Source: a bacterium (lineage in GTDB: Bacteria > UBA9089 > CG2-30-40-21 > SBAY01). Taken from it: a DNA stretch of 40,160 bases. The position numbers and the translations under genes were made by a program. How positions within the stretch are numbered: the stretch's first letter is position 1; each line of letters begins with the position of its first letter. Positions 1 to 40,160 of this stretch are shown piece by piece. The DNA lies in the NCBI GenBank assembly GCA_040757115.1, contig JBFLYA010000007.1, positions 1-40,160 on the forward strand, written 5' to 3'. The notes beneath the pieces were generated by a model that was not told the DNA's origin, did no database searches, and worked only from the letters and a program-made list of their open reading frames with translations.

Positions 1-173
1 ATTTAAAAAATTCACTTGTATCCGAACATACTATTTTTGTGCCTTTTTAGGGATATAAGTCAAGAAAAATATTTTTAAAAAAACTTAATTTTTTACTTGA
101 CATTTCACCATAAGACTTTGTGCCCTGCAGGGCTATGAGTGTTTCTCCTTCATCCATTTTTCACTATCCTTTT

Positions 174-902
174 CTATCCTCCCATAGTAAATTTCTCACC
201 CAGATATATTTCCCTTGCCTTTGGGTCATTAATCAGGTCTTGAGAAGTCCCGGAGAGAAGTATTTCTCCTTGATACATAATATAGGTGCGGTCGGTTATT
301 TCCAATGTTTCCCGAACATTATGGTCAGTAATCAGCACGCCTAATCCTTTTTCTTTAAGGTGAGAGACAATAGTTTGAATATCATCCACGGCAATCGGGT
401 CAATGCCGACAAAAGGTTCATCTAAAAGCATAAAGTCAGGGCAGGTAACTAACGAGCGGGCAATCTCGCATCGTCTTCGTTCCCCTCCAGAAAGGGTTAC
501 GGCTTTTTGTTTCGCTAAATGAGCAATGCCTAATTCCTCTAATAATTCGTTTAATCTTATTTTTCTTTGCTCTGGAGTTATCTTGATGGTTTCCAGAATG
601 GCTAATAGATTTTCCTCAACAGTTAATCCTCTAAATATAGAAGGTTCCTGGGCTAAATAGCCGATGCCTTTTCTTGCCCTCTGGTACATAGGTAAGTGGG
701 TAATTTCTATTTCATCAAGCCAGATATTGCCAGAATCAGGCGAGATTAGTCCTGTAACCATATAAAATGTGGTTGTTTTTCCCGCACCATTTGGTCCTAA
801 TAAACCAACAACCTCACCTTGATTAACCTCAATATTAACCTTATTCACGACCCGTTTTGAGCCGTAGTTTTTGATTAAATCATTAGTTTTTAGAATAGAC
901 AT
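174..902 (-). CDS. lptB: LPS export ABC transporter ATP-binding protein LptB
   Basis: This is the cytoplasmic ATPase that powers LPS extraction from the inner membrane and its passage across the periplasm, normally with LptF, LptG and LptC. The 242-residue length is usual for LptB. Visible motifs are a Walker A (GPNGAGKTT, near residues 36-44), the Q-loop region (YLAQEPSIFRGLTVEEN), the ABC signature (LSGGERRR), a Walker B (FMLLDEPFVGIDP) and the H-loop (LITDHNVRETL). The YLAQEPSIFR and DEPFVGIDP wording is typical of LptB rather than of amino-acid importers. It lies nine bases downstream of the LptA-like gene on the same strand, so the two are probably one transcript. The LptFG permeases are not in this window. 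The family call is secure. Confidence 0.95.
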   Translation of the reverse strand: MSILKTNDLIKNYGSKRVVNKVNIEVNQGEVVGLLGPNGAGKTTTFYMVTGLISPDSGNIWLDEIEITHLPMYQRARKGIGYLAQEPSIFRGLTVEENLLAILETIKITPEQRKIRLNELLEELGIAHLAKQKAVTLSGGERRRCEIARSLVTCPDFMLLDEPFVGIDPIAVDDIQTIVSHLKEKGLGVLITDHNVRETLEITDRTYIMYQGEILLSGTSQDLINDPKAREIYLGEKFTMGG

Positions 903-911
903 AATTACTAC

Positions 912-1523
912 CTATTTCTTCATTAATATCGCTTTTACTCCACCTATTACCTCAAACCTATCCTCTTTAAGATAATAGATTATTTTTTCACCGACGAGTT
1001 TATTTTCTGATTGAATTACCTGCGGATAACCAATTAATTCTAATCTTTTTTTATCATCAGAATAGATGGCTTTTGAAGCGGTGGCAATCGTATCTTGATG
1101 AATAATCTTAACCAAATCTGTAATCACAAACTCATTTTTTTTATAAAACCCTTCCATTTTCATTGCAGTAATCGTTACATCTTCATTTTTTAATTCTAAT
1201 TTAGGCTGGTTAGTAATAAGGATATATTCAATCGGCTTCTGATATTTCAGATAACCACCAGTAAGGTAAATATTTTTCTCTTTATCAACAACCTTTACCT
1301 CCCCTTCACCTATCATCTCATCTAATGTTGATAATTTACCAATTACCTTTATTTTTGTTGAAGAAATAGAGATACTTCCTTTAGTAATCAAAACATTCCC
1401 TGTCAGGATTGTGCTTTCTTCTTTACGGTTCCAAACAGCATTATTGGCAAAAATATTAATATCCTCTGCCCATATGTTGGAAATAACAAAGATATTTATT
1501 AGAAGAAAAATCGTTCTCCTCAT
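912..1523 (-). CDS. LptA/OstA-like periplasmic LPS transport protein
   Basis: Likely the periplasmic bridge component that carries LPS between the inner and outer membrane. The 203-residue product starts with a Sec signal peptide (MRRTIFLLINIFVISNIWA, cleavage expected after about residue 19). A beta-rich OstA/LptD-N type domain follows, with the recurring pattern of short strands such as NAVWNRKEESTILTGNVLITKG and GEGEVKVVDKEKN. LptA proteins often sit just upstream of lptB, as here. LptC-type proteins share the fold, but they normally keep an N-terminal anchor and the order LptC-LptA-LptB, so LptA is the better guess. The ATG at 1523 lies only eight bases after a consensus -10 element and has no room for a ribosome binding site, so the message is probably leaderless. 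Confidence 0.8.
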   Translation of the reverse strand: MRRTIFLLINIFVISNIWAEDINIFANNAVWNRKEESTILTGNVLITKGSISISSTKIKVIGKLSTLDEMIGEGEVKVVDKEKNIYLTGGYLKYQKPIEYILITNQPKLELKNEDVTITAMKMEGFYKKNEFVITDLVKIIHQDTIATASKAIYSDDKKRLELIGYPQVIQSENKLVGEKIIYYLKEDRFEVIGGVKAILMKK

Positions 1524-1531
1524 TTGTTTTT

Positions 1532-1560
1532 ATAATACCATAGATAAATATTATTGTCAA
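1532..1560 (-). promoter_or_regulatory. Sigma-70 promoter of the lptA-like/lptB operon
   Basis: Reading the minus strand, a perfect -35 TTGACA (1560-1555) and a -10 TATTAT (1537-1532) are separated by 17 bases. Only eight bases separate the -10 from the ATG at 1523, so transcription should begin at or next to the start codon. Confidence 0.75.
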
Positions 1561-1652
1561 TGATAATTTTGGGTAAGGATAAGTTCGCAAGGAGGGGAAA
1601 GAGGGAACTATAATATCGGACACCACCAGTATTTCGTAGTTTATTAAAAAAA

Positions 1653-1819
1653 GTAATCGTTCAGGTAACAGGAATAATATTGAATATCGAATGTAGAATG
1701 ATGAAGTTTCTGGATTTTTCTGTTTGGCCGTTTTTATACTTTGAACATTCTACATTCAATATTTTGTAAGTGTTCCGAAATCTCAATCAATATTAGTAAC
1801 TCAAGACCTGAACGGTTAC
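1653..1819. mobile_element. Non-coding element with GTAACCGTTCAG-type ends
   Basis: The left end reads GTAATCGTTCAGGT and the right end ACCTGAACGGTTAC, which are inverted copies of each other. Inside is a second inverted pair (ATTGAATATCGAATGTAG and CTACATTCAATATT). No gene is present. The same terminal sequence occurs in several other intergenic regions of the window. Confidence 0.6.
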
Positions 1820-1858
1820 AAAAAAAGGTGCTAAATAGTAATTAACTACTTAGCACCC
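1820..1858 (-). terminator. Rho-independent terminator facing left, no obvious gene
   Basis: On the minus strand an almost perfect hairpin (arms GGTGCTAA and TTAGCACC with inner pairing, 1857-1827) is followed by seven T residues (1826-1820). No minus-strand protein gene lies to its right. It may end a small RNA transcribed from about 1925 leftwards. Confidence 0.6.
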
Positions 1859-2302
1859 GGAAAATTAATAGGTATAGAAACTGGGAGGGGAAAACTACAC
1901 GCTATCAACTTTCCTAATATAATAATCGGCAAAAAAATAAAAAACTTTAATCTTTTTTTTTGTAACTATTCACCACGAAGAGCGCGAAGGACACGAAATG
2001 GAATTTAATGTCTTGTAATTTTCGGTAGTGTCTGACAATAACTACAATTCTTTTAACCACAAAGATCACAAAGAGTTTCACAAAAGAGTCAAAGATTTTT
2101 GAGAGAATAGATTTTTCCCTTTATTTCTTTGTGTATTCTTTGTGTACTTTGTGGTTAATTTCAGAGGCCATCTAATTTTCTTCGTGTTCTTCGTGGTGAA
2201 TAGTTACGCGCATCCAATGACTCTATTCGATAATTCATCAAATTTCACTTCGTGCTCTCCGTGCCCTTCGTGGTGAATAGTTACAGTTTCAGAAAAAAAA
2301 TC
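1859..2302. repeat. Nested inverted-repeat block between lptA-like and vanZ-like genes
   Basis: No protein gene is seen. An outer repeat begins with GTAACTATTCACCACGAAG at 1962 and ends with its inverse (CTTCGTGGTGAATAGTTAC) at 2207; a further partial copy ends at 2284. Inside it, 2052-2160 is a second inverted repeat starting TTAACCACAAAG and ending CTTTGTGGTTAA. One repeat family therefore appears to be inserted in another. Confidence 0.6.
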
Positions 2303-2331
2303 TTGACTTAAATAAAATTATCTGGTATGAT
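2303..2331 (+). promoter_or_regulatory. Sigma-70 promoter of the VanZ-like gene
   Basis: TTGACT at 2303-2308 and TATGAT at 2326-2331 have a 17-base spacer. The ATG is at 2342, ten bases after the -10, so the transcript is probably leaderless. Confidence 0.75.
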
Positions 2332-2341
2332 ATAAACTATA

Positions 2342-2806
2342 ATGAGTATATCAACGCGGTATTGGTTTTTGGCAGGGATTTATATGGGTTTGATTTTTAT
2401 TCAATCATCAATTCCAGGGGATAAATTGCCACCACTACCAATTTCAGATAAACTTTCACATCTGACTGAGTTTGGAATATTGAGCTGGCTTATTGGCAAG
2501 GCATCAAGAACTTCAAACAAAAAATTCTTGATTAAACAAGCGGCAATTTTTTCAATCATTATCACGATATTGTATGGCATAAGTGATGAACTACATCAAT
2601 CTTTTATTTCCTTACGCGAGCCAGAGGTTTATGATGTTATCTATGATGGAATTGGAGGTGTTTTGGCTCAAGGGATATTTTTGATAAGAAGAGGACAGAA
2701 AATAGTAACTGTTCAGCCACTGATTAACACAGATTTAGCACGGATAAATAGCAGAAGACAGAGGGCAGAAGGCAAAGGACAACCGGAGGAAAAAACTTCA
2801 GCCTAA
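2342..2806 (+). CDS. VanZ-like family membrane protein
   Basis: A 154-residue protein of the VanZ-like family, whose members are small polytopic membrane proteins; the name comes from a teicoplanin-resistance gene, but most members have no proven role. Hydrophobic segments lie at about residues 7-22, 40-52, 70-84 and 100-118. The typical family motifs are present: DKLSHLTEFGILSWL near the first loop and DELHQSFISLREPEVYDVIYDGIGG, which carries the conserved D-E-x-H-Q and D-x-x-x-D residues. The last 35 or so residues are polar and read straight into purine-rich repeat DNA and the start of a dispersed repeat at 2797, so the natural C-terminus was probably extended by repeat insertion. The start codon sits ten bases after a strong promoter. 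Confidence 0.85.
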   Translation: MSISTRYWFLAGIYMGLIFIQSSIPGDKLPPLPISDKLSHLTEFGILSWLIGKASRTSNKKFLIKQAAIFSIIITILYGISDELHQSFISLREPEVYDVIYDGIGGVLAQGIFLIRRGQKIVTVQPLINTDLARINSRRQRAEGKGQPEEKTSA

Positions 2807-2863
2807 CTACGGACACGGTTCACGGATTTTCCGTGTTTCATCCGTGTCCATCTGTAGCTGAAT
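2797..2863. repeat. 67-bp dispersed repeat, copy 1
   Basis: This segment (TTCAGCCTAACTACGGACAC at its start, GCTGAAT at its end) is near-identical to 21227-21293 in the same orientation. Its ends are themselves inverse to one another (TTCAGC / GCTGAA). Confidence 0.6.
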
Positions 2864-2888
2864 GGTTACAAAGAAAGGATGTGGAATA

Positions 2889-3788
2889 ATGAACAAAAAA
2901 TGCTTTCTTGTGGTTTTTCTATTGATTTCAGGCATAGTTTCCCAATCTTTAGCCAATCCCATTCTTGGAGAATATTCCGCTGTTTTAGCACCGGGGAAAT
3001 ATGAATTAAAGAAAAACTTGCTCTGGATGGTAAGTGACGAAGTGTGGAATAATGAGGGAGAAAGGCAGGATTACGAGTCCGAGGAAGAGGTTAAAGAAGG
3101 ATTTGAAGCAACGGAATTTGAAATTCAATTAGAACTTTATCGAGGGATAGTAGAAAATTTACAATTGGGTCTGGTTTTCCCTTTTTTGTTTTTAAATGAA
3201 ACCCCTTATTTAGGTGCTCAAGAAAAATCTGGTCATGGTAGAGGAGACCTCGAATTAAAAGCAAAATATAATCTTATTTCAGGTAAAATTGACCTACCAT
3301 CTATTTCCGGGTTATTAATCATAAAACTTCCTACCGGCAAAGAGGCAAAAAAAGGCTCAACTGACTTACCAACTTCATCCGGAGGAACAGATTTGACTTT
3401 TATGGGAATATTGACCAAAAATTTAGAGCCTTTTACCACACACTTAAATCTCGCTTATACTATCACCGGCAAAGGCAAAAATGAAGAAGGAATTGAAATT
3501 AACCCCGGCAATGTATTCGCCTACGATGTAACTTTAGACTATCCAGCGGGAAAGAGAACAACCATTGTTACTGAGCTAATGGGTGAATTTAAAAGCGAAG
3601 ATAGAAATAGCCAGAAAAAGAAAATTAACGCCTCCAAATCTTCATTAATGACGCTTTTATTAGGTCTTCAATACGAAACTGTTGAATTGCATAATACTAC
3701 CCTACAAGCGGCAATTGCTTACCGTCTTACTGGTAAAAATGAAAAAACTGGAATAACACCTCTTTTAGGTTTTATTCGTGAGTTTTAA
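2889..3788 (+). CDS. Secreted, probable outer-membrane beta-barrel protein
   Basis: I chose the ATG at 2889 because it follows AAAGGATG and opens a clear signal peptide (MNKKCFLVVFLLISGIVSQSLA). An in-frame ATG at 2862 lies inside repeat DNA. The mature part of about 277 residues has alternating hydrophobic and polar strands: NLQLGLVFPFLFL, DLELKAKYNLISG, SISGLLIIKLPTGK, THLNLAYTITGKG, TIVTELMGEFKSE, TLQAAIAYRLTGK. It ends in phenylalanine, as many outer-membrane barrels do. The strand pattern and the LPTG..GS..L..G..D motif resemble the MetA-pathway phenol degradation / putative transporter barrel family (PF13557-like), but no substrate can be named. It has no close operon partner: the 3' side is repeat DNA and then rpmB on the other strand. 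Confidence 0.65.
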   Translation: MNKKCFLVVFLLISGIVSQSLANPILGEYSAVLAPGKYELKKNLLWMVSDEVWNNEGERQDYESEEEVKEGFEATEFEIQLELYRGIVENLQLGLVFPFLFLNETPYLGAQEKSGHGRGDLELKAKYNLISGKIDLPSISGLLIIKLPTGKEAKKGSTDLPTSSGGTDLTFMGILTKNLEPFTTHLNLAYTITGKGKNEEGIEINPGNVFAYDVTLDYPAGKRTTIVTELMGEFKSEDRNSQKKKINASKSSLMTLLLGLQYETVELHNTTLQAAIAYRLTGKNEKTGITPLLGFIREF

Positions 3789-3953
3789 TAAGCGTTCAGC
3801 CACAGAGGTACAGAATTCACAGAGAATTAAGGAAATTAGCCAGAAGCGAGGCTAAAGCCTCGCACTACAAATCTTTTTGCATTTGTGTTCATTCGTGGTT
3901 ATATATTTCCTCTGTGTTCTCTGTGACTCTGTGGCTATATCCTGAACGGTTAC
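3789..3953. mobile_element. Repeat element with GTAACCGTTCAG-type ends, uninterrupted copy
   Basis: It starts TAAGCGTTCAGCCACAGAGG and ends CTGAACGGTTAC. Long inner arms pair (CACAGAGG..ACAGA with TCTCTGTG..CTCTGTG). The same element is present at 35879-36218, where a second element has inserted in the middle. Confidence 0.65.
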
Positions 3954-3958
3954 GAGTT

Positions 3959-4156
3959 TTAAACAGTTTGTAAAGATGGTTGTTTTTTAGTCCGCAGACA
4001 ATTCGTGCAAAGATAGACATATTTTGCTGTTTTATTTATCATTATTTTAGTCCTGTGAAGATTTGGTAACCATCTTCGCTTCGTTTTGCGATTTGAATGG
4101 CTAACATTATAACCAACTTGAGGACCTTTACCGCAGATGTAACATACCTTAGCCAT
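3959..4156 (-). CDS. rpmB: 50S ribosomal protein L28
   Basis: Small basic ribosomal protein of the large subunit, 65 residues from the ATG at 4156. It has the L28 hallmarks: [34 protein letters not shown] at the N-terminus and a second Cys pair in [10 protein letters not shown]. The two CxxC pairs (CYIC and CTNC) form a likely zinc site, so this is the zinc-binding C+ form. The ATG at 4156 follows a strong AGGAGGT (complement of 4167-4173). A longer reading from 4198 would add residues not found in L28. It is a single-gene transcript with its own promoter. The stop codon lies close to the end of a dispersed repeat. Confidence 0.95.
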
Positions 4157-4188
4157 ATTGAATCTTACCTCCTGAACAAATTTTATAT

Positions 4189-4217
4189 ATAATAACATAA
4201 AATTTATATTCTTGCAA
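4189..4217 (-). promoter_or_regulatory. Sigma-70 promoter of rpmB
   Basis: On the minus strand, TTGCAA (4217-4212) and TATTAT (4194-4189) are spaced by 17 bases. An AGGAGGT and the rpmB ATG follow, giving a normal leader of about 25 bases. Confidence 0.7.
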
Positions 4218-4561
4218 GTATTTTTTTGTAATTATTCAACCAGTGATTGACAGGGAGATGAAAAGTAGGCTGAAGGCTGAAGGACATAGGATAAAAAATC
4301 TTCAGCCTTAAGCCTTCCGCCTTCAGCCTATTCACAGGAAAAACGGTCATGAACCGTTAGTTCACAAATGAAGATGAAAATAGTAGATAGGAGATAGAAG
4401 GTGGGAGATGGGGAGATAAGCGTGAGGAGTGATGTTTTCTTTACTTTCTACTTTCTACTCTCTACTCTCTACTTCCTATTTTCAGAAGAATGCTTATTCC
4501 TGTCCTTAAATTATTATTTTTGGGTCGTTTAAAATTATTCCCTACAAAAAAGGAAGAAGGT
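4218..4561. repeat. Repeat-filled region upstream of cas6
   Basis: 4271-4332 is an inverted repeat of AGGCTGAAGGC against GCCTTCAGCCT. 4341-4485 is a repeat with a purine-rich left arm (AGGAGATAGAAGG) and a pyrimidine-rich right arm (CTTTCTACTTTCTAC). The second block recurs at 24983-25138 in the same orientation. No clear promoter for cas6 was found here. Confidence 0.55.
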
Positions 4562-5503
4562 ATGTATATACACATTGCATCAGTTATGCTCAATCTGAAG
4601 GCATTAGAGCCAATCATCCTCCCTTCTTACAAAGGCTCGACGCTAAGGGGAGGATTTGGGACTGCCTTTAAGCGAGTAGTTTGTGCCATAAAGGATAAGG
4701 AATGTCCAGACTGCCTGCTGAAAGAAAAATGCGTTTATTCATATATCTTTGAAACCCCGCCTCCAAAAGATACAAAGATTATGCGTAAATACACCTCTGC
4801 ACCTCACCCATTTGTTATTGAGCCACCAGAGGAAAAACGCATAGGCTATAAACCTGGTGATGAGATAAACTTCTCCCTTATTTTAATCGGCAAGGCAATA
4901 GATTACCTGCCTTATTTTATCTATACCTTTCAAGAACTTGGGAAGATAGGAATAGGCAAGGATAGAGGCAAGTTTGAGTTGGAACAAGTGGCTTGTGATG
5001 GAGAGACAATCTATGATTCTAAAGATAAAACGCTTAAATCCATTACCCCTTCAACCTTATCGGTAGGCTTTGACAATACTTATGACCCATTTACCCTTGA
5101 AACCTTAACCTTAAATTTTCTCACCCCCACCCGTATCCTTTATGATAACCATCTTACGATTGAGCTTAATTTCGAGATTCTGCTCAGGCAACTTTTGCGC
5201 CGCATCTCTCTCCTCTACTACTTTCATTGTAATGGTGACCCATCTGAATGGGATTTCAGGAGAATAATTTACAAATCCAAACAGGTAAAGACAATAAAAC
5301 GGATGTTAGACTGGTATGACTGGGAGCGATACTCTGCCCGGCAGGATACCAGAATGAAACTGGGTGGGTTTGTGGGAGAAATAACCTTTGAGGGCAATAT
5401 TGAGCCATTCATCCCTTTAATTAAAGCAGGTGAGGTATTGCATATTGGCAAAGGCACAAGCTTTGGACTGGGGAGATATAAAGTAGTATCAGCAACCTGC
5501 TGA
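4562..5503 (+). CDS. cas6: CRISPR pre-crRNA processing endoribonuclease Cas6
   Basis: Cuts precursor CRISPR RNA within the repeats to release crRNAs with an 8-nt 5' handle. It is a two-RAMP-fold protein. The C-terminal domain shows the glycine-rich loop typical of Cas6 (HIGKGTSFGLGRYKV), and the N-terminal part has LRGGFGTAFKRV followed by a Cys cluster (C41, C48, C51, C57, with CPDCLLKEKC) that could bind metal. I prefer the ATG at 4562 (313 residues), preceded by GGAAGAAGG. An upstream ATG at 4490 is in repeat-derived sequence and would add a hydrophobic 24-residue tail of no family likeness. It is separated from cas10 by about 1 kb of repeats and a broken nucleotidyltransferase. A catalytic histidine cannot be assigned with confidence, as is common in Cas6. 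Confidence 0.85.
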   Translation: MYIHIASVMLNLKALEPIILPSYKGSTLRGGFGTAFKRVVCAIKDKECPDCLLKEKCVYSYIFETPPPKDTKIMRKYTSAPHPFVIEPPEEKRIGYKPGDEINFSLILIGKAIDYLPYFIYTFQELGKIGIGKDRGKFELEQVACDGETIYDSKDKTLKSITPSTLSVGFDNTYDPFTLETLTLNFLTPTRILYDNHLTIELNFEILLRQLLRRISLLYYFHCNGDPSEWDFRRIIYKSKQVKTIKRMLDWYDWERYSARQDTRMKLGGFVGEITFEGNIEPFIPLIKAGEVLHIGKGTSFGLGRYKVVSATC

Positions 5504-6043
5504 CAAAGCTACTCTGAAATTTCCACCAGTAATCGGTCAGTTATTGGTGGGCGAAAGGCACAAAGATTAAATTTCTCGCCAAGGTGCAAAGGAATAAATT
5601 ATAATCTTTGTGAACTTTGCGTCTTTGCGAGAGAAAATTTATATTTACTCGATATTCAAGTTTTTTTAAGATTAAGTGGTTTATCCTTTTTTAACCGCAA
5701 AGAACGCAAAGAAATTAACCGCAAAGAACGCAAAGATTATAGTGCTCTGTTAAGATTGAAGTTGCATGTTACTTAGGTAATCGGTAATCAGTAATCGGAG
5801 ATAACAGGCCATTGTTTTCTCTTCACCGATAACCTGATAACCGATAACTTTCTAAACATAGCAAAGCAAACTTAACAAAGCAATAGGTTGTTCACCACCT
5901 TATTTTCCTTCCTTTGCGTCCTTTGCGAAATCTTCCTTTGCGCTCTTTGCGGTTAAATCTTTATACCTTTAAAAAACTTGAACATCAAGTATTTAGTTTT
6001 TACCACCGATAACTGAGGGATTACTTCCACCTTGAATTTTTTC
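5504..6043. repeat. Repeat block between cas6 and the nucleotidyltransferase relic
   Basis: No gene is seen. 5555-5640 pairs a CTCGCCAAGGTGCAAAG arm with a CTTTGCGTCTTTGCGAGAG arm. 5690-5960 is bounded by AACCGCAAAGAACGCAAAG and CTTTGCGCTCTTTGCGGTT, with an inner TAATCGGTAATCAGTAATCGG segment. These are imperfect inverted repeats of the kind seen throughout the window. Confidence 0.55.
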
Positions 6044-6072
6044 TTGACATTTTTAATGATAAATAGTATATT
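6044..6072 (+). promoter_or_regulatory. Consensus sigma-70 promoter upstream of the cas10-csm genes
   Basis: TTGACA (6044-6049), a 17-base spacer and TATATT (6067-6072). It drives the broken nucleotidyltransferase at 6102 and is the best visible promoter for the cas10-csm2-csm3-csm4 operon that follows. Confidence 0.7.
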
Positions 6073-6101
6073 AAGAGTATCTAAAAAGCAGAGGTAGAGT
6101 T

Positions 6102-6435
6102 ATGAATAACGGGTTAAACGAAAAGGAGCTAAAGAATATTATTAAAACCTTACAGGGATTTTCCTCAAATTGAACAAGCGATTATATTCGGTTCACGCGC
6201 CAAAGGAAGCCATAAAAAAGGCTCTGATGTTGATCTGGCCATAAAAGGCAAGGATATTACCGAAGAAACAATCAAACATCTAAGCTTCACCCTTAACGAA
6301 GAAATCCCCTTACCATATTTTTTTGATGTAGTTCATTACGAAAGCATAAACAACCCTGATTTGATTGAACATATCAACCGTGTGGGGAAAATTATTTATA
6401 AAGGAGCAGATGGCACAAACCCGAATGAGGAATAA
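6102..6435 (+). pseudogene. Frameshifted MntA-like nucleotidyltransferase
   Basis: The ATG at 6102 follows GAGGTAGAG and opens MNNGLNEKELKNIIKTLQ, then the frame runs into TGA after seven more codons. Removing one G from the GGG near 6156 restores a complete nucleotidyltransferase of about 110 residues with the superfamily core IIFGSRAKGSHKKGSDVDLAIKG (GS-x10-DxD). Proteins of this type act as MntA antitoxins that AMPylate a HepT partner. No HepT gene follows, so the copy is orphaned and broken. It lies between cas6 and cas10 and shares the promoter at 6044. Either a real frameshift or a one-base sequence error would explain the break. Confidence 0.8.
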
Positions 6436-6471
6436 TACTATACCACAGCCCAATTTTCAAGAGGTAAAAAG

Positions 6472-6555
6472 ATGAAAGATAATAATCAAGAATATCAAAC
6501 CGTAATCTTAGCCGCACTTCTGTATGGTTTGGGAAGGAGGGAGAAATATGATTAA
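6472..6555 (+). pseudogene. Relic of the Cas10 N-terminal HD domain
   Basis: A 27-codon frame starting at the ATG at 6472 reads MKDNNQEYQTVILAALLYGL then GRREKYD. The start of Cas10/Csm1 proteins is typically EYQTVILAALLHDIGKF, where H and D are the nuclease metal ligands. Here the HD pair reads YG (one base change each would convert CAT to TAT and GAT to GGT) and the frame closes eight codons later, overlapping the start of the remaining cas10 by eight bases. The HD domain is therefore degenerate and almost entirely missing. The purine run GGAAGGAGGGAGAA inside the relic now forms the ribosome binding site of the truncated cas10. Confidence 0.7.
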
Positions 6556-8854
6556 TAATAAGCACTTAGAAGAATTATTGAAGCCGATTTTTATAGATGG
6601 ACTACTTGAAACCATCAATTGGTATAAATCAGATGCTCCCTATTATCTCAGGTCTATATTTAATCAGGTAGGTTTTAAAGATAGGGATGGGAAAGAGGCT
6701 ATTTACTATACCTCACCCTCAAGTCTTTCATCTCAGATTGTATATCCAAAGTCAGACAAAAATGGGCTAAAAAGGATTAAAAAAGAGGTGTTGGAGCAGA
6801 TAAATGAGTACTATAAAGCCTTTTCAAAAGACTACCTTGATTCTCTAAATTCTAACCAGCTACTTTTCCTGCTTGAGAAATTTGGTGGAAATGTGCCTAT
6901 AAAGGAATCAGAAGTTACATCAATCTTTGATGTATATAAAATTAAAGCAGCAAAAGCGGTTATCCAATTAAATAGAGAAAATTTAGAACATCACGATAAT
7001 CTGCTTATAAATATTGACCTATCAGGAATCCAGAGATTTATCTATAATATCTCTTCCTCTGGAGCATCAAAAAATCTCCGCTCCCGTTCCTTCTTTGTTG
7101 AACTTTTGTCTAATCATCTTATCTATAAAGTGTTAAATGCTTTAAACCTCCATTATGTAAATGTCATTATGAATGGTGGAGGCAATATTTACATACTTTC
7201 AGGTTGCCCCAAGGAAGATGAAGACCCTCTCATTAACATCGCCTATAGCCTTAACCGGTGGTTTCTAAGAGAATTCAATGGAAAACTTTATGCTGCCTTT
7301 AGCTATGTTAAATGTTCGGATGAGGAACTCAAGATGAATCTTCCAGGCTTATTAAGAGAAATTTCAAACCAGGCATTTACTAAAAAACGCATGAAGTTCA
7401 AAGCCATTATAGAAAGGGGTGAATTCCCTTTTGTGGAAGAAACTGACCCAAATTCTCAAAGTTGTGAAATTTGCTATAGAGATGATTCCACAATCAGAGT
7501 TCAGGAGGAGGAAGTCAGATGTTCCTTGTGCCAAAGACTTATTGAACTTGGTAATCAGATACCAAAAGCAAAATTTATCTACAGTTACAACAAGGATGAT
7601 AGAGAATGTCTACCGATAGAGGCCTCATATTATCTTTTGTCTGAAGTGAAAAAAGACTTAAGGTGTTTATGGGTTGTTTTTGAAGATAGAGAGGATTTTA
7701 TAGAAGACATTGAAGACTCTGCTACATATATATTTGTAAAGACATATATCACAAAGATTGGTGATTTGGATGAAACTGTGCTCAGAAACAAAGAGACAGA
7801 ATCAATGGTAAAAGAAGATATTGCCCCTCTTGAAGATATTGCTGAAAGTTCAAAAGGTGCGAAACTCATTGGAGCTTTAAGAATGGATGCAGACAATATA
7901 GGTAAAATTCTGCATTCCGGTTTTTACGAAGGTGCAAATCTTGAGCTCCTATCATCTCTTTCAAGAAATATGAATTATTTCTTTAAATTATATCTGGAAT
8001 CGTTATGTAAGGGAACAGAATCCCTTTCTACCAGGAACAACCATCGTTTAAGTGGTCATGTTATATATGCCGGAGGTGACGACCTTTTCATTCTTGGTGC
8101 ATGGGACAAGACTGCCTCTCTTGCAATTGACATTGGAAAAGCCTTTAAAAAATATACCTGCGAAAATATTGATATTGGTCTAAGTGGAGGACTTACACTT
8201 CACAATCCTAAATTTCCTGTAAGCAAGATGGCAGAGACATCAATGAGGGCTTTAAAAACAGCAAAAGAGAACCTTGAACCCTGTTGGATGTGCAGGAAGG
8301 AATGGATTACTTGCCCTCTTTATGAAATAGGTAAGTGCTTAAGAAAGGACTCGTTTGCCCCATTCTTTACCGAATATCTGTTATCTCGTAAAAAGAAATT
8401 TAGCGAAAGGTTTAGAACCCCCAAATATTCCCAAGAACCGCCAAGATTGAAACTTGCCCTCAAATGGGAAAAATATAAGAGAGAAGAAGCGAAGGTGGTT
8501 GATGAGGTTAATGAATATATCTTAAAACCTTTAGATGCATTTAAAAAAGGAAGCAATTTGCTACCACAGGGATTTTTTCATAATACCTTGAATTTGCTGG
8601 AGATATGGTATAATGAAGACCTGCTCTATCTTCCTAAAATTGTATGGGGTCTTGAAAAGGTTAAAAGAGAGTTGAAAAAGCAAAAGATTGAGAGCGAAGA
8701 GGGGAAATCTCTTTATGAACTTTATGAAATGTATCTCCATTTTAATAAAGGGATGTTTTCAACATTGTATATACCCCTTTCTTGGGTTATACTTTTAACC
8801 AGAGGAGGTGATGAAATTGATTACGAGAAAGCCAATGGAGGAAAAACTCTATGA
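6548..8854 (+). CDS. cas10: Type III-A CRISPR large subunit Cas10/Csm1 lacking the HD domain
   Basis: Large subunit of the type III interference complex. On target RNA binding its Palm domain makes cyclic oligoadenylates. I chose the ATG at 6548 (768 residues) because GGAAGGAGGG precedes it by the right distance; an ATG at 6524 is in frame but lacks a site. Visible parts: no HD domain; first Palm with NLLINIDLSGIQRFIY (about residues 151-166); a zinc-binding Cys4 (CEIC 306-309, CSLC 325-328); second Palm with the cyclase motif YAGGDDLFIL (GGDD at 509-512). A second Cys cluster at C579, C582, C589 and C597 sits in an insertion after the cyclase motif. With HD lost, DNA cutting by Cas10 is unlikely and signalling should dominate (inference). 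The 3' end overlaps csm2 by 44 bases. Confidence 0.93.
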   Translation: MINNKHLEELLKPIFIDGLLETINWYKSDAPYYLRSIFNQVGFKDRDGKEAIYYTSPSSLSSQIVYPKSDKNGLKRIKKEVLEQINEYYKAFSKDYLDSLNSNQLLFLLEKFGGNVPIKESEVTSIFDVYKIKAAKAVIQLNRENLEHHDNLLINIDLSGIQRFIYNISSSGASKNLRSRSFFVELLSNHLIYKVLNALNLHYVNVIMNGGGNIYILSGCPKEDEDPLINIAYSLNRWFLREFNGKLYAAFSYVKCSDEELKMNLPGLLREISNQAFTKKRMKFKAIIERGEFPFVEETDPNSQSCEICYRDDSTIRVQEEEVRCSLCQRLIELGNQIPKAKFIYSYNKDDRECLPIEASYYLLSEVKKDLRCLWVVFEDREDFIEDIEDSATYIFVKTYITKIGDLDETVLRNKETESMVKEDIAPLEDIAESSKGAKLIGALRMDADNIGKILHSGFYEGANLELLSSLSRNMNYFFKLYLESLCKGTESLSTRNNHRLSGHVIYAGGDDLFILGAWDKTASLAIDIGKAFKKYTCENIDIGLSGGLTLHNPKFPVSKMAETSMRALKTAKENLEPCWMCRKEWITCPLYEIGKCLRKDSFAPFFTEYLLSRKKKFSERFRTPKYSQEPPRLKLALKWEKYKREEAKVVDEVNEYILKPLDAFKKGSNLLPQGFFHNTLNLLEIWYNEDLLYLPKIVWGLEKVKRELKKQKIESEEGKSLYELYEMYLHFNKGMFSTLYIPLSWVILLTRGGDEIDYEKANGGKTL

Positions 8855-9314
8855 AGAGTGGGGGCTAAAAACCGCAGAGGGGATACGAAACAAGATATTT
8901 GAAAACTATTCAGGGGATGCCACACTTAAAACTATCCTTGATGCTGAAAAATTGGTGGTGTGCAGTTATGCTTTGGGTAGGATACTCTCAAGTCCTGAGG
9001 TTCGTCTTAAAGTTGCTCAGCTAAGAAGGTTTTACGAGGCACTCCTTACCATTAGAGCTATTATCGGCACTATCAGGAAAAAGCCAAAGGTAGATGCAGA
9101 TGAGTCGTTTAAAACTATGGTAAGGAATAAAATCCTGATGTTGAAACCTCGGCTTGCCGATGCTAAGGCAAGACAACCACGCGAGGTAACCCCTTTCTTT
9201 GAGGTAATCAATCCATTGATTGATATGGTAAGAGATATTGAGGATTACGACAGGCTCTGTGAGTTTGTCGAAGCAATAGTCGCCTACCACAGATATTGTG
9301 GGGGAAGAGACTAA
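8811..9314 (+). CDS. csm2: Type III-A CRISPR small subunit Csm2
   Basis: Helical small subunit that lines the crRNA-target duplex in the Csm complex. The product of about 167 residues has an N-terminal EWGLKTAEGIRNKIFENYSG and the Csm2-like block SSPEVRLKVAQLRRFYEALL, with a C-terminal helix ending CEFVEAIVAYHRYCGGRD. The start is uncertain. AGGAGG (8803-8808) is too close to the ATG at 8811, while an in-frame TTG at 8817 has ideal spacing and an ATG at 8835 is also possible. The gene overlaps the end of cas10. The following csm3 ATG lies 20 bases after its stop, with its own site. The identity is supported by position and sequence. Confidence 0.88.
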   Translation: MKLITRKPMEEKLYEEWGLKTAEGIRNKIFENYSGDATLKTILDAEKLVVCSYALGRILSSPEVRLKVAQLRRFYEALLTIRAIIGTIRKKPKVDADESFKTMVRNKILMLKPRLADAKARQPREVTPFFEVINPLIDMVRDIEDYDRLCEFVEAIVAYHRYCGGRD

Positions 9315-9334
9315 ACAAAAAGGAGGTATTTACT

Positions 9335-10246
9335 ATGGGAGAAAATGGACATAGGCTTTTAATGGGAAAGGTGCTTTTCGGGGGGAAAATTATTTTAGAG
9401 ACAGGACTTCATATCGGTGGGTCCCAGGAGTCTATGCAGATAGGTGGTGTTGACCTGCCAGTTATCAGGGATTCGGCAAACAACCTGCCCTATATTCCTG
9501 GAAGTTCTTTAAAGGGAAAACTAAGAAGCACCCTTGAGAAATTTGGAGAGCGGATTAAGGAGAATAAAAGGGAGAAACTCTCCTCCAACCGAAATATAGG
9601 AACATACAGAAATCCCTTATTCATCCACTGCTGTGAAGATGTCAGATATTCATTATCCTGTGATGTCTGCAGAATCTTTGGCTCAAGTGGTGATGATAGG
9701 TCTGTCCCAAAAGGGGAAAAGGCGGAAAATTTCCCATCACTATTGATGGTTAGAGACTGTCTTCTCGATGAAAGTCTGATAGAGGTCTCTTCTGTTTTTA
9801 CTGAGGTAAAGATAGAAACCGGTATAGACAGGACAACTATGTCTGCCAATCCAAGAAGGATTGAAAGGGTTTTGCCTGATAATGTGTTCAAATTTGAAAT
9901 GGTTTATACCGTTGACTCACTTGGATTTACAGGTAGAGACAAACCTTGCTTTAGAGAAGATGCCTTAAAAAGAGACCTGAATAACCTTCTAACTTGTATG
10001 GAGATTATCCAGAATGAAGGGATAGGAGGTTATACCTCTCGGGGTTATGGCAAGATAAAATTTACATTTAAAGAATTTGTGGGAAGGTCTCTGGGTTATT
10101 TTATGGGTGATGAGAGAAAGTGGAAGGGTAAAGTAGAAAAAGAGGGAGAATTTACCATAGAAGAGGCAAGGGGTGAGATAGACAATATTGTGAACTTTTT
10201 GAAAGAGGAGGCACAAGGTGTTATTGCTGGCAAGGATGAGATTTAA
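9335..10246 (+). CDS. csm3: Type III-A CRISPR backbone RAMP protein Csm3
   Basis: Repeating backbone subunit of the Csm complex, which cuts bound target RNA every six nucleotides. The ATG at 9335 follows AGGAGGT by seven bases, so I use it instead of an upstream in-frame start at 9296; this gives 303 residues. Motifs: LETGLHIGGS near residues 21-30, IGGVDLPVIRD (36-46) with the likely catalytic aspartate D40, PYIPGSSLKGKLRSTLE, and the RAMP glycine-rich loop GIGGYTSRGYGKIKF. A Cys-rich piece (HCCEDVRYSLSCDVCRIFGSS) matches the Cys motif before CRIFG in many Csm3 proteins. The C-terminal 60 residues after the loop are longer than usual and charged. The gene overlaps csm4 by 29 bases. Confidence 0.93.
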   Translation: MGENGHRLLMGKVLFGGKIILETGLHIGGSQESMQIGGVDLPVIRDSANNLPYIPGSSLKGKLRSTLEKFGERIKENKREKLSSNRNIGTYRNPLFIHCCEDVRYSLSCDVCRIFGSSGDDRSVPKGEKAENFPSLLMVRDCLLDESLIEVSSVFTEVKIETGIDRTTMSANPRRIERVLPDNVFKFEMVYTVDSLGFTGRDKPCFREDALKRDLNNLLTCMEIIQNEGIGGYTSRGYGKIKFTFKEFVGRSLGYFMGDERKWKGKVEKEGEFTIEEARGEIDNIVNFLKEEAQGVIAGKDEI

Positions 10247-11186
10247 AAGGGCTATATCCATTGGAGGTGGAGATTTATCCCTTGGGGAAGGATTTACCGG
10301 TATTCTTCATTCAGACACAATCTTTAGTGGTATTGCCAATAAGTTGGCTGAGATACCCAGCAATTACGATGGTGGATATTCTATAAAGGAATTAATTAGC
10401 AATTTGAACACTGATTCTCCTCCCTTTAGAATTTCCTCAGCCTTCCCTTATTTTATGGATGAATATTACCTTCCCACCCCATACGGGACAGGTGAACTGT
10501 ATCTGGAGAAATTAAAAGATGTTCCCCTCATTAAGCTCTCTGATTTTCTTGAGCTTGCCTCAGGCAACTACGAAAGAATCAAAAAGAAACCACTCAAAGA
10601 TTCTGTTAATGAGCTGATGGTAAGTTTTACTGCCCCGAGGGTGACCATTGATAGAATAACTACCTCTACAAATATCTATCAGACTACCGGATGGCTGATG
10701 AATCAAGACTGTGGGCTTTACTTTTTAATAGACCTTAAAGATGAATTACTCAAGGATAAACTTTTGCTGTGTATAAGGCTTCTGGGTGAAAGTGGAATAG
10801 GTGGTGATAGAAGCATCGGTTATGGTATTTTTGATTCAGAGCTTATTGAGATAGATAATTTGCCTGAATGGTCTGAGTTATTTCAAGAAAGAGGCGGGAA
10901 AAACACTTCTTATTATTCCCTTTCACTCTGCTATCCCTCAAACAATGATGAGGCAAAAGAGGCTATATCGTATAATATTCTTTCCAGAAAGGGCTGGATC
11001 TTCTCAAGCTCCTCTATAAAACAGAGCAAACGCAGAGAATGTAAGATGTTTGCCGAGGGCTCATTATTTAAAAGCCCAATAAAAGGTCAGATGGCAAAGG
11101 TAGCTCCCTCAAGGTTTCGCCAGGAGGAACATGAGGTCTATAGATACGGACTTGGGATGATGGTTGAAATTGTTAATCATTATTAA
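10218..11186 (+). CDS. csm4: Type III-A CRISPR protein Csm4
   Basis: RAMP subunit that binds the 5' handle of the crRNA and joins Cas10 to the backbone. The product is 322 residues from a GTG at 10218, which follows GAGGAGG by six bases; an ATG at 10236 is an alternative. Typical Csm4 features are the first strand LARMRFKRAISIGGGDLSL, LHSDTIFSGIANKL, SSAFPYFMDEYYLPTP, the RAMP loop GESGIGGDRSIGYG, and a C-terminal RYGLGMMVEI. It overlaps csm3, showing translational coupling. The next gene in this position would normally be csm5, but no RAMP protein follows. The following gene encodes a PD-(D/E)XK-like protein instead. Confidence 0.9.
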   Translation: MLLLARMRFKRAISIGGGDLSLGEGFTGILHSDTIFSGIANKLAEIPSNYDGGYSIKELISNLNTDSPPFRISSAFPYFMDEYYLPTPYGTGELYLEKLKDVPLIKLSDFLELASGNYERIKKKPLKDSVNELMVSFTAPRVTIDRITTSTNIYQTTGWLMNQDCGLYFLIDLKDELLKDKLLLCIRLLGESGIGGDRSIGYGIFDSELIEIDNLPEWSELFQERGGKNTSYYSLSLCYPSNNDEAKEAISYNILSRKGWIFSSSSIKQSKRRECKMFAEGSLFKSPIKGQMAKVAPSRFRQEEHEVYRYGLGMMVEIVNHY

Positions 11187-11196
11187 GGAGTCTTTT

Positions 11197-12096
11197 ATGG
11201 GGATTGATGCTTTAAAGTTAGATGATTATATAAAGGATTGTTTAATCCTTAAGGCAAGGTTGGAAAATGACTTTAAAACTTCGTATGAGAAACTCCTATG
11301 CTCAACAATAGACATTAAATTTACTGAGTTAAATAAAAAAATAGAACCTTTTAAAACATTTAATGATGCAAATAGAAAAATTGAAGAGGCAGGCGCACAT
11401 TTGTGCGTTATAGAAAAGGATATTCTACAGTTTGCTGGCCTTGATGCAGAGAAAACTGAGAATTTATTTAAACCAATAAAAGAATCCGTAGAGAAGATAA
11501 TTAAGAATTTTCAAAAGGGGTTAGCCATCATTAACACCGAGACAGTCCGATTATTTAAAGAAATCAGTGAATGCTCACCAGGAGACGGTAAAAGCTTTCA
11601 AGATCTTGTTCTTGAATTCTTTGATGTCATATTTATAGATGAAATAAATAGATATAGATATGGAGAGGAAGAACCAAAAGAGCTAAAAAAAAGAGAATTT
11701 AAGATTTTAAAAAGGCTTGATGGATTTTATACTAAGTGTGATTCCTTTGATGCGAAACAAAGAATAGGCTTTGAGTTTCAGGGATTAATTATAGAGTGTA
11801 AAAACAAAAGACCAGATATAAATGATTTGATGCAATGCTTTAAATATACTCTTTATTTTCAAGATACAGAATTATCTAAGGTGCCATTGACATTGTTGGT
11901 GGGTAGGGATTCACCAAGAGAAAATAGTTCAATCTGGGAGATAAATAGGAAAATATTTGATAAGTCAATAGCCAATGAAACAAGGCTTATTTTAATTCTG
12001 GATAGGAAAGATTTAGGTGAAATGAAGGAAAATAAAGTTAAAGGTAGAGATTCAGCTATGGTTATAAAAGATAAGGTGAAAAAATTCAGCTCCTAA
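11197..12096 (+). CDS. Coiled-coil PD-(D/E)XK nuclease-like protein in the csm5 position
   Basis: Not a known Cas protein as far as I can tell. I use the ATG at 11197, which follows AAGGAG by six bases (299 residues). Residues 1-125 are charged and helical, probably coiled coil, with no RAMP, CARF or SAVED features that I can see. From about 130 the sequence fits the restriction-endonuclease-like fold: GKSFQDLVLEFF (E140), KRLDGFY (D175), GLIIECKNK (E200 and K202) and a following helix with Q213. All core PD-(D/E)XK positions appear intact, so it could cut nucleic acid. It begins ten bases after csm4 and ends ten bases before the CARF gene, so it is part of the operon. Possible roles are a substitute cap subunit, an ancillary nuclease, or an unrelated guest; none can be decided from sequence. 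Confidence 0.7.
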   Translation: MGIDALKLDDYIKDCLILKARLENDFKTSYEKLLCSTIDIKFTELNKKIEPFKTFNDANRKIEEAGAHLCVIEKDILQFAGLDAEKTENLFKPIKESVEKIIKNFQKGLAIINTETVRLFKEISECSPGDGKSFQDLVLEFFDVIFIDEINRYRYGEEEPKELKKREFKILKRLDGFYTKCDSFDAKQRIGFEFQGLIIECKNKRPDINDLMQCFKYTLYFQDTELSKVPLTLLVGRDSPRENSSIWEINRKIFDKSIANETRLILILDRKDLGEMKENKVKGRDSAMVIKDKVKKFSS

Positions 12097-12106
12097 GGAG
12101 GAAAAT

Positions 12107-13090
12107 ATGGATAATTTAGAAAGTCTCTTTGAAATTTGGAAACAGAGGAATTGCAATCTGAATTTTTATTTTCAGCACATATTTAATCAGGCATTAGAGG
12201 CTCTTGCCAATAATACCACAAGTAAAATAAGAGAAGAAATAGGTAAAGGCAGATATAAAGCCTTATTCACTCCGGTTGGTTACTCTATAGAAAATATTGC
12301 CCTTATCTCTGGCTTTATTAAACCAAAGTATTTGATGATGGCTTTCTCTGAAAAAACCAGGAGTTTCCACAGAAGACATATAGATTTGGTTAAAGAGAAT
12401 ATAAAAAATATGTGTCCAGATATGAAAATTGATGAGGTTATGATTCTCAGTGATGACCAAAAAATTACCGAACAAAAAATTGTAAGCTGGATTGAAGAAA
12501 TGAATGCAGGATACAACCTTTCAAATAACCAATTGGCTATTGATCTAACCGGTGGAACAAAGCCAATGTCTATCGGTGCTTATAATGCCGCTGTATCCTT
12601 TAAAGATGTAGAGGCATTCTATCTGTGGACTGATTATGACGAAGATACTCAGATGCCAATTCCTGGCACTGAAAGGCTTGTTCAGCTAATAAAAGAAAAA
12701 TCTCAGTTAGATGAAGACTTCGTATTTGTTATTATGCCATTTAATGAGGAATTTAATAATGTTTATGACCGTATAAAGGAAGTAGTTGAAAGTTTAGGGA
12801 TGAGGTGCGAAAGGGTAGATGAACAGATTTTTTTCGGTGGGATTATGGATAAGATTAAAGAAAACTTGATAAAGGCAAGGATTATTATTGCTGAGTTATC
12901 AGAAAAGAATCTGAATGTATACTATGAGCTTGGACTATCTCATGGATATGAAAAAAGGGTAATAATGCTTACCCAGGATGTTAACAATTTGCCATTTGAT
13001 TTGCGACACTTAAGGATGGTAATTTATAATAAAAATAATCTTTTTGGGTTAAAAGAAAAACTTAGAAACGAGATTAAATCTGCTCTTTGA
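12107..13090 (+). CDS. CARF-like sensor plus TIR-like effector (type III ancillary protein)
   Basis: Predicted signal-activated effector of the CRISPR system. The 327-residue protein has two parts. Residues about 50-190 look like a CARF domain: FTPVGYSIENIALISGFIKP, then LAIDLTGGTKPMSIGAYNAA with the DLTGGTK motif (146-152) found in Card1/Can-type and Csx1-like CARF proteins, then an FYLWTDYD strand. Residues about 203-325 match the TIR-like/deoxyribosyltransferase-like fold: FVFVIMPFNEEFNNVYDRIK, ARIIIAELSEKNLNVYYELG with the conserved glutamate E274, and PFDLRHLRMVIY. The known CARF-TIR effector Cat1 degrades NAD+ on cyclic tetra-adenylate binding, and a similar role here is inference. The ATG follows TAAGGAGGAAAAT. 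It is the last gene before the CRISPR array. Confidence 0.82.
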   Translation: MDNLESLFEIWKQRNCNLNFYFQHIFNQALEALANNTTSKIREEIGKGRYKALFTPVGYSIENIALISGFIKPKYLMMAFSEKTRSFHRRHIDLVKENIKNMCPDMKIDEVMILSDDQKITEQKIVSWIEEMNAGYNLSNNQLAIDLTGGTKPMSIGAYNAAVSFKDVEAFYLWTDYDEDTQMPIPGTERLVQLIKEKSQLDEDFVFVIMPFNEEFNNVYDRIKEVVESLGMRCERVDEQIFFGGIMDKIKENLIKARIIIAELSEKNLNVYYELGLSHGYEKRVIMLTQDVNNLPFDLRHLRMVIYNKNNLFGLKEKLRNEIKSAL

Positions 13091-13093
13091 AAA

Positions 13094-13278
13094 GTGAATA
13101 AGACCTGATGAATAAGGGATTGCGACTCGTAGTAAAAAAGAGAGTCATGTTCTGGATTTGGCTTGATCCGTGCGAATAATAGACCTGATGAATAAGGGAT
13201 TGCGACAATCCAGGAAAGTTAAACAGCCAAAGTCTATTTTTGTGCGAATAATAGACCTGATGAATAAGGGATTGCGAC
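13094..13278 (+). CRISPR. CRISPR array remnant: three repeats and two spacers
   Basis: Repeats are at 13094-13126 (5' end degenerate), 13170-13206 and 13242-13278. The intact unit is 37 bp, from GTGCGAATAATAGACCTGAT to ATTGCGAC; the last eight bases match the 5' handle form of type III crRNAs, so the array is read on the plus strand. Spacers are 13127-13169 (43 bp) and 13207-13241 (35 bp). A fourth repeat survives at 13975-14011 beyond a transposase gene. The array begins four bases after the CARF-TIR gene. Confidence 0.9.
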
Positions 13279-13323
13279 GAAGAAAGCGGGACTCGGGGCT
13301 CGGGGCTCGGGGAAAAAGGAGGA

Positions 13324-13348
13324 ATGTAGTGAGGGTCTTTAGACCCGT
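13324..13348. repeat. Left REP palindrome of the transposase element
   Basis: ATGTAGTGAGGGTCTTTAGA and onward to CCCGT is an inverse of 13860-13884 with one base difference. It lies just upstream of the transposase gene. Confidence 0.65.
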
Positions 13349-13377
13349 CTTTAGTCTTTTACAGGAGGTAAAAAATT

Positions 13378-13842
13378 GTGTCAGCACCAAGATTAGAAAA
13401 TTTTGATTATATTGGTTATGCTGCTTATTCAATCACAATATGTTGTAATTTTAAACATAACTATTTTGAATCAGATAAAACAGTCCATGAATGTATAAAT
13501 ATATTAAAAGAGATTGCAGAAAAATATCAATTCAAGATTTATTTATACACATTTATGCCCGACCATTTGCACTTATGTGTTATTGGTGATTCTGAAAATG
13601 CAAATTTACAAAAGATGATTAAGATATTTAAACAGAAATGTGGATTCTGGTTTAAAAAAGAATATAATAAACAGTTGTTTCAACAAGGATACTATGACCA
13701 TATTATTAGGAAAGAAGAAGGGATTGAAAATGTAATGAAATATATTGCCAATAATCCAGTAAGAAAAGAACTATGTAAAAATTTTGAAGATTATAGATTT
13801 ACAGGTTCATTTGAGTTTGATGTAAATAAAATATTTATGTAG
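13378..13842 (+). CDS. REP-associated tyrosine transposase (Y1_Tnp family)
   Basis: Single-strand DNA transposase-like protein (RAYT/IS200-IS605 superfamily). It starts at GTG 13378, which follows AGGAGGT by eight bases, and has 154 residues. The HUH-type site reads FMPDHLHLCVIG (HLH) and the catalytic tyrosine is probably in QGYYDHIIRKEEG; the C-terminal YIANNPVRKEL motif is typical of the family. Matching REP-like palindromes flank it (13324-13348 and 13860-13908). The gene lies between two repeats of the CRISPR array, so it seems to have landed in the array. The reading frame is intact. Confidence 0.88.
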   Translation: MSAPRLENFDYIGYAAYSITICCNFKHNYFESDKTVHECINILKEIAEKYQFKIYLYTFMPDHLHLCVIGDSENANLQKMIKIFKQKCGFWFKKEYNKQLFQQGYYDHIIRKEEGIENVMKYIANNPVRKELCKNFEDYRFTGSFEFDVNKIFM

Positions 13843-13974
13843 TTTCCAGTTTAGTTTCTAAAACGGGTCTAAAGACCTCACTACATTTTAAAAGACCCTC
13901 ACTACATTTTAATAGGTTAGGTTAGTATTTTTAGCCTTGCCGAGCCACTATGTGCAAGGGGTTTTGACCCCTGC

Positions 13975-14011
13975 GTGCGAATAATAGACCTGATGAATAA
14001 GAGATTGCGAC
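13975..14011 (+). CRISPR. Fourth CRISPR repeat, separated by the transposase
   Basis: A full 37-bp copy with one change (GAG for GGG near its 3' end), in the same orientation as the array. It lies 697 bases after the third repeat, on the far side of the transposase gene. Confidence 0.85.
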
Positions 14012-14146
14012 GGCCCGCCGATGGCGGAGTTGAAAGTGAAAGTTGAAAGTGAAAGGAGAGAACGAATGGCAGAGTGAAAGTCAAAAGTGAAAGTGAAATA
14101 CGAGCTATGTTGAGTAAAATGATAGACACATTAGATAAGGAGTTCA

Positions 14147-14210
14147 TGGGGTCAAACCTTGATTATGGAATACAGAATGCCTTAACTTCAATAATCAAGG
14201 TTTGACCCCA
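14147..14210. repeat. GGGGTCAAACC palindrome
   Basis: The arms TGGGGTCAAACCTTGATTAT and ATAATCAAGGTTTGACCCCA are exact inverse copies around a 24-base loop. The same family occurs at 20039-20096 and 29850-29893. Confidence 0.7.
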
Positions 14211-14259
14211 AAATCCTCTCTATAGCTACAGAGGTCCTCCTGACAATAAACAGCGTCAA

Positions 14260-14895
14260 ATGGATATAAAACAAACTTTGAAAAAAAATGGTAAACTTGC
14301 CGCAGAACTTGACATGGTCTGGGGAACAAGTGGTAATATGAGTTTGAGAATAGATGAAGATAGTTTTCTTATCACCACCAGTGGAGCCTCACTTGGAAAC
14401 CTGCAGGACGAAGAGATGATTATTTGTCAGATAAATGATGATTTGGTTAAGGGAAAACCATCTATGGAATTTAGAATGCATAAACAAATCTATCTTCAAA
14501 GAAAAGAAATTATGGCTGTTCTTCATTCCCAACCTCTGTTTAGTACCATTGTGGCTTGTGCTAAAAATCTGGAAATAAAAACACAAATTATCCCGGAATC
14601 AATTGTTTATCTCAAAAAGATAGAAAGAGTGCCATATCAACATCCTGGCAGTCTGGAACTGGCATTAGCAGTTGGGGAAAAGATTAAAAATGCTACTATC
14701 TTGTTACTTGAAAATCATGGCGTTGTTTGTGCCGGTGATTCTATCGAAGAGGTGATTAATAAAACCCAGACACTTGAGTTTCTATGCAAATTAATTATCT
14801 TCTCAAAATCGGCGAATATAGAATTAAGACCTATTGCCAGGCAGAAAGCCAGTGCTTTTCTTAACTCATTGGATATAGAGATTGATAGGTGGTAA
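14260..14895 (+). CDS. Class II aldolase/adducin family protein
   Basis: A 211-residue member of the zinc-dependent class II aldolase family that includes L-fuculose-phosphate and L-ribulose-5-phosphate enzymes. Visible motifs are TSGNMSLRI (23-31) and TTSGASLGNL (39-48) for phosphate binding, E70 in PSMEFRMH (usual catalytic acid), H89 in AVLHSQP, and H153 in LLENHG. In characterised enzymes the middle motif is HxH, and both histidines bind zinc; here the second is Gln91. The metal site is therefore incomplete, and the substrate cannot be named. The ATG at 14260 follows a palindrome and has only a weak site. No sugar kinase or isomerase is nearby to suggest a pathway. Confidence 0.8.
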   Translation: MDIKQTLKKNGKLAAELDMVWGTSGNMSLRIDEDSFLITTSGASLGNLQDEEMIICQINDDLVKGKPSMEFRMHKQIYLQRKEIMAVLHSQPLFSTIVACAKNLEIKTQIIPESIVYLKKIERVPYQHPGSLELALAVGEKIKNATILLLENHGVVCAGDSIEEVINKTQTLEFLCKLIIFSKSANIELRPIARQKASAFLNSLDIEIDRW

Positions 14896-15402
14896 GGGTT
14901 CAGGTAAGATAAAAATAAGGAGAAAGGGAGAAGATGGAGAAGTGGAGAAAAGAAGAGTTAACTGATAGGATTATTAATGCCTGTATTAATGTCCATAAAA
15001 AGTTATGACCTGGTTTTCTGGAGAGCATCTATCACAATGCTTTGAAGGTTGAGTTTGCAAGACAGAACATCATCTTTGAATCAGAAAAAGAAGTCAAGAT
15101 ATTCTATCAAGGTGTTGAGGTTGGGATTCATAGACTTGATCTTTTTGTTGAAGATGAGATTGTGGTAGAGATTAAAACTGTTGAGGAGATAAGTGGGAAG
15201 TATTATAATCAGGTTAGATTATACCTTAGAGCAGTGGATAAAGAAATAGGGTTACTGGTAAATTTCGCAGACTCCAGGATTGATGTCCGAAGGGTGGAGC
15301 AAGAAAAAGTTTGAGCCATTTCTCCAATTCTCCCTTTTCCCCATTTCTCCTTGTTTACACTTCTAATGTATAGCCCTGTAATGTATAGCCCTGAACGGTT
15401 AC
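14892..15402. mobile_element. 511-bp element with GTAACCGTTCAG-type ends carrying a GxxExxY gene
   Basis: The left end is GTAAGGGTTCAGG at 14892, overlapping the aldolase stop codon, and the right end is CCTGAACGGTTAC ending at 15402. The space between them is filled by the GxxExxY pseudogene. The ends match several non-coding elements elsewhere in the window. Confidence 0.5.
14934..15314 (+). pseudogene. GxxExxY family protein, interrupted by an in-frame TGA
   Basis: Members of this small PD-(D/E)XK-like family (PDDEXK_3) are widespread and of unknown role. The ATG at 14934 follows AGAAAGGGAGAAG. The frame reads MEKWRKEELTDRIINACINV HKKL, stops at TGA (15006-15008), then continues PGFLESIYHNALKVEF, HRLDLFVEDEIVVEIKTVEE and on to a TGA at 15314. 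In the family the stopped position is glycine (KKLGPGFLES), so a GGA to TGA change is the simplest explanation. Residues for the nuclease-like core (D and ExK) remain readable. It sits inside an element with inverted terminal repeats. Confidence 0.82.
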
Positions 15403-15413
15403 GATAGGTGAAA

Positions 15414-17660
15414 ATGAAAAACTATAAAAATCTATTTGCCATATCCGTTATTTTTATCTTACCTATTATCTTCTTCTGGCGGATAATATTTTTAAATGAA
15501 ACCTTATTTGTTGGAGATATAATTAGTCTAAATTATCCTTCACGGGTATTTGTTCGGGACTGCATTAGAGAAGGCATTCTTCCTTTGTGGTGTCCTTATA
15601 TCTATTGTGGATTTCCTTTATTAGCCGAAGGACAGGCAGGTGTCTTCTACCCTTTAAACCTCATTTTATTTACCCTTCTTGAGCCAGTAACTGCCTTTAA
15701 CTTGAGTGTCATCCTCCATTTTTCTCTGGCAGGGCTATTTATGTTTATGTATTTGAGGATAATTAAATGTGACCAATGGAGTGCTCTTCTTGCCGGGATT
15801 ACATTTATGTTCAGTGGCGTATTTATAACCCACTTAATTTATTTTAATATGTTGACTATCTATGTCTGGTTGCCGTTAATCCTTTACCTGATTGAAATCT
15901 CATTTTTAAAAAAAGGCATAAGATACATAATTTTTATCGGTGTTATATTTGGGATGCAATTTTTAGGTGGTTACCCACAAGCCTCATTACAAATATTACT
16001 TGTTGTTACCGCATATCTTTTATTCAAAACCATTAAACTAAAAAGGTTAGTTATCATTTTTTTAATTGCATCCGGGATTTATGCAATTCAATTATTTCCG
16101 ACTTATGAATTATTAAGAGAAAGTTACCGCAGTCAACCTATCCCTTATTATGAATGGGTATTAACCTCACTTTCTTTACCTCAACTTATTACCTTTATCC
16201 TGCCTGATTTCTTTGGTAATCCATTTAAAGGTATTTATGTTGGTGATTGGAATTACATTGACTTATGTGGCTATCTGGGGATTATCCCTCTAATCTTCGG
16301 AATAATGGCTATTAGTTTAAAAAGGGATAAATACACCTTTTTTTCCCTGGCAATATGCCTTTTAGGATTATTATTAGCCTTTGGAAAGTATAATCCACTT
16401 TATAATCTTTTGTATCATTTCCCGATAATAAGTTCAATCAGATATCCAGCACGATATTTATATCTATGGACATTTGGTATGTCTGTTTTGGCTGGTTTGG
16501 GATTCAATTATTTGCTTGAAAATCAATCTATAAAGAAACGGTTAGTTATTTTTACCTGTCTGTGTTTTAATTTGGTGAGTATCTTTTCGCTTATTTGGAT
16601 TTATGGAGAAAAAGATATCCTATATTCAATAATGATAAAAGACTGGTTGTTATTTATGACATTAAGCACATTGAGTTTTAGTCTGCTTATTTTATACCTG
16701 AAATATAAAATTACCCGGTCAATATTTGCCTCATTAAGTATTGTTGTTTTGATAGTGAATATCTTTATATATTGGTCCGGATTTAATCCGACAGTGAAAA
16801 AATCAATTTTAACTTCTACCCCGCAGTCAGTCCGTTTCTTAAAAAAAGATAAGAGTCTTTATCGAATTATTACCTGGGACTGGAAGGAAAAATATAAAGA
16901 CCCAATTGCCCGAAGTAATATTACTAAATTAAAGCCTTTTACAGAAGTAATAACACCAGTCAAAGAAAGCATCACTCCAAATCTTTCTTTATTATATAAA
17001 ATATCATCGATTGATGGTTGGCTTCCCTTAAATTTAAGTCGATACATCGAATTTAGCCAAATATTAAATTTTAAGCTATTTTCTTTAATCAATGGTAAGT
17101 ATATAATTACCTCTAAAGATACCCATATTCCTCATCCGTTGGTTTTTAGCAACGAGGCGATAAATATTTATGAAAATAAAACCTGTCTCCCAAGGGCATT
17201 TATTGTTCATCAGGCAAAGGTCATTAAAGATAAAGAAACTATTCTTCACACACTTAAAAGTGAGGATTTTTATCCCGGGGAATATGTTATCCTTGAGGAA
17301 GAAATAGACAAAAAAATATCACCTCAACTAAAGAATACCAAAGAGAAGGTCAAAATAACGAAATATTTCCCATTAGAGGTAAAAATAGAAGCAAGTTTAT
17401 CCAGAGCAGGTTTTCTTGTTCTTACTGATACCTATTATCCTAACTGGGAGGTCTATGTAAATAATAAAAAAGAAAAAATTTATCGAGCAGATTTTTTATT
17501 TAGAGCCGTTCCTTTACCTGCAGGGAATTTTAGCCTCAGGTTTGTTTATAATCCTGTCTCTTTTAATCTTGGGGCAAAAATTACCGTTATCACCTTGATT
17601 TTTCTTGGCGGACTATATATCTTCGGAGATGTCTTGAACCCGGGCAAGCGTTCTCGATAG
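15414..17660 (+). CDS. YfhO-like multi-pass membrane protein
   Basis: A 748-residue membrane protein of the YfhO family (PF09586). In Bacillus it is linked to glycosylation of lipoteichoic acid, and in Gram-negatives it is uncharacterised. The N-terminal 460 residues are about eleven hydrophobic segments around a GT-C-like pattern: FVGDIISLNYPSRVFVRD, ILPLWCPYIYCGFPLLAEGQ, GVFYPLNLIL, SSIRYPARYLYLWTFG. The last 260 residues are a soluble, probably periplasmic domain, ending with PNWEVYVNNKKEKIYRADFL FRAV, which is the usual YfhO tail. ATG 15414 follows AGGTGAAA; a GTG at 15408 is also in frame. It follows directly on the end of a repeat element, and no glycan genes are nearby. I infer transfer or flipping of a lipid-linked sugar. 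Confidence 0.85.
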   Translation: MKNYKNLFAISVIFILPIIFFWRIIFLNETLFVGDIISLNYPSRVFVRDCIREGILPLWCPYIYCGFPLLAEGQAGVFYPLNLILFTLLEPVTAFNLSVILHFSLAGLFMFMYLRIIKCDQWSALLAGITFMFSGVFITHLIYFNMLTIYVWLPLILYLIEISFLKKGIRYIIFIGVIFGMQFLGGYPQASLQILLVVTAYLLFKTIKLKRLVIIFLIASGIYAIQLFPTYELLRESYRSQPIPYYEWVLTSLSLPQLITFILPDFFGNPFKGIYVGDWNYIDLCGYLGIIPLIFGIMAISLKRDKYTFFSLAICLLGLLLAFGKYNPLYNLLYHFPIISSIRYPARYLYLWTFGMSVLAGLGFNYLLENQSIKKRLVIFTCLCFNLVSIFSLIWIYGEKDILYSIMIKDWLLFMTLSTLSFSLLILYLKYKITRSIFASLSIVVLIVNIFIYWSGFNPTVKKSILTSTPQSVRFLKKDKSLYRIITWDWKEKYKDPIARSNITKLKPFTEVITPVKESITPNLSLLYKISSIDGWLPLNLSRYIEFSQILNFKLFSLINGKYIITSKDTHIPHPLVFSNEAINIYENKTCLPRAFIVHQAKVIKDKETILHTLKSEDFYPGEYVILEEEIDKKISPQLKNTKEKVKITKYFPLEVKIEASLSRAGFLVLTDTYYPNWEVYVNNKKEKIYRADFLFRAVPLPAGNFSLRFVYNPVSFNLGAKITVITLIFLGGLYIFGDVLNPGKRSR

Positions 17661-17662
17661 AT

Positions 17663-17911
17663 TATAACACTTATTAATCGAAATTTGACATAGATATGGC
17701 TCTGAAATTCCAAATCACAAATTCCAAATTCCATTTAGTGAATTAGTGAATTAAGCGAATTAGCGAATTAGTAAAATCTAATCTCTAATTCACTAATCTC
17801 TAATTCGCTTTTTGGTATGTGGAATTTGGTGCTTATTTGAGATTTGGTGCTTGGGATTTGGGATTTTTTACTTATCCACTCTGAGTAAAATTTTGACTAA
17901 TAACTGCTATA
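17663..17911. mobile_element. MITE-like element, copy A1
   Basis: The ends are TATAACACTTATTAATCGAA and, inverted, TATAGCAGTTATTAGTCAAA. The interior (AATTTGGTGCTTATTTGAGA, GATTTGGTGCTTGGGATTTG) is an inverse copy of 35927-36148. There is also an inner hairpin of AATTAGTGAATTAAGCGAAT type. No coding sequence is present; it fills the gap between the YfhO-like gene and fapA. Confidence 0.65.
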
Positions 17912-17951
17912 AGTAACCAATCTGCAATATTACTCAATATTTACAAAAATC

Positions 17952-17980
17952 TTGACATTTAACCTTAAAAGTGTTATATT
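17952..17980 (+). promoter_or_regulatory. Sigma-70 promoter of the FapA-like gene
   Basis: TTGACA (17952-17957), a 17-base spacer and TATATT (17975-17980). The ATG at 17990 is nine bases further on and has no ribosome binding site, so the message is probably leaderless. Confidence 0.75.
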
Positions 17981-17989
17981 TAATTTATA

Positions 17990-20023
17990 ATGGAACAGGC
18001 ATGGGATGTAGATGGTCATTTTAAACTTGAAACGAGAGGTTATGATGTTTTTCTAACTGTTTATCCTCCTATTGGTAAAGGGAGAAAAGTAGAATTAGAT
18101 GATGTTTTATCCACAGTTAGCCAGTGGGAAGATGCGGCTGTAGATATTCAACTCATAAGTTCACTCATAGCTGAGGATAATGAAACCGAGGGTAAAATCG
18201 GTGAGATTCAAACCCGACCTAAAGTGAATCGGGTATTGGTAGAAGTTACCCATGATGAAATGAAGGCTTATTTGACCCTCAATCAAGAAGTAGATGAACG
18301 CGAGATAGAACGAGAATTAAGACGAAATGAGGTGTTTCATAATGTAAATCACGAACTGATTAGTTATCTATTAGAAAAAAAGGAGTTTGGTAAACCAACA
18401 TTAATTGCTCAGGCTACTCCACCTGTCCACGGTGAAGATGCAAAATTAGAATATAAATTTAATCTGAATAATGAAATTCAACTAAAGGAAAAAGAAAATG
18501 GACGGGTAGATTTTAAGGAATTAGGAATTATCAATGTTGTTAATTCAGGACAAATATTAGTCATAAAAACACCTCCGACATTAGGTCTTCCAGGAATGAC
18601 AGTTAAAGGTAATGAAATTTACGCTAAAAATGGGCTCGATATACCATTACCTCTGGGTAAAAATACAGAACTTTCTGAAGATGGGCTTAAACTCTTATCT
18701 AAAATTGATGGTCAGGTAGTAGTTCGGGATAATAAAATCCATATAGAACCTGTTTTTGAAGTAAAAGGAAATGTGGATTATTCCACAGGAAATATTGATT
18801 TCCCTGGTTCAGTATTTATTGCGGGTAGTATCCTTGATGGTTTTCGGGTTAAATGCGGTGGTAATATCGAGGTAGGTGGTTGTATTGAAAAGGCTTATGT
18901 CGAAGCTGAAGGAAATATTATTGTTGGTGAAGGAATAATTGGAAAAGATGAAGGTATTGTTAAAACCCCAAAAAATATCTATGCTAATTTCGTAGAACAT
19001 GGCAATATAGAAGCAGGGGAAGATGTTATTGTTAATGAATCTATACGATACAGTCAGGTGGATGCTAAAAAGAAGGTTATTGTTCAGGGGAGGATAGGTG
19101 TAATTTTAGGTGGTAAAATACGCGCCGGAGAAGAAATAAATGTAAAAGTAATCGGCTCTGTTACTGGCACACCCACTATTGTTGAAACAGGTTCATTACC
19201 TTTATTAAGAGAAGAGGTAGAAAAGTTAAAACAGGAATTAATATCTGATGAAGAAAAATTCAAAGGTATAGAACAAGGAATAAAATATTTGTTTGATTTA
19301 AAAGAAAAAATGGGTAACAATTTCCCGGAAGATAAAGAAAAATTACTGGTGCAACATATCGAGGCAAAAAATACTTTAAAAGAAAAATTATATACAATGA
19401 GTATGGCGTTGCCTTTATTAGAAGCAGAAATACATCAAGCTAAAGAGGGAAAAATCTGTGCCTATAAAATCGTCTATCCGGGTGTAAAAATTTCAATCAG
19501 GTCAGTTAGTCTGGAAGTAGAAAATGAATATAGATTTGTTACTTTTACTGCGTTAGGTGGAAACATTAAAGTTGGACCTTATGAAGAACCTAAAGGGATA
19601 CAAATTGTTAAAGAAGAACTCCCACGAGGAAGAATTATATTTGAACCAAAACAAGAAAAAGAGCGAGTCCCTAAACCAAAATTACCGGTGATTAAAGAAT
19701 TAGAAGAACCACCGCCGCAAATAGCCAAACTTAAAATTAGACTTATTTCTGATGCGGTTAATGGTGTTAAACTCCAAAAATTAAAATTAGGAGATAAGGT
19801 TTATACCAAGATTTTAGATAAAAATGAATTAAAAGAGGTGCGAGATTTAATTACACTTAAGTCTGGTGGCGTTGTAGAAGCAACCATAGAAGAATTATTT
19901 GCCTTAGACCACGCAAGGTCTAAAATACTTGCAAGATTGGGGCCGGGAGTAACTGGCGAAACAATCGTTGCCAATAAATCAAAGGTAAAGGTACCAAAAA
20001 GAAAACTGCGGATATTTAAGTAA
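17990..20023 (+). CDS. FapA/DUF342 family protein
   Basis: A 677-residue FapA (flagellar assembly protein A, DUF342) protein, a family of cytoplasmic proteins with a beta-helix core linked to motility and polar organisation. The N-terminal region ends near residue 125. The middle, about residues 190-390, has the DUF342 signature LGLPGMTVKGNEI, LGKNTELSEDGLKLLSKIDGQVV, and glycine-rich beta-helix turns such as GNVDYSTGNIDFPGSVFIAG and GGNIEVGGCIEKAYVEAEGN. Residues about 400-490 form a coiled coil (LLREEVEKLKQELISDEEKF). A C-terminal extension of 160 residues is proline-rich then globular, longer than usual. No flagellar genes are nearby, but pilus ATPases lie 8 kb downstream. Confidence 0.85.
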   Translation: MEQAWDVDGHFKLETRGYDVFLTVYPPIGKGRKVELDDVLSTVSQWEDAAVDIQLISSLIAEDNETEGKIGEIQTRPKVNRVLVEVTHDEMKAYLTLNQEVDEREIERELRRNEVFHNVNHELISYLLEKKEFGKPTLIAQATPPVHGEDAKLEYKFNLNNEIQLKEKENGRVDFKELGIINVVNSGQILVIKTPPTLGLPGMTVKGNEIYAKNGLDIPLPLGKNTELSEDGLKLLSKIDGQVVVRDNKIHIEPVFEVKGNVDYSTGNIDFPGSVFIAGSILDGFRVKCGGNIEVGGCIEKAYVEAEGNIIVGEGIIGKDEGIVKTPKNIYANFVEHGNIEAGEDVIVNESIRYSQVDAKKKVIVQGRIGVILGGKIRAGEEINVKVIGSVTGTPTIVETGSLPLLREEVEKLKQELISDEEKFKGIEQGIKYLFDLKEKMGNNFPEDKEKLLVQHIEAKNTLKEKLYTMSMALPLLEAEIHQAKEGKICAYKIVYPGVKISIRSVSLEVENEYRFVTFTALGGNIKVGPYEEPKGIQIVKEELPRGRIIFEPKQEKERVPKPKLPVIKELEEPPPQIAKLKIRLISDAVNGVKLQKLKLGDKVYTKILDKNELKEVRDLITLKSGGVVEATIEELFALDHARSKILARLGPGVTGETIVANKSKVKVPKRKLRIFK

Positions 20024-20038
20024 TAGAGGAAAGATGGT

Positions 20039-20096
20039 GGGGTTAGACCTTGAAAGCAAAATTAACTTGATTAATTCTGCTTTCAAGGTGTAACCC
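20039..20096. repeat. GGGTTAGACC palindrome after the FapA-like gene
   Basis: The arms GGGTTAGACCTTGAAAGCA and TGCTTTCAAGGTGTAACCC are nearly exact inverses. It may also act as a terminator, though no T tract follows. It belongs to the same family as 14147-14210 and 29850-29893. Confidence 0.6.
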
Positions 20097-20100
20097 GAAT

Positions 20101-20175
20101 GCGCCTGTAGCTCAGTATGGACAGAGCAGCGGTTTCCTAAACCGCGTGTCGGAGGTTCGAGTCCTCTCAGGCGCA
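20101..20175 (+). tRNA. tRNA-Arg (anticodon CCT)
   Basis: A complete cloverleaf. The acceptor stem GCGCCTG pairs with CAGGCGC and is followed by discriminator A; the D arm is TAGCTCAGTATGGACAGAGCA; the anticodon stem is GCGGT/ACCGC with loop TTCCTAA, so the anticodon is CCT (reads AGG). The T arm is GGAGGTTCGAGTCCTCT. The 3' CCA is not encoded. It starts four bases after a palindromic repeat. Confidence 0.95.
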
Positions 20176-20190
20176 CTTAAATATTTTAAT

Positions 20191-20688
20191 ATGATAATGA
20201 AAGCCTATCTTGATATTGAAACCTCTTATGGAGGTGAAATAACCGTAGTCGGTGTTCTTTTAGAGACGGGAAATTTCACCCAACTTATTGGAAATGAAAT
20301 TACTTCATATTTTCTCTTGCAGATTTTAAAAGGAGTATCAACTATTTATACCTATAATGGCAGTAGGTTTGATTTACCTGTAATTAAGAAAAATATAGGG
20401 TTAGATTTAACTAAATATTTTGGCTCTTATGATCTGATGTTCGATTGCTGGCGACTGAATTTATACGGTGGATTAAAGAATGTCGAAAAAAAATTAAATA
20501 TCCCGCGTAAATTAAAAGGAATTACGGGATATGAGGCAATGAAACTCTGGCATCTATATCAGAATTACGGTGATACCCACGCATTAGCACTATTACTCGC
20601 TTATAATCGGGAGGATGTAGAGAATTTAGTTGTTTTAGAAAAAAGGTTATTTGGTAACTGTTCAGCCATTGATTATAGCGGTTATTAA
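20191..20688 (+). CDS. DEDDy 3'-5' exonuclease-like protein (RNase_H_2/YprB family)
   Basis: A compact ribonuclease-H-fold exonuclease domain of 165 residues. The three motifs are visible: motif I AYLDIETS (D and E), motif II YTYNGSRFDLPVI (N and D), motif III LLAYNREDVENLVVL (Y and D), which is the DEDDy arrangement. In this family such domains act on single-stranded nucleic acid, though no substrate is known for this subgroup. I start at the ATG at 20191, since a longer frame would begin inside the tRNA gene; ATG 20197 is an alternative. The start is 16 bases from the tRNA end, so the two may share a transcript. Downstream is a repeat array. Confidence 0.82.
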   Translation: MIMKAYLDIETSYGGEITVVGVLLETGNFTQLIGNEITSYFLLQILKGVSTIYTYNGSRFDLPVIKKNIGLDLTKYFGSYDLMFDCWRLNLYGGLKNVEKKLNIPRKLKGITGYEAMKLWHLYQNYGDTHALALLLAYNREDVENLVVLEKRLFGNCSAIDYSGY

Positions 20689-20733
20689 CTGGAACTTTAC
20701 ATAGGATAATACCCATAAATAAGGCATGAGAAT

Positions 20734-20910
20734 AATCGTTCCGTTAGGAACATAATATCGGTAGGAATAGATAGATAAATCAATCAGTTCCGTAGGAACG
20801 ATATATTGGTAGAAAATTTGTGAAACATTTACCGATATATTGTCCTTATGGGACATTATTTGTATGATATTTATTTCTACCGATATGTTGTCCCTATGGG
20901 ACATTAAATG
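20734..20910. repeat. Four-unit head-to-head array of a 29-bp motif
   Basis: Units start near 20735, 20784, 20829 and 20878. The first two read (C)GTTCCGTTAGGAACATAATA TCGGTAG or close; the last two are the inverse, TTACCGATATATTGTCCTTA TGGGACATTA. Spacing between starts is 45-49 bp. Each unit has a short palindrome (TTCC-GTA-GGAA or TGTCC-TAT-GGGACA) joined to ACCGATAT. Confidence 0.6.
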
Positions 20911-21012
20911 AAGGATGAGGTAGAATTTTCACATTCTATTTTTTTCCACTTTATCATAAGAAATAGGGGAAGGCAAGCCAAATGGACATAATTGTCTAAA
21001 AATATAGAGAGT

Positions 21013-21124
21013 TATAGCACTAATTTGACATAGTGTAGTAATGGTTCACGCATAACTTGTTAATTCACTACGAGTAGTTACGAGTATTTAATTCTAAGTA
21101 AAGTTTTGAATAATAACTGCTATA
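21013..21124. mobile_element. MITE-like element, copy C
   Basis: The left end is TATAGCACTAATTTGACATA and the right end, inverted, is TATAGCAGTTATTATTCAAA. The ends match copies A1 and A2. The interior is short and differs. Confidence 0.5.
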
Positions 21125-21292
21125 ACACTGATTAACACGGATGAATACAGAGGTCAGAAGACAGATGAGAAAGGGAGAAACGGAGAAGGAGAGGAGACAC
21201 GAGGCACTATACCTGAATTTTCAGCCTTCAGCCTAATTACGGACACGGATTACGAATTTTCAGTGTTTCATCTGTGTGCATCCATGGCTGAA

Positions 21293-21437
21293 TATAGTAG
21301 TCATTAACGAAAATTTCTCATAGAACAGATATAGCAACATGGTTGAGGGTTTATAGTTTATAGTTGATAGTTTCATAGACTATCAACCATCAACTATCAA
21401 CAATACTAATGTGAACTTTTGGTTAATACTTACTATA
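21293..21437. mobile_element. MITE-like element, copy B1
   Basis: The ends are TATAGTAGTCATTAACGAAA and, inverted, TATAGTAAGTATTAACCAAA. The interior has TAGTTGATAGTTTCATAGAC hairpins. It is the inverse of 29191-29383. It stops four bases before the ribosome binding site of the fumarase-kinase gene. Confidence 0.65.
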
Positions 21438-21456
21438 GTTACAAAGGAAGATTTTG

Positions 21457-23214
21457 ATGAAAGAAATTAATTTGCCTTTGAATAAAGAGATAGTTAACTC
21501 GCTAAAAGTAGGTGATGAGATATTACTTAATGGCTGGTTCTACACCGCCAGGGATAAGGCACATCAAAGATTGGTTAAGAGCCTGGAGAAAAAAGAAAAA
21601 TTGCCAATTGATTTAAAAGATATAACTATTTATTACACAGGTCCTACAGCCGCAAAATCAGGAGAAATTATAGGTTCAGCCGGTCCGACGACCAGCTCTC
21701 GTATGGATGTATTCACACCAATACTTTTGAAAAATGGTGTGATTGGAACAATTGGCAAAGGAAAAAGGTCAAAAGAGGTTATTTCAGCAATGAAAGAATA
21801 TGGTTGTATTTACTTTATTACGATTGGAGGAGCTGGAGCATGGCTATCACAAAAAATTACACAAGCAAAAGTAATTGCTTACCCTGATTTGGGAACAGAG
21901 GCAATATTTCAATTTAAAGTAAAGGATTTTCCGGTTATTGTTGCTATTGATTCACGAGGTAATTATATTTATCAGAACGGTCCACTGACTGAAAATTCAG
22001 CATATCTATCTTCACTACAAAAAGATAAATCAGAGTTTGGAGACATCAGTCAGATAATAACAGTTTTTTTTAACCAAAAGAAAGAACTTGCTTTGGCAAA
22101 TAAACAACTTCAAGAAGCAAATCAGGCAAAGTCGCAATTCCTCGCCAATATGAGCCATGAACTCAGGACTCCTCTCAATTCCATCATCGGCTTCAGCGAG
22201 GTTTTATTAGAGGAGACCTTTGGTAGCCTCCAGGAAAAACAAAAAAAATATCTCTCTAATATCCTTACCAGTGGCAAACACCTGCTCATACTTATCAATG
22301 ATATTTTAGACCTTTCCAGGGTAGAGGCAGGTAAGGTAGAACTTAAGATTGAGGAGATTCTACCCAAAGAGATATTCAATGAGTGCCAGACATTAATTAA
22401 GAATATGGCATCAAAGAAGGGTATCTCGCTTGACTTTAAGGTTGAAGGCATCTCAACCATAAAAGCAGACCCGGTCAGGTTTAAGCAAATAATGTATAAT
22501 CTTCTCTCAAATGCGATTAAGTTCACACCGGAAAGAGGAAGGGTAGATGTCCTCGCAAGACCAGTAGACGAAATGGTGCAAATTTCTGTCCAGGATACAG
22601 GAATTGGAATTGCCAGGGAAGATCAAGAAAAGGTCTTTGAGGAATTTAAGCAAATAGATAGCAGTTATGCCAAGCAATATGCAGGGACAGGACTTGGTCT
22701 GCCCTTAACCAGAAAATTGGTAGAACTGCATGGAGGGAAAATCTGGTTAGAAAGCGAGCCTGGCAAGGGAAGCACCTTTACTTTTACCATACCCGAGAGG
22801 GTAGAGAGCAAACAGCAGGAAGCAGAATACAAAGTGCAGAAATTAGAAGATAAACCTACTATATTAGTCGTGGAAGATGAATCACAATCCAGGGAACTCT
22901 TGACCATTTATCTTGAAAAGGCAGGGTATCAGGTAGTTTATGCCGTAGATGGCGAAGAAGCTATCCGGAAGGCTAAAGAGATTAAGCCCTCTGCTATTAC
23001 ATTAGATCTTATCCTTCCCAAGAAAAGTGGTTTTGAAGTAGTGAAAGAATTAAAAAGCCTTCCTGAAACTAAAGAAATTCCTATAATCATTATCTCTATG
23101 ACAGATAATAAAGAATTAGGATTTAGCCTTGGAGCATCTGATTATTTGTTAAAACCTGTAGATAAGAACGAATTACTCTTAAAATTGAAAAAACATAGCG
23201 TTATGAAAAAATGA
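21457..23214 (+). CDS. Fumarase-beta domain fused to histidine kinase and receiver
   Basis: A hybrid signalling protein of 585 residues with an unusual sensor. Residues 1-176 match the beta subunit/C-terminal domain of class I fumarase and tartrate dehydratase: [81 protein letters not shown]. These include the TTxxRMD, ARDxAH and GKGxRS segments that help bind the substrate carboxylates in class I fumarases. After a coiled linker comes a kinase with phospho-His H234 ([10 protein letters not shown]), N-box N352, G-box DTGIGIA and GTGLGL, then a receiver (about 467-583) with phospho-Asp D517. No alpha subunit with the Fe-S cysteines is in the window, so catalysis is unlikely; ligand sensing is inferred. 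ATG 21457 follows AAAGGAAG. Confidence 0.88.
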
Positions 23215-23250
23215 AAGAGAAATATATTGCTTTCTCGCTATAAAAATTTC

Positions 23251-23279
23251 TTGCAATAATTTTCTGCGTATGCTATACT
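23251..23279 (+). promoter_or_regulatory. Sigma-70 promoter upstream of the CheY-like gene
   Basis: TTGCAA (23251-23256), a 17-base spacer and TATACT (23274-23279). The receiver gene starts at 23323 after GGAGGGAAAAA. Confidence 0.65.
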
Positions 23280-23322
23280 ACAAATAGATAGTAAATAAAA
23301 AAAACATATATGGAGGGAAAAA

Positions 23323-23694
23323 ATGGCAAAAGAAAAGATACTGGTTGTTGATGATGAACCATTGAATAGAGAATTGGCTAAAGACCTGCTTGAGGTGGCA
23401 GGTTATGTCGTTTTTGAGGCCGGTGATGCTCATGAGGCAATAGAGCTGGCAAACAAGGAGAGGTTTGACCTTGTCTTGATGGATGTTCAACTTCCTGGCA
23501 TGGATGGACTTTCTGCCATAAACATAATCAAAGGAAATTCTATGAACAAAGATATGCCGATTGTAGCCTTGACTGCTTATGCCATGAAAGGAGATAAAGA
23601 AAGGATAGAATCAGCAGGTTGTGATGGGTATCTTACCAAACCTATTAATACTAAAGAATTTGCTCAAAGTGTTGCCGGGTTTTTGAGGGTTTAG
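23323..23694 (+). CDS. Single-domain response regulator
   Basis: A stand-alone receiver of 123 residues with acid pocket VVDDEP, phospho-Asp D54 in LVLMDVQLPGMDG, the switch Thr in VALTAYAMKGD and the conserved lysine in GYLTKPINT. The sequence style (LTAYAMKGD, GCDGYLTKPI) is that of DivK-like or hybrid-kinase-type receivers, so it likely relays phosphate from the kinases on either side. The ATG follows TGGAGGGAAAAA. It has its own promoter and is followed after 86 bases by the receiver-phosphatase gene, with which it may be cotranscribed. Confidence 0.9.
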   Translation: MAKEKILVVDDEPLNRELAKDLLEVAGYVVFEAGDAHEAIELANKERFDLVLMDVQLPGMDGLSAINIIKGNSMNKDMPIVALTAYAMKGDKERIESAGCDGYLTKPINTKEFAQSVAGFLRV

Positions 23695-23780
23695 AAGCAG
23701 AAAAGATTGAAGAATTTGTGTTGGAAAAGATAGATATTTCAGTTGAAGATATAAATAACTTTGTGGGCGAGGTTAAAATT

Positions 23781-24977
23781 ATGGGAACGAGAAAATCAAA
23801 GGTTTTAGTAGTTGATGATGAAGAATTTAATCGGGATTTGCTTGAGGCTATTCTGGTCACGCAATATGAGGTCATTATGGCTTGTGATGGATATGAGGCA
23901 CTGATAAAGGTTAATCAAGAGCCAATAGATATAATTTTATTAGATATTATGATGCCAGGATTAGATGGATATGAGGTCTGCAGGCAATTGAAGGAAAAAA
24001 AGGAGACAAGCTTCATTCCGATAGTAATGGTTACTGCATTAAGGGAGAAGGAAGATAGGATAAAGGGACTTGAGGCAGGAGCAGACGATTTTTTGACCAA
24101 ACCCATAGACCGGGCTGAGGTTTTAGCCAGGGTAAAATCACTGCTTCGCATTAAGCATCTAAATGATGACTTAACCGAGATTAACGCCACTTTAGAACAG
24201 AGGGTGAAAAAACAAGCAGAGGAATTGTGGCGGACTACCGCTGAAAAAGAACGACTCCAGAAAGAATTAGAGATTGCACGAAATATCCAGATGAGTTTCT
24301 TGCCGCAGATTATTCCTCAGATAGAAGGATTTGAGTTAGCCGCTATTAGCATCCCGGCAAAGGAAGTTGGAGGCGACTTCTATGATTTTATCCCGATTAC
24401 CGAAGATAGATGGGGATTAACCATAGGTGATGTCTCAGGAAAAGGTATTCCTGCGGCTTTGTTTATGGCATTATCAAAAACCGTTGTCAGAACTAATACC
24501 ATAGCCAATCCTCAACTACTTGATGCCATAAGTAAGGTAAATGAATTTATAGCTGAAGAGGCTACGGCAAATACTATGTTTGTTACTTTGTTTTATGCTA
24601 TCCTGGATACGAAGAAAAAGAATTTGCTTTACATTAATGCCGGACATAACCCACCCTTGCTTATTAGACAGGATGAGGTTGCAATCTTAGAAGGGAAAGG
24701 GATGGCACTTGGGGTCATTCCTGCGGTTGAGCTGGAAGAGAAGGAAATTTGGCTTAAAAAAGGTGATATGGTAGCCTTTTACACCGACGGCGCCACTGAG
24801 GCAATCAATGAACAAGAAGAACAATTTGGTGAGGAAAATTTGATACAGGTGCTTCGTGAGAATCAACAAATGTCAGCACAAGAAATTATTAACCGAGTTC
24901 AACAGGCAGTAACTATCTTTTCTGGGACTCAATCTCAGTTCGATGATATTACTTTGATGATTTTAAAGGTTGATTGA
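23781..24977 (+). CDS. Receiver-PP2C phosphatase (RsbU/SpoIIE type)
   Basis: Phosphoserine phosphatase controlled by phosphorylation. It is 398 residues from the ATG at 23781, which follows GCGAGGTT; an in-frame TTG at 23718 would add 21 residues. A receiver fills about 5-125 (D55 in IILLDIMMPGLDG, lysine in FLTKPID), a coiled linker 135-175 (NATLEQRVKKQAEELWRTTA), and a SpoIIE-type PP2C domain from about 185 to the end. Metal-binding motifs are VGGDFYDF, LTIGDVSGKGIPAALFMAL, YINAGHNPPLL and AFYTDGATEA, and the last conserved aspartate is in SQFDDITLMIL. Such proteins dephosphorylate STAS-domain anti-anti-sigma factors; a STAS gene and an RsbW-like gene lie 8-9 kb downstream. Confidence 0.93.
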   Translation: MGTRKSKVLVVDDEEFNRDLLEAILVTQYEVIMACDGYEALIKVNQEPIDIILLDIMMPGLDGYEVCRQLKEKKETSFIPIVMVTALREKEDRIKGLEAGADDFLTKPIDRAEVLARVKSLLRIKHLNDDLTEINATLEQRVKKQAEELWRTTAEKERLQKELEIARNIQMSFLPQIIPQIEGFELAAISIPAKEVGGDFYDFIPITEDRWGLTIGDVSGKGIPAALFMALSKTVVRTNTIANPQLLDAISKVNEFIAEEATANTMFVTLFYAILDTKKKNLLYINAGHNPPLLIRQDEVAILEGKGMALGVIPAVELEEKEIWLKKGDMVAFYTDGATEAINEQEEQFGEENLIQVLRENQQMSAQEIINRVQQAVTIFSGTQSQFDDITLMILKVD

Positions 24978-24982
24978 AGGAG

Positions 24983-25138
24983 AAACGCTCATGAACCGGG
25001 GGGTTCACAAATGAGGATGAAAATAGTCGGTAGGAGATAGAAGGTAGGATGTAAGGAGATAGGCGTGAGGAGTGATGTTTTCTTTACTTTCTACTTTCTA
25101 CTCTCTACTTTCTACTTTCTATTTTCAGGAGGAAAGGA
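24983..25138. repeat. Second copy of the pre-cas6 repeat
   Basis: Copy in direct orientation of 4341-4485 (GCGTGAGGAGTGATGTTTTC is identical in both). A purine arm and a pyrimidine arm can pair. It fills the gap before the GAF kinase gene and ends at its ribosome binding site. Confidence 0.65.
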
Positions 25139-25144
25139 AAAAAT

Positions 25145-26428
25145 ATGCAGTCTCAAGATAAAGATTTTGCTTTATATACCTTGAATTACGCCACAAAATT
25201 GATTTACTCAGCTACAGATTTAAAAGGGCTGATAGAGGTGGCAATTGATATGTTTTTAGAACTGGCAGAAGCCAATTGCGGTTCTATAATATTACTTGAC
25301 TCTCAGGATTCTAGTCTAAAAATAGCCGTGGTAAAACGCCAGTATTCAACCATTTATAATTACCCGGAGAAAAGATTAGAGCCTGCTCCCAAATTAATTT
25401 TAGAGGTAATTAATGAAACTAAACCTTATTTCACCAATAATCCCGCTCAATTTCAAAACATAGGCGATGATTCAGGAAAAGATGCAAACTCTTTACTCTG
25501 TATTCCATTACTTGGTCAGGAAAAGGCGATAGGAGTCGTCTGCCTTTACTCCCAATGCAATGAATACGACCAGGATACGATTAATCTTATTTCTACATTA
25601 GCCACACAGGTTGGTGTCAATATAGAGAATGTTCGATTATATAAGGAGTTGGAGGAATGGGCAAAAGTGCTTGAACTCCGCGTCGCAGAACGGACTAAGG
25701 AACTGGCAGAGGCAAACGAAGAATTAAGAAAAATAGACCAGGCTAAATCAGATTTCCTCTCTACCGCGGCACACGAATTGAAGACACCTATGACCTCAAT
25801 CAAGGCTATTGCTCTGACATTGGTTAATAACCCTGATGAGGATATTGCTATCAGAACAGAATTTTTATCCCTTATTTCTTCAGAGGTTGACAGGTTGACC
25901 AGATTAATCAATGATATTCTGAATTTATCTAAAATAGAGGCGGGTATGCTGGAATGGGATATGAACCAAATATCTCTAAGAGATGTAATTAATCAGTCTA
26001 TTACCAATATCAATCCAGTAGCCTGCCAGAAGAAGATAAAGATTCAAATGAATATACCAGAGGGATTACCAAACATCACTGGTGATTATGAGAGATTGAT
26101 GCAGGTCGTGATTAATCTGCTTAGCAATGCCATTAAATTTACGCCAGAGGGAGGTGAGATAGAAGTAAGGATAAAATATAGACACCAACCCGAAGAAATA
26201 TTGCAAGTAAGTGTAACTGATAGCGGAGTAGGTATCGCCAGGGAGGATTTAGAGAAGGTATTTGATAAATTTAAACAGGTAGGTGGTAAAAAAACACAGG
26301 GCACAGGACTGGGACTGACTATCTGTAAGCAGATTATAGAACATCATGGCGGAAAGATATGGGTGGAAAGTCAATTGGGGATGGGTGCAACATTCCATTT
26401 TACTATCCCGGTCAGGAATAATCCATAG
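25145..26428 (+). CDS. GAF-domain histidine kinase
   Basis: A soluble sensor kinase of 427 residues, starting at an ATG after AGGAGGAAAGG. A GAF domain spans about residues 10-170 (GSIILLDSQ, SLLCIPLLGQEKAIGVVCLY, LATQVGVNIENVRLY), then a coiled coil (AERTKELAEANEELRKIDQA), the dimerisation/phospho-His domain with H210 in STAAHELKTPM, and a HATPase with N-box [13 protein letters not shown]1-box DSGVGIA and G2-box GTGLGL. No membrane segment is present, so it senses a cytoplasmic signal. The GAF resembles that of the HD-GYP protein at 33525 (both have LNYATK at the start), suggesting duplication of the sensor part. No receiver is fused; partners may be the receivers at 23323 or 29481. Confidence 0.92.
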   Translation: MQSQDKDFALYTLNYATKLIYSATDLKGLIEVAIDMFLELAEANCGSIILLDSQDSSLKIAVVKRQYSTIYNYPEKRLEPAPKLILEVINETKPYFTNNPAQFQNIGDDSGKDANSLLCIPLLGQEKAIGVVCLYSQCNEYDQDTINLISTLATQVGVNIENVRLYKELEEWAKVLELRVAERTKELAEANEELRKIDQAKSDFLSTAAHELKTPMTSIKAIALTLVNNPDEDIAIRTEFLSLISSEVDRLTRLINDILNLSKIEAGMLEWDMNQISLRDVINQSITNINPVACQKKIKIQMNIPEGLPNITGDYERLMQVVINLLSNAIKFTPEGGEIEVRIKYRHQPEEILQVSVTDSGVGIAREDLEKVFDKFKQVGGKKTQGTGLGLTICKQIIEHHGGKIWVESQLGMGATFHFTIPVRNNP

Positions 26429-26615
26429 ATTTCACAGATGAAAGTAATGAAGTAATGGAGTGTTAATTTTAAATTCATTCCCCCATATTTCCATCACTTC
26501 ACTACTCCATATTATAGTGCTTCACGAAATAAAAGTAAGTAATCGGTTAACTGGTAATTGGTAACTAATTACCATTCACCAATTACCAGTTACCAAAAAA
26601 AAGGAGGTGGAAAAT

Positions 26616-28076
26616 ATGCCTGTAGTAACAACAGAAAAGATTGATTTAGGTCGATTGTTAGTGGACTACAAACTGATGACACAAGAGCAACTCAAAGAAG
26701 CAGAAAAAGTAGTTGCAGAAAAAAATAGGGATATAAGGGAAGTTCTAAGAGAATTAAACTATGTGAATGAAGGAGGAATCAATTATGTTTTGAGTAGTTA
26801 TCTTGACCTACCCTATGTCCATATCTCTCCTCAGATAGTTGACCCGGCAGTAGTCAAATCTATTCCCAGAGAGATACTGGAGAGGTATCGTATGGTACCT
26901 ATTGTTTGTCTCGACCATGAAATAGAATTAGTTATGGCTGATCCAACTGATGTGGAGGCAATCAAAGAGGCAGAAGGTATTACTCAGTGTTCGGCAAAAA
27001 TTTCTATTGGTCTGGCTGATGAGATTTTAGAGGTAATTGACCAGATTTTTGGGAAGGAATTAACTCAAATACCCAAACCACCGGAAGAAATTTTAGCCGA
27101 TACCTCAGGAGTAGCCTTTGTTTATCATCACTTAACAGAGGCAGTAACCGAAGGCGTCAGCGAGCTCTATATTGAGCCGACCAGCACCCAGCTAAGGATA
27201 CTTTACCGGATGAGGGATGGTAGGTTGGAGGAGAAAAAACCTCAACCTTTAAGCCTGTATCCAGGGATATGTGCTCGATTGAAGATAATGACTAACATCC
27301 CGGCTACCGGAAAAGAAAGCAATATCCTCACCAGAATTGGCGATAAAGAGGTGTATCTCCATACCTCTGTTTTATCCAGTATCAACGGTGATTGCTGGAC
27401 AATCAAAATATTAGAAAGACAAAAACAAATCTTTAAATTGGAGGAATTAGGGTTTCAAAATGAGTTGATAGAGCAAATAAGAACAATAATTAATCAGCCT
27501 TCGGGCGTAATTATCGTTACCGGACCACCAGGGAGTGGTCGGACAGCAACCTGCTATTCACTTTTATCCGAGGTCAGAAATAAGCGTGTGGTAACTATTG
27601 AGGAGGCAACCTCTTATCAAAACGATGAATTTATCCAGCTCGAATCAAAGGCAGATTCAGGGCTAAAATCTGCCATTTCTTCTGGGGCTGATATAATAAT
27701 GCTCGAAGATATGAGCCAGGAGTATGTCCTGAAACAGTGTTTCGATACTGCCTTAGCCGGGAAATTGATATTAGGTCAGATGTATCACCCATCTTGCTTT
27801 GACACCCTTGAGCAGTTAATCAAGGAGTTAGGTTCGACACTACTTGCAAATACCCTTTTAATGCTCATTGCCCGGAAAAAGGTTGTCGGGGCTGGAAAAG
27901 GTGTTAACTACCTCTATGAGGTGTTAATCTTTAATGAGCGGCTTAAAACCTTCCTGCGAGAGGGAGATTTAAAGAAGGTAAAAGAGGATGCAGAAAAGAG
28001 TGGATTTCGTTCCCTATCATCTCTCCTTAAAGAAAAAATGTCCGCAGGAACGATTAGTTTGAAGGAGGTGTTCTAA
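26616..28076 (+). CDS. PilB/GspE-like protein with degenerate ATPase motifs
   Basis: A type IV pilus assembly/type II secretion ATPase homologue of 486 residues, shorter than the usual 560 or so. An N-terminal MshEN-like domain (about 1-145, LGRLLVDYKLMTQEQLKEAE and LPYVHISPQIVDPAVVKSIP) is followed by the N2 domain (LYIEPTSTQLRILYRMRDG) and an ATPase core. The Walker A reads GPPGSGRTAT with arginine (R309) where lysine is expected. The Walker B and adjacent Asp/His boxes are also altered (IIMLEDMSQEY and LGQMYHPSC in place of forms like VGEIRDxET and STLHTNDA). The zinc Cys4 is absent. It may be a regulatory pseudo-ATPase, perhaps reading c-di-GMP through MshEN. ATG 26616 follows AGGAGGT, and a normal PilT gene starts two bases after its stop. 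Confidence 0.85.
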   Translation: MPVVTTEKIDLGRLLVDYKLMTQEQLKEAEKVVAEKNRDIREVLRELNYVNEGGINYVLSSYLDLPYVHISPQIVDPAVVKSIPREILERYRMVPIVCLDHEIELVMADPTDVEAIKEAEGITQCSAKISIGLADEILEVIDQIFGKELTQIPKPPEEILADTSGVAFVYHHLTEAVTEGVSELYIEPTSTQLRILYRMRDGRLEEKKPQPLSLYPGICARLKIMTNIPATGKESNILTRIGDKEVYLHTSVLSSINGDCWTIKILERQKQIFKLEELGFQNELIEQIRTIINQPSGVIIVTGPPGSGRTATCYSLLSEVRNKRVVTIEEATSYQNDEFIQLESKADSGLKSAISSGADIIMLEDMSQEYVLKQCFDTALAGKLILGQMYHPSCFDTLEQLIKELGSTLLANTLLMLIARKKVVGAGKGVNYLYEVLIFNERLKTFLREGDLKKVKEDAEKSGFRSLSSLLKEKMSAGTISLKEVF

Positions 28077-28077
28077 A

Positions 28078-29139
28078 ATGAATCTGAAAGAATTACTTAT
28101 GTTATGTAAAGAGAGGAATGCATCGGACCTTCATCTATCTTCAGATGCCCCGCCACTAATTCGGGTTGTTGGAAAATTAGAGAAGGTAAGTGATGAAAAG
28201 ATAACTAAAGAAGAGATTCGCCAGACAATTTATTCTCTCCTTTCCGAGAGCCAAAAAGTTAGATTTGACAAAGAGCTGGAACTCGATTTTTCCATTGAAT
28301 ACCCTGAAATAGGTCGATTTCGAGTCAATGCCTATTCTCAAAGAAGAGGCGACTCATTGGCATTTAGACTTATTCCTACTAAGATTAAATCTATTCGGGA
28401 ATTAGGATTACCTTTAGTATTAGAGAATTTTGCTCACGAGTCAAGAGGTCTAGTCCTGGTTACTGGAGTTACTGGTTGTGGCAAAAGCACGACATTAGCC
28501 GCGATGATTGACCTTATCAATCAGAAGAGAACTGAACATATCATTACTATTGAGGACCCGATAGAATATGTCTATGAGAATAAGAATTGTTTAATTGACC
28601 AACGAGAGATAGGCACAAATACCGGCTCTTTTTATGGGGCACTTAAAAATGCTTTAAGAGAGGACCCTGATGTTATCTTAGTTGGTGAGATGCGTGATTT
28701 GGAGACAATAGCTATGACCATAACCGCGGCGGAAACAGGTCATCTGGTCTTTGCGACATTACATACGGTTAACGCACCGCAGACTATAAATCGAATAATA
28801 GATGTTTTCCCTGCGGCACAACAAGACCAAATTAGAACACAATTATCCGAGGTCCTTTTAAGTGTCGTCTCGCAAACACTTATTCCAACCATTGATGAAA
28901 AAGAAAGGGTTTGTGCCGCTGAGGTAATGGTTACTACCTCGGCAATAAAAAATATGATTCGTGAAAGCAAAGTATTTCAAATACCTTCACTTATTCAGAC
29001 AGGAAGAAAAGATGGTATGCAAACGATGGACCAGGCATTAGAGGCATTGGTTAATGAAACCAAAATCACTAAACAAGAAGCCATAAAACGCGCCTTTAAC
29101 AAAAATATTTTTGATAGATATGGGTATGAATCAAGGTAA
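28078..29139 (+). CDS. pilT: Twitching motility ATPase PilT
   Basis: Hexameric retraction ATPase of type IV pili, 353 residues, close to the usual length. N-terminal DLHLSSDAPPLIRVVGKLE and the catalytic core are canonical: Walker A GVTGCGKSTTLA, Asp box IITIEDPIEYVYE, Walker B DVILVGEMRDLETIAM, His box GHLVFATLHTVNAPQTINRI, and the AIRNLIRE-like motif reads AIKNMIRE. It begins two bases after the degenerate PilB-like gene, so they form an operon. Unlike its neighbour it has every catalytic residue. This shows that the organism probably builds and retracts type IV pili, though no pilin gene is in this window. Confidence 0.95.
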   Translation: MNLKELLMLCKERNASDLHLSSDAPPLIRVVGKLEKVSDEKITKEEIRQTIYSLLSESQKVRFDKELELDFSIEYPEIGRFRVNAYSQRRGDSLAFRLIPTKIKSIRELGLPLVLENFAHESRGLVLVTGVTGCGKSTTLAAMIDLINQKRTEHIITIEDPIEYVYENKNCLIDQREIGTNTGSFYGALKNALREDPDVILVGEMRDLETIAMTITAAETGHLVFATLHTVNAPQTINRIIDVFPAAQQDQIRTQLSEVLLSVVSQTLIPTIDEKERVCAAEVMVTTSAIKNMIRESKVFQIPSLIQTGRKDGMQTMDQALEALVNETKITKQEAIKRAFNKNIFDRYGYESR

Positions 29140-29480
29140 GAAGATACAGGTGGTAATTTACCGCAGAGACGCAGAGGAACAGAGAAGACATATAGAAATA
29201 TTAACCAAAAGTTCACATTAGTATTGTTGAGGGTTGATGGTTGATGGTTGATAGTCTATGAAACTATCAACCATCAACCATCAACTATAAACTATCAACT
29301 ATAAACTATAAACTATCAACTATCAACCATCAACCCTGTTGCTATATCTGTTCTATGAGAAATTTTCGTTAATAACTACTATAGAAATAAAAAGGAAAAA
29401 ATAGTTAGCTGAAAAGGCTAATAAAATCAAGGGTAAGTTTTATCCGAGAGTGTTCGTAAGTAAAAAAGGAGGTGGGAAAT
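29140..29480. repeat. Gap after pilT, mostly a MITE-like element
   Basis: 29158-29185 carries ACCGCAGAGACGCAGAGGAA. 29191-29383 is MITE copy B2. 29384-29465 has no recognisable feature before the AAAGGAGGT that serves the next gene. Confidence 0.55.
29191..29383. mobile_element. MITE-like element, copy B2
   Basis: Begins TATAGAAATATTAACCAAAA and ends, inverted, TATAGTAGTTATTAACGAAA. It is the inverse of 21293-21437, with extra ACTATCAACTATAAACTATA repeats inside. Confidence 0.65.
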
Positions 29481-29846
29481 ATGAATAAGAAAGTACTTTT
29501 AACTGATGATGATGAAGTTATCCTCAAAATAGGGAAATTTAACCTGGAAAAGGCAGGTTATGAAGTTTTTACTGCCAGTAATGGACAGGATGCAGTAGAA
29601 AGAAGTAGAGACATTAAGCCAGATTTAATTATCCTGGATATAATGATGCCGATAATGGATGGCTACACCGCCTTGTTAAAGTTAAAGGGATACGAAGAGA
29701 CCCGGGATATTCCGATAGTCATCCTTACTGCTCAAGAAGGGGATGTGTATAAAAAGATAAGTGGGGAAATGGGTGCCATAGAACATTTGAATAAACCATT
29801 CAATCCGAATGACTTGGTCGAAAAGGTTAATTCGATATTGAAGTGA
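29481..29846 (+). CDS. Single-domain response regulator
   Basis: A stand-alone receiver of 121 residues. The ATG at 29481 follows AAAGGAGGT by six bases. Motifs: acid pocket LLTDDDEVI, phospho-Asp in LIILDIMMPIMDG, the conserved Thr in VILTAQEGD and the lysine in EHLNKPFNP. It is close in style to the receiver at the start of the protein at 31766 (both have ILKIGKFNLEKAGYEV-like helices), pointing to duplication. It lies downstream of pilT and may steer pilus behaviour, as PilG/PilH-type receivers do; that is inference. Confidence 0.9.
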   Translation: MNKKVLLTDDDEVILKIGKFNLEKAGYEVFTASNGQDAVERSRDIKPDLIILDIMMPIMDGYTALLKLKGYEETRDIPIVILTAQEGDVYKKISGEMGAIEHLNKPFNPNDLVEKVNSILK

Positions 29847-29849
29847 TAT

Positions 29850-29893
29850 TGGGGTCAGACCGTGAATGTGGAATGCAAACCCGGTCTGACCCT
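29850..29893. repeat. GGGGTCAGACC palindrome between convergent genes
   Basis: The arms TGGGGTCAGACCG and CGGTCTGACCCTA are inverses around an 18-base loop. It lies just after the receiver stop and before the 3' end of the coiled-coil gene. Confidence 0.65.
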
Positions 29894-29904
29894 AATTTCT
29901 GTCC

Positions 29905-30681
29905 CTACCATTCAAAGGTCTGCACCACAATTATCCCTTTTTTCTCTGCTTCAGTTATAAACCCAGTCGTAGCAAAATGGGCAATTAACAACCTTACTAC
30001 ATCTGCCTGGTATTCACCCTTTACCAATTCTACCTTCTCCTCCAAATCCGCAAATATCCCCTCCTTATCCTTCTTGCGTATTTCATCAAGCCTGAGTTGG
30101 ACCTCACCAACCAGCATTATCTCTTTCCCATCCATCCTTCCCCTGCCAAATATATTTATTTCTTTTCCCCTAATCTTTGCACGAACCAATCTCTTCTCTA
30201 TCTCTATCCCATACCTTTCCTTTAACAGGGCTGGAAGCATTCGGTAGGCTTCATTCTCAAATCCGTAGCTAACACTCTTTTGTAATCCCCCAAGCTCTAC
30301 CCTTGTATCCTTTAATCCCTTAGCAAGCCCTCTTATCTCAAATGCCATCTTCTCTATCTCAATCTCTGTTCTCTTTTGTGCCTCAGCCAATTCTTTCTGT
30401 GCTACGGTTAATTCCTCTACCTTTATCTCTGTCCTTTTCTGTGCCTCAGCCAATTCCTTCTGTGCTAATGATAACTCCTTCTGTGCCGATGATAACTCCT
30501 TCTGTGCCTCAGCTAACTCCTTTACCTCAATCCCAATATCTCTCACTATTGTCTTAAGTTCAGAAAAGTCCTCTCGGGTAACATAATTTTCCCTTATCCG
30601 CTCATCAACTATCCTTACTATCTCTCTCTTTATTGGCTCTGTTATCCTAAAATCCGCCCGGCTCATTGTTTGTGTGTGCAT
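29905..30681 (-). CDS. Coiled-coil protein with a C-terminal PD-(D/E)XK-like domain (DUF3782 type)
   Basis: A 258-residue protein of a class common in candidate phyla and cyanobacteria, of unknown role. Residues about 1-50 are helical (EPIKREIVRIVDERIRENYV). Residues about 52-110 repeat a seven-residue unit of the KELAEAQ, KELSSAQ, KELSLAQ type with KRTEI blocks, forming a long coiled coil. From about 135 there is a nuclease-like fold: GFENEAYRMLPALL, EINIFGRGRMDGKEIMLVGE VQLRL, then FATTGFITEAEKKGIIVVQT. The catalytic lysine normally two residues after the Glu is a Gln here (GEVQ), so activity is doubtful. The ATG at 30681 follows a site with GGAGGAG. A longer start is not available. Confidence 0.75.
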   Translation of the reverse strand: MHTQTMSRADFRITEPIKREIVRIVDERIRENYVTREDFSELKTIVRDIGIEVKELAEAQKELSSAQKELSLAQKELAEAQKRTEIKVEELTVAQKELAEAQKRTEIEIEKMAFEIRGLAKGLKDTRVELGGLQKSVSYGFENEAYRMLPALLKERYGIEIEKRLVRAKIRGKEINIFGRGRMDGKEIMLVGEVQLRLDEIRKKDKEGIFADLEEKVELVKGEYQADVVRLLIAHFATTGFITEAEKKGIIVVQTFEW

Positions 30682-31621
30682 AAATTACTCCTCCTGATTG
30701 TCTACGATATAAAAATTATAACATTACCTAAGATCTTTTGTCAACAGAAAATTATTTTGAAACGTAATGAGTCAGTGAAATGGGGGATTTTCCTGAAAGT
30801 AGGAAAGTAGGAAAGGGGGAGACATCGCCCCCAGAAGAGGAATACCGTGCACATCCTTTATCCCTTTCCTACTTACCTACTACCTACTTGCCTACTATTT
30901 TCATTGCTCTGTCCTCCGCAGGTTAATGTTCATTCCCTCAAATAACTGACGTATTATTTTGAAACTTACCTACATCTTTTAATCTTAAATTTTGTTATAT
31001 CTATTAGGGAAAACCTAATAAATATTGTAAGCGTTCAGCCACAGAGGCACAAAGTTCACAGAGAATTAGGGAAATTAACCACATAAGGACACGATTAACC
31101 CCTAATATCCCATAATTTAAGTAATAGGTGGATTAAAAAGTTAAGATTTTTCTTCACAAAAAAAGATAATCCATCACATAAGGAAAAAATTTCGACCTGT
31201 GCGGTTAAATGTAAAATGGATAATGTAAAATGAGAAATGTAAAATGAAAATGTATAACTGAAAGGTAATGAGTTTTGCGAAGTTCTAAAATTTCCCATTT
31301 TTCATTTCCTATTTTACATTTTACATTTATTTTTCGTAAGCGTTCAGGTGGTGTAACAAAAGGAGATGTGGAGATTAAGGAGATAGGGAGATATTATTAA
31401 AAAAATTGAAATTAATAGAAACTAATAGAAATTTATGGAAATTTGTTGTTTTCCACAATCAATTTCTACCTATTTCTATAAATTTCAATCTATTTCTATT
31501 ATCTTATCTCCATATCACTCTTATCTCCTTATCCCCTTTCTTACACTTTTGATATATAGCCTGAACGGTTACTAAATATTTACCTTTTAAGACTTATGGG
31601 TAAGTTTTCAGGAATATTAAC
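30682..31621. repeat. Long repeat region before the receiver-GGDEF gene
   Basis: No protein gene is seen. 30795-30895 pairs GAAAGTAGGAAAGTAGGAAA with TTTCCTACTTACCTACTACC. 31027 onwards starts with GTAAGCGTTCAGCCACAGAG, one end of the terminal-repeat family. 31205-31330 pairs AAATGTAAAATGGATAATG with CATTTTACATTTAT-like sequence. 31336-31572 is a complete element with GTAAGCGTTCAGG and CCTGAACGGTTAC ends and an inner AATAGAAACTAATAGAAATT hairpin. Confidence 0.6.
31336..31572. mobile_element. 237-bp element with GTAACCGTTCAG-type ends
   Basis: Ends are GTAAGCGTTCAGG and CCTGAACGGTTAC. The inside is a hairpin of TAGAAATTTATGGAAATT against AATTTCTACCTATTTCTA. Non-coding. Confidence 0.6.
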
Positions 31622-31651
31622 TTGACAATTAACTCCCTTTTTTGATATAAT
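31622..31651 (+). promoter_or_regulatory. Sigma-70 promoter of the receiver-GGDEF gene
   Basis: TTGACA (31622-31627), an 18-base spacer and a perfect TATAAT (31646-31651). The leader of about 110 bases to the gene at 31766 contains a short open frame at 31677. Confidence 0.75.
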
Positions 31652-31676
31652 TATTTTCAGGAAGAAGGTGAATAAT

Positions 31677-31739
31677 ATGATTTATCATACCATTGATTCT
31701 AAGTTCAAATTACAGATAGTTAAAGATTTCAAAATATAA
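31677..31739 (+). CDS. Possible 20-residue leader peptide
   Basis: Starts at an ATG after GAAGAAGGTGAATA and reads MIYHTIDSKFKLQIVKDFKI before TAA. It lies between the promoter at 31622 and the main gene, 26 bases before the next ATG. It could be a leader peptide or the remnant of a lost gene. No family match is evident. Confidence 0.3.
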   Translation: MIYHTIDSKFKLQIVKDFKI

Positions 31740-31765
31740 TACACATTTTTAAGAGGTAATTAAAA

Positions 31766-33109
31766 ATGCCACAAAAGATATTAATTGTTGATGATGACCA
31801 AACAATTCGGAAAATAGGTGAGTATAATCTAAAAAAAGCAGGTTATGAAGTAATCACTGCCAACAATGGCGAGGAAGGAATAAGAAAGATTGAGACCGAA
31901 AAACCTGACCTGGTAATCCTGGATCTGATGATGCCTGTTATGGATGGATATGAGGTTTGTCAAAAGATTAAGGAAGATTGGTTAAGAAGTCATATCCCGA
32001 TAATCATCTTATCGATTAAGAAGGATGTGGATGATAAAGTAAAAGGGTTAAGGGTTGGTGCAGATGACTACCTGGCAAAGCCTTTTGACCCGCAGGAGTT
32101 ATTGGTAAGGGTAGAGGCAAATCTGCGCCGCATTAAACGGGATATGCAGGCTAACCCATTAACAGGCTTACCAGGGAATGTCCCGATTAATAACAAGATT
32201 ACAGAGGTAATAAAACAAGGAAGAAGTTTTTGTATCCTTTATATTGACCTGGATTACTTTAAGGCATTTAATGATACCTATGGCTATGAGCGGGGAGATG
32301 AGGTTATCCAATTTACCTCCCAGACGATTATTCAAACCATAAGAGAGTTGGGAAATTCAACAGATTTTGTAGGTCATATAGGTGGTGATGATTTTGTTGT
32401 CCTGACTACACCGACTAAGGTTGATTCTATCTGTAATGAAATTATTAAAGCATTTGACATTGGTATTCTCAATTTCTATGATGAAGAAGATAGGGAAAGA
32501 GGTTTTCTTCTCTGTCCAGACCGTAAAGGACAACCAAATAAATTTCCATTAATCTCTATCTCGATTGCCTGTGTAACTAATGAGCAGAACAAATTTACGC
32601 ATCTGGGTGAGATAAGTGCCGCGGCGGCTGAAATGAAAAAATACGCTAAATCTATCGCCGGTAGTAGCTATGTCAAAGATAGAAGAAAAATGTTAAATTT
32701 CAAGACTACGGCTAAATTGGAAAATTTACCTTTGATGAGTAACTTTATTAATCAAGCAACACAAAAATTTGGGCTGGATAAGGATACAGGATTTGATATT
32801 CAAGTTGCTGTTGAAGAGGCGTGTGAAAATATAGTTGAACATAGCTACCCAAAAGGTAGTGAAGGCTCTATTGAGATTAATTGTGAATACAAAGATAATA
32901 ATTTTATCGTTAAAATCAAGGATTATGGTCAATCATTTGACCCCAATACCATTCCTGAACCGAATTTAGAGGCTAAATTAGAAGACCGAACTACAGGTGG
33001 ATTAGGTATCTACTTTATGAAAAGATTGATGGATGAAATCAATTACTATTTTGACCCGAAAGAAGGCAATGAACTGATAATGGTCAAAAGATTAAATGCA
33101 AAAAGGTAA
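31766..33109 (+). CDS. Receiver-GGDEF-RsbW-like ATPase triple-domain protein
   Basis: A 447-residue fusion of three signalling modules. Residues 1-120 are a receiver (D53 in VILDLMMPVMDG, lysine in YLAKPFDP). Residues about 125-312 are a GGDEF-like domain: NPLTGLPGNVPI, LYIDLDYFKAFNDTYGYERG DEVI, and GHIGGDDFVVL with GGDDF (206-210) in place of GGDEF; the metal-binding residues look intact, so cyclase activity is possible but not certain. Residues about 320-445 form an RsbW-like anti-sigma ATPase domain: DIQVAVEEACENIVEHSYP with the N-box and KDYGQSFDP, TTGGLGIYFMKRLMDEI. The STAS gene follows 59 bases later, which fits partner switching. ATG 31766 follows AGAGGT. Confidence 0.9.
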   Translation: MPQKILIVDDDQTIRKIGEYNLKKAGYEVITANNGEEGIRKIETEKPDLVILDLMMPVMDGYEVCQKIKEDWLRSHIPIIILSIKKDVDDKVKGLRVGADDYLAKPFDPQELLVRVEANLRRIKRDMQANPLTGLPGNVPINNKITEVIKQGRSFCILYIDLDYFKAFNDTYGYERGDEVIQFTSQTIIQTIRELGNSTDFVGHIGGDDFVVLTTPTKVDSICNEIIKAFDIGILNFYDEEDRERGFLLCPDRKGQPNKFPLISISIACVTNEQNKFTHLGEISAAAAEMKKYAKSIAGSSYVKDRRKMLNFKTTAKLENLPLMSNFINQATQKFGLDKDTGFDIQVAVEEACENIVEHSYPKGSEGSIEINCEYKDNNFIVKIKDYGQSFDPNTIPEPNLEAKLEDRTTGGLGIYFMKRLMDEINYYFDPKEGNELIMVKRLNAKR

Positions 33110-33168
33110 TCGATTATGGGTAATACTGAGTACCGGTTACCAATTATAAACTACAAGGAGGAAAAGAT

Positions 33169-33501
33169 ATGAAGGTAGAAATTAAAGGAATTCAGGAAAT
33201 TACCGTAATGAATCTTACTGGTCGAATAGATGCCGCTACGGCTCCCCAATTAGAAGAAGAATGGCATAACCTTATGACACAGGAAAAGAACAAGGTGGTC
33301 ATTAACTTTAAAAGGGTTGATTATATCTCCAGCGGCGGATTACGGGTGCTATTACTTGTGGCTAAAGAGATGAAGGCTCGAGATGGAATTTTAAGGTTTT
33401 GTCATTTAGACCCCAATGTCTATAAAATCTTCAAATTGGCGGGCTTTACCTCTATCTTTAATATCTACGAGACAGAAGAAGAGGCAGTCCGGGATATTTA
33501 G
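33169..33501 (+). CDS. STAS-domain anti-anti-sigma factor-like protein
   Basis: A 110-residue RsbV/SpoIIAA-like protein. The core reads MNLTGRIDAATAPQLEEEW, VVINFKRVDYISSGGLRVLL and IFKLAGFTSIFNIYETEEEA. The serine in ISSGG (residues 54-55) is at the site phosphorylated by RsbW-like kinases. Its ATG follows AGGAGGAAAAG. The neighbours are the RsbW-like domain protein upstream and a GAF-HD-GYP gene 23 bases downstream; the PP2C phosphatase at 23781 could reset it. The target may not be a sigma factor, since none is nearby. Confidence 0.93.
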   Translation: MKVEIKGIQEITVMNLTGRIDAATAPQLEEEWHNLMTQEKNKVVINFKRVDYISSGGLRVLLLVAKEMKARDGILRFCHLDPNVYKIFKLAGFTSIFNIYETEEEAVRDI

Positions 33502-33524
33502 TGTTCTGACAAGGAAATTGAGAG

Positions 33525-34755
33525 ATGATAGAAATTAAGGACATTATTCAAGCCGTTGAATCTATCATTGAAGGAAAGACTAATTCAATTAATCTTTCGG
33601 CTCAAGGTGAGGCAGGAGAACTAATCTGTGCTCTAAATAAAATGCTTTCTTCATTGCAAACAAAAAATATCGAAGTTGAGGAAAGATTAAATGAAAAACT
33701 CCTTTCCTTGTATGAGTTAAATTACGCCACTAAGATGATAAGTTTCACTATGGAGATGAAGGAATTATTGGACATCTCCATTGATATGATTAGTGATTTA
33801 GCTCGGGTAGAGAAGGCTTCGATTATGCTGATTAATCCCAGAAACCGAGAATTGGTAGTAGAGATTGTCAAAGAAAGTGGAAAGATTATCTATCCAGAAA
33901 CAGTTTTAAGACCACCACACCAAATTCTTTCTGAAGTTATTAATGAAGGCAAGGTTTATCTTTCCTATGAGCAGTTTGAAGATTTAGGGGATGGATTAAT
34001 TAATGAGATAACTTCTTTTCTTTCTTTTCCCATAATGGGCAAGGAACAAGTTTTAGGGGTAGTTAATCTTTACAATTGTCTAAACAAGAAGGAATTCAGC
34101 CAGGATGAGATGAATCTAATCTCTACTTTAATCTCCCAGGTGGGTATTTCTATTGAAAATGCCCGGTTATTTATCAGGATAAAAGAACTCTTCTGGGACA
34201 CCGTGAGGGCTTTAGCCTCAACCATAGATGCCAAAGACCCATATACTTATGGTCATTCGGAAAGGGTAGCAGAATATTCAGTAGAGATTGCTAAAAGATT
34301 AGGATGGAGTGTGCAAGAACAAGAGGAGGTGCAATTAGCCGGGCTTTTACATGATATTGGAAAAATTGGCATACCAGATGATATTCTTCACAAACCCGGT
34401 GGTCTGGATGACAAAGAATTCGAAAAGATAAAACTCCATCCCCTCAAAGGTAGCAAAATTATGGAGCATATCAGTCAACTGGAAAAAGTCCTTCCCGGGA
34501 TGAAACATCATCACGAACGATTCTGTGGAGGTGGGTATCCAGATAATTTAAAGGGTGATGAAGTTCCTTTAATCGGCAGGATAATCTGTGTGGCAGATGC
34601 CTATGATGCTATGACCTCAAATCGTGCCTATCGAAATAAAATGACTACTCAGGAGGCTTTATCGAGAATAAAAAATGCCTCAGGCACACAATTTGACCCG
34701 CAAGTTGTGGAGGCATTTTTGAAAGTAGTTGGGGGGGGAGGGGGTTGTTATATGA
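33525..34755 (+). CDS. GAF-HD-GYP cyclic-di-GMP phosphodiesterase-like protein
   Basis: Residues about 1-50 are helical; a GAF domain (about 60-215: ASIMLINPR, SFLSFPIMGKEQVLGVVNLY, ISQVGISIENARLF) is followed by an HD-GYP domain (about 222-405) with YGHSERVAEYSVEIAKRLG, LLHDIGKIGIPDDILHKPG, HPLKGSKIM, GMKHHHERFCGGGYPDNLKG and ADAYDAMTSNRAYR. The HD pair and metal-binding residues are present, so hydrolysis of c-di-GMP is likely, although the eponymous GYP is present as GGYP. As written, the frame does not stop here but runs on to 35882 through a G8 tract at 34731-34738. With seven Gs the frame ends at TGA 34753-34755, overlapping the ATG of the radical SAM gene, so I split the two. Confidence 0.85.
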
Positions 34756-35882
34756 AATTGACACGGCGTGAATTTTTTAAGAAAATCTCAATATTAAGTT
34801 TAGCCTTAGCCAGTTGTCCTCTTTTGCCTAAAATTGGGTCTGGTGCAGAAATTTCAGGTAGAAAAGGCTACATTTCACCCCGGGAAGCACGAAATTATTT
34901 AGTATTAGAAGATGGTGTGGTGCAGTGTCAAAATTGTCCACGAAGGTGCACGCTTGGTCCGGGACAAAGGAGTTTTTGCAGGGTAAGAGAGAATCAAAAT
35001 GGGAAATTAATGACGCTTGTCTATGGAAATCCGTGTGCGGTTCATATTGACCCAATCGAGAAAAAACCTTTCTTCCATTTTTTGCCAGGAACATCAGTTT
35101 TTTCATTAGCCACGGCAGGTTGCAATTTACGATGTCAATTCTGTCAAAATTGGCAAATCTCACAAGCAACGCCTGAGGAAACAATAAATTTCCCTCTTAG
35201 CCCGGAATTAATCGTTCAAGCAACATTATCGGAAAAATGTCCTTCGCTGGCATTTACTTATACCGAACCAAGTGTCTTTTTCGAGTATATGCTGGATACC
35301 TGTAAATTAGCCAGAAAACAAAAAATAATGACTACTTATCATTCAAATGGATTTATTAATCCCACTCCATTGAAAGAGTTATGTAAATATTTGAATGCGG
35401 CGTGTATTGACTTGAAAGGATTTACAAATGAATATTATCAACAGATGTCTTCAGCCTGGATTGCCCCGGTCAAAAATACTCTCGAAACCCTTAAAAAAAA
35501 TAATATTCATCTTGAGATTGTAACTTTAGTTGTGCCAAATAAAAATGATGATTTAGAGATAAATGAAAAGATGTGTAAATGGATTAAAGAAGAATTAGGA
35601 GATGATGTCCCGTTACATTTTTCCCGTTTTTATCCACATTATAAATTAGAACATCTACCGCCAACACCTGTCCACAAATTAGAAACACTTCGCCAGGTAG
35701 CTTTTTCTGCCGGATTAAAATATGTCTATATTGGCAATGTCCCCGGTCATCCCGGAGAAAATACCCATTGTCCCAAATGTTCTAAAATAATAATAAAAAG
35801 GTTTGGGTTTAAAATCATTGAGAATAATCTTGCGGAGGGCAAATGTAAATTCTGTAAGCAACCAATCTCTGGAAAATGGTAA
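34752..35882 (+). CDS. AmmeMemoRadiSam-type radical SAM protein (AmrS-like) with a Tat-like signal
   Basis: The ATG at 34752 follows GGAGGGGG and opens a 376-residue protein. It begins MKLTRREFFKKISILSLALA with a twin-arginine motif (RREFFK) before a hydrophobic stretch, so export by Tat is possible. Then come a Cys-rich segment (CQNCPRRC at 59-66, C76), the radical SAM cluster CNLRCQFC (C124, C128, C131) and PSLAFTYTEPSVFFEYMLD, AACIDLKGF, HLEIVTLVVPNKND. The C-terminus has CPKC and CKFC, a likely zinc ribbon. This order matches the pyruvate-formate-lyase-activating-like AmrS family, of uncertain substrate. Its AmrA/AmrB partners are not seen. Its stop codon lies inside the end of the repeat element that follows. 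As printed it is in frame with the HD-GYP gene. Confidence 0.82.
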   Translation: MKLTRREFFKKISILSLALASCPLLPKIGSGAEISGRKGYISPREARNYLVLEDGVVQCQNCPRRCTLGPGQRSFCRVRENQNGKLMTLVYGNPCAVHIDPIEKKPFFHFLPGTSVFSLATAGCNLRCQFCQNWQISQATPEETINFPLSPELIVQATLSEKCPSLAFTYTEPSVFFEYMLDTCKLARKQKIMTTYHSNGFINPTPLKELCKYLNAACIDLKGFTNEYYQQMSSAWIAPVKNTLETLKKNNIHLEIVTLVVPNKNDDLEINEKMCKWIKEELGDDVPLHFSRFYPHYKLEHLPPTPVHKLETLRQVAFSAGLKYVYIGNVPGHPGENTHCPKCSKIIIKRFGFKIIENNLAEGKCKFCKQPISGKW

Positions 35883-36218
35883 CCGTTCAGGATATAGCCA
35901 CAGAGTCACAGAGAACACAGAGGGAATATAGCAGTTATTAGTCAAAATTTTACTCAGAGTGGATAAGGGAAAAATCCCAAATCCCAAGCACCAAATCTCA
36001 AATAAGCACCAAATTTCAAGTAATAAATACCAAACTATGGGGGGTAATGTTTTGAATTTTGGTCATTCGAATTTGTTTGGAATTTGGAATTTGTGATTTG
36101 GAATTTCATAACCATATCTATGTCAAATTTCGATTAATAAATGCTATAATTCGTGTCCATTTGTGGCTAATTTCTCTAATTCTCTGTGAACTCTGTGCCT
36201 CTGTGGCTGAACGGTTAC
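35879..36218. mobile_element. GTAACCGTTCAG-type element with a nested MITE
   Basis: Starts GTAACCGTTCAGGATATAGC and ends GCTGAACGGTTAC. It is the inverse of 3789-3953, except that 35927-36148 is inserted in the middle. Its left end supplies the stop codon of the radical SAM gene. Confidence 0.65.
35927..36148. mobile_element. MITE-like element, copy A2
   Basis: Ends are TATAGCAGTTATTAGTCAAA and, inverted, TATAGCATTTATTAATCGAA. The inside (ATCCCAAGCACCAAATCTCA) is the inverse of 17663-17911. It is inserted in a different repeat element. Confidence 0.7.
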
Positions 36219-36286
36219 TAAAAATGAGGTGATTAAAGATTAATATAATCCAAAAACTAACTCTAAAACTAACAAAAAAAGACCGG

Positions 36287-36805
36287 ATGGACCTGACAGA
36301 AATCTTCAGGATAAAAGCAGTGCTTCCTTTTGTAAAAGGAAGATTACTTGACATTGGTTGTGGTTATAATAATCTTGTTAAAAAATATAAGGGAGAAGGA
36401 GTAGGGGTTGATGTTTTTAATTGGGGAGAAAGACCGGATTATGTTGTTGAACGAACTGATTGCTTACCATTCGAAGATGAAACATTCGATACCATAACTT
36501 TTCTTGCATGTTTAAATCATATTCCGTATCGTGTATCAGTTTTGAAGGAAGCACGGCGGATATTGAAAAAGGATGGGAGAATAATTATCACAATGATAGC
36601 CCCTTTAATTGGAAAGATAGCACATTTGATAGAAATCAAGGATGAATTAATGAGGGGTGAAATACATCAAAATGAGACACCTGGCTTAAGTCTTCAGGAC
36701 CTTAAAGCAATCTTCAAAGAAGCAAATTTGATTATTGAAAAAACTAAATCATTTGAATTCGGTTTAAATAAAATTTATCTCTTAAAAAAACAGTTTAACT
36801 TTTAA
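36287..36805 (+). CDS. SAM-dependent methyltransferase
   Basis: A class I methyltransferase of 172 residues from the ATG at 36287. The SAM motif I is GRLLDIGCGYNNLV, followed by GVGVDVFNW, then DCLPFEDETFDTITFLACLN HIP and VLKEARRILKKDGRIIITM, the usual order for the family. The substrate is unknown. An in-frame extension upstream to ATT at 36239 keeps a plausible N-terminal helix (INIIQKLTLKLTKKDR) and has GAGGTG at the right distance, so the true start may be non-standard. It has no cotranscribed partner; a terminator follows the stop. Confidence 0.85.
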   Translation: MDLTEIFRIKAVLPFVKGRLLDIGCGYNNLVKKYKGEGVGVDVFNWGERPDYVVERTDCLPFEDETFDTITFLACLNHIPYRVSVLKEARRILKKDGRIIITMIAPLIGKIAHLIEIKDELMRGEIHQNETPGLSLQDLKAIFKEANLIIEKTKSFEFGLNKIYLLKKQFNF

Positions 36806-36814
36806 CTTCCGCGG

Positions 36815-36845
36815 TAATGGGATAACACCCGTTATTCCTTTTTTT
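36815..36845 (+). terminator. Rho-independent terminator after the methyltransferase gene
   Basis: The stem TAATGGG (36815-36821) pairs with CCCGTTA (36828-36834) over a six-base loop, with one G-T pair, then a TTCCTTTTTTT tract. It overlaps the 3' end of the convergent DUF3108 gene. Confidence 0.55.
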
Positions 36846-37533
36846 CCAGATATGCCTTTAGCGGTCCTGCATCGGTTTTTACTTCAATCTTAACCGGTAG
36901 ATGTGTTTTATTTGTTGTGAACCAGACGATAATATCTGGTCCAGCTATTACCTTTAAAGTTTTAAACCTTCCCGCCGGGGTAGAGAGCATTTCTTCTTTT
37001 ACTATATTTACTTTAATCTTTTCTACTTCATCTGAAGTTAATAAACTTAAAAGATATGAATTACCTATTTTCAAATCTTGATTCCGTAGATAATAAATTA
37101 AAGAAAGAAAATCTCTGGTATTTGGAACTATATCAATAGTTCGAGTTATATCCGTATGTTGACTGAAAACAACTGCCTTTTGATTTATGTGGTCAAATGT
37201 GGAGATATAATGTTTATGATATTTTTTGCGGTTAATATCCTTTATTGTCAGCACTGGAAGTAAAGTTGAGGTTTGCACCCAGCTATCTATTTGTTCAGAT
37301 AGGTAGTAATAATGTGAAAAAAAAGGATTAGATTTAATTGTAGAGCGAAGATGATAAGTTTGCTGAGTATTTATCTCCTCGATTCCTATAACCTCATCTA
37401 TTTGACTGCCTATTTTAAATCCAAATAGCCGAACCTCATAGGTAAGTTTGTCGCTTGTTCCAAATGGCAATTCCTCAGCACATATCGTTGTTCTGATAAA
37501 AATAAATATGATTATAAAAAATATCCTTCGCAT
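36832..37533 (-). CDS. DUF3108 domain protein, exported
   Basis: A 233-residue exported protein. The signal peptide is MRRIFFIIIFIFIRTTICA. The mature part fits DUF3108, a mostly beta periplasmic domain of unknown role: LTYEVRLFGFKIGSQIDEVI at the start, then SEQIDSWVQTSTLLPVLTIK, a central HYISTFDHINQKAVVF, SLIYYLRNQDLKIGNSYLL, and VWFTTNKTHLPVKIEVKTDAG PLKAYLEK at the end. The ATG follows GAGGGATATTAAAAA, where the site overlaps the end of the phosphoesterase gene; the two genes are three bases apart and form an operon. The stop lies within a bidirectional terminator region. Confidence 0.8.
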   Translation of the reverse strand: MRRIFFIIIFIFIRTTICAEELPFGTSDKLTYEVRLFGFKIGSQIDEVIGIEEINTQQTYHLRSTIKSNPFFSHYYYLSEQIDSWVQTSTLLPVLTIKDINRKKYHKHYISTFDHINQKAVVFSQHTDITRTIDIVPNTRDFLSLIYYLRNQDLKIGNSYLLSLLTSDEVEKIKVNIVKEEMLSTPAGRFKTLKVIAGPDIIVWFTTNKTHLPVKIEVKTDAGPLKAYLEKKE

Positions 37534-37536
37534 TTT

Positions 37537-38271
37537 TTAATATCCCTCTGATAATCTGTCAATCAGGAGTGTGGGTAAAACTTCTTTTCTCATTAGTTCT
37601 TGTGTTTTTCGGATATCATAAGGAATTTTATGTATCGTGATTTCTTTAGTCTTTGTATCAAATATGCCAAAACTTGCTCTCGGGTCACCGTCTCTTGGTT
37701 GTCCTACTGCTCCAACATTAACGATTAATTTCTCATCAGACAAAATTCTAATTGTATCTGTATCACCAAGTCTAATAGAATAAATTGGGTAATATTCTTT
37801 ATAAACAAATAGGTATGGATGATGGGTATGTCCTACTAATAAAAGATTACTCTTTTTTAATAACCTGAAGTTTTTAGCGGCTTCTTTAATCCCACTAATA
37901 TACTCATCTGTATAATCATTTAAACTGCCATGAACCATAATAAAATCTTTTTCTTCGATGATTTCTGGTAATGAGGCTAAATATTCTTTATTCTCTTTAG
38001 TTAAAGTATCCATAGTCCAGATAATCGCTCTTTGGGCATATTCATTAAACCAGGAGGTATCCTTCCAACCAATGCAGGCTAAATCATGATTACCAACAAC
38101 CACCTTCAATCCTGAAAGATTTCTTATTTCCTGAATGCACTCATTTGGAAGAGGTCCGTAACCAACAATATCTCCCAGACAGATTATTTGGTCAACATCT
38201 TTCAATTCATTAAGGACTACCTTTAAAGCCTCTAAATTACTATGAATATCCGAAATAATTCCATATTTCAT
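37537..38271 (-). CDS. Calcineurin-like metallophosphoesterase
   Basis: A 244-residue cytoplasmic phosphoesterase of the YfcE-like/calcineurin superfamily. All metal-binding motifs are present: DIHSN near residues 8-12, GDIVGYG, VGNHD, MVHGS and GHTHHP. A likely role is hydrolysis of a phosphomonoester or cyclic nucleotide; the substrate cannot be told. The start at 38271 has a weak GGTGGTGG site. The upstream region is directly replaced by repeat DNA (GC-rich runs and a CRISPR-repeat relic at 38327), so the original promoter may have been displaced. The stop overlaps the site of the next gene. Confidence 0.9.
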   Translation of the reverse strand: MKYGIISDIHSNLEALKVVLNELKDVDQIICLGDIVGYGPLPNECIQEIRNLSGLKVVVGNHDLACIGWKDTSWFNEYAQRAIIWTMDTLTKENKEYLASLPEIIEEKDFIMVHGSLNDYTDEYISGIKEAAKNFRLLKKSNLLLVGHTHHPYLFVYKEYYPIYSIRLGDTDTIRILSDEKLIVNVGAVGQPRDGDPRASFGIFDTKTKEITIHKIPYDIRKTQELMRKEVLPTLLIDRLSEGY

Positions 38272-38280
38272 AAAATTATT

Positions 38281-38351
38281 CCACCACCCGAGCCCCGAGT
38301 CCCGGACCCCGAGCCCCGTTTTCTTCGTCGCAATCCCTTATTCATCAGGTC
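38281..38351 (-). repeat. GC-rich tract with truncated CRISPR repeat
   Basis: 38327-38351 is 25 bp of the CRISPR repeat in reverse orientation (GTCGCAATCCCTTATTCATC and AGGTC), missing the other 12. Next to it, on its 3' side, is GAAGAAAACGGGGCTCGGGG read on the minus strand, almost the same as GAAGAAAGCGGGACTCGGGG at 13279, which follows repeat 3 of the main array. Confidence 0.75.
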
Positions 38352-38353
38352 GA

Positions 38354-38410
38354 TTTGCAGAGAGCAGAAGGCAGAGAGCAGAGAGCAGAAGGCAGAGAGC
38401 AGAGAGCAGA
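38354..38410. repeat. Purine simple repeat left of the four-helix-bundle gene
   Basis: Units of AGAGAGCAGA and AGGCAG repeat across 57 bp. It is the inverse of the tract at 38803-38900. Confidence 0.65.
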
Positions 38411-38413
38411 TTA

Positions 38414-38785
38414 TTATTGGCAAAACTTCTCAGGTTGTTTCAACATTCCATTAAGCATCTTTCCAATTTCTTCATAGCCTTGAGTCCAATATTTGTAAAT
38501 CTCCGCATTGATATATTTACAACTTGAAGAAAAATCTATCCATACCTGGGTCTCGCTACCTTCAGCATCAGCATCTGTCAATTTATTAGTGAAGTATTTG
38601 GGGTATCTTCTTTTTCTCCATGCTTCTGCTATAGATGTACAAACAGACCGTGATGAGCGTCGCATTTGGTCAATAAGTGAATACTTTTCTTCCTTAGGGA
38701 AACTTTTTGTTTGTTCAAATATTTCCATTGCTAATTGATATGCTAATTGATATACTTTCAAGTCTTTATAGCTTTCAATTCTCAT
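38414..38785 (-). CDS. Four-helix bundle protein (23S rRNA intervening-sequence family)
   Basis: A 123-residue protein of the IVS-encoded four-helix-bundle family, often found as solo genes or in 23S rRNA insertions. It reads [60 protein letters not shown], followed by [18 protein letters not shown] and the final helix. Members are thought to bind nucleic acid, but function is unknown. The ATG at 38785 follows GGAAGGAG. It is flanked by matching purine (38354) and pyrimidine (38803) repeats and by two CRISPR-repeat relics in the same orientation, suggesting it arrived as an insertion. The frame is intact. Confidence 0.9.
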
Positions 38786-38802
38786 TATATCATTTTGCTC
38801 CT

Positions 38803-38900
38803 TCCTTCTGCCCTCTGCCCTCTGCTCTCTGCTCTCTGCCCTCTGCCTTCTGCCCTCTGCCCTCTGCCTTCTGCCCTCTGCTCTCTGCCCTCTGCTCTCT
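38803..38900. repeat. Pyrimidine simple repeat right of the four-helix-bundle gene
   Basis: CTGCCCTCTGCTCTCTGC units, inverse to 38354-38410. Together they form an inverted repeat around the gene. Confidence 0.65.
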
Positions 38901-38907
38901 AAAAAAA

Positions 38908-38928
38908 CAATCCCTTATTCATCAGGTA
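38908..38928 (-). repeat. Second truncated CRISPR repeat
   Basis: CAATCCCTTATTCATCAGGT matches the reverse of the CRISPR repeat; the flanking ATTAGATTCG may be a degenerate continuation of it. Same orientation as the relic at 38327. Confidence 0.7.
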
Positions 38929-39402
38929 TTAGATTCGATACGTCCCCAGTGTTTGCAAGTAATTAGAAAGCGTGGATTTGAATTTTAGAAATATATCTTC
39001 TATGTTTTTAATACCCTCTTGCATCCTATCCCATTCCAATTGAAAACCATATCCGTGATATACAACATGTCTGAATTTGCGAAAAGGTGCAAAGGCTAAA
39101 GATAGAGAGTCATCAAACAAAACTGGTAAAGGGACATAGGAAGGTGCACAAAATCGTTTAAATAAGTCAGTATGCCAGTTACTACCAGTTGGCAATGGAA
39201 TAGAATAAAAGTGACTAATTCGTTTGAGGATATTTTCTATACCTCCATAAAACTGAGCAAGAAAAGCACCCGCAGCGGTTTTTTCACGAACAGTTGGTTC
39301 CCTTTTAGATATATCATCGCGTAAAGATAAAAGTTCTCACAGAATTGACTCAATCAATTCAAGTTCAATGTTGATTTCTTCACGAAGTTCTTCATCTGTC
39401 AT
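38929..39402 (-). pseudogene. HepT-like ribonuclease toxin gene with an in-frame stop
   Basis: From the ATG at 39402 the frame reads MTDEELREEINIELELIESI L, then TGA at 39339-39337, then ELLSLRDDISKREPTVREKT, FLAQFYGGIENILKRISHFY and onward to 38929. The downstream part keeps the HEPN motif RHVVYHGY (R-x4-H-x-Y), the catalytic centre of HepT RNases. A restart at the methionine of MPTGSNWHTD would leave only the second half of the protein. The start overlaps the nucleotidyltransferase stop by four bases, as in mntA-hepT pairs, so this is a toxin-antitoxin module in which the toxin gene is broken or recently mutated. Confidence 0.8.
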
Positions 39403-39668
39403 AGTAAAACTTTCCCTTTTGTTTCAATATACCTTGTAAACCGTGTTGGCGGACTTAATGGAACTATATCCAAAGGTGTTTCTAACTCCTCTTCAAGTTT
39501 TGCCGCCAATTCATAAATCTTCCATCCTGTTACTCCCTCACAAGCCAAATCAATATCTCTCGTCTCTAATGGCATTTCCAGCGCACTGCCAAAAAGAATC
39601 AATCGTGTAGCACCATATATTTTAGCCAAAGAGACTATCTTTTCAATTTGTCCTTGATTTATTGCCAC
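39399..39668 (-). CDS. MntA-like minimal nucleotidyltransferase (antitoxin)
   Basis: An 89-residue nucleotidyltransferase. It begins at a GTG (39668) that follows AGGAGGT by seven bases. The core motif is LILFGSALEMPLETRDIDLA (G-S-x9-D-x-D), and the third acidic residue is in LDIVPLS. MntA-type antitoxins AMPylate a tyrosine in the HepT HEPN motif and silence it. Here the toxin gene overlaps it by four bases but carries a stop. Small size and operon order fit the family well. Confidence 0.85.
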   Translation of the reverse strand: MAINQGQIEKIVSLAKIYGATRLILFGSALEMPLETRDIDLACEGVTGWKIYELAAKLEEELETPLDIVPLSPPTRFTRYIETKGKVLL

Positions 39669-39930
39669 CTTTATTACCTCCTTCTTTGCTTTCTGTATAA
39701 CAGCCTTTCACGAAATTCATAACTCCTTGATTAACAAGAAGTTACAAATACGCTTTTTTCTTATTGCCCTCCTACTATATAACTCCTTGATTTCAAAAGA
39801 GTTGCAAATGTCAATTTCTTGCTTTTTCTTGATTTTCACCCTTTTTAAATAGGGGTGGAGGGCAATTTTACTTTTTCCCCTCTACCCAGAGGGAGGCTAG
39901 ACTTACCCCGGGGTTCCAGGCAATTCCCCC
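39669..39930. repeat. Direct and GC-rich repeats before the DUF559 fragment
   Basis: AACTCCTTGATT occurs at 39721 and again at 39781, exactly 60 bp apart, with similar following sequence (AAGAAGTTACAAATACG and AAGAGTTGCAAATGTC). No gene is seen. Confidence 0.5.
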
Positions 39931-40160
39931 TTAATAAAGGGGGTTAGGGGGTTGTGATTGTTCAATCCATCCTTCAATTGCCCTTAAAACATTGTCTATA
40001 TCTTTCTTTACATCACTATCATTGAATCTTATGAGAGTTAAACCCATAGACTTTAATTTCCATCCCCCTTAATAAAGGGGGCATAGGGGGTTGTTTCTTT
40101 CCATATCGTACTCAAATCTACTCTCGTTGTGGGTTTCTCCATCAATTTCAATTATCAGTT
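39931..40160 (-). pseudogene. DUF559 endonuclease-like fragment interrupted by a hairpin repeat
   Basis: Reading leftwards from the window end, the frame gives LIIEIDGETHNESRFEYDME RNNP, stops at TAA (40071-40069), then GGWKLKSMGLTLIRFNDSDV and KDIDNVLRAIEGWIEQSQ. The family (Vsr-like PD-(D/E)XK) normally reads EIDG..H...YD..R...L...G...IRF without a break. The extra piece, about 30 bp at 40063-40094, is a GC palindrome with CCCCCTTAATAAAGGGGG. It preserves the frame but introduces the stop. A near-identical palindrome at 39926-39952 supplies the final stop. The 5' part lies beyond the window. Confidence 0.75.

What the first reader, a model, noticed from the sequence alone, without database searches (positions are those of the whole stretch)
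11197..12096. csm5 is missing and a coiled-coil PD-(D/E)XK protein occupies its position
The operon order is cas10, csm2, csm3, csm4, then this gene, where csm5 normally follows. It shows no RAMP glycine-rich loop but has an intact nuclease core (E140, D175, E200, K202, Q213) after a helical N-terminus. It has no visible CARF or SAVED domain, so it is either an integral part of an altered complex or a new ancillary nuclease.
Basis: partly seen in the sequence, partly recalled or inferred. Interest (0 to 1): 0.72.

Follow-up and report, generated by a model that had tools for sequence, protein, structure and literature searches.

The report
Csm5-less type III-A CRISPR with nuclease
In a rare lineage of a bacterial CRISPR immune system, the gene for one standard part (csm5) is gone and a fast-evolving, probable nucleic-acid-cutting enzyme of no known family sits in its place, and the same swap is seen in a bacterium of another phylum.

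Summary
The operon cas10-csm2-csm3-csm4 is followed not by csm5 but by a 299-aa gene (11197-12096) and then a CARF effector. No Csm5, RAMP or other profile matches the gene. In 83 type III-A loci, csm5 followed csm4 in 78; three were cut by a contig end; only two lack it with room to spare: this window and Nitrospirae RBG_13_39_12 (L028). L028 has the identical gene order, with a diverged homologue in the same slot, and its genome holds no csm5. All five proposed catalytic residues have counterparts there, so a PD-(D/E)XK nuclease is likely, but no profile or confident model proves it. The window's genome has a second, ordinary III-A operon whose csm5 start is cut by a contig end. Csm4 places the window, L028 and a Spirochaetales locus in one clade (100/99). 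The nuclease is only 22-31% identical between window and L028, while its operon partners are 52-71%; true Csm5 keeps pace with Csm4. It therefore does not evolve like a Csm5-type subunit. Best reading: a csm5-less III-A derivative carrying a new ancillary nuclease. What it cuts and what switches it on remain inferred.

The parts
11197..12096 (+). Probable PD-(D/E)XK nuclease with a helical N-terminus (residues 1-125) and core (about 130-280), in the csm5 slot
   Evidence: ORF and residues; homologue in the same slot of L028; no family match
10230..11186 (+). csm4 (Cas5 group)
   Evidence: TIGR01903 232 bits, Csm4_C 7.7e-23; 56% identical to L028 Csm4
9335..10246 (+). csm3 (Cas7 group) with intact IGGxD catalytic aspartate
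   Evidence: TIGR02582 167 bits; motif
8811..9314 (+). csm2 (Cas11 group)
   Evidence: Csm2_III-A 2.5e-20
6548..8854 (+). cas10/csm1 with GGDD cyclase motif, no HD nuclease motif
   Evidence: TIGR02578 421 bits, matched from model position 92; motifs
12107..13090 (+). CARF protein with a C-terminal TIR-like / deoxyribosyltransferase-like domain, the evident cOA effector
   Evidence: CARF_Card1 3.5e-7, TIR effector profile PDLC00733 2.4e-7; PDB Cam1 4.4e-5; 59% identical to the L028 copy
4490..5503 (+). cas6 (crRNA-processing endoribonuclease)
   Evidence: CRISPR_Cas6 8.6e-20; PADLOC Cas6 4.3e-112
13090..14011 (+). Eroded CRISPR array: 37-nt repeats at 13090 (degenerate), 13170, 13242 and 13975, interrupted by an IS200-type transposase gene
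   Evidence: Y1_Tnp 5.1e-15 for 13378-13842

Best explanation
This is a lineage-specific derivative of type III-A in which csm5 has been lost and the slot between csm4 and the CARF effector gene is held by a fast-evolving probable PD-(D/E)XK nuclease. Shown by sequence: the gene order, the absence of csm5 from this operon and from the held L028 genome, the conserved motif, and the rate contrast. Inferred: a Cas10-Csm2-Csm3-Csm4-crRNA complex assembles without Csm5, cuts target RNA through Csm3, and makes cyclic oligoadenylate through the Cas10 cyclase, which activates the CARF-TIR-like effector. The co-expressed nuclease is an ancillary weapon, more likely acting on DNA, and not a structural stand-in for Csm5. 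Its helical N-terminus probably controls it through a partner or target. No cOA-binding domain was found in it, so its trigger must be indirect (the complex, the CARF protein, or a nucleic-acid state).
For: Same gene order and homologue in the same slot in another phylum. csm5 follows csm4 in 78 of 83 III-A loci and is missing, with room to spare, only here and in L028; no csm5 in the L028 genome. Csm4 clade of window, L028 and L029 at 100/99. Motif residues kept while the rest diverges. Nuclease 22% identical overall, partners 52-71%, whereas Csm5 averages 56% in pairs with comparable Csm4 identity. A complex without Csm5 can form in S. epidermidis (PMC9762709). Intact GGDD and IGGxD motifs. 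Frames overlap or lie 10 nt apart.
Against: Only two nuclease sequences are known, so slot conservation rests on one replicate. The PD-(D/E)XK fold is not confirmed by any profile or confident model. No sensor domain explains activation. Fast divergence could also hide a loosely docked subunit.
Confidence: 0.5

Rival explanations
1. Built-in trimming or target-clearing nuclease. Csm5's documented non-structural job is to recruit the housekeeping exonucleases PNPase and RNase R for crRNA 3' maturation and clearance of invader nucleic acid. Here a dedicated nuclease encoded in the same slot does that job itself, making Csm5 dispensable.
For: Exchange in exactly the csm5 slot; [quoted passage not shown]
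Against: The nuclease diverges far faster than Csm5 does. The characterised trimmers are 3'-5' exoribonucleases, whereas PD-(D/E)XK enzymes are mostly DNases (established knowledge).
Confidence: 0.15
2. Integral DNase subunit that compensates for the missing HD nuclease domain of Cas10, docking on Csm4/Csm3 by its helical N-terminus.
For: Cas10 of all three clade members lacks the HD motif; the gene is tightly linked to csm4.
Against: By a crude motif test 48 of 57 Cas10s in the sample lack HD, and most of those loci keep csm5, so HD loss is not special to this clade. The N-terminus, the putative docking part, is the least conserved region.
Confidence: 0.17
3. Slot turnover: csm5 was lost once, and different helical-plus-nuclease defence genes were installed in the gap independently in the two lineages. 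They are passengers of the defence operon and not part of its mechanism.
For: 22% overall identity against 59% for the next gene, and an N-terminus not alignable above shuffles.
Against: The core is homologous far above chance (z=21), the length and layout are alike, no relatives were found elsewhere to act as donors, and the CARF neighbour has stayed in place at 59%.
Confidence: 0.1
4. Csm5 is supplied in trans from the second III-A operon of the same genome (contig C57), so this complex is ordinary and the nuclease merely inserted in the operon.
For: A csm5 start lies in that operon. In-trans sharing between CRISPR loci is known in general (PMC11229360).
Against: The C57 Csm4 is only about 32% identical to this one. 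The L028 genome, with the same csm5-less operon, has no csm5 match.
Confidence: 0.07

Closest known systems
Type III-A (Csm) CRISPR-Cas
   Same: Cas10/Csm1, Csm2, Csm3 and Csm4 in canonical order, with cas6, a repeat array and a CARF effector
   Different: No csm5 in the operon; a nuclease gene of no known family in its slot
III-A2 variant (PMC12669027)
   Same: A III-A derivative lacking one backbone-associated subunit, with a nuclease encoded nearby in some members (NucC)
   Different: III-A2 lacks Cas11; this system keeps Csm2/Cas11 and lacks Csm5. The gene does not match any NucC model
I-E3 variant (PD-(D/E)XK fused to Cas11; PMC12669027)
   Same: A PD-(D/E)XK nuclease recruited into a class 1 effector operon
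   Different: Type I, fused to Cas11; here type III, separate gene
Can1/Can2/Card1 (CARF plus PD-(D/E)XK)
   Same: Probable PD-(D/E)XK nuclease in a type III locus
   Different: No CARF domain detected in this protein; the CARF domain is in the neighbouring gene
Csm5
   Same: Gene position after csm4
   Different: No RAMP profile match, a different predicted fold, and a different rate of evolution
Cat1 (CARF-TIR; PMC12162218), compared with the neighbour gene
   Same: CARF fused to a TIR-like domain in a type III context
   Different: Here the CARF half is Card1/Cam1-like and the C-terminal half lies between TIR and deoxyribosyltransferase profiles; substrate untested

Membership tests
Type III-A (Csm) | Cas10/Csm1, Csm2, Csm3 and Csm4 present | tested here: met
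   All above NCBIfam cut-offs
Type III-A (Csm) | csm5 present in the operon | tested here: not met
   No profile hit; iterated Csm5 HMM finds only csm3 here and in L028
Csm5 | TIGR01899 / RAMP (Cas7-group) match | tested here: not met
   No match for 11197-12096
PD-(D/E)XK nuclease superfamily | E...D-X(n)-(D/E)XK...Q motif conserved in a diverged homologue | tested here: met
   E140, E200, K202, Q213 identical in L028; D175 pairs with a D in both alignments, though MAFFT and BLASTP choose different ones
PD-(D/E)XK nuclease superfamily | alpha-beta-beta-beta-alpha-beta core fold | tested here: inconclusive
   Element order is compatible, but pLDDT is 42 and 51; Foldseek gives no nuclease match
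PD-(D/E)XK nuclease superfamily | Profile match to a known member family | tested here: not met
   None in Pfam, NCBIfam, PADLOC; nothing convincing in PHROGs or PDB sequences
PD-(D/E)XK nuclease superfamily | Metal-dependent nuclease activity | not testable with these tools
   Needs purified protein
CARF/SAVED-dependent type III effectors (Can1/Can2/Card1, NucC) | CARF or SAVED sensor, or NucC family match | tested here: not met
   No such profile matches the gene, while the adjacent gene scores well on CARF profiles in the same runs

The most novel reading that the evidence does not exclude
A type III-A complex in which Csm5 has been replaced, in its gene slot and in its nuclease-recruiting function, by a dedicated nuclease subunit, so that the effector complex carries its own trimming or DNA-cutting enzyme at the crRNA 3' end.
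Probability: 0.2. Interest if true: 0.8.

Novelty: new variant of a known kind. Interest (0 to 1): 0.52.

Why it matters
Csm5 was present in every other III-A locus sampled with enough sequence to judge, apart from a fragmentary copy in one organism and one unresolved contig end. A natural csm5-less lineage is a ready experiment on what Csm5 is for (capping the filament versus recruiting trimming nucleases), and it offers an uncharacterised probable nuclease family tied to type III immunity with no recognisable cOA sensor.

Tried and rejected
Searches for homologues in plasmids, phages, viral contigs and genome contigs gave nothing. Weak genome hits were read as chance: L019 (response regulator/GGDEF protein), L091 (frame antisense to another gene), L113 (glycosyltransferase), L114 and L115 (short or broken frames); L092 and L116 were not opened. 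AF2 models of both nucleases were low confidence (pLDDT 42 and 51), and Foldseek on the better one matched only helical bundles and similar. An hhalign control was uninformative: known nucleases Mrr, HsdR and Uma2 ranked no better than random ORFs, so it neither supports nor refutes the fold. An ORF in L074 with a weak hit is Cas6. 'The nuclease replaces the lost HD domain' was downgraded because HD loss is common in loci that keep csm5. Two spacers had no exact match in viral contigs. Searches of the Spirochaetales genome did not recover the continuation of its cut operon.

Full report
1. What is in the window. The window is all of contig C7 of a draft genome of 4.3 Mb in 462 contigs. On the + strand lie cas6 (4490-5503), cas10/csm1 (6548-8854), csm2 (8811-9314), csm3 (9335-10246), csm4 (10230-11186), the gene in question (11197-12096), a CARF protein gene (12107-13090), and an eroded 37-nt repeat array interrupted by an IS200-type transposase gene. 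Cas10, Csm2, Csm3 and Csm4 all exceed the curated NCBIfam cut-offs. Cas10 keeps the GGDD cyclase motif but has no HD nuclease motif; Csm3 keeps the IGGxD aspartate. The gene in question starts at ATG 11197 behind AAGGAG and encodes 299 aa.

2. Is csm5 really missing? The gene has no match to RAMP, Csm5 or any other curated family. I built a Csm5 HMM from four III-A loci, iterated it over the neighbourhoods of 83 csm4 genes, and asked whether csm5 follows csm4. It does in 78 (two of these are fragmentary copies from one organism, and some are cut by the contig end). L029 and L086 are cut by a contig end within 32 nt. L008 shows no csm5 in the 743 nt before its contig ends. Only the window and L028 have room and no csm5; their best Csm5-HMM hit is csm3. 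The genome does hold a csm5 start, at the end of contig C57, in a second and separate III-A operon. That operon's Csm4 is about 32% identical to this one.

3. An independent replicate. A scan of genome contigs with a Csm4 alignment found L028, a contig of Nitrospirae bacterium RBG_13_39_12, with the same order: cas10, csm2, csm3, csm4, a 333-aa gene, CARF gene, then repeat-like remnants. The 333-aa protein is a homologue (blastp E=1e-13 for the single comparison, 31% over 150 residues; phmmer 1.3e-11 among 10,054 ORFs). Its genome has no csm5 match. A Spirochaetales contig (L029) carries the same kind of cas10-csm2-csm3-csm4 but ends about 30 nt after csm4. A maximum-likelihood Csm4 tree puts the three together with support 100/99, and window plus L028 together with 97/79.

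4. What the protein is. E140, E200, K202 and Q213 are identical in L028, and D175 pairs with an aspartate in both alignments, though MAFFT and BLASTP pick different ones. The two AF2 models, low in confidence, show a helical N-terminal bundle followed by an order of helices and strands compatible with a PD-(D/E)XK core. No profile library, PDB sequence search, fold search or hhalign comparison confirms it. I therefore call it a probable PD-(D/E)XK nuclease of an unnamed family. The family is rare: protein or profile searches of 19 genomes of its own phylum, 396 of the phylum of L028 and 395 of the phylum of Desulfonema magnum found only these two members. Plasmid, phage and viral collections and a pattern scan of genome contigs (one genome for each of 84,980 species) gave none. 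The pattern scans are much less sensitive than a profile search; the genome scan did not recover even L028, which shares none of the peptide patterns.

5. Subunit or ancillary? Between window and L028 every partner is well conserved (cas10 52%, csm2 59%, csm3 71%, csm4 56%, CARF protein 59%), but the nuclease is 22% identical overall. Its core is clearly homologous (z=21 against shuffles) and its N-terminus is not alignable above chance (z=0.3; the first 45 residues give p=0.04). In ordinary III-A pairs whose Csm4s are 55-60% identical, Csm5 averages 56% (minimum 44%, n=153 pairs, which are not independent and mostly cyanobacterial). The slot occupant therefore does not evolve like Csm5. This favours an ancillary, rapidly evolving nuclease over a structural replacement, without excluding a loosely docked one. 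Loss of the Cas10 HD domain is not a strong argument for compensation: by a crude motif test 48 of 57 Cas10s in the sample lack it, and most of those loci keep csm5.

6. How it probably works. In S. epidermidis, deletion of csm5 abolishes crRNA maturation but lets the rest of the complex form, and Csm5 recruits or stimulates PNPase and RNase R (PMC9762709). A csm5-less complex is thus plausible. The complex here should still cut target RNA (Csm3) and make cOA (Cas10). The CARF-TIR-like protein is the evident cOA effector. The nuclease gene is arranged to be co-expressed with both: 10-nt gaps and good ribosome-binding sites in the window, overlapping reading frames in L028. It is most likely a second effector. 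Whether it acts on DNA or RNA, and what triggers it, is inferred and not shown.

7. Relation to known systems. The 2025 classification (PMC12669027) describes III-A2 (no Cas11, NucC in some systems) and I-E3 (PD-(D/E)XK fused to Cas11). The sections I read describe no csm5-less III-A variant with a separate nuclease, though its figure of new type III variants could not be seen; targeted literature searches found none. Absence from an open-access library is not proof. The system fails one defining feature of III-A (csm5), so I file it as a III-A derivative: a new variant of a known kind.

8. Limits. Two nuclease sequences are too few for a confident structure. The slot's conservation rests on one replicate beyond the window, both genomes are draft assemblies, and the third clade member is cut at the critical point.

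Noticed in passing
L024 (contig C57 of the same genome), 5089-9950: A second, divergent III-A operon (cas10, csm2, csm3, csm4) with the first 51 codons or so of csm5 before the contig ends.
   Followed up: partly
12107-13090: CARF protein whose C-terminal half matches TIR-effector and nucleoside deoxyribosyltransferase profiles weakly and resembles uncharacterised plasmid proteins of Agrobacterium, Serratia and others (about 36% identity); possibly a new CARF fusion.
   Followed up: partly
13278-13975: The repeat array is interrupted by an IS200-type transposase gene (13378-13842) and the outer repeats are degenerate; no cas1 or cas2 was seen among the window's ORFs examined.
   Followed up: partly
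38327-38352: A solitary copy of the 3' part of the CRISPR repeat on the minus strand (one mismatch), far from the array.
   Followed up: no
6102-6430: Remnant that reads like a minimal nucleotidyltransferase (GSRAKGSHKKGSDVDLA-like) with a broken frame just upstream of cas10.
   Followed up: no
L008:2494-3233: In a genome of the same phylum (G011), csm4 is followed by a small coiled-coil-like ORF and no csm5 in the 743 nt before the contig ends; possibly another csm5-displaced locus.
   Followed up: no
L078:11381-11584 and L079:11480-11683: Two contigs of Mastigocoleus testarum carry csm4 followed only by a csm5 fragment, as if csm5 were decaying there.
   Followed up: no

Follow-up and report, generated by a model that had tools for sequence, protein, structure and literature searches.

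To our knowledge, the enzyme inputs of histidine kinases are either dedicated sensor enzymes, as in the HoxBC/HoxJ system, or separate proteins that bind to the kinase, as in the FumC/PdhS pair. In the HoxBC hydrogenase, Fe-S changes are described as a likely part of the signalling to the kinase HoxJ (PMC6978683), and class I fumarases are described as enzymes with an oxygen-sensitive [4Fe-4S] cluster (PMC10602362). We analyzed a stretch of 40,160 nucleotides from a bacterial genome (the window, from here on), in which a histidine kinase looks like a subunit of what is apparently the only fumarase of the genome, in a fusion so far known only from its genus. The fusion is real and conserved in the genus, and it most likely marks a fumarase in which the beta subunit doubles as a kinase.

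Domain Organization of the Fused Protein

The fused protein is encoded by a single reading frame, open from the ATG at 21457 to a stop ending at 23214, with no internal stop. Its features in the window are as follows.

21443..21450, plus strand: Shine-Dalgarno-like AAAGGAAG, 6 bases before the ATG at 21457 (read from the sequence)
21457..23214, plus strand: fused gene, fumarase beta - linker - HisKA - HATPase - receiver, 585 residues plus stop (open reading frame, Pfam)
21469..21978, plus strand: class I fumarase beta domain (Fumerase_C), residues 5-174 (Pfam, Foldseek)
21979..22053, plus strand: linker, residues 175-199, mostly with model confidence below 50 (AlphaFold2 model, with a thin alignment here)
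22054..22146, plus strand: kinase lead-in helix, residues 200-230 (AlphaFold2 model, comparison with sister kinases)
22126..22332, plus strand: HisKA, residues 224-292, E 2.4e-24, with the H-box NMSHELRTP at 231-239 (His 234) (Pfam, motif reading)
22468..22800, plus strand: HATPase_c, residues 338-448, E 5.6e-33, GTGLGL present (Pfam, motif reading)
22861..23187, plus strand: receiver (Response_reg), residues 469-577, E 8.9e-22 (Pfam, motif reading)

An earlier note on this DNA had read residues 1-176 as a fumarase beta subunit that continues into a linker, a full kinase and a receiver, and both parts of that description were recovered. Pfam places Fumerase_C at residues 5-174 with E 1.2e-57, covering positions 30-204 of the 205 in the profile (195.1 bits for a cut-off of 22.2), and TIGR00723 scores 180.4 bits over a cut-off of 145.15. 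The NCBIfam model PRK06842, "Fe-S-containing hydro-lyase", matches residues 2-176 with 233.8 bits, narrowly below its full-protein equivalog cut-off of 238. The carboxylate-binding segments that the note had seen as preserved correspond to residues 30-36 (TARDKAH), 76-84 and 100-105.

In the same chain, HisKA, HATPase_c and a receiver follow with their catalytic motifs kept, including a HATPase_c stretch of 14 letters in addition to GTGLGL, and Asp 474, Glu 475, Asp 517 and Lys 566 within the usual receiver motifs; we take these residues and those of the kinase motifs to have their customary roles. By its domains and motifs the protein is a hybrid histidine kinase, with phosphotransfer predicted. 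No sensor domain other than Fumerase_C was found in it with Pfam.

Conservation of the Fusion in the Genus

The source genome (G000) is a metagenome-style, fragmented assembly of 462 contigs, 99.87% complete, and beyond this circumstance no support was found for a chimeric assembly or a decayed gene. The one other genome of the genus compared (G001) carries, on its own contig, an equivalent ORF of 586 amino acids, 97% identical and with an alternative TTG start one codon earlier. A block of 1865 bases that includes the junction (window 21435-23299) is 97.8% identical between the loci, and the block at 23308-24973 is 96.5% identical; upstream of the gene they share a tRNA-Arg (20101-20176), while the surrounding sequence differs. 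Since the second genome holds the fusion at such identity on a separate contig, an assembly join at the fusion point is very unlikely, and the one that the earlier note had considered between 21950 and 22130 was not borne out. With this second copy, an uninterrupted frame and conserved motifs, an artefact of any kind is very unlikely. The fusion was thus confirmed as real and conserved across the genus, in both of its genomes.

Between these genomes, dN/dS is 0.094 for the beta domain and 0.265 for the kinase, a difference based on few changes and not significant (Fisher P 0.60 for beta against the rest), to which we give no weight.

The Beta Domain Resembles Enzyme Subunits

The beta domain was compared with 25 unfused betas (25 of the 80 loci fetched), at the 56 columns in which 90% or more of them agree. 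The fused domain differs at 3 of these columns, and the ordinary betas at 0-6; with respect to 14 betas of the phylum, it departs at 1 of 29 conserved columns. Conservation within the range of ordinary betas rules out a degenerate domain.

An AlphaFold2 model was built with 25 of the 80 beta loci as alignment, which covers the beta domain only, so the kinase part is poorly modelled: over the full length the mean pLDDT is 56 and the pTM 0.38, and only the beta domain is modelled well (block pLDDT mostly 83-96, weaker near residues 61-80 and 121-130). Residues 175-195 have pLDDT below 50, the linker being modelled as disordered. All 26 Foldseek matches at E <= 0.001 were fumarases, with TM scores by target length of 0.82 and 0.84 for the structures 2isb and 5dni, respectively.

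In class I fumarases, as in the Leishmania enzyme, the substrate lies between the cluster borne by alpha and residues of beta. In a gap-free alignment, R32, T78 and R82 of the fused protein fall on chain positions 457, 503 and 507 of that enzyme, which is consistent with their being the counterparts of R421, T467 and R471, the mutants named in PDB titles, given a deduced numbering offset of 36. These three Leishmania residues are presumably active-site residues.

A Single Alpha Subunit Gene on Another Contig

The earlier note had also stated that the Fe-S alpha subunit was absent here, and had suggested a search for it in the rest of the genome. This holds for the locus but not for the genome, where one alpha gene was found.

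Contig C34 of the source genome, 19345-20145: lone, intact alpha subunit gene, on a different contig from the fused beta

Its product matches the NCBIfam model PRK06246, "fumarate hydratase", with 368.5 bits for a cut-off of 276, and keeps the three conserved Cys columns. At 71 conserved alpha columns it departs at 8, the alphas of two other genomes of the family (G002 and G003) at 6 and 5, and eight other sequences at 0-9. A Fumerase_C search of the source genome, at its 99.87% completeness, found no second beta subunit, the fused domain being the only match. A class II fumarase (PF10415) was detected in none of the 19 genomes of the phylum, the source genome included, whereas 11 of 14 control genomes were positive.

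The alpha gene is also present in G002 and G003, under purifying selection (dN/dS 0.198), and no Fumerase_C was found in these genomes, 96% and 88% complete. Either the beta is missing from the assemblies or alpha works without it; if beta is truly absent, the argument from a single beta weakens, and alpha may have another role in the family. In both genomes the intact alpha gene lies behind a gene that by eye is LeuD-like (L037, 1374-2216, and L038, 5110-5952).

Regarding the metabolic context, a malate dehydrogenase is present in the source genome. Its only two PF02910 matches are L-aspartate oxidase and AprA, with no flavoprotein of succinate dehydrogenase or fumarate reductase seen among them, which speaks against a full TCA cycle. 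Because of this, the fumarase may instead process fumarate that purine, arginine or aspartate metabolism releases.

Phylogeny of Both Subunits

Trees were built for 96 of 96 betas and for 89 of 98 possible alphas, 9 being dropped because they gave no match or were too short. In the alpha tree, the sequences of the four family genomes form a clade (support 0.998) that joins loci L045, L047, L048, L055 and L066 and, one node further out, L046; support is 0.977 for the clade with L046 and only 0.02 for the node directly uniting the family alphas with the first five loci. In the beta tree, the two fused domains group with L045 (0.898), then with L046, L047, L048 and L055 (0.849), and then with L066 (0.607). 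Alpha and beta are adjacent in each of these six loci, five of which are titled Omnitrophota/Omnitrophica and one Firestonebacteria.

Alpha and the fused beta share their affinity for the same six outside loci in separate trees, a result that is partly built in for beta, as the outside loci were picked by beta similarity, but not for alpha. The simplest reading of these trees is one ancestral alpha-beta pair that was later split.

Distribution of the Fusion

Fumerase_C was found in 16 of the 19 genomes of the phylum. The kinase fusion is present in 2 of these 16, those of the genus, so the architecture search that the earlier note had proposed found it in G001; two others carry a fusion to nucleoside diphosphate kinase (NDK; G012 and G018), and the remaining 12 are without a long extension, as judged by frame length. 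Alpha lies beside beta in 12 of the 16, and on a separate contig in G000, G001, G013 and G014. In the latter two, the betas are short (160 amino acids) and unfused (L014 and L016), on a contig that differs from that of alpha, and a split pair without a kinase fusion may exist there.

Outside the phylum, none of the 80 nearest-relative loci showed a kinase fusion among the matches listed, and an alpha was found at 72 of them on the same basis. Nor was the fusion seen in the 134 beta-bearing genomes among 392 Planctomycetota sampled. At 16 distinct places with long or odd frames, no more than about 41 residues separate the domain from the frame end; at 34 further places a stop comes at most 23 codons past the domain in 33, and one frame enters the contig end (L197). 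A 35th place (L198) is cut by the contig, and the other frames, of at most 290 amino acids, are too short for a kinase. In a search centred on Omnitrophota the domain was found in 5 of 9 genomes, none of them with a long frame.

The two NDK fusions belong to two other families of the phylum.

L008 (G012), 1498-2451, plus strand: beta-NDK fusion, Pfam NDK E 8.9e-53
L006 (G018), 1064-2061, minus strand: beta-NDK fusion, Pfam NDK E 3.9e-54

In both, NDK is attached at the C-terminus of beta and the alpha gene is directly upstream, so the C-terminus of beta tolerates fusion. A literature search gave nothing relevant on beta-NDK fusions, which suggest that fumarase beta repeatedly serves to carry other domains in this phylum. 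Regarding the kinase fusion, the earlier note knew of no described case, and we likewise found none of a fumarase or Fumerase_C with a histidine kinase in the open-licence literature, which is not proof of absence.

Origin of the Kinase and Neighbouring Genes

Similarity to sister kinases begins at about residue 199-219 of the fused protein. A second kinase of G001 (C250, L142) is 76% identical over residues 208-449 and has an N-terminal CHASE2 domain; a kinase of G002 is 78% identical over residues 219-407, and its N-terminal part gives no Pfam match at 0.001. As the sister kinases share the core from that point and carry other N-termini, the beta domain occupies the place of other sensor regions. 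A kinase of G003, 71% identical over 324-584, starts close to the edge of its contig, and the genes after it encode a receiver and a receiver-SpoIIE protein, in the same order as in the window. Its N-terminal gap falls exactly at the beta position, so that a beta domain may have been lost in assembly. The stretch upstream of this truncated kinase reads by eye as a transposase end, with no Pfam confirmation.

Downstream of the fused gene, the window contains the following genes.

23323..23694, plus strand: stand-alone receiver protein of 123 amino acids (Pfam; order kept in G001 and G003)
23718..24977, plus strand: receiver - SpoIIE-type phosphatase (Pfam SpoIIE E 2.3e-50; order kept in G001 and G003)
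25145..26428, plus strand: GAF - histidine kinase, adjoining the module, membership uncertain (Pfam)

The first is likely a partner of the fused kinase, and the second the likely output of the module. At 31766-33501 a receiver-GGDEF-HATPase_c_2 protein adjoins a STAS protein, a pair that possibly forms a partner-switch module and a target for the phosphatase at 23718.

Elsewhere in the window, Type III-A CRISPR genes (Cas6, Cas10/Csm1, Csm2, RAMP and Csm4) are found at 4490-13090, where positions 12107-13090 encode a Card1-type CARF protein whose C-terminal part is TIR-like by eye. An ORF of 785 amino acids at 33525-35882 reads first as GAF/HD-GYP and then as a radical SAM protein, and a signal-peptide-like stretch stands in mid-protein after a glycine run; this join is possibly due to stop-codon loss, a frameshift or a sequence error.

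Proposed Role of the Fused Protein

From the fusion in both genomes of the genus, a single detected beta, a single lone alpha, no class II fumarase found, intact motifs and a matching phylogenetic affinity of alpha and beta, all of them read from sequence, we infer docking of alpha in trans, an active enzyme, its coupling to the kinase, a signal and an output. The fused protein would be at once a hybrid kinase and the beta subunit of the one fumarase detected, alpha would dock on it in trans, and the assembled enzyme would be the sensor, a proposal to which we give an even chance of being right. The separately encoded alpha, bearing the [4Fe-4S] cluster, would dock on the fused beta domain, and the docked enzyme would be the input module of the kinase. 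Binding of alpha, integrity of the cluster or occupancy by fumarate or malate could then alter the arrangement of the beta domains on the kinase dimer and with it autophosphorylation. The phosphate would move onto the receiver of the same chain, and the stand-alone receiver and the receiver-SpoIIE phosphatase encoded downstream would probably take it from there. More tentatively, and with a chance somewhat below even, the catalytic or cluster state of the holoenzyme, alpha on the kinase being the only detected fumarase, would directly gate the phosphorelay to the SpoIIE-type phosphatase. Several points weaken the main reading: the disordered linker of the model offers no clear rigid path for a signal, G002 and G003 keep an alpha with no beta found, the dN/dS contrast lacks significance, and in the trees one node has support of 0.02 and the outside loci were picked by beta similarity.

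The earlier note had interpreted the protein as an enzyme domain recruited to sense an acid. The recruitment stands, as a whole beta domain takes the place of a sensor in a complete hybrid kinase; its removal from the enzyme fits poorly with one intact alpha, no second Fumerase_C and no class II fumarase, and its action as a lone binder fits poorly with a fused beta conserved like ordinary enzyme betas. That the beta domain has become independent of the enzyme and serves by itself as a cytoplasmic sensor domain binding dicarboxylates is therefore unlikely in our view, even if related kinases carry other N-termini at its position, such as CHASE2, the carboxylate-contact residues are kept, and the pair may have separated in the family, as the alphas of G002 and G003 without a detected beta would indicate. 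The retained alpha of the source genome has no other beta, the columns are conserved at the level of an enzyme subunit, beyond what a half-site sensor needs, and alpha holds the cluster and with it one half of the active site. As the substrate lies between both subunits, sensing is more probably the work of the assembled enzyme than of beta by itself.

Instead of an acid concentration, the assembled enzyme could also report to the kinase the status of its [4Fe-4S] cluster, and thereby oxygen, superoxide or the supply of iron. The conserved cysteines of alpha, the oxygen sensitivity described for class I fumarase clusters (PMC10602362) and the probable role described for Fe-S changes between HoxBC and HoxJ (PMC6978683) are in line with this, but nothing here favours cluster over substrate as the signal, and we consider it quite unlikely. 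Finally, the fusion might be neutral for signalling, with beta serving in the fumarase and a kinase that is constitutive or takes its input elsewhere. Both parts might have been joined by chance, for co-expression or for localisation, as the fusions to NDK, an unrelated metabolic enzyme, in two other families and the linker modelled as flexible would allow; the protein has no other sensor domain, both genomes of the genus retain the fusion, and no kinase motif is missing, so we regard neutrality as improbable.

Comparison with Known Systems

Among the closest known systems are the two-subunit class I fumarases (for example Methanocaldococcus jannaschii, 7xky/5dni; Archaeoglobus fulgidus beta, 2isb), with which the beta domain agrees along its whole length in sequence and modelled fold, and which it also resembles in having a separate alpha subunit in the genome. 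Unlike in these enzymes, the C-terminus of beta carries a hybrid kinase, and alpha is encoded on another contig than beta. With the CHASE2 kinase of G001, of the same family, it shares the core, the N-terminus being fumarase beta here instead of CHASE2. We take the fumarate sensor DcuS to be a membrane kinase partnered by transporters, with no enzyme subunit inside, and it differs in this from the fused protein; it is alike in that, with DctA or DcuB, the kinase is associated with C4-dicarboxylate status (PMC6978683). PdhS of Brucella abortus is likewise a histidine kinase physically linked to a fumarase (PMC2957392), but its partner FumC is a class II enzyme, unrelated in sequence to the beta domain and bound non-covalently. 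In HoxBC/HoxJ of Ralstonia eutropha, a metalloenzyme is also the input of a cytoplasmic histidine kinase (PMC6978683), HoxBC being a dedicated, separate sensor protein, whereas the kinase studied here covalently includes a subunit of the one metabolic fumarase detected. The fused fumarase beta-kinase would thus extend the idea of enzyme-coupled kinases, to the extent that its architecture suggests a path from enzyme state to kinase output; if the enzyme is active, no separate sensor would be needed to read the flux or the cluster state of a central hydratase.
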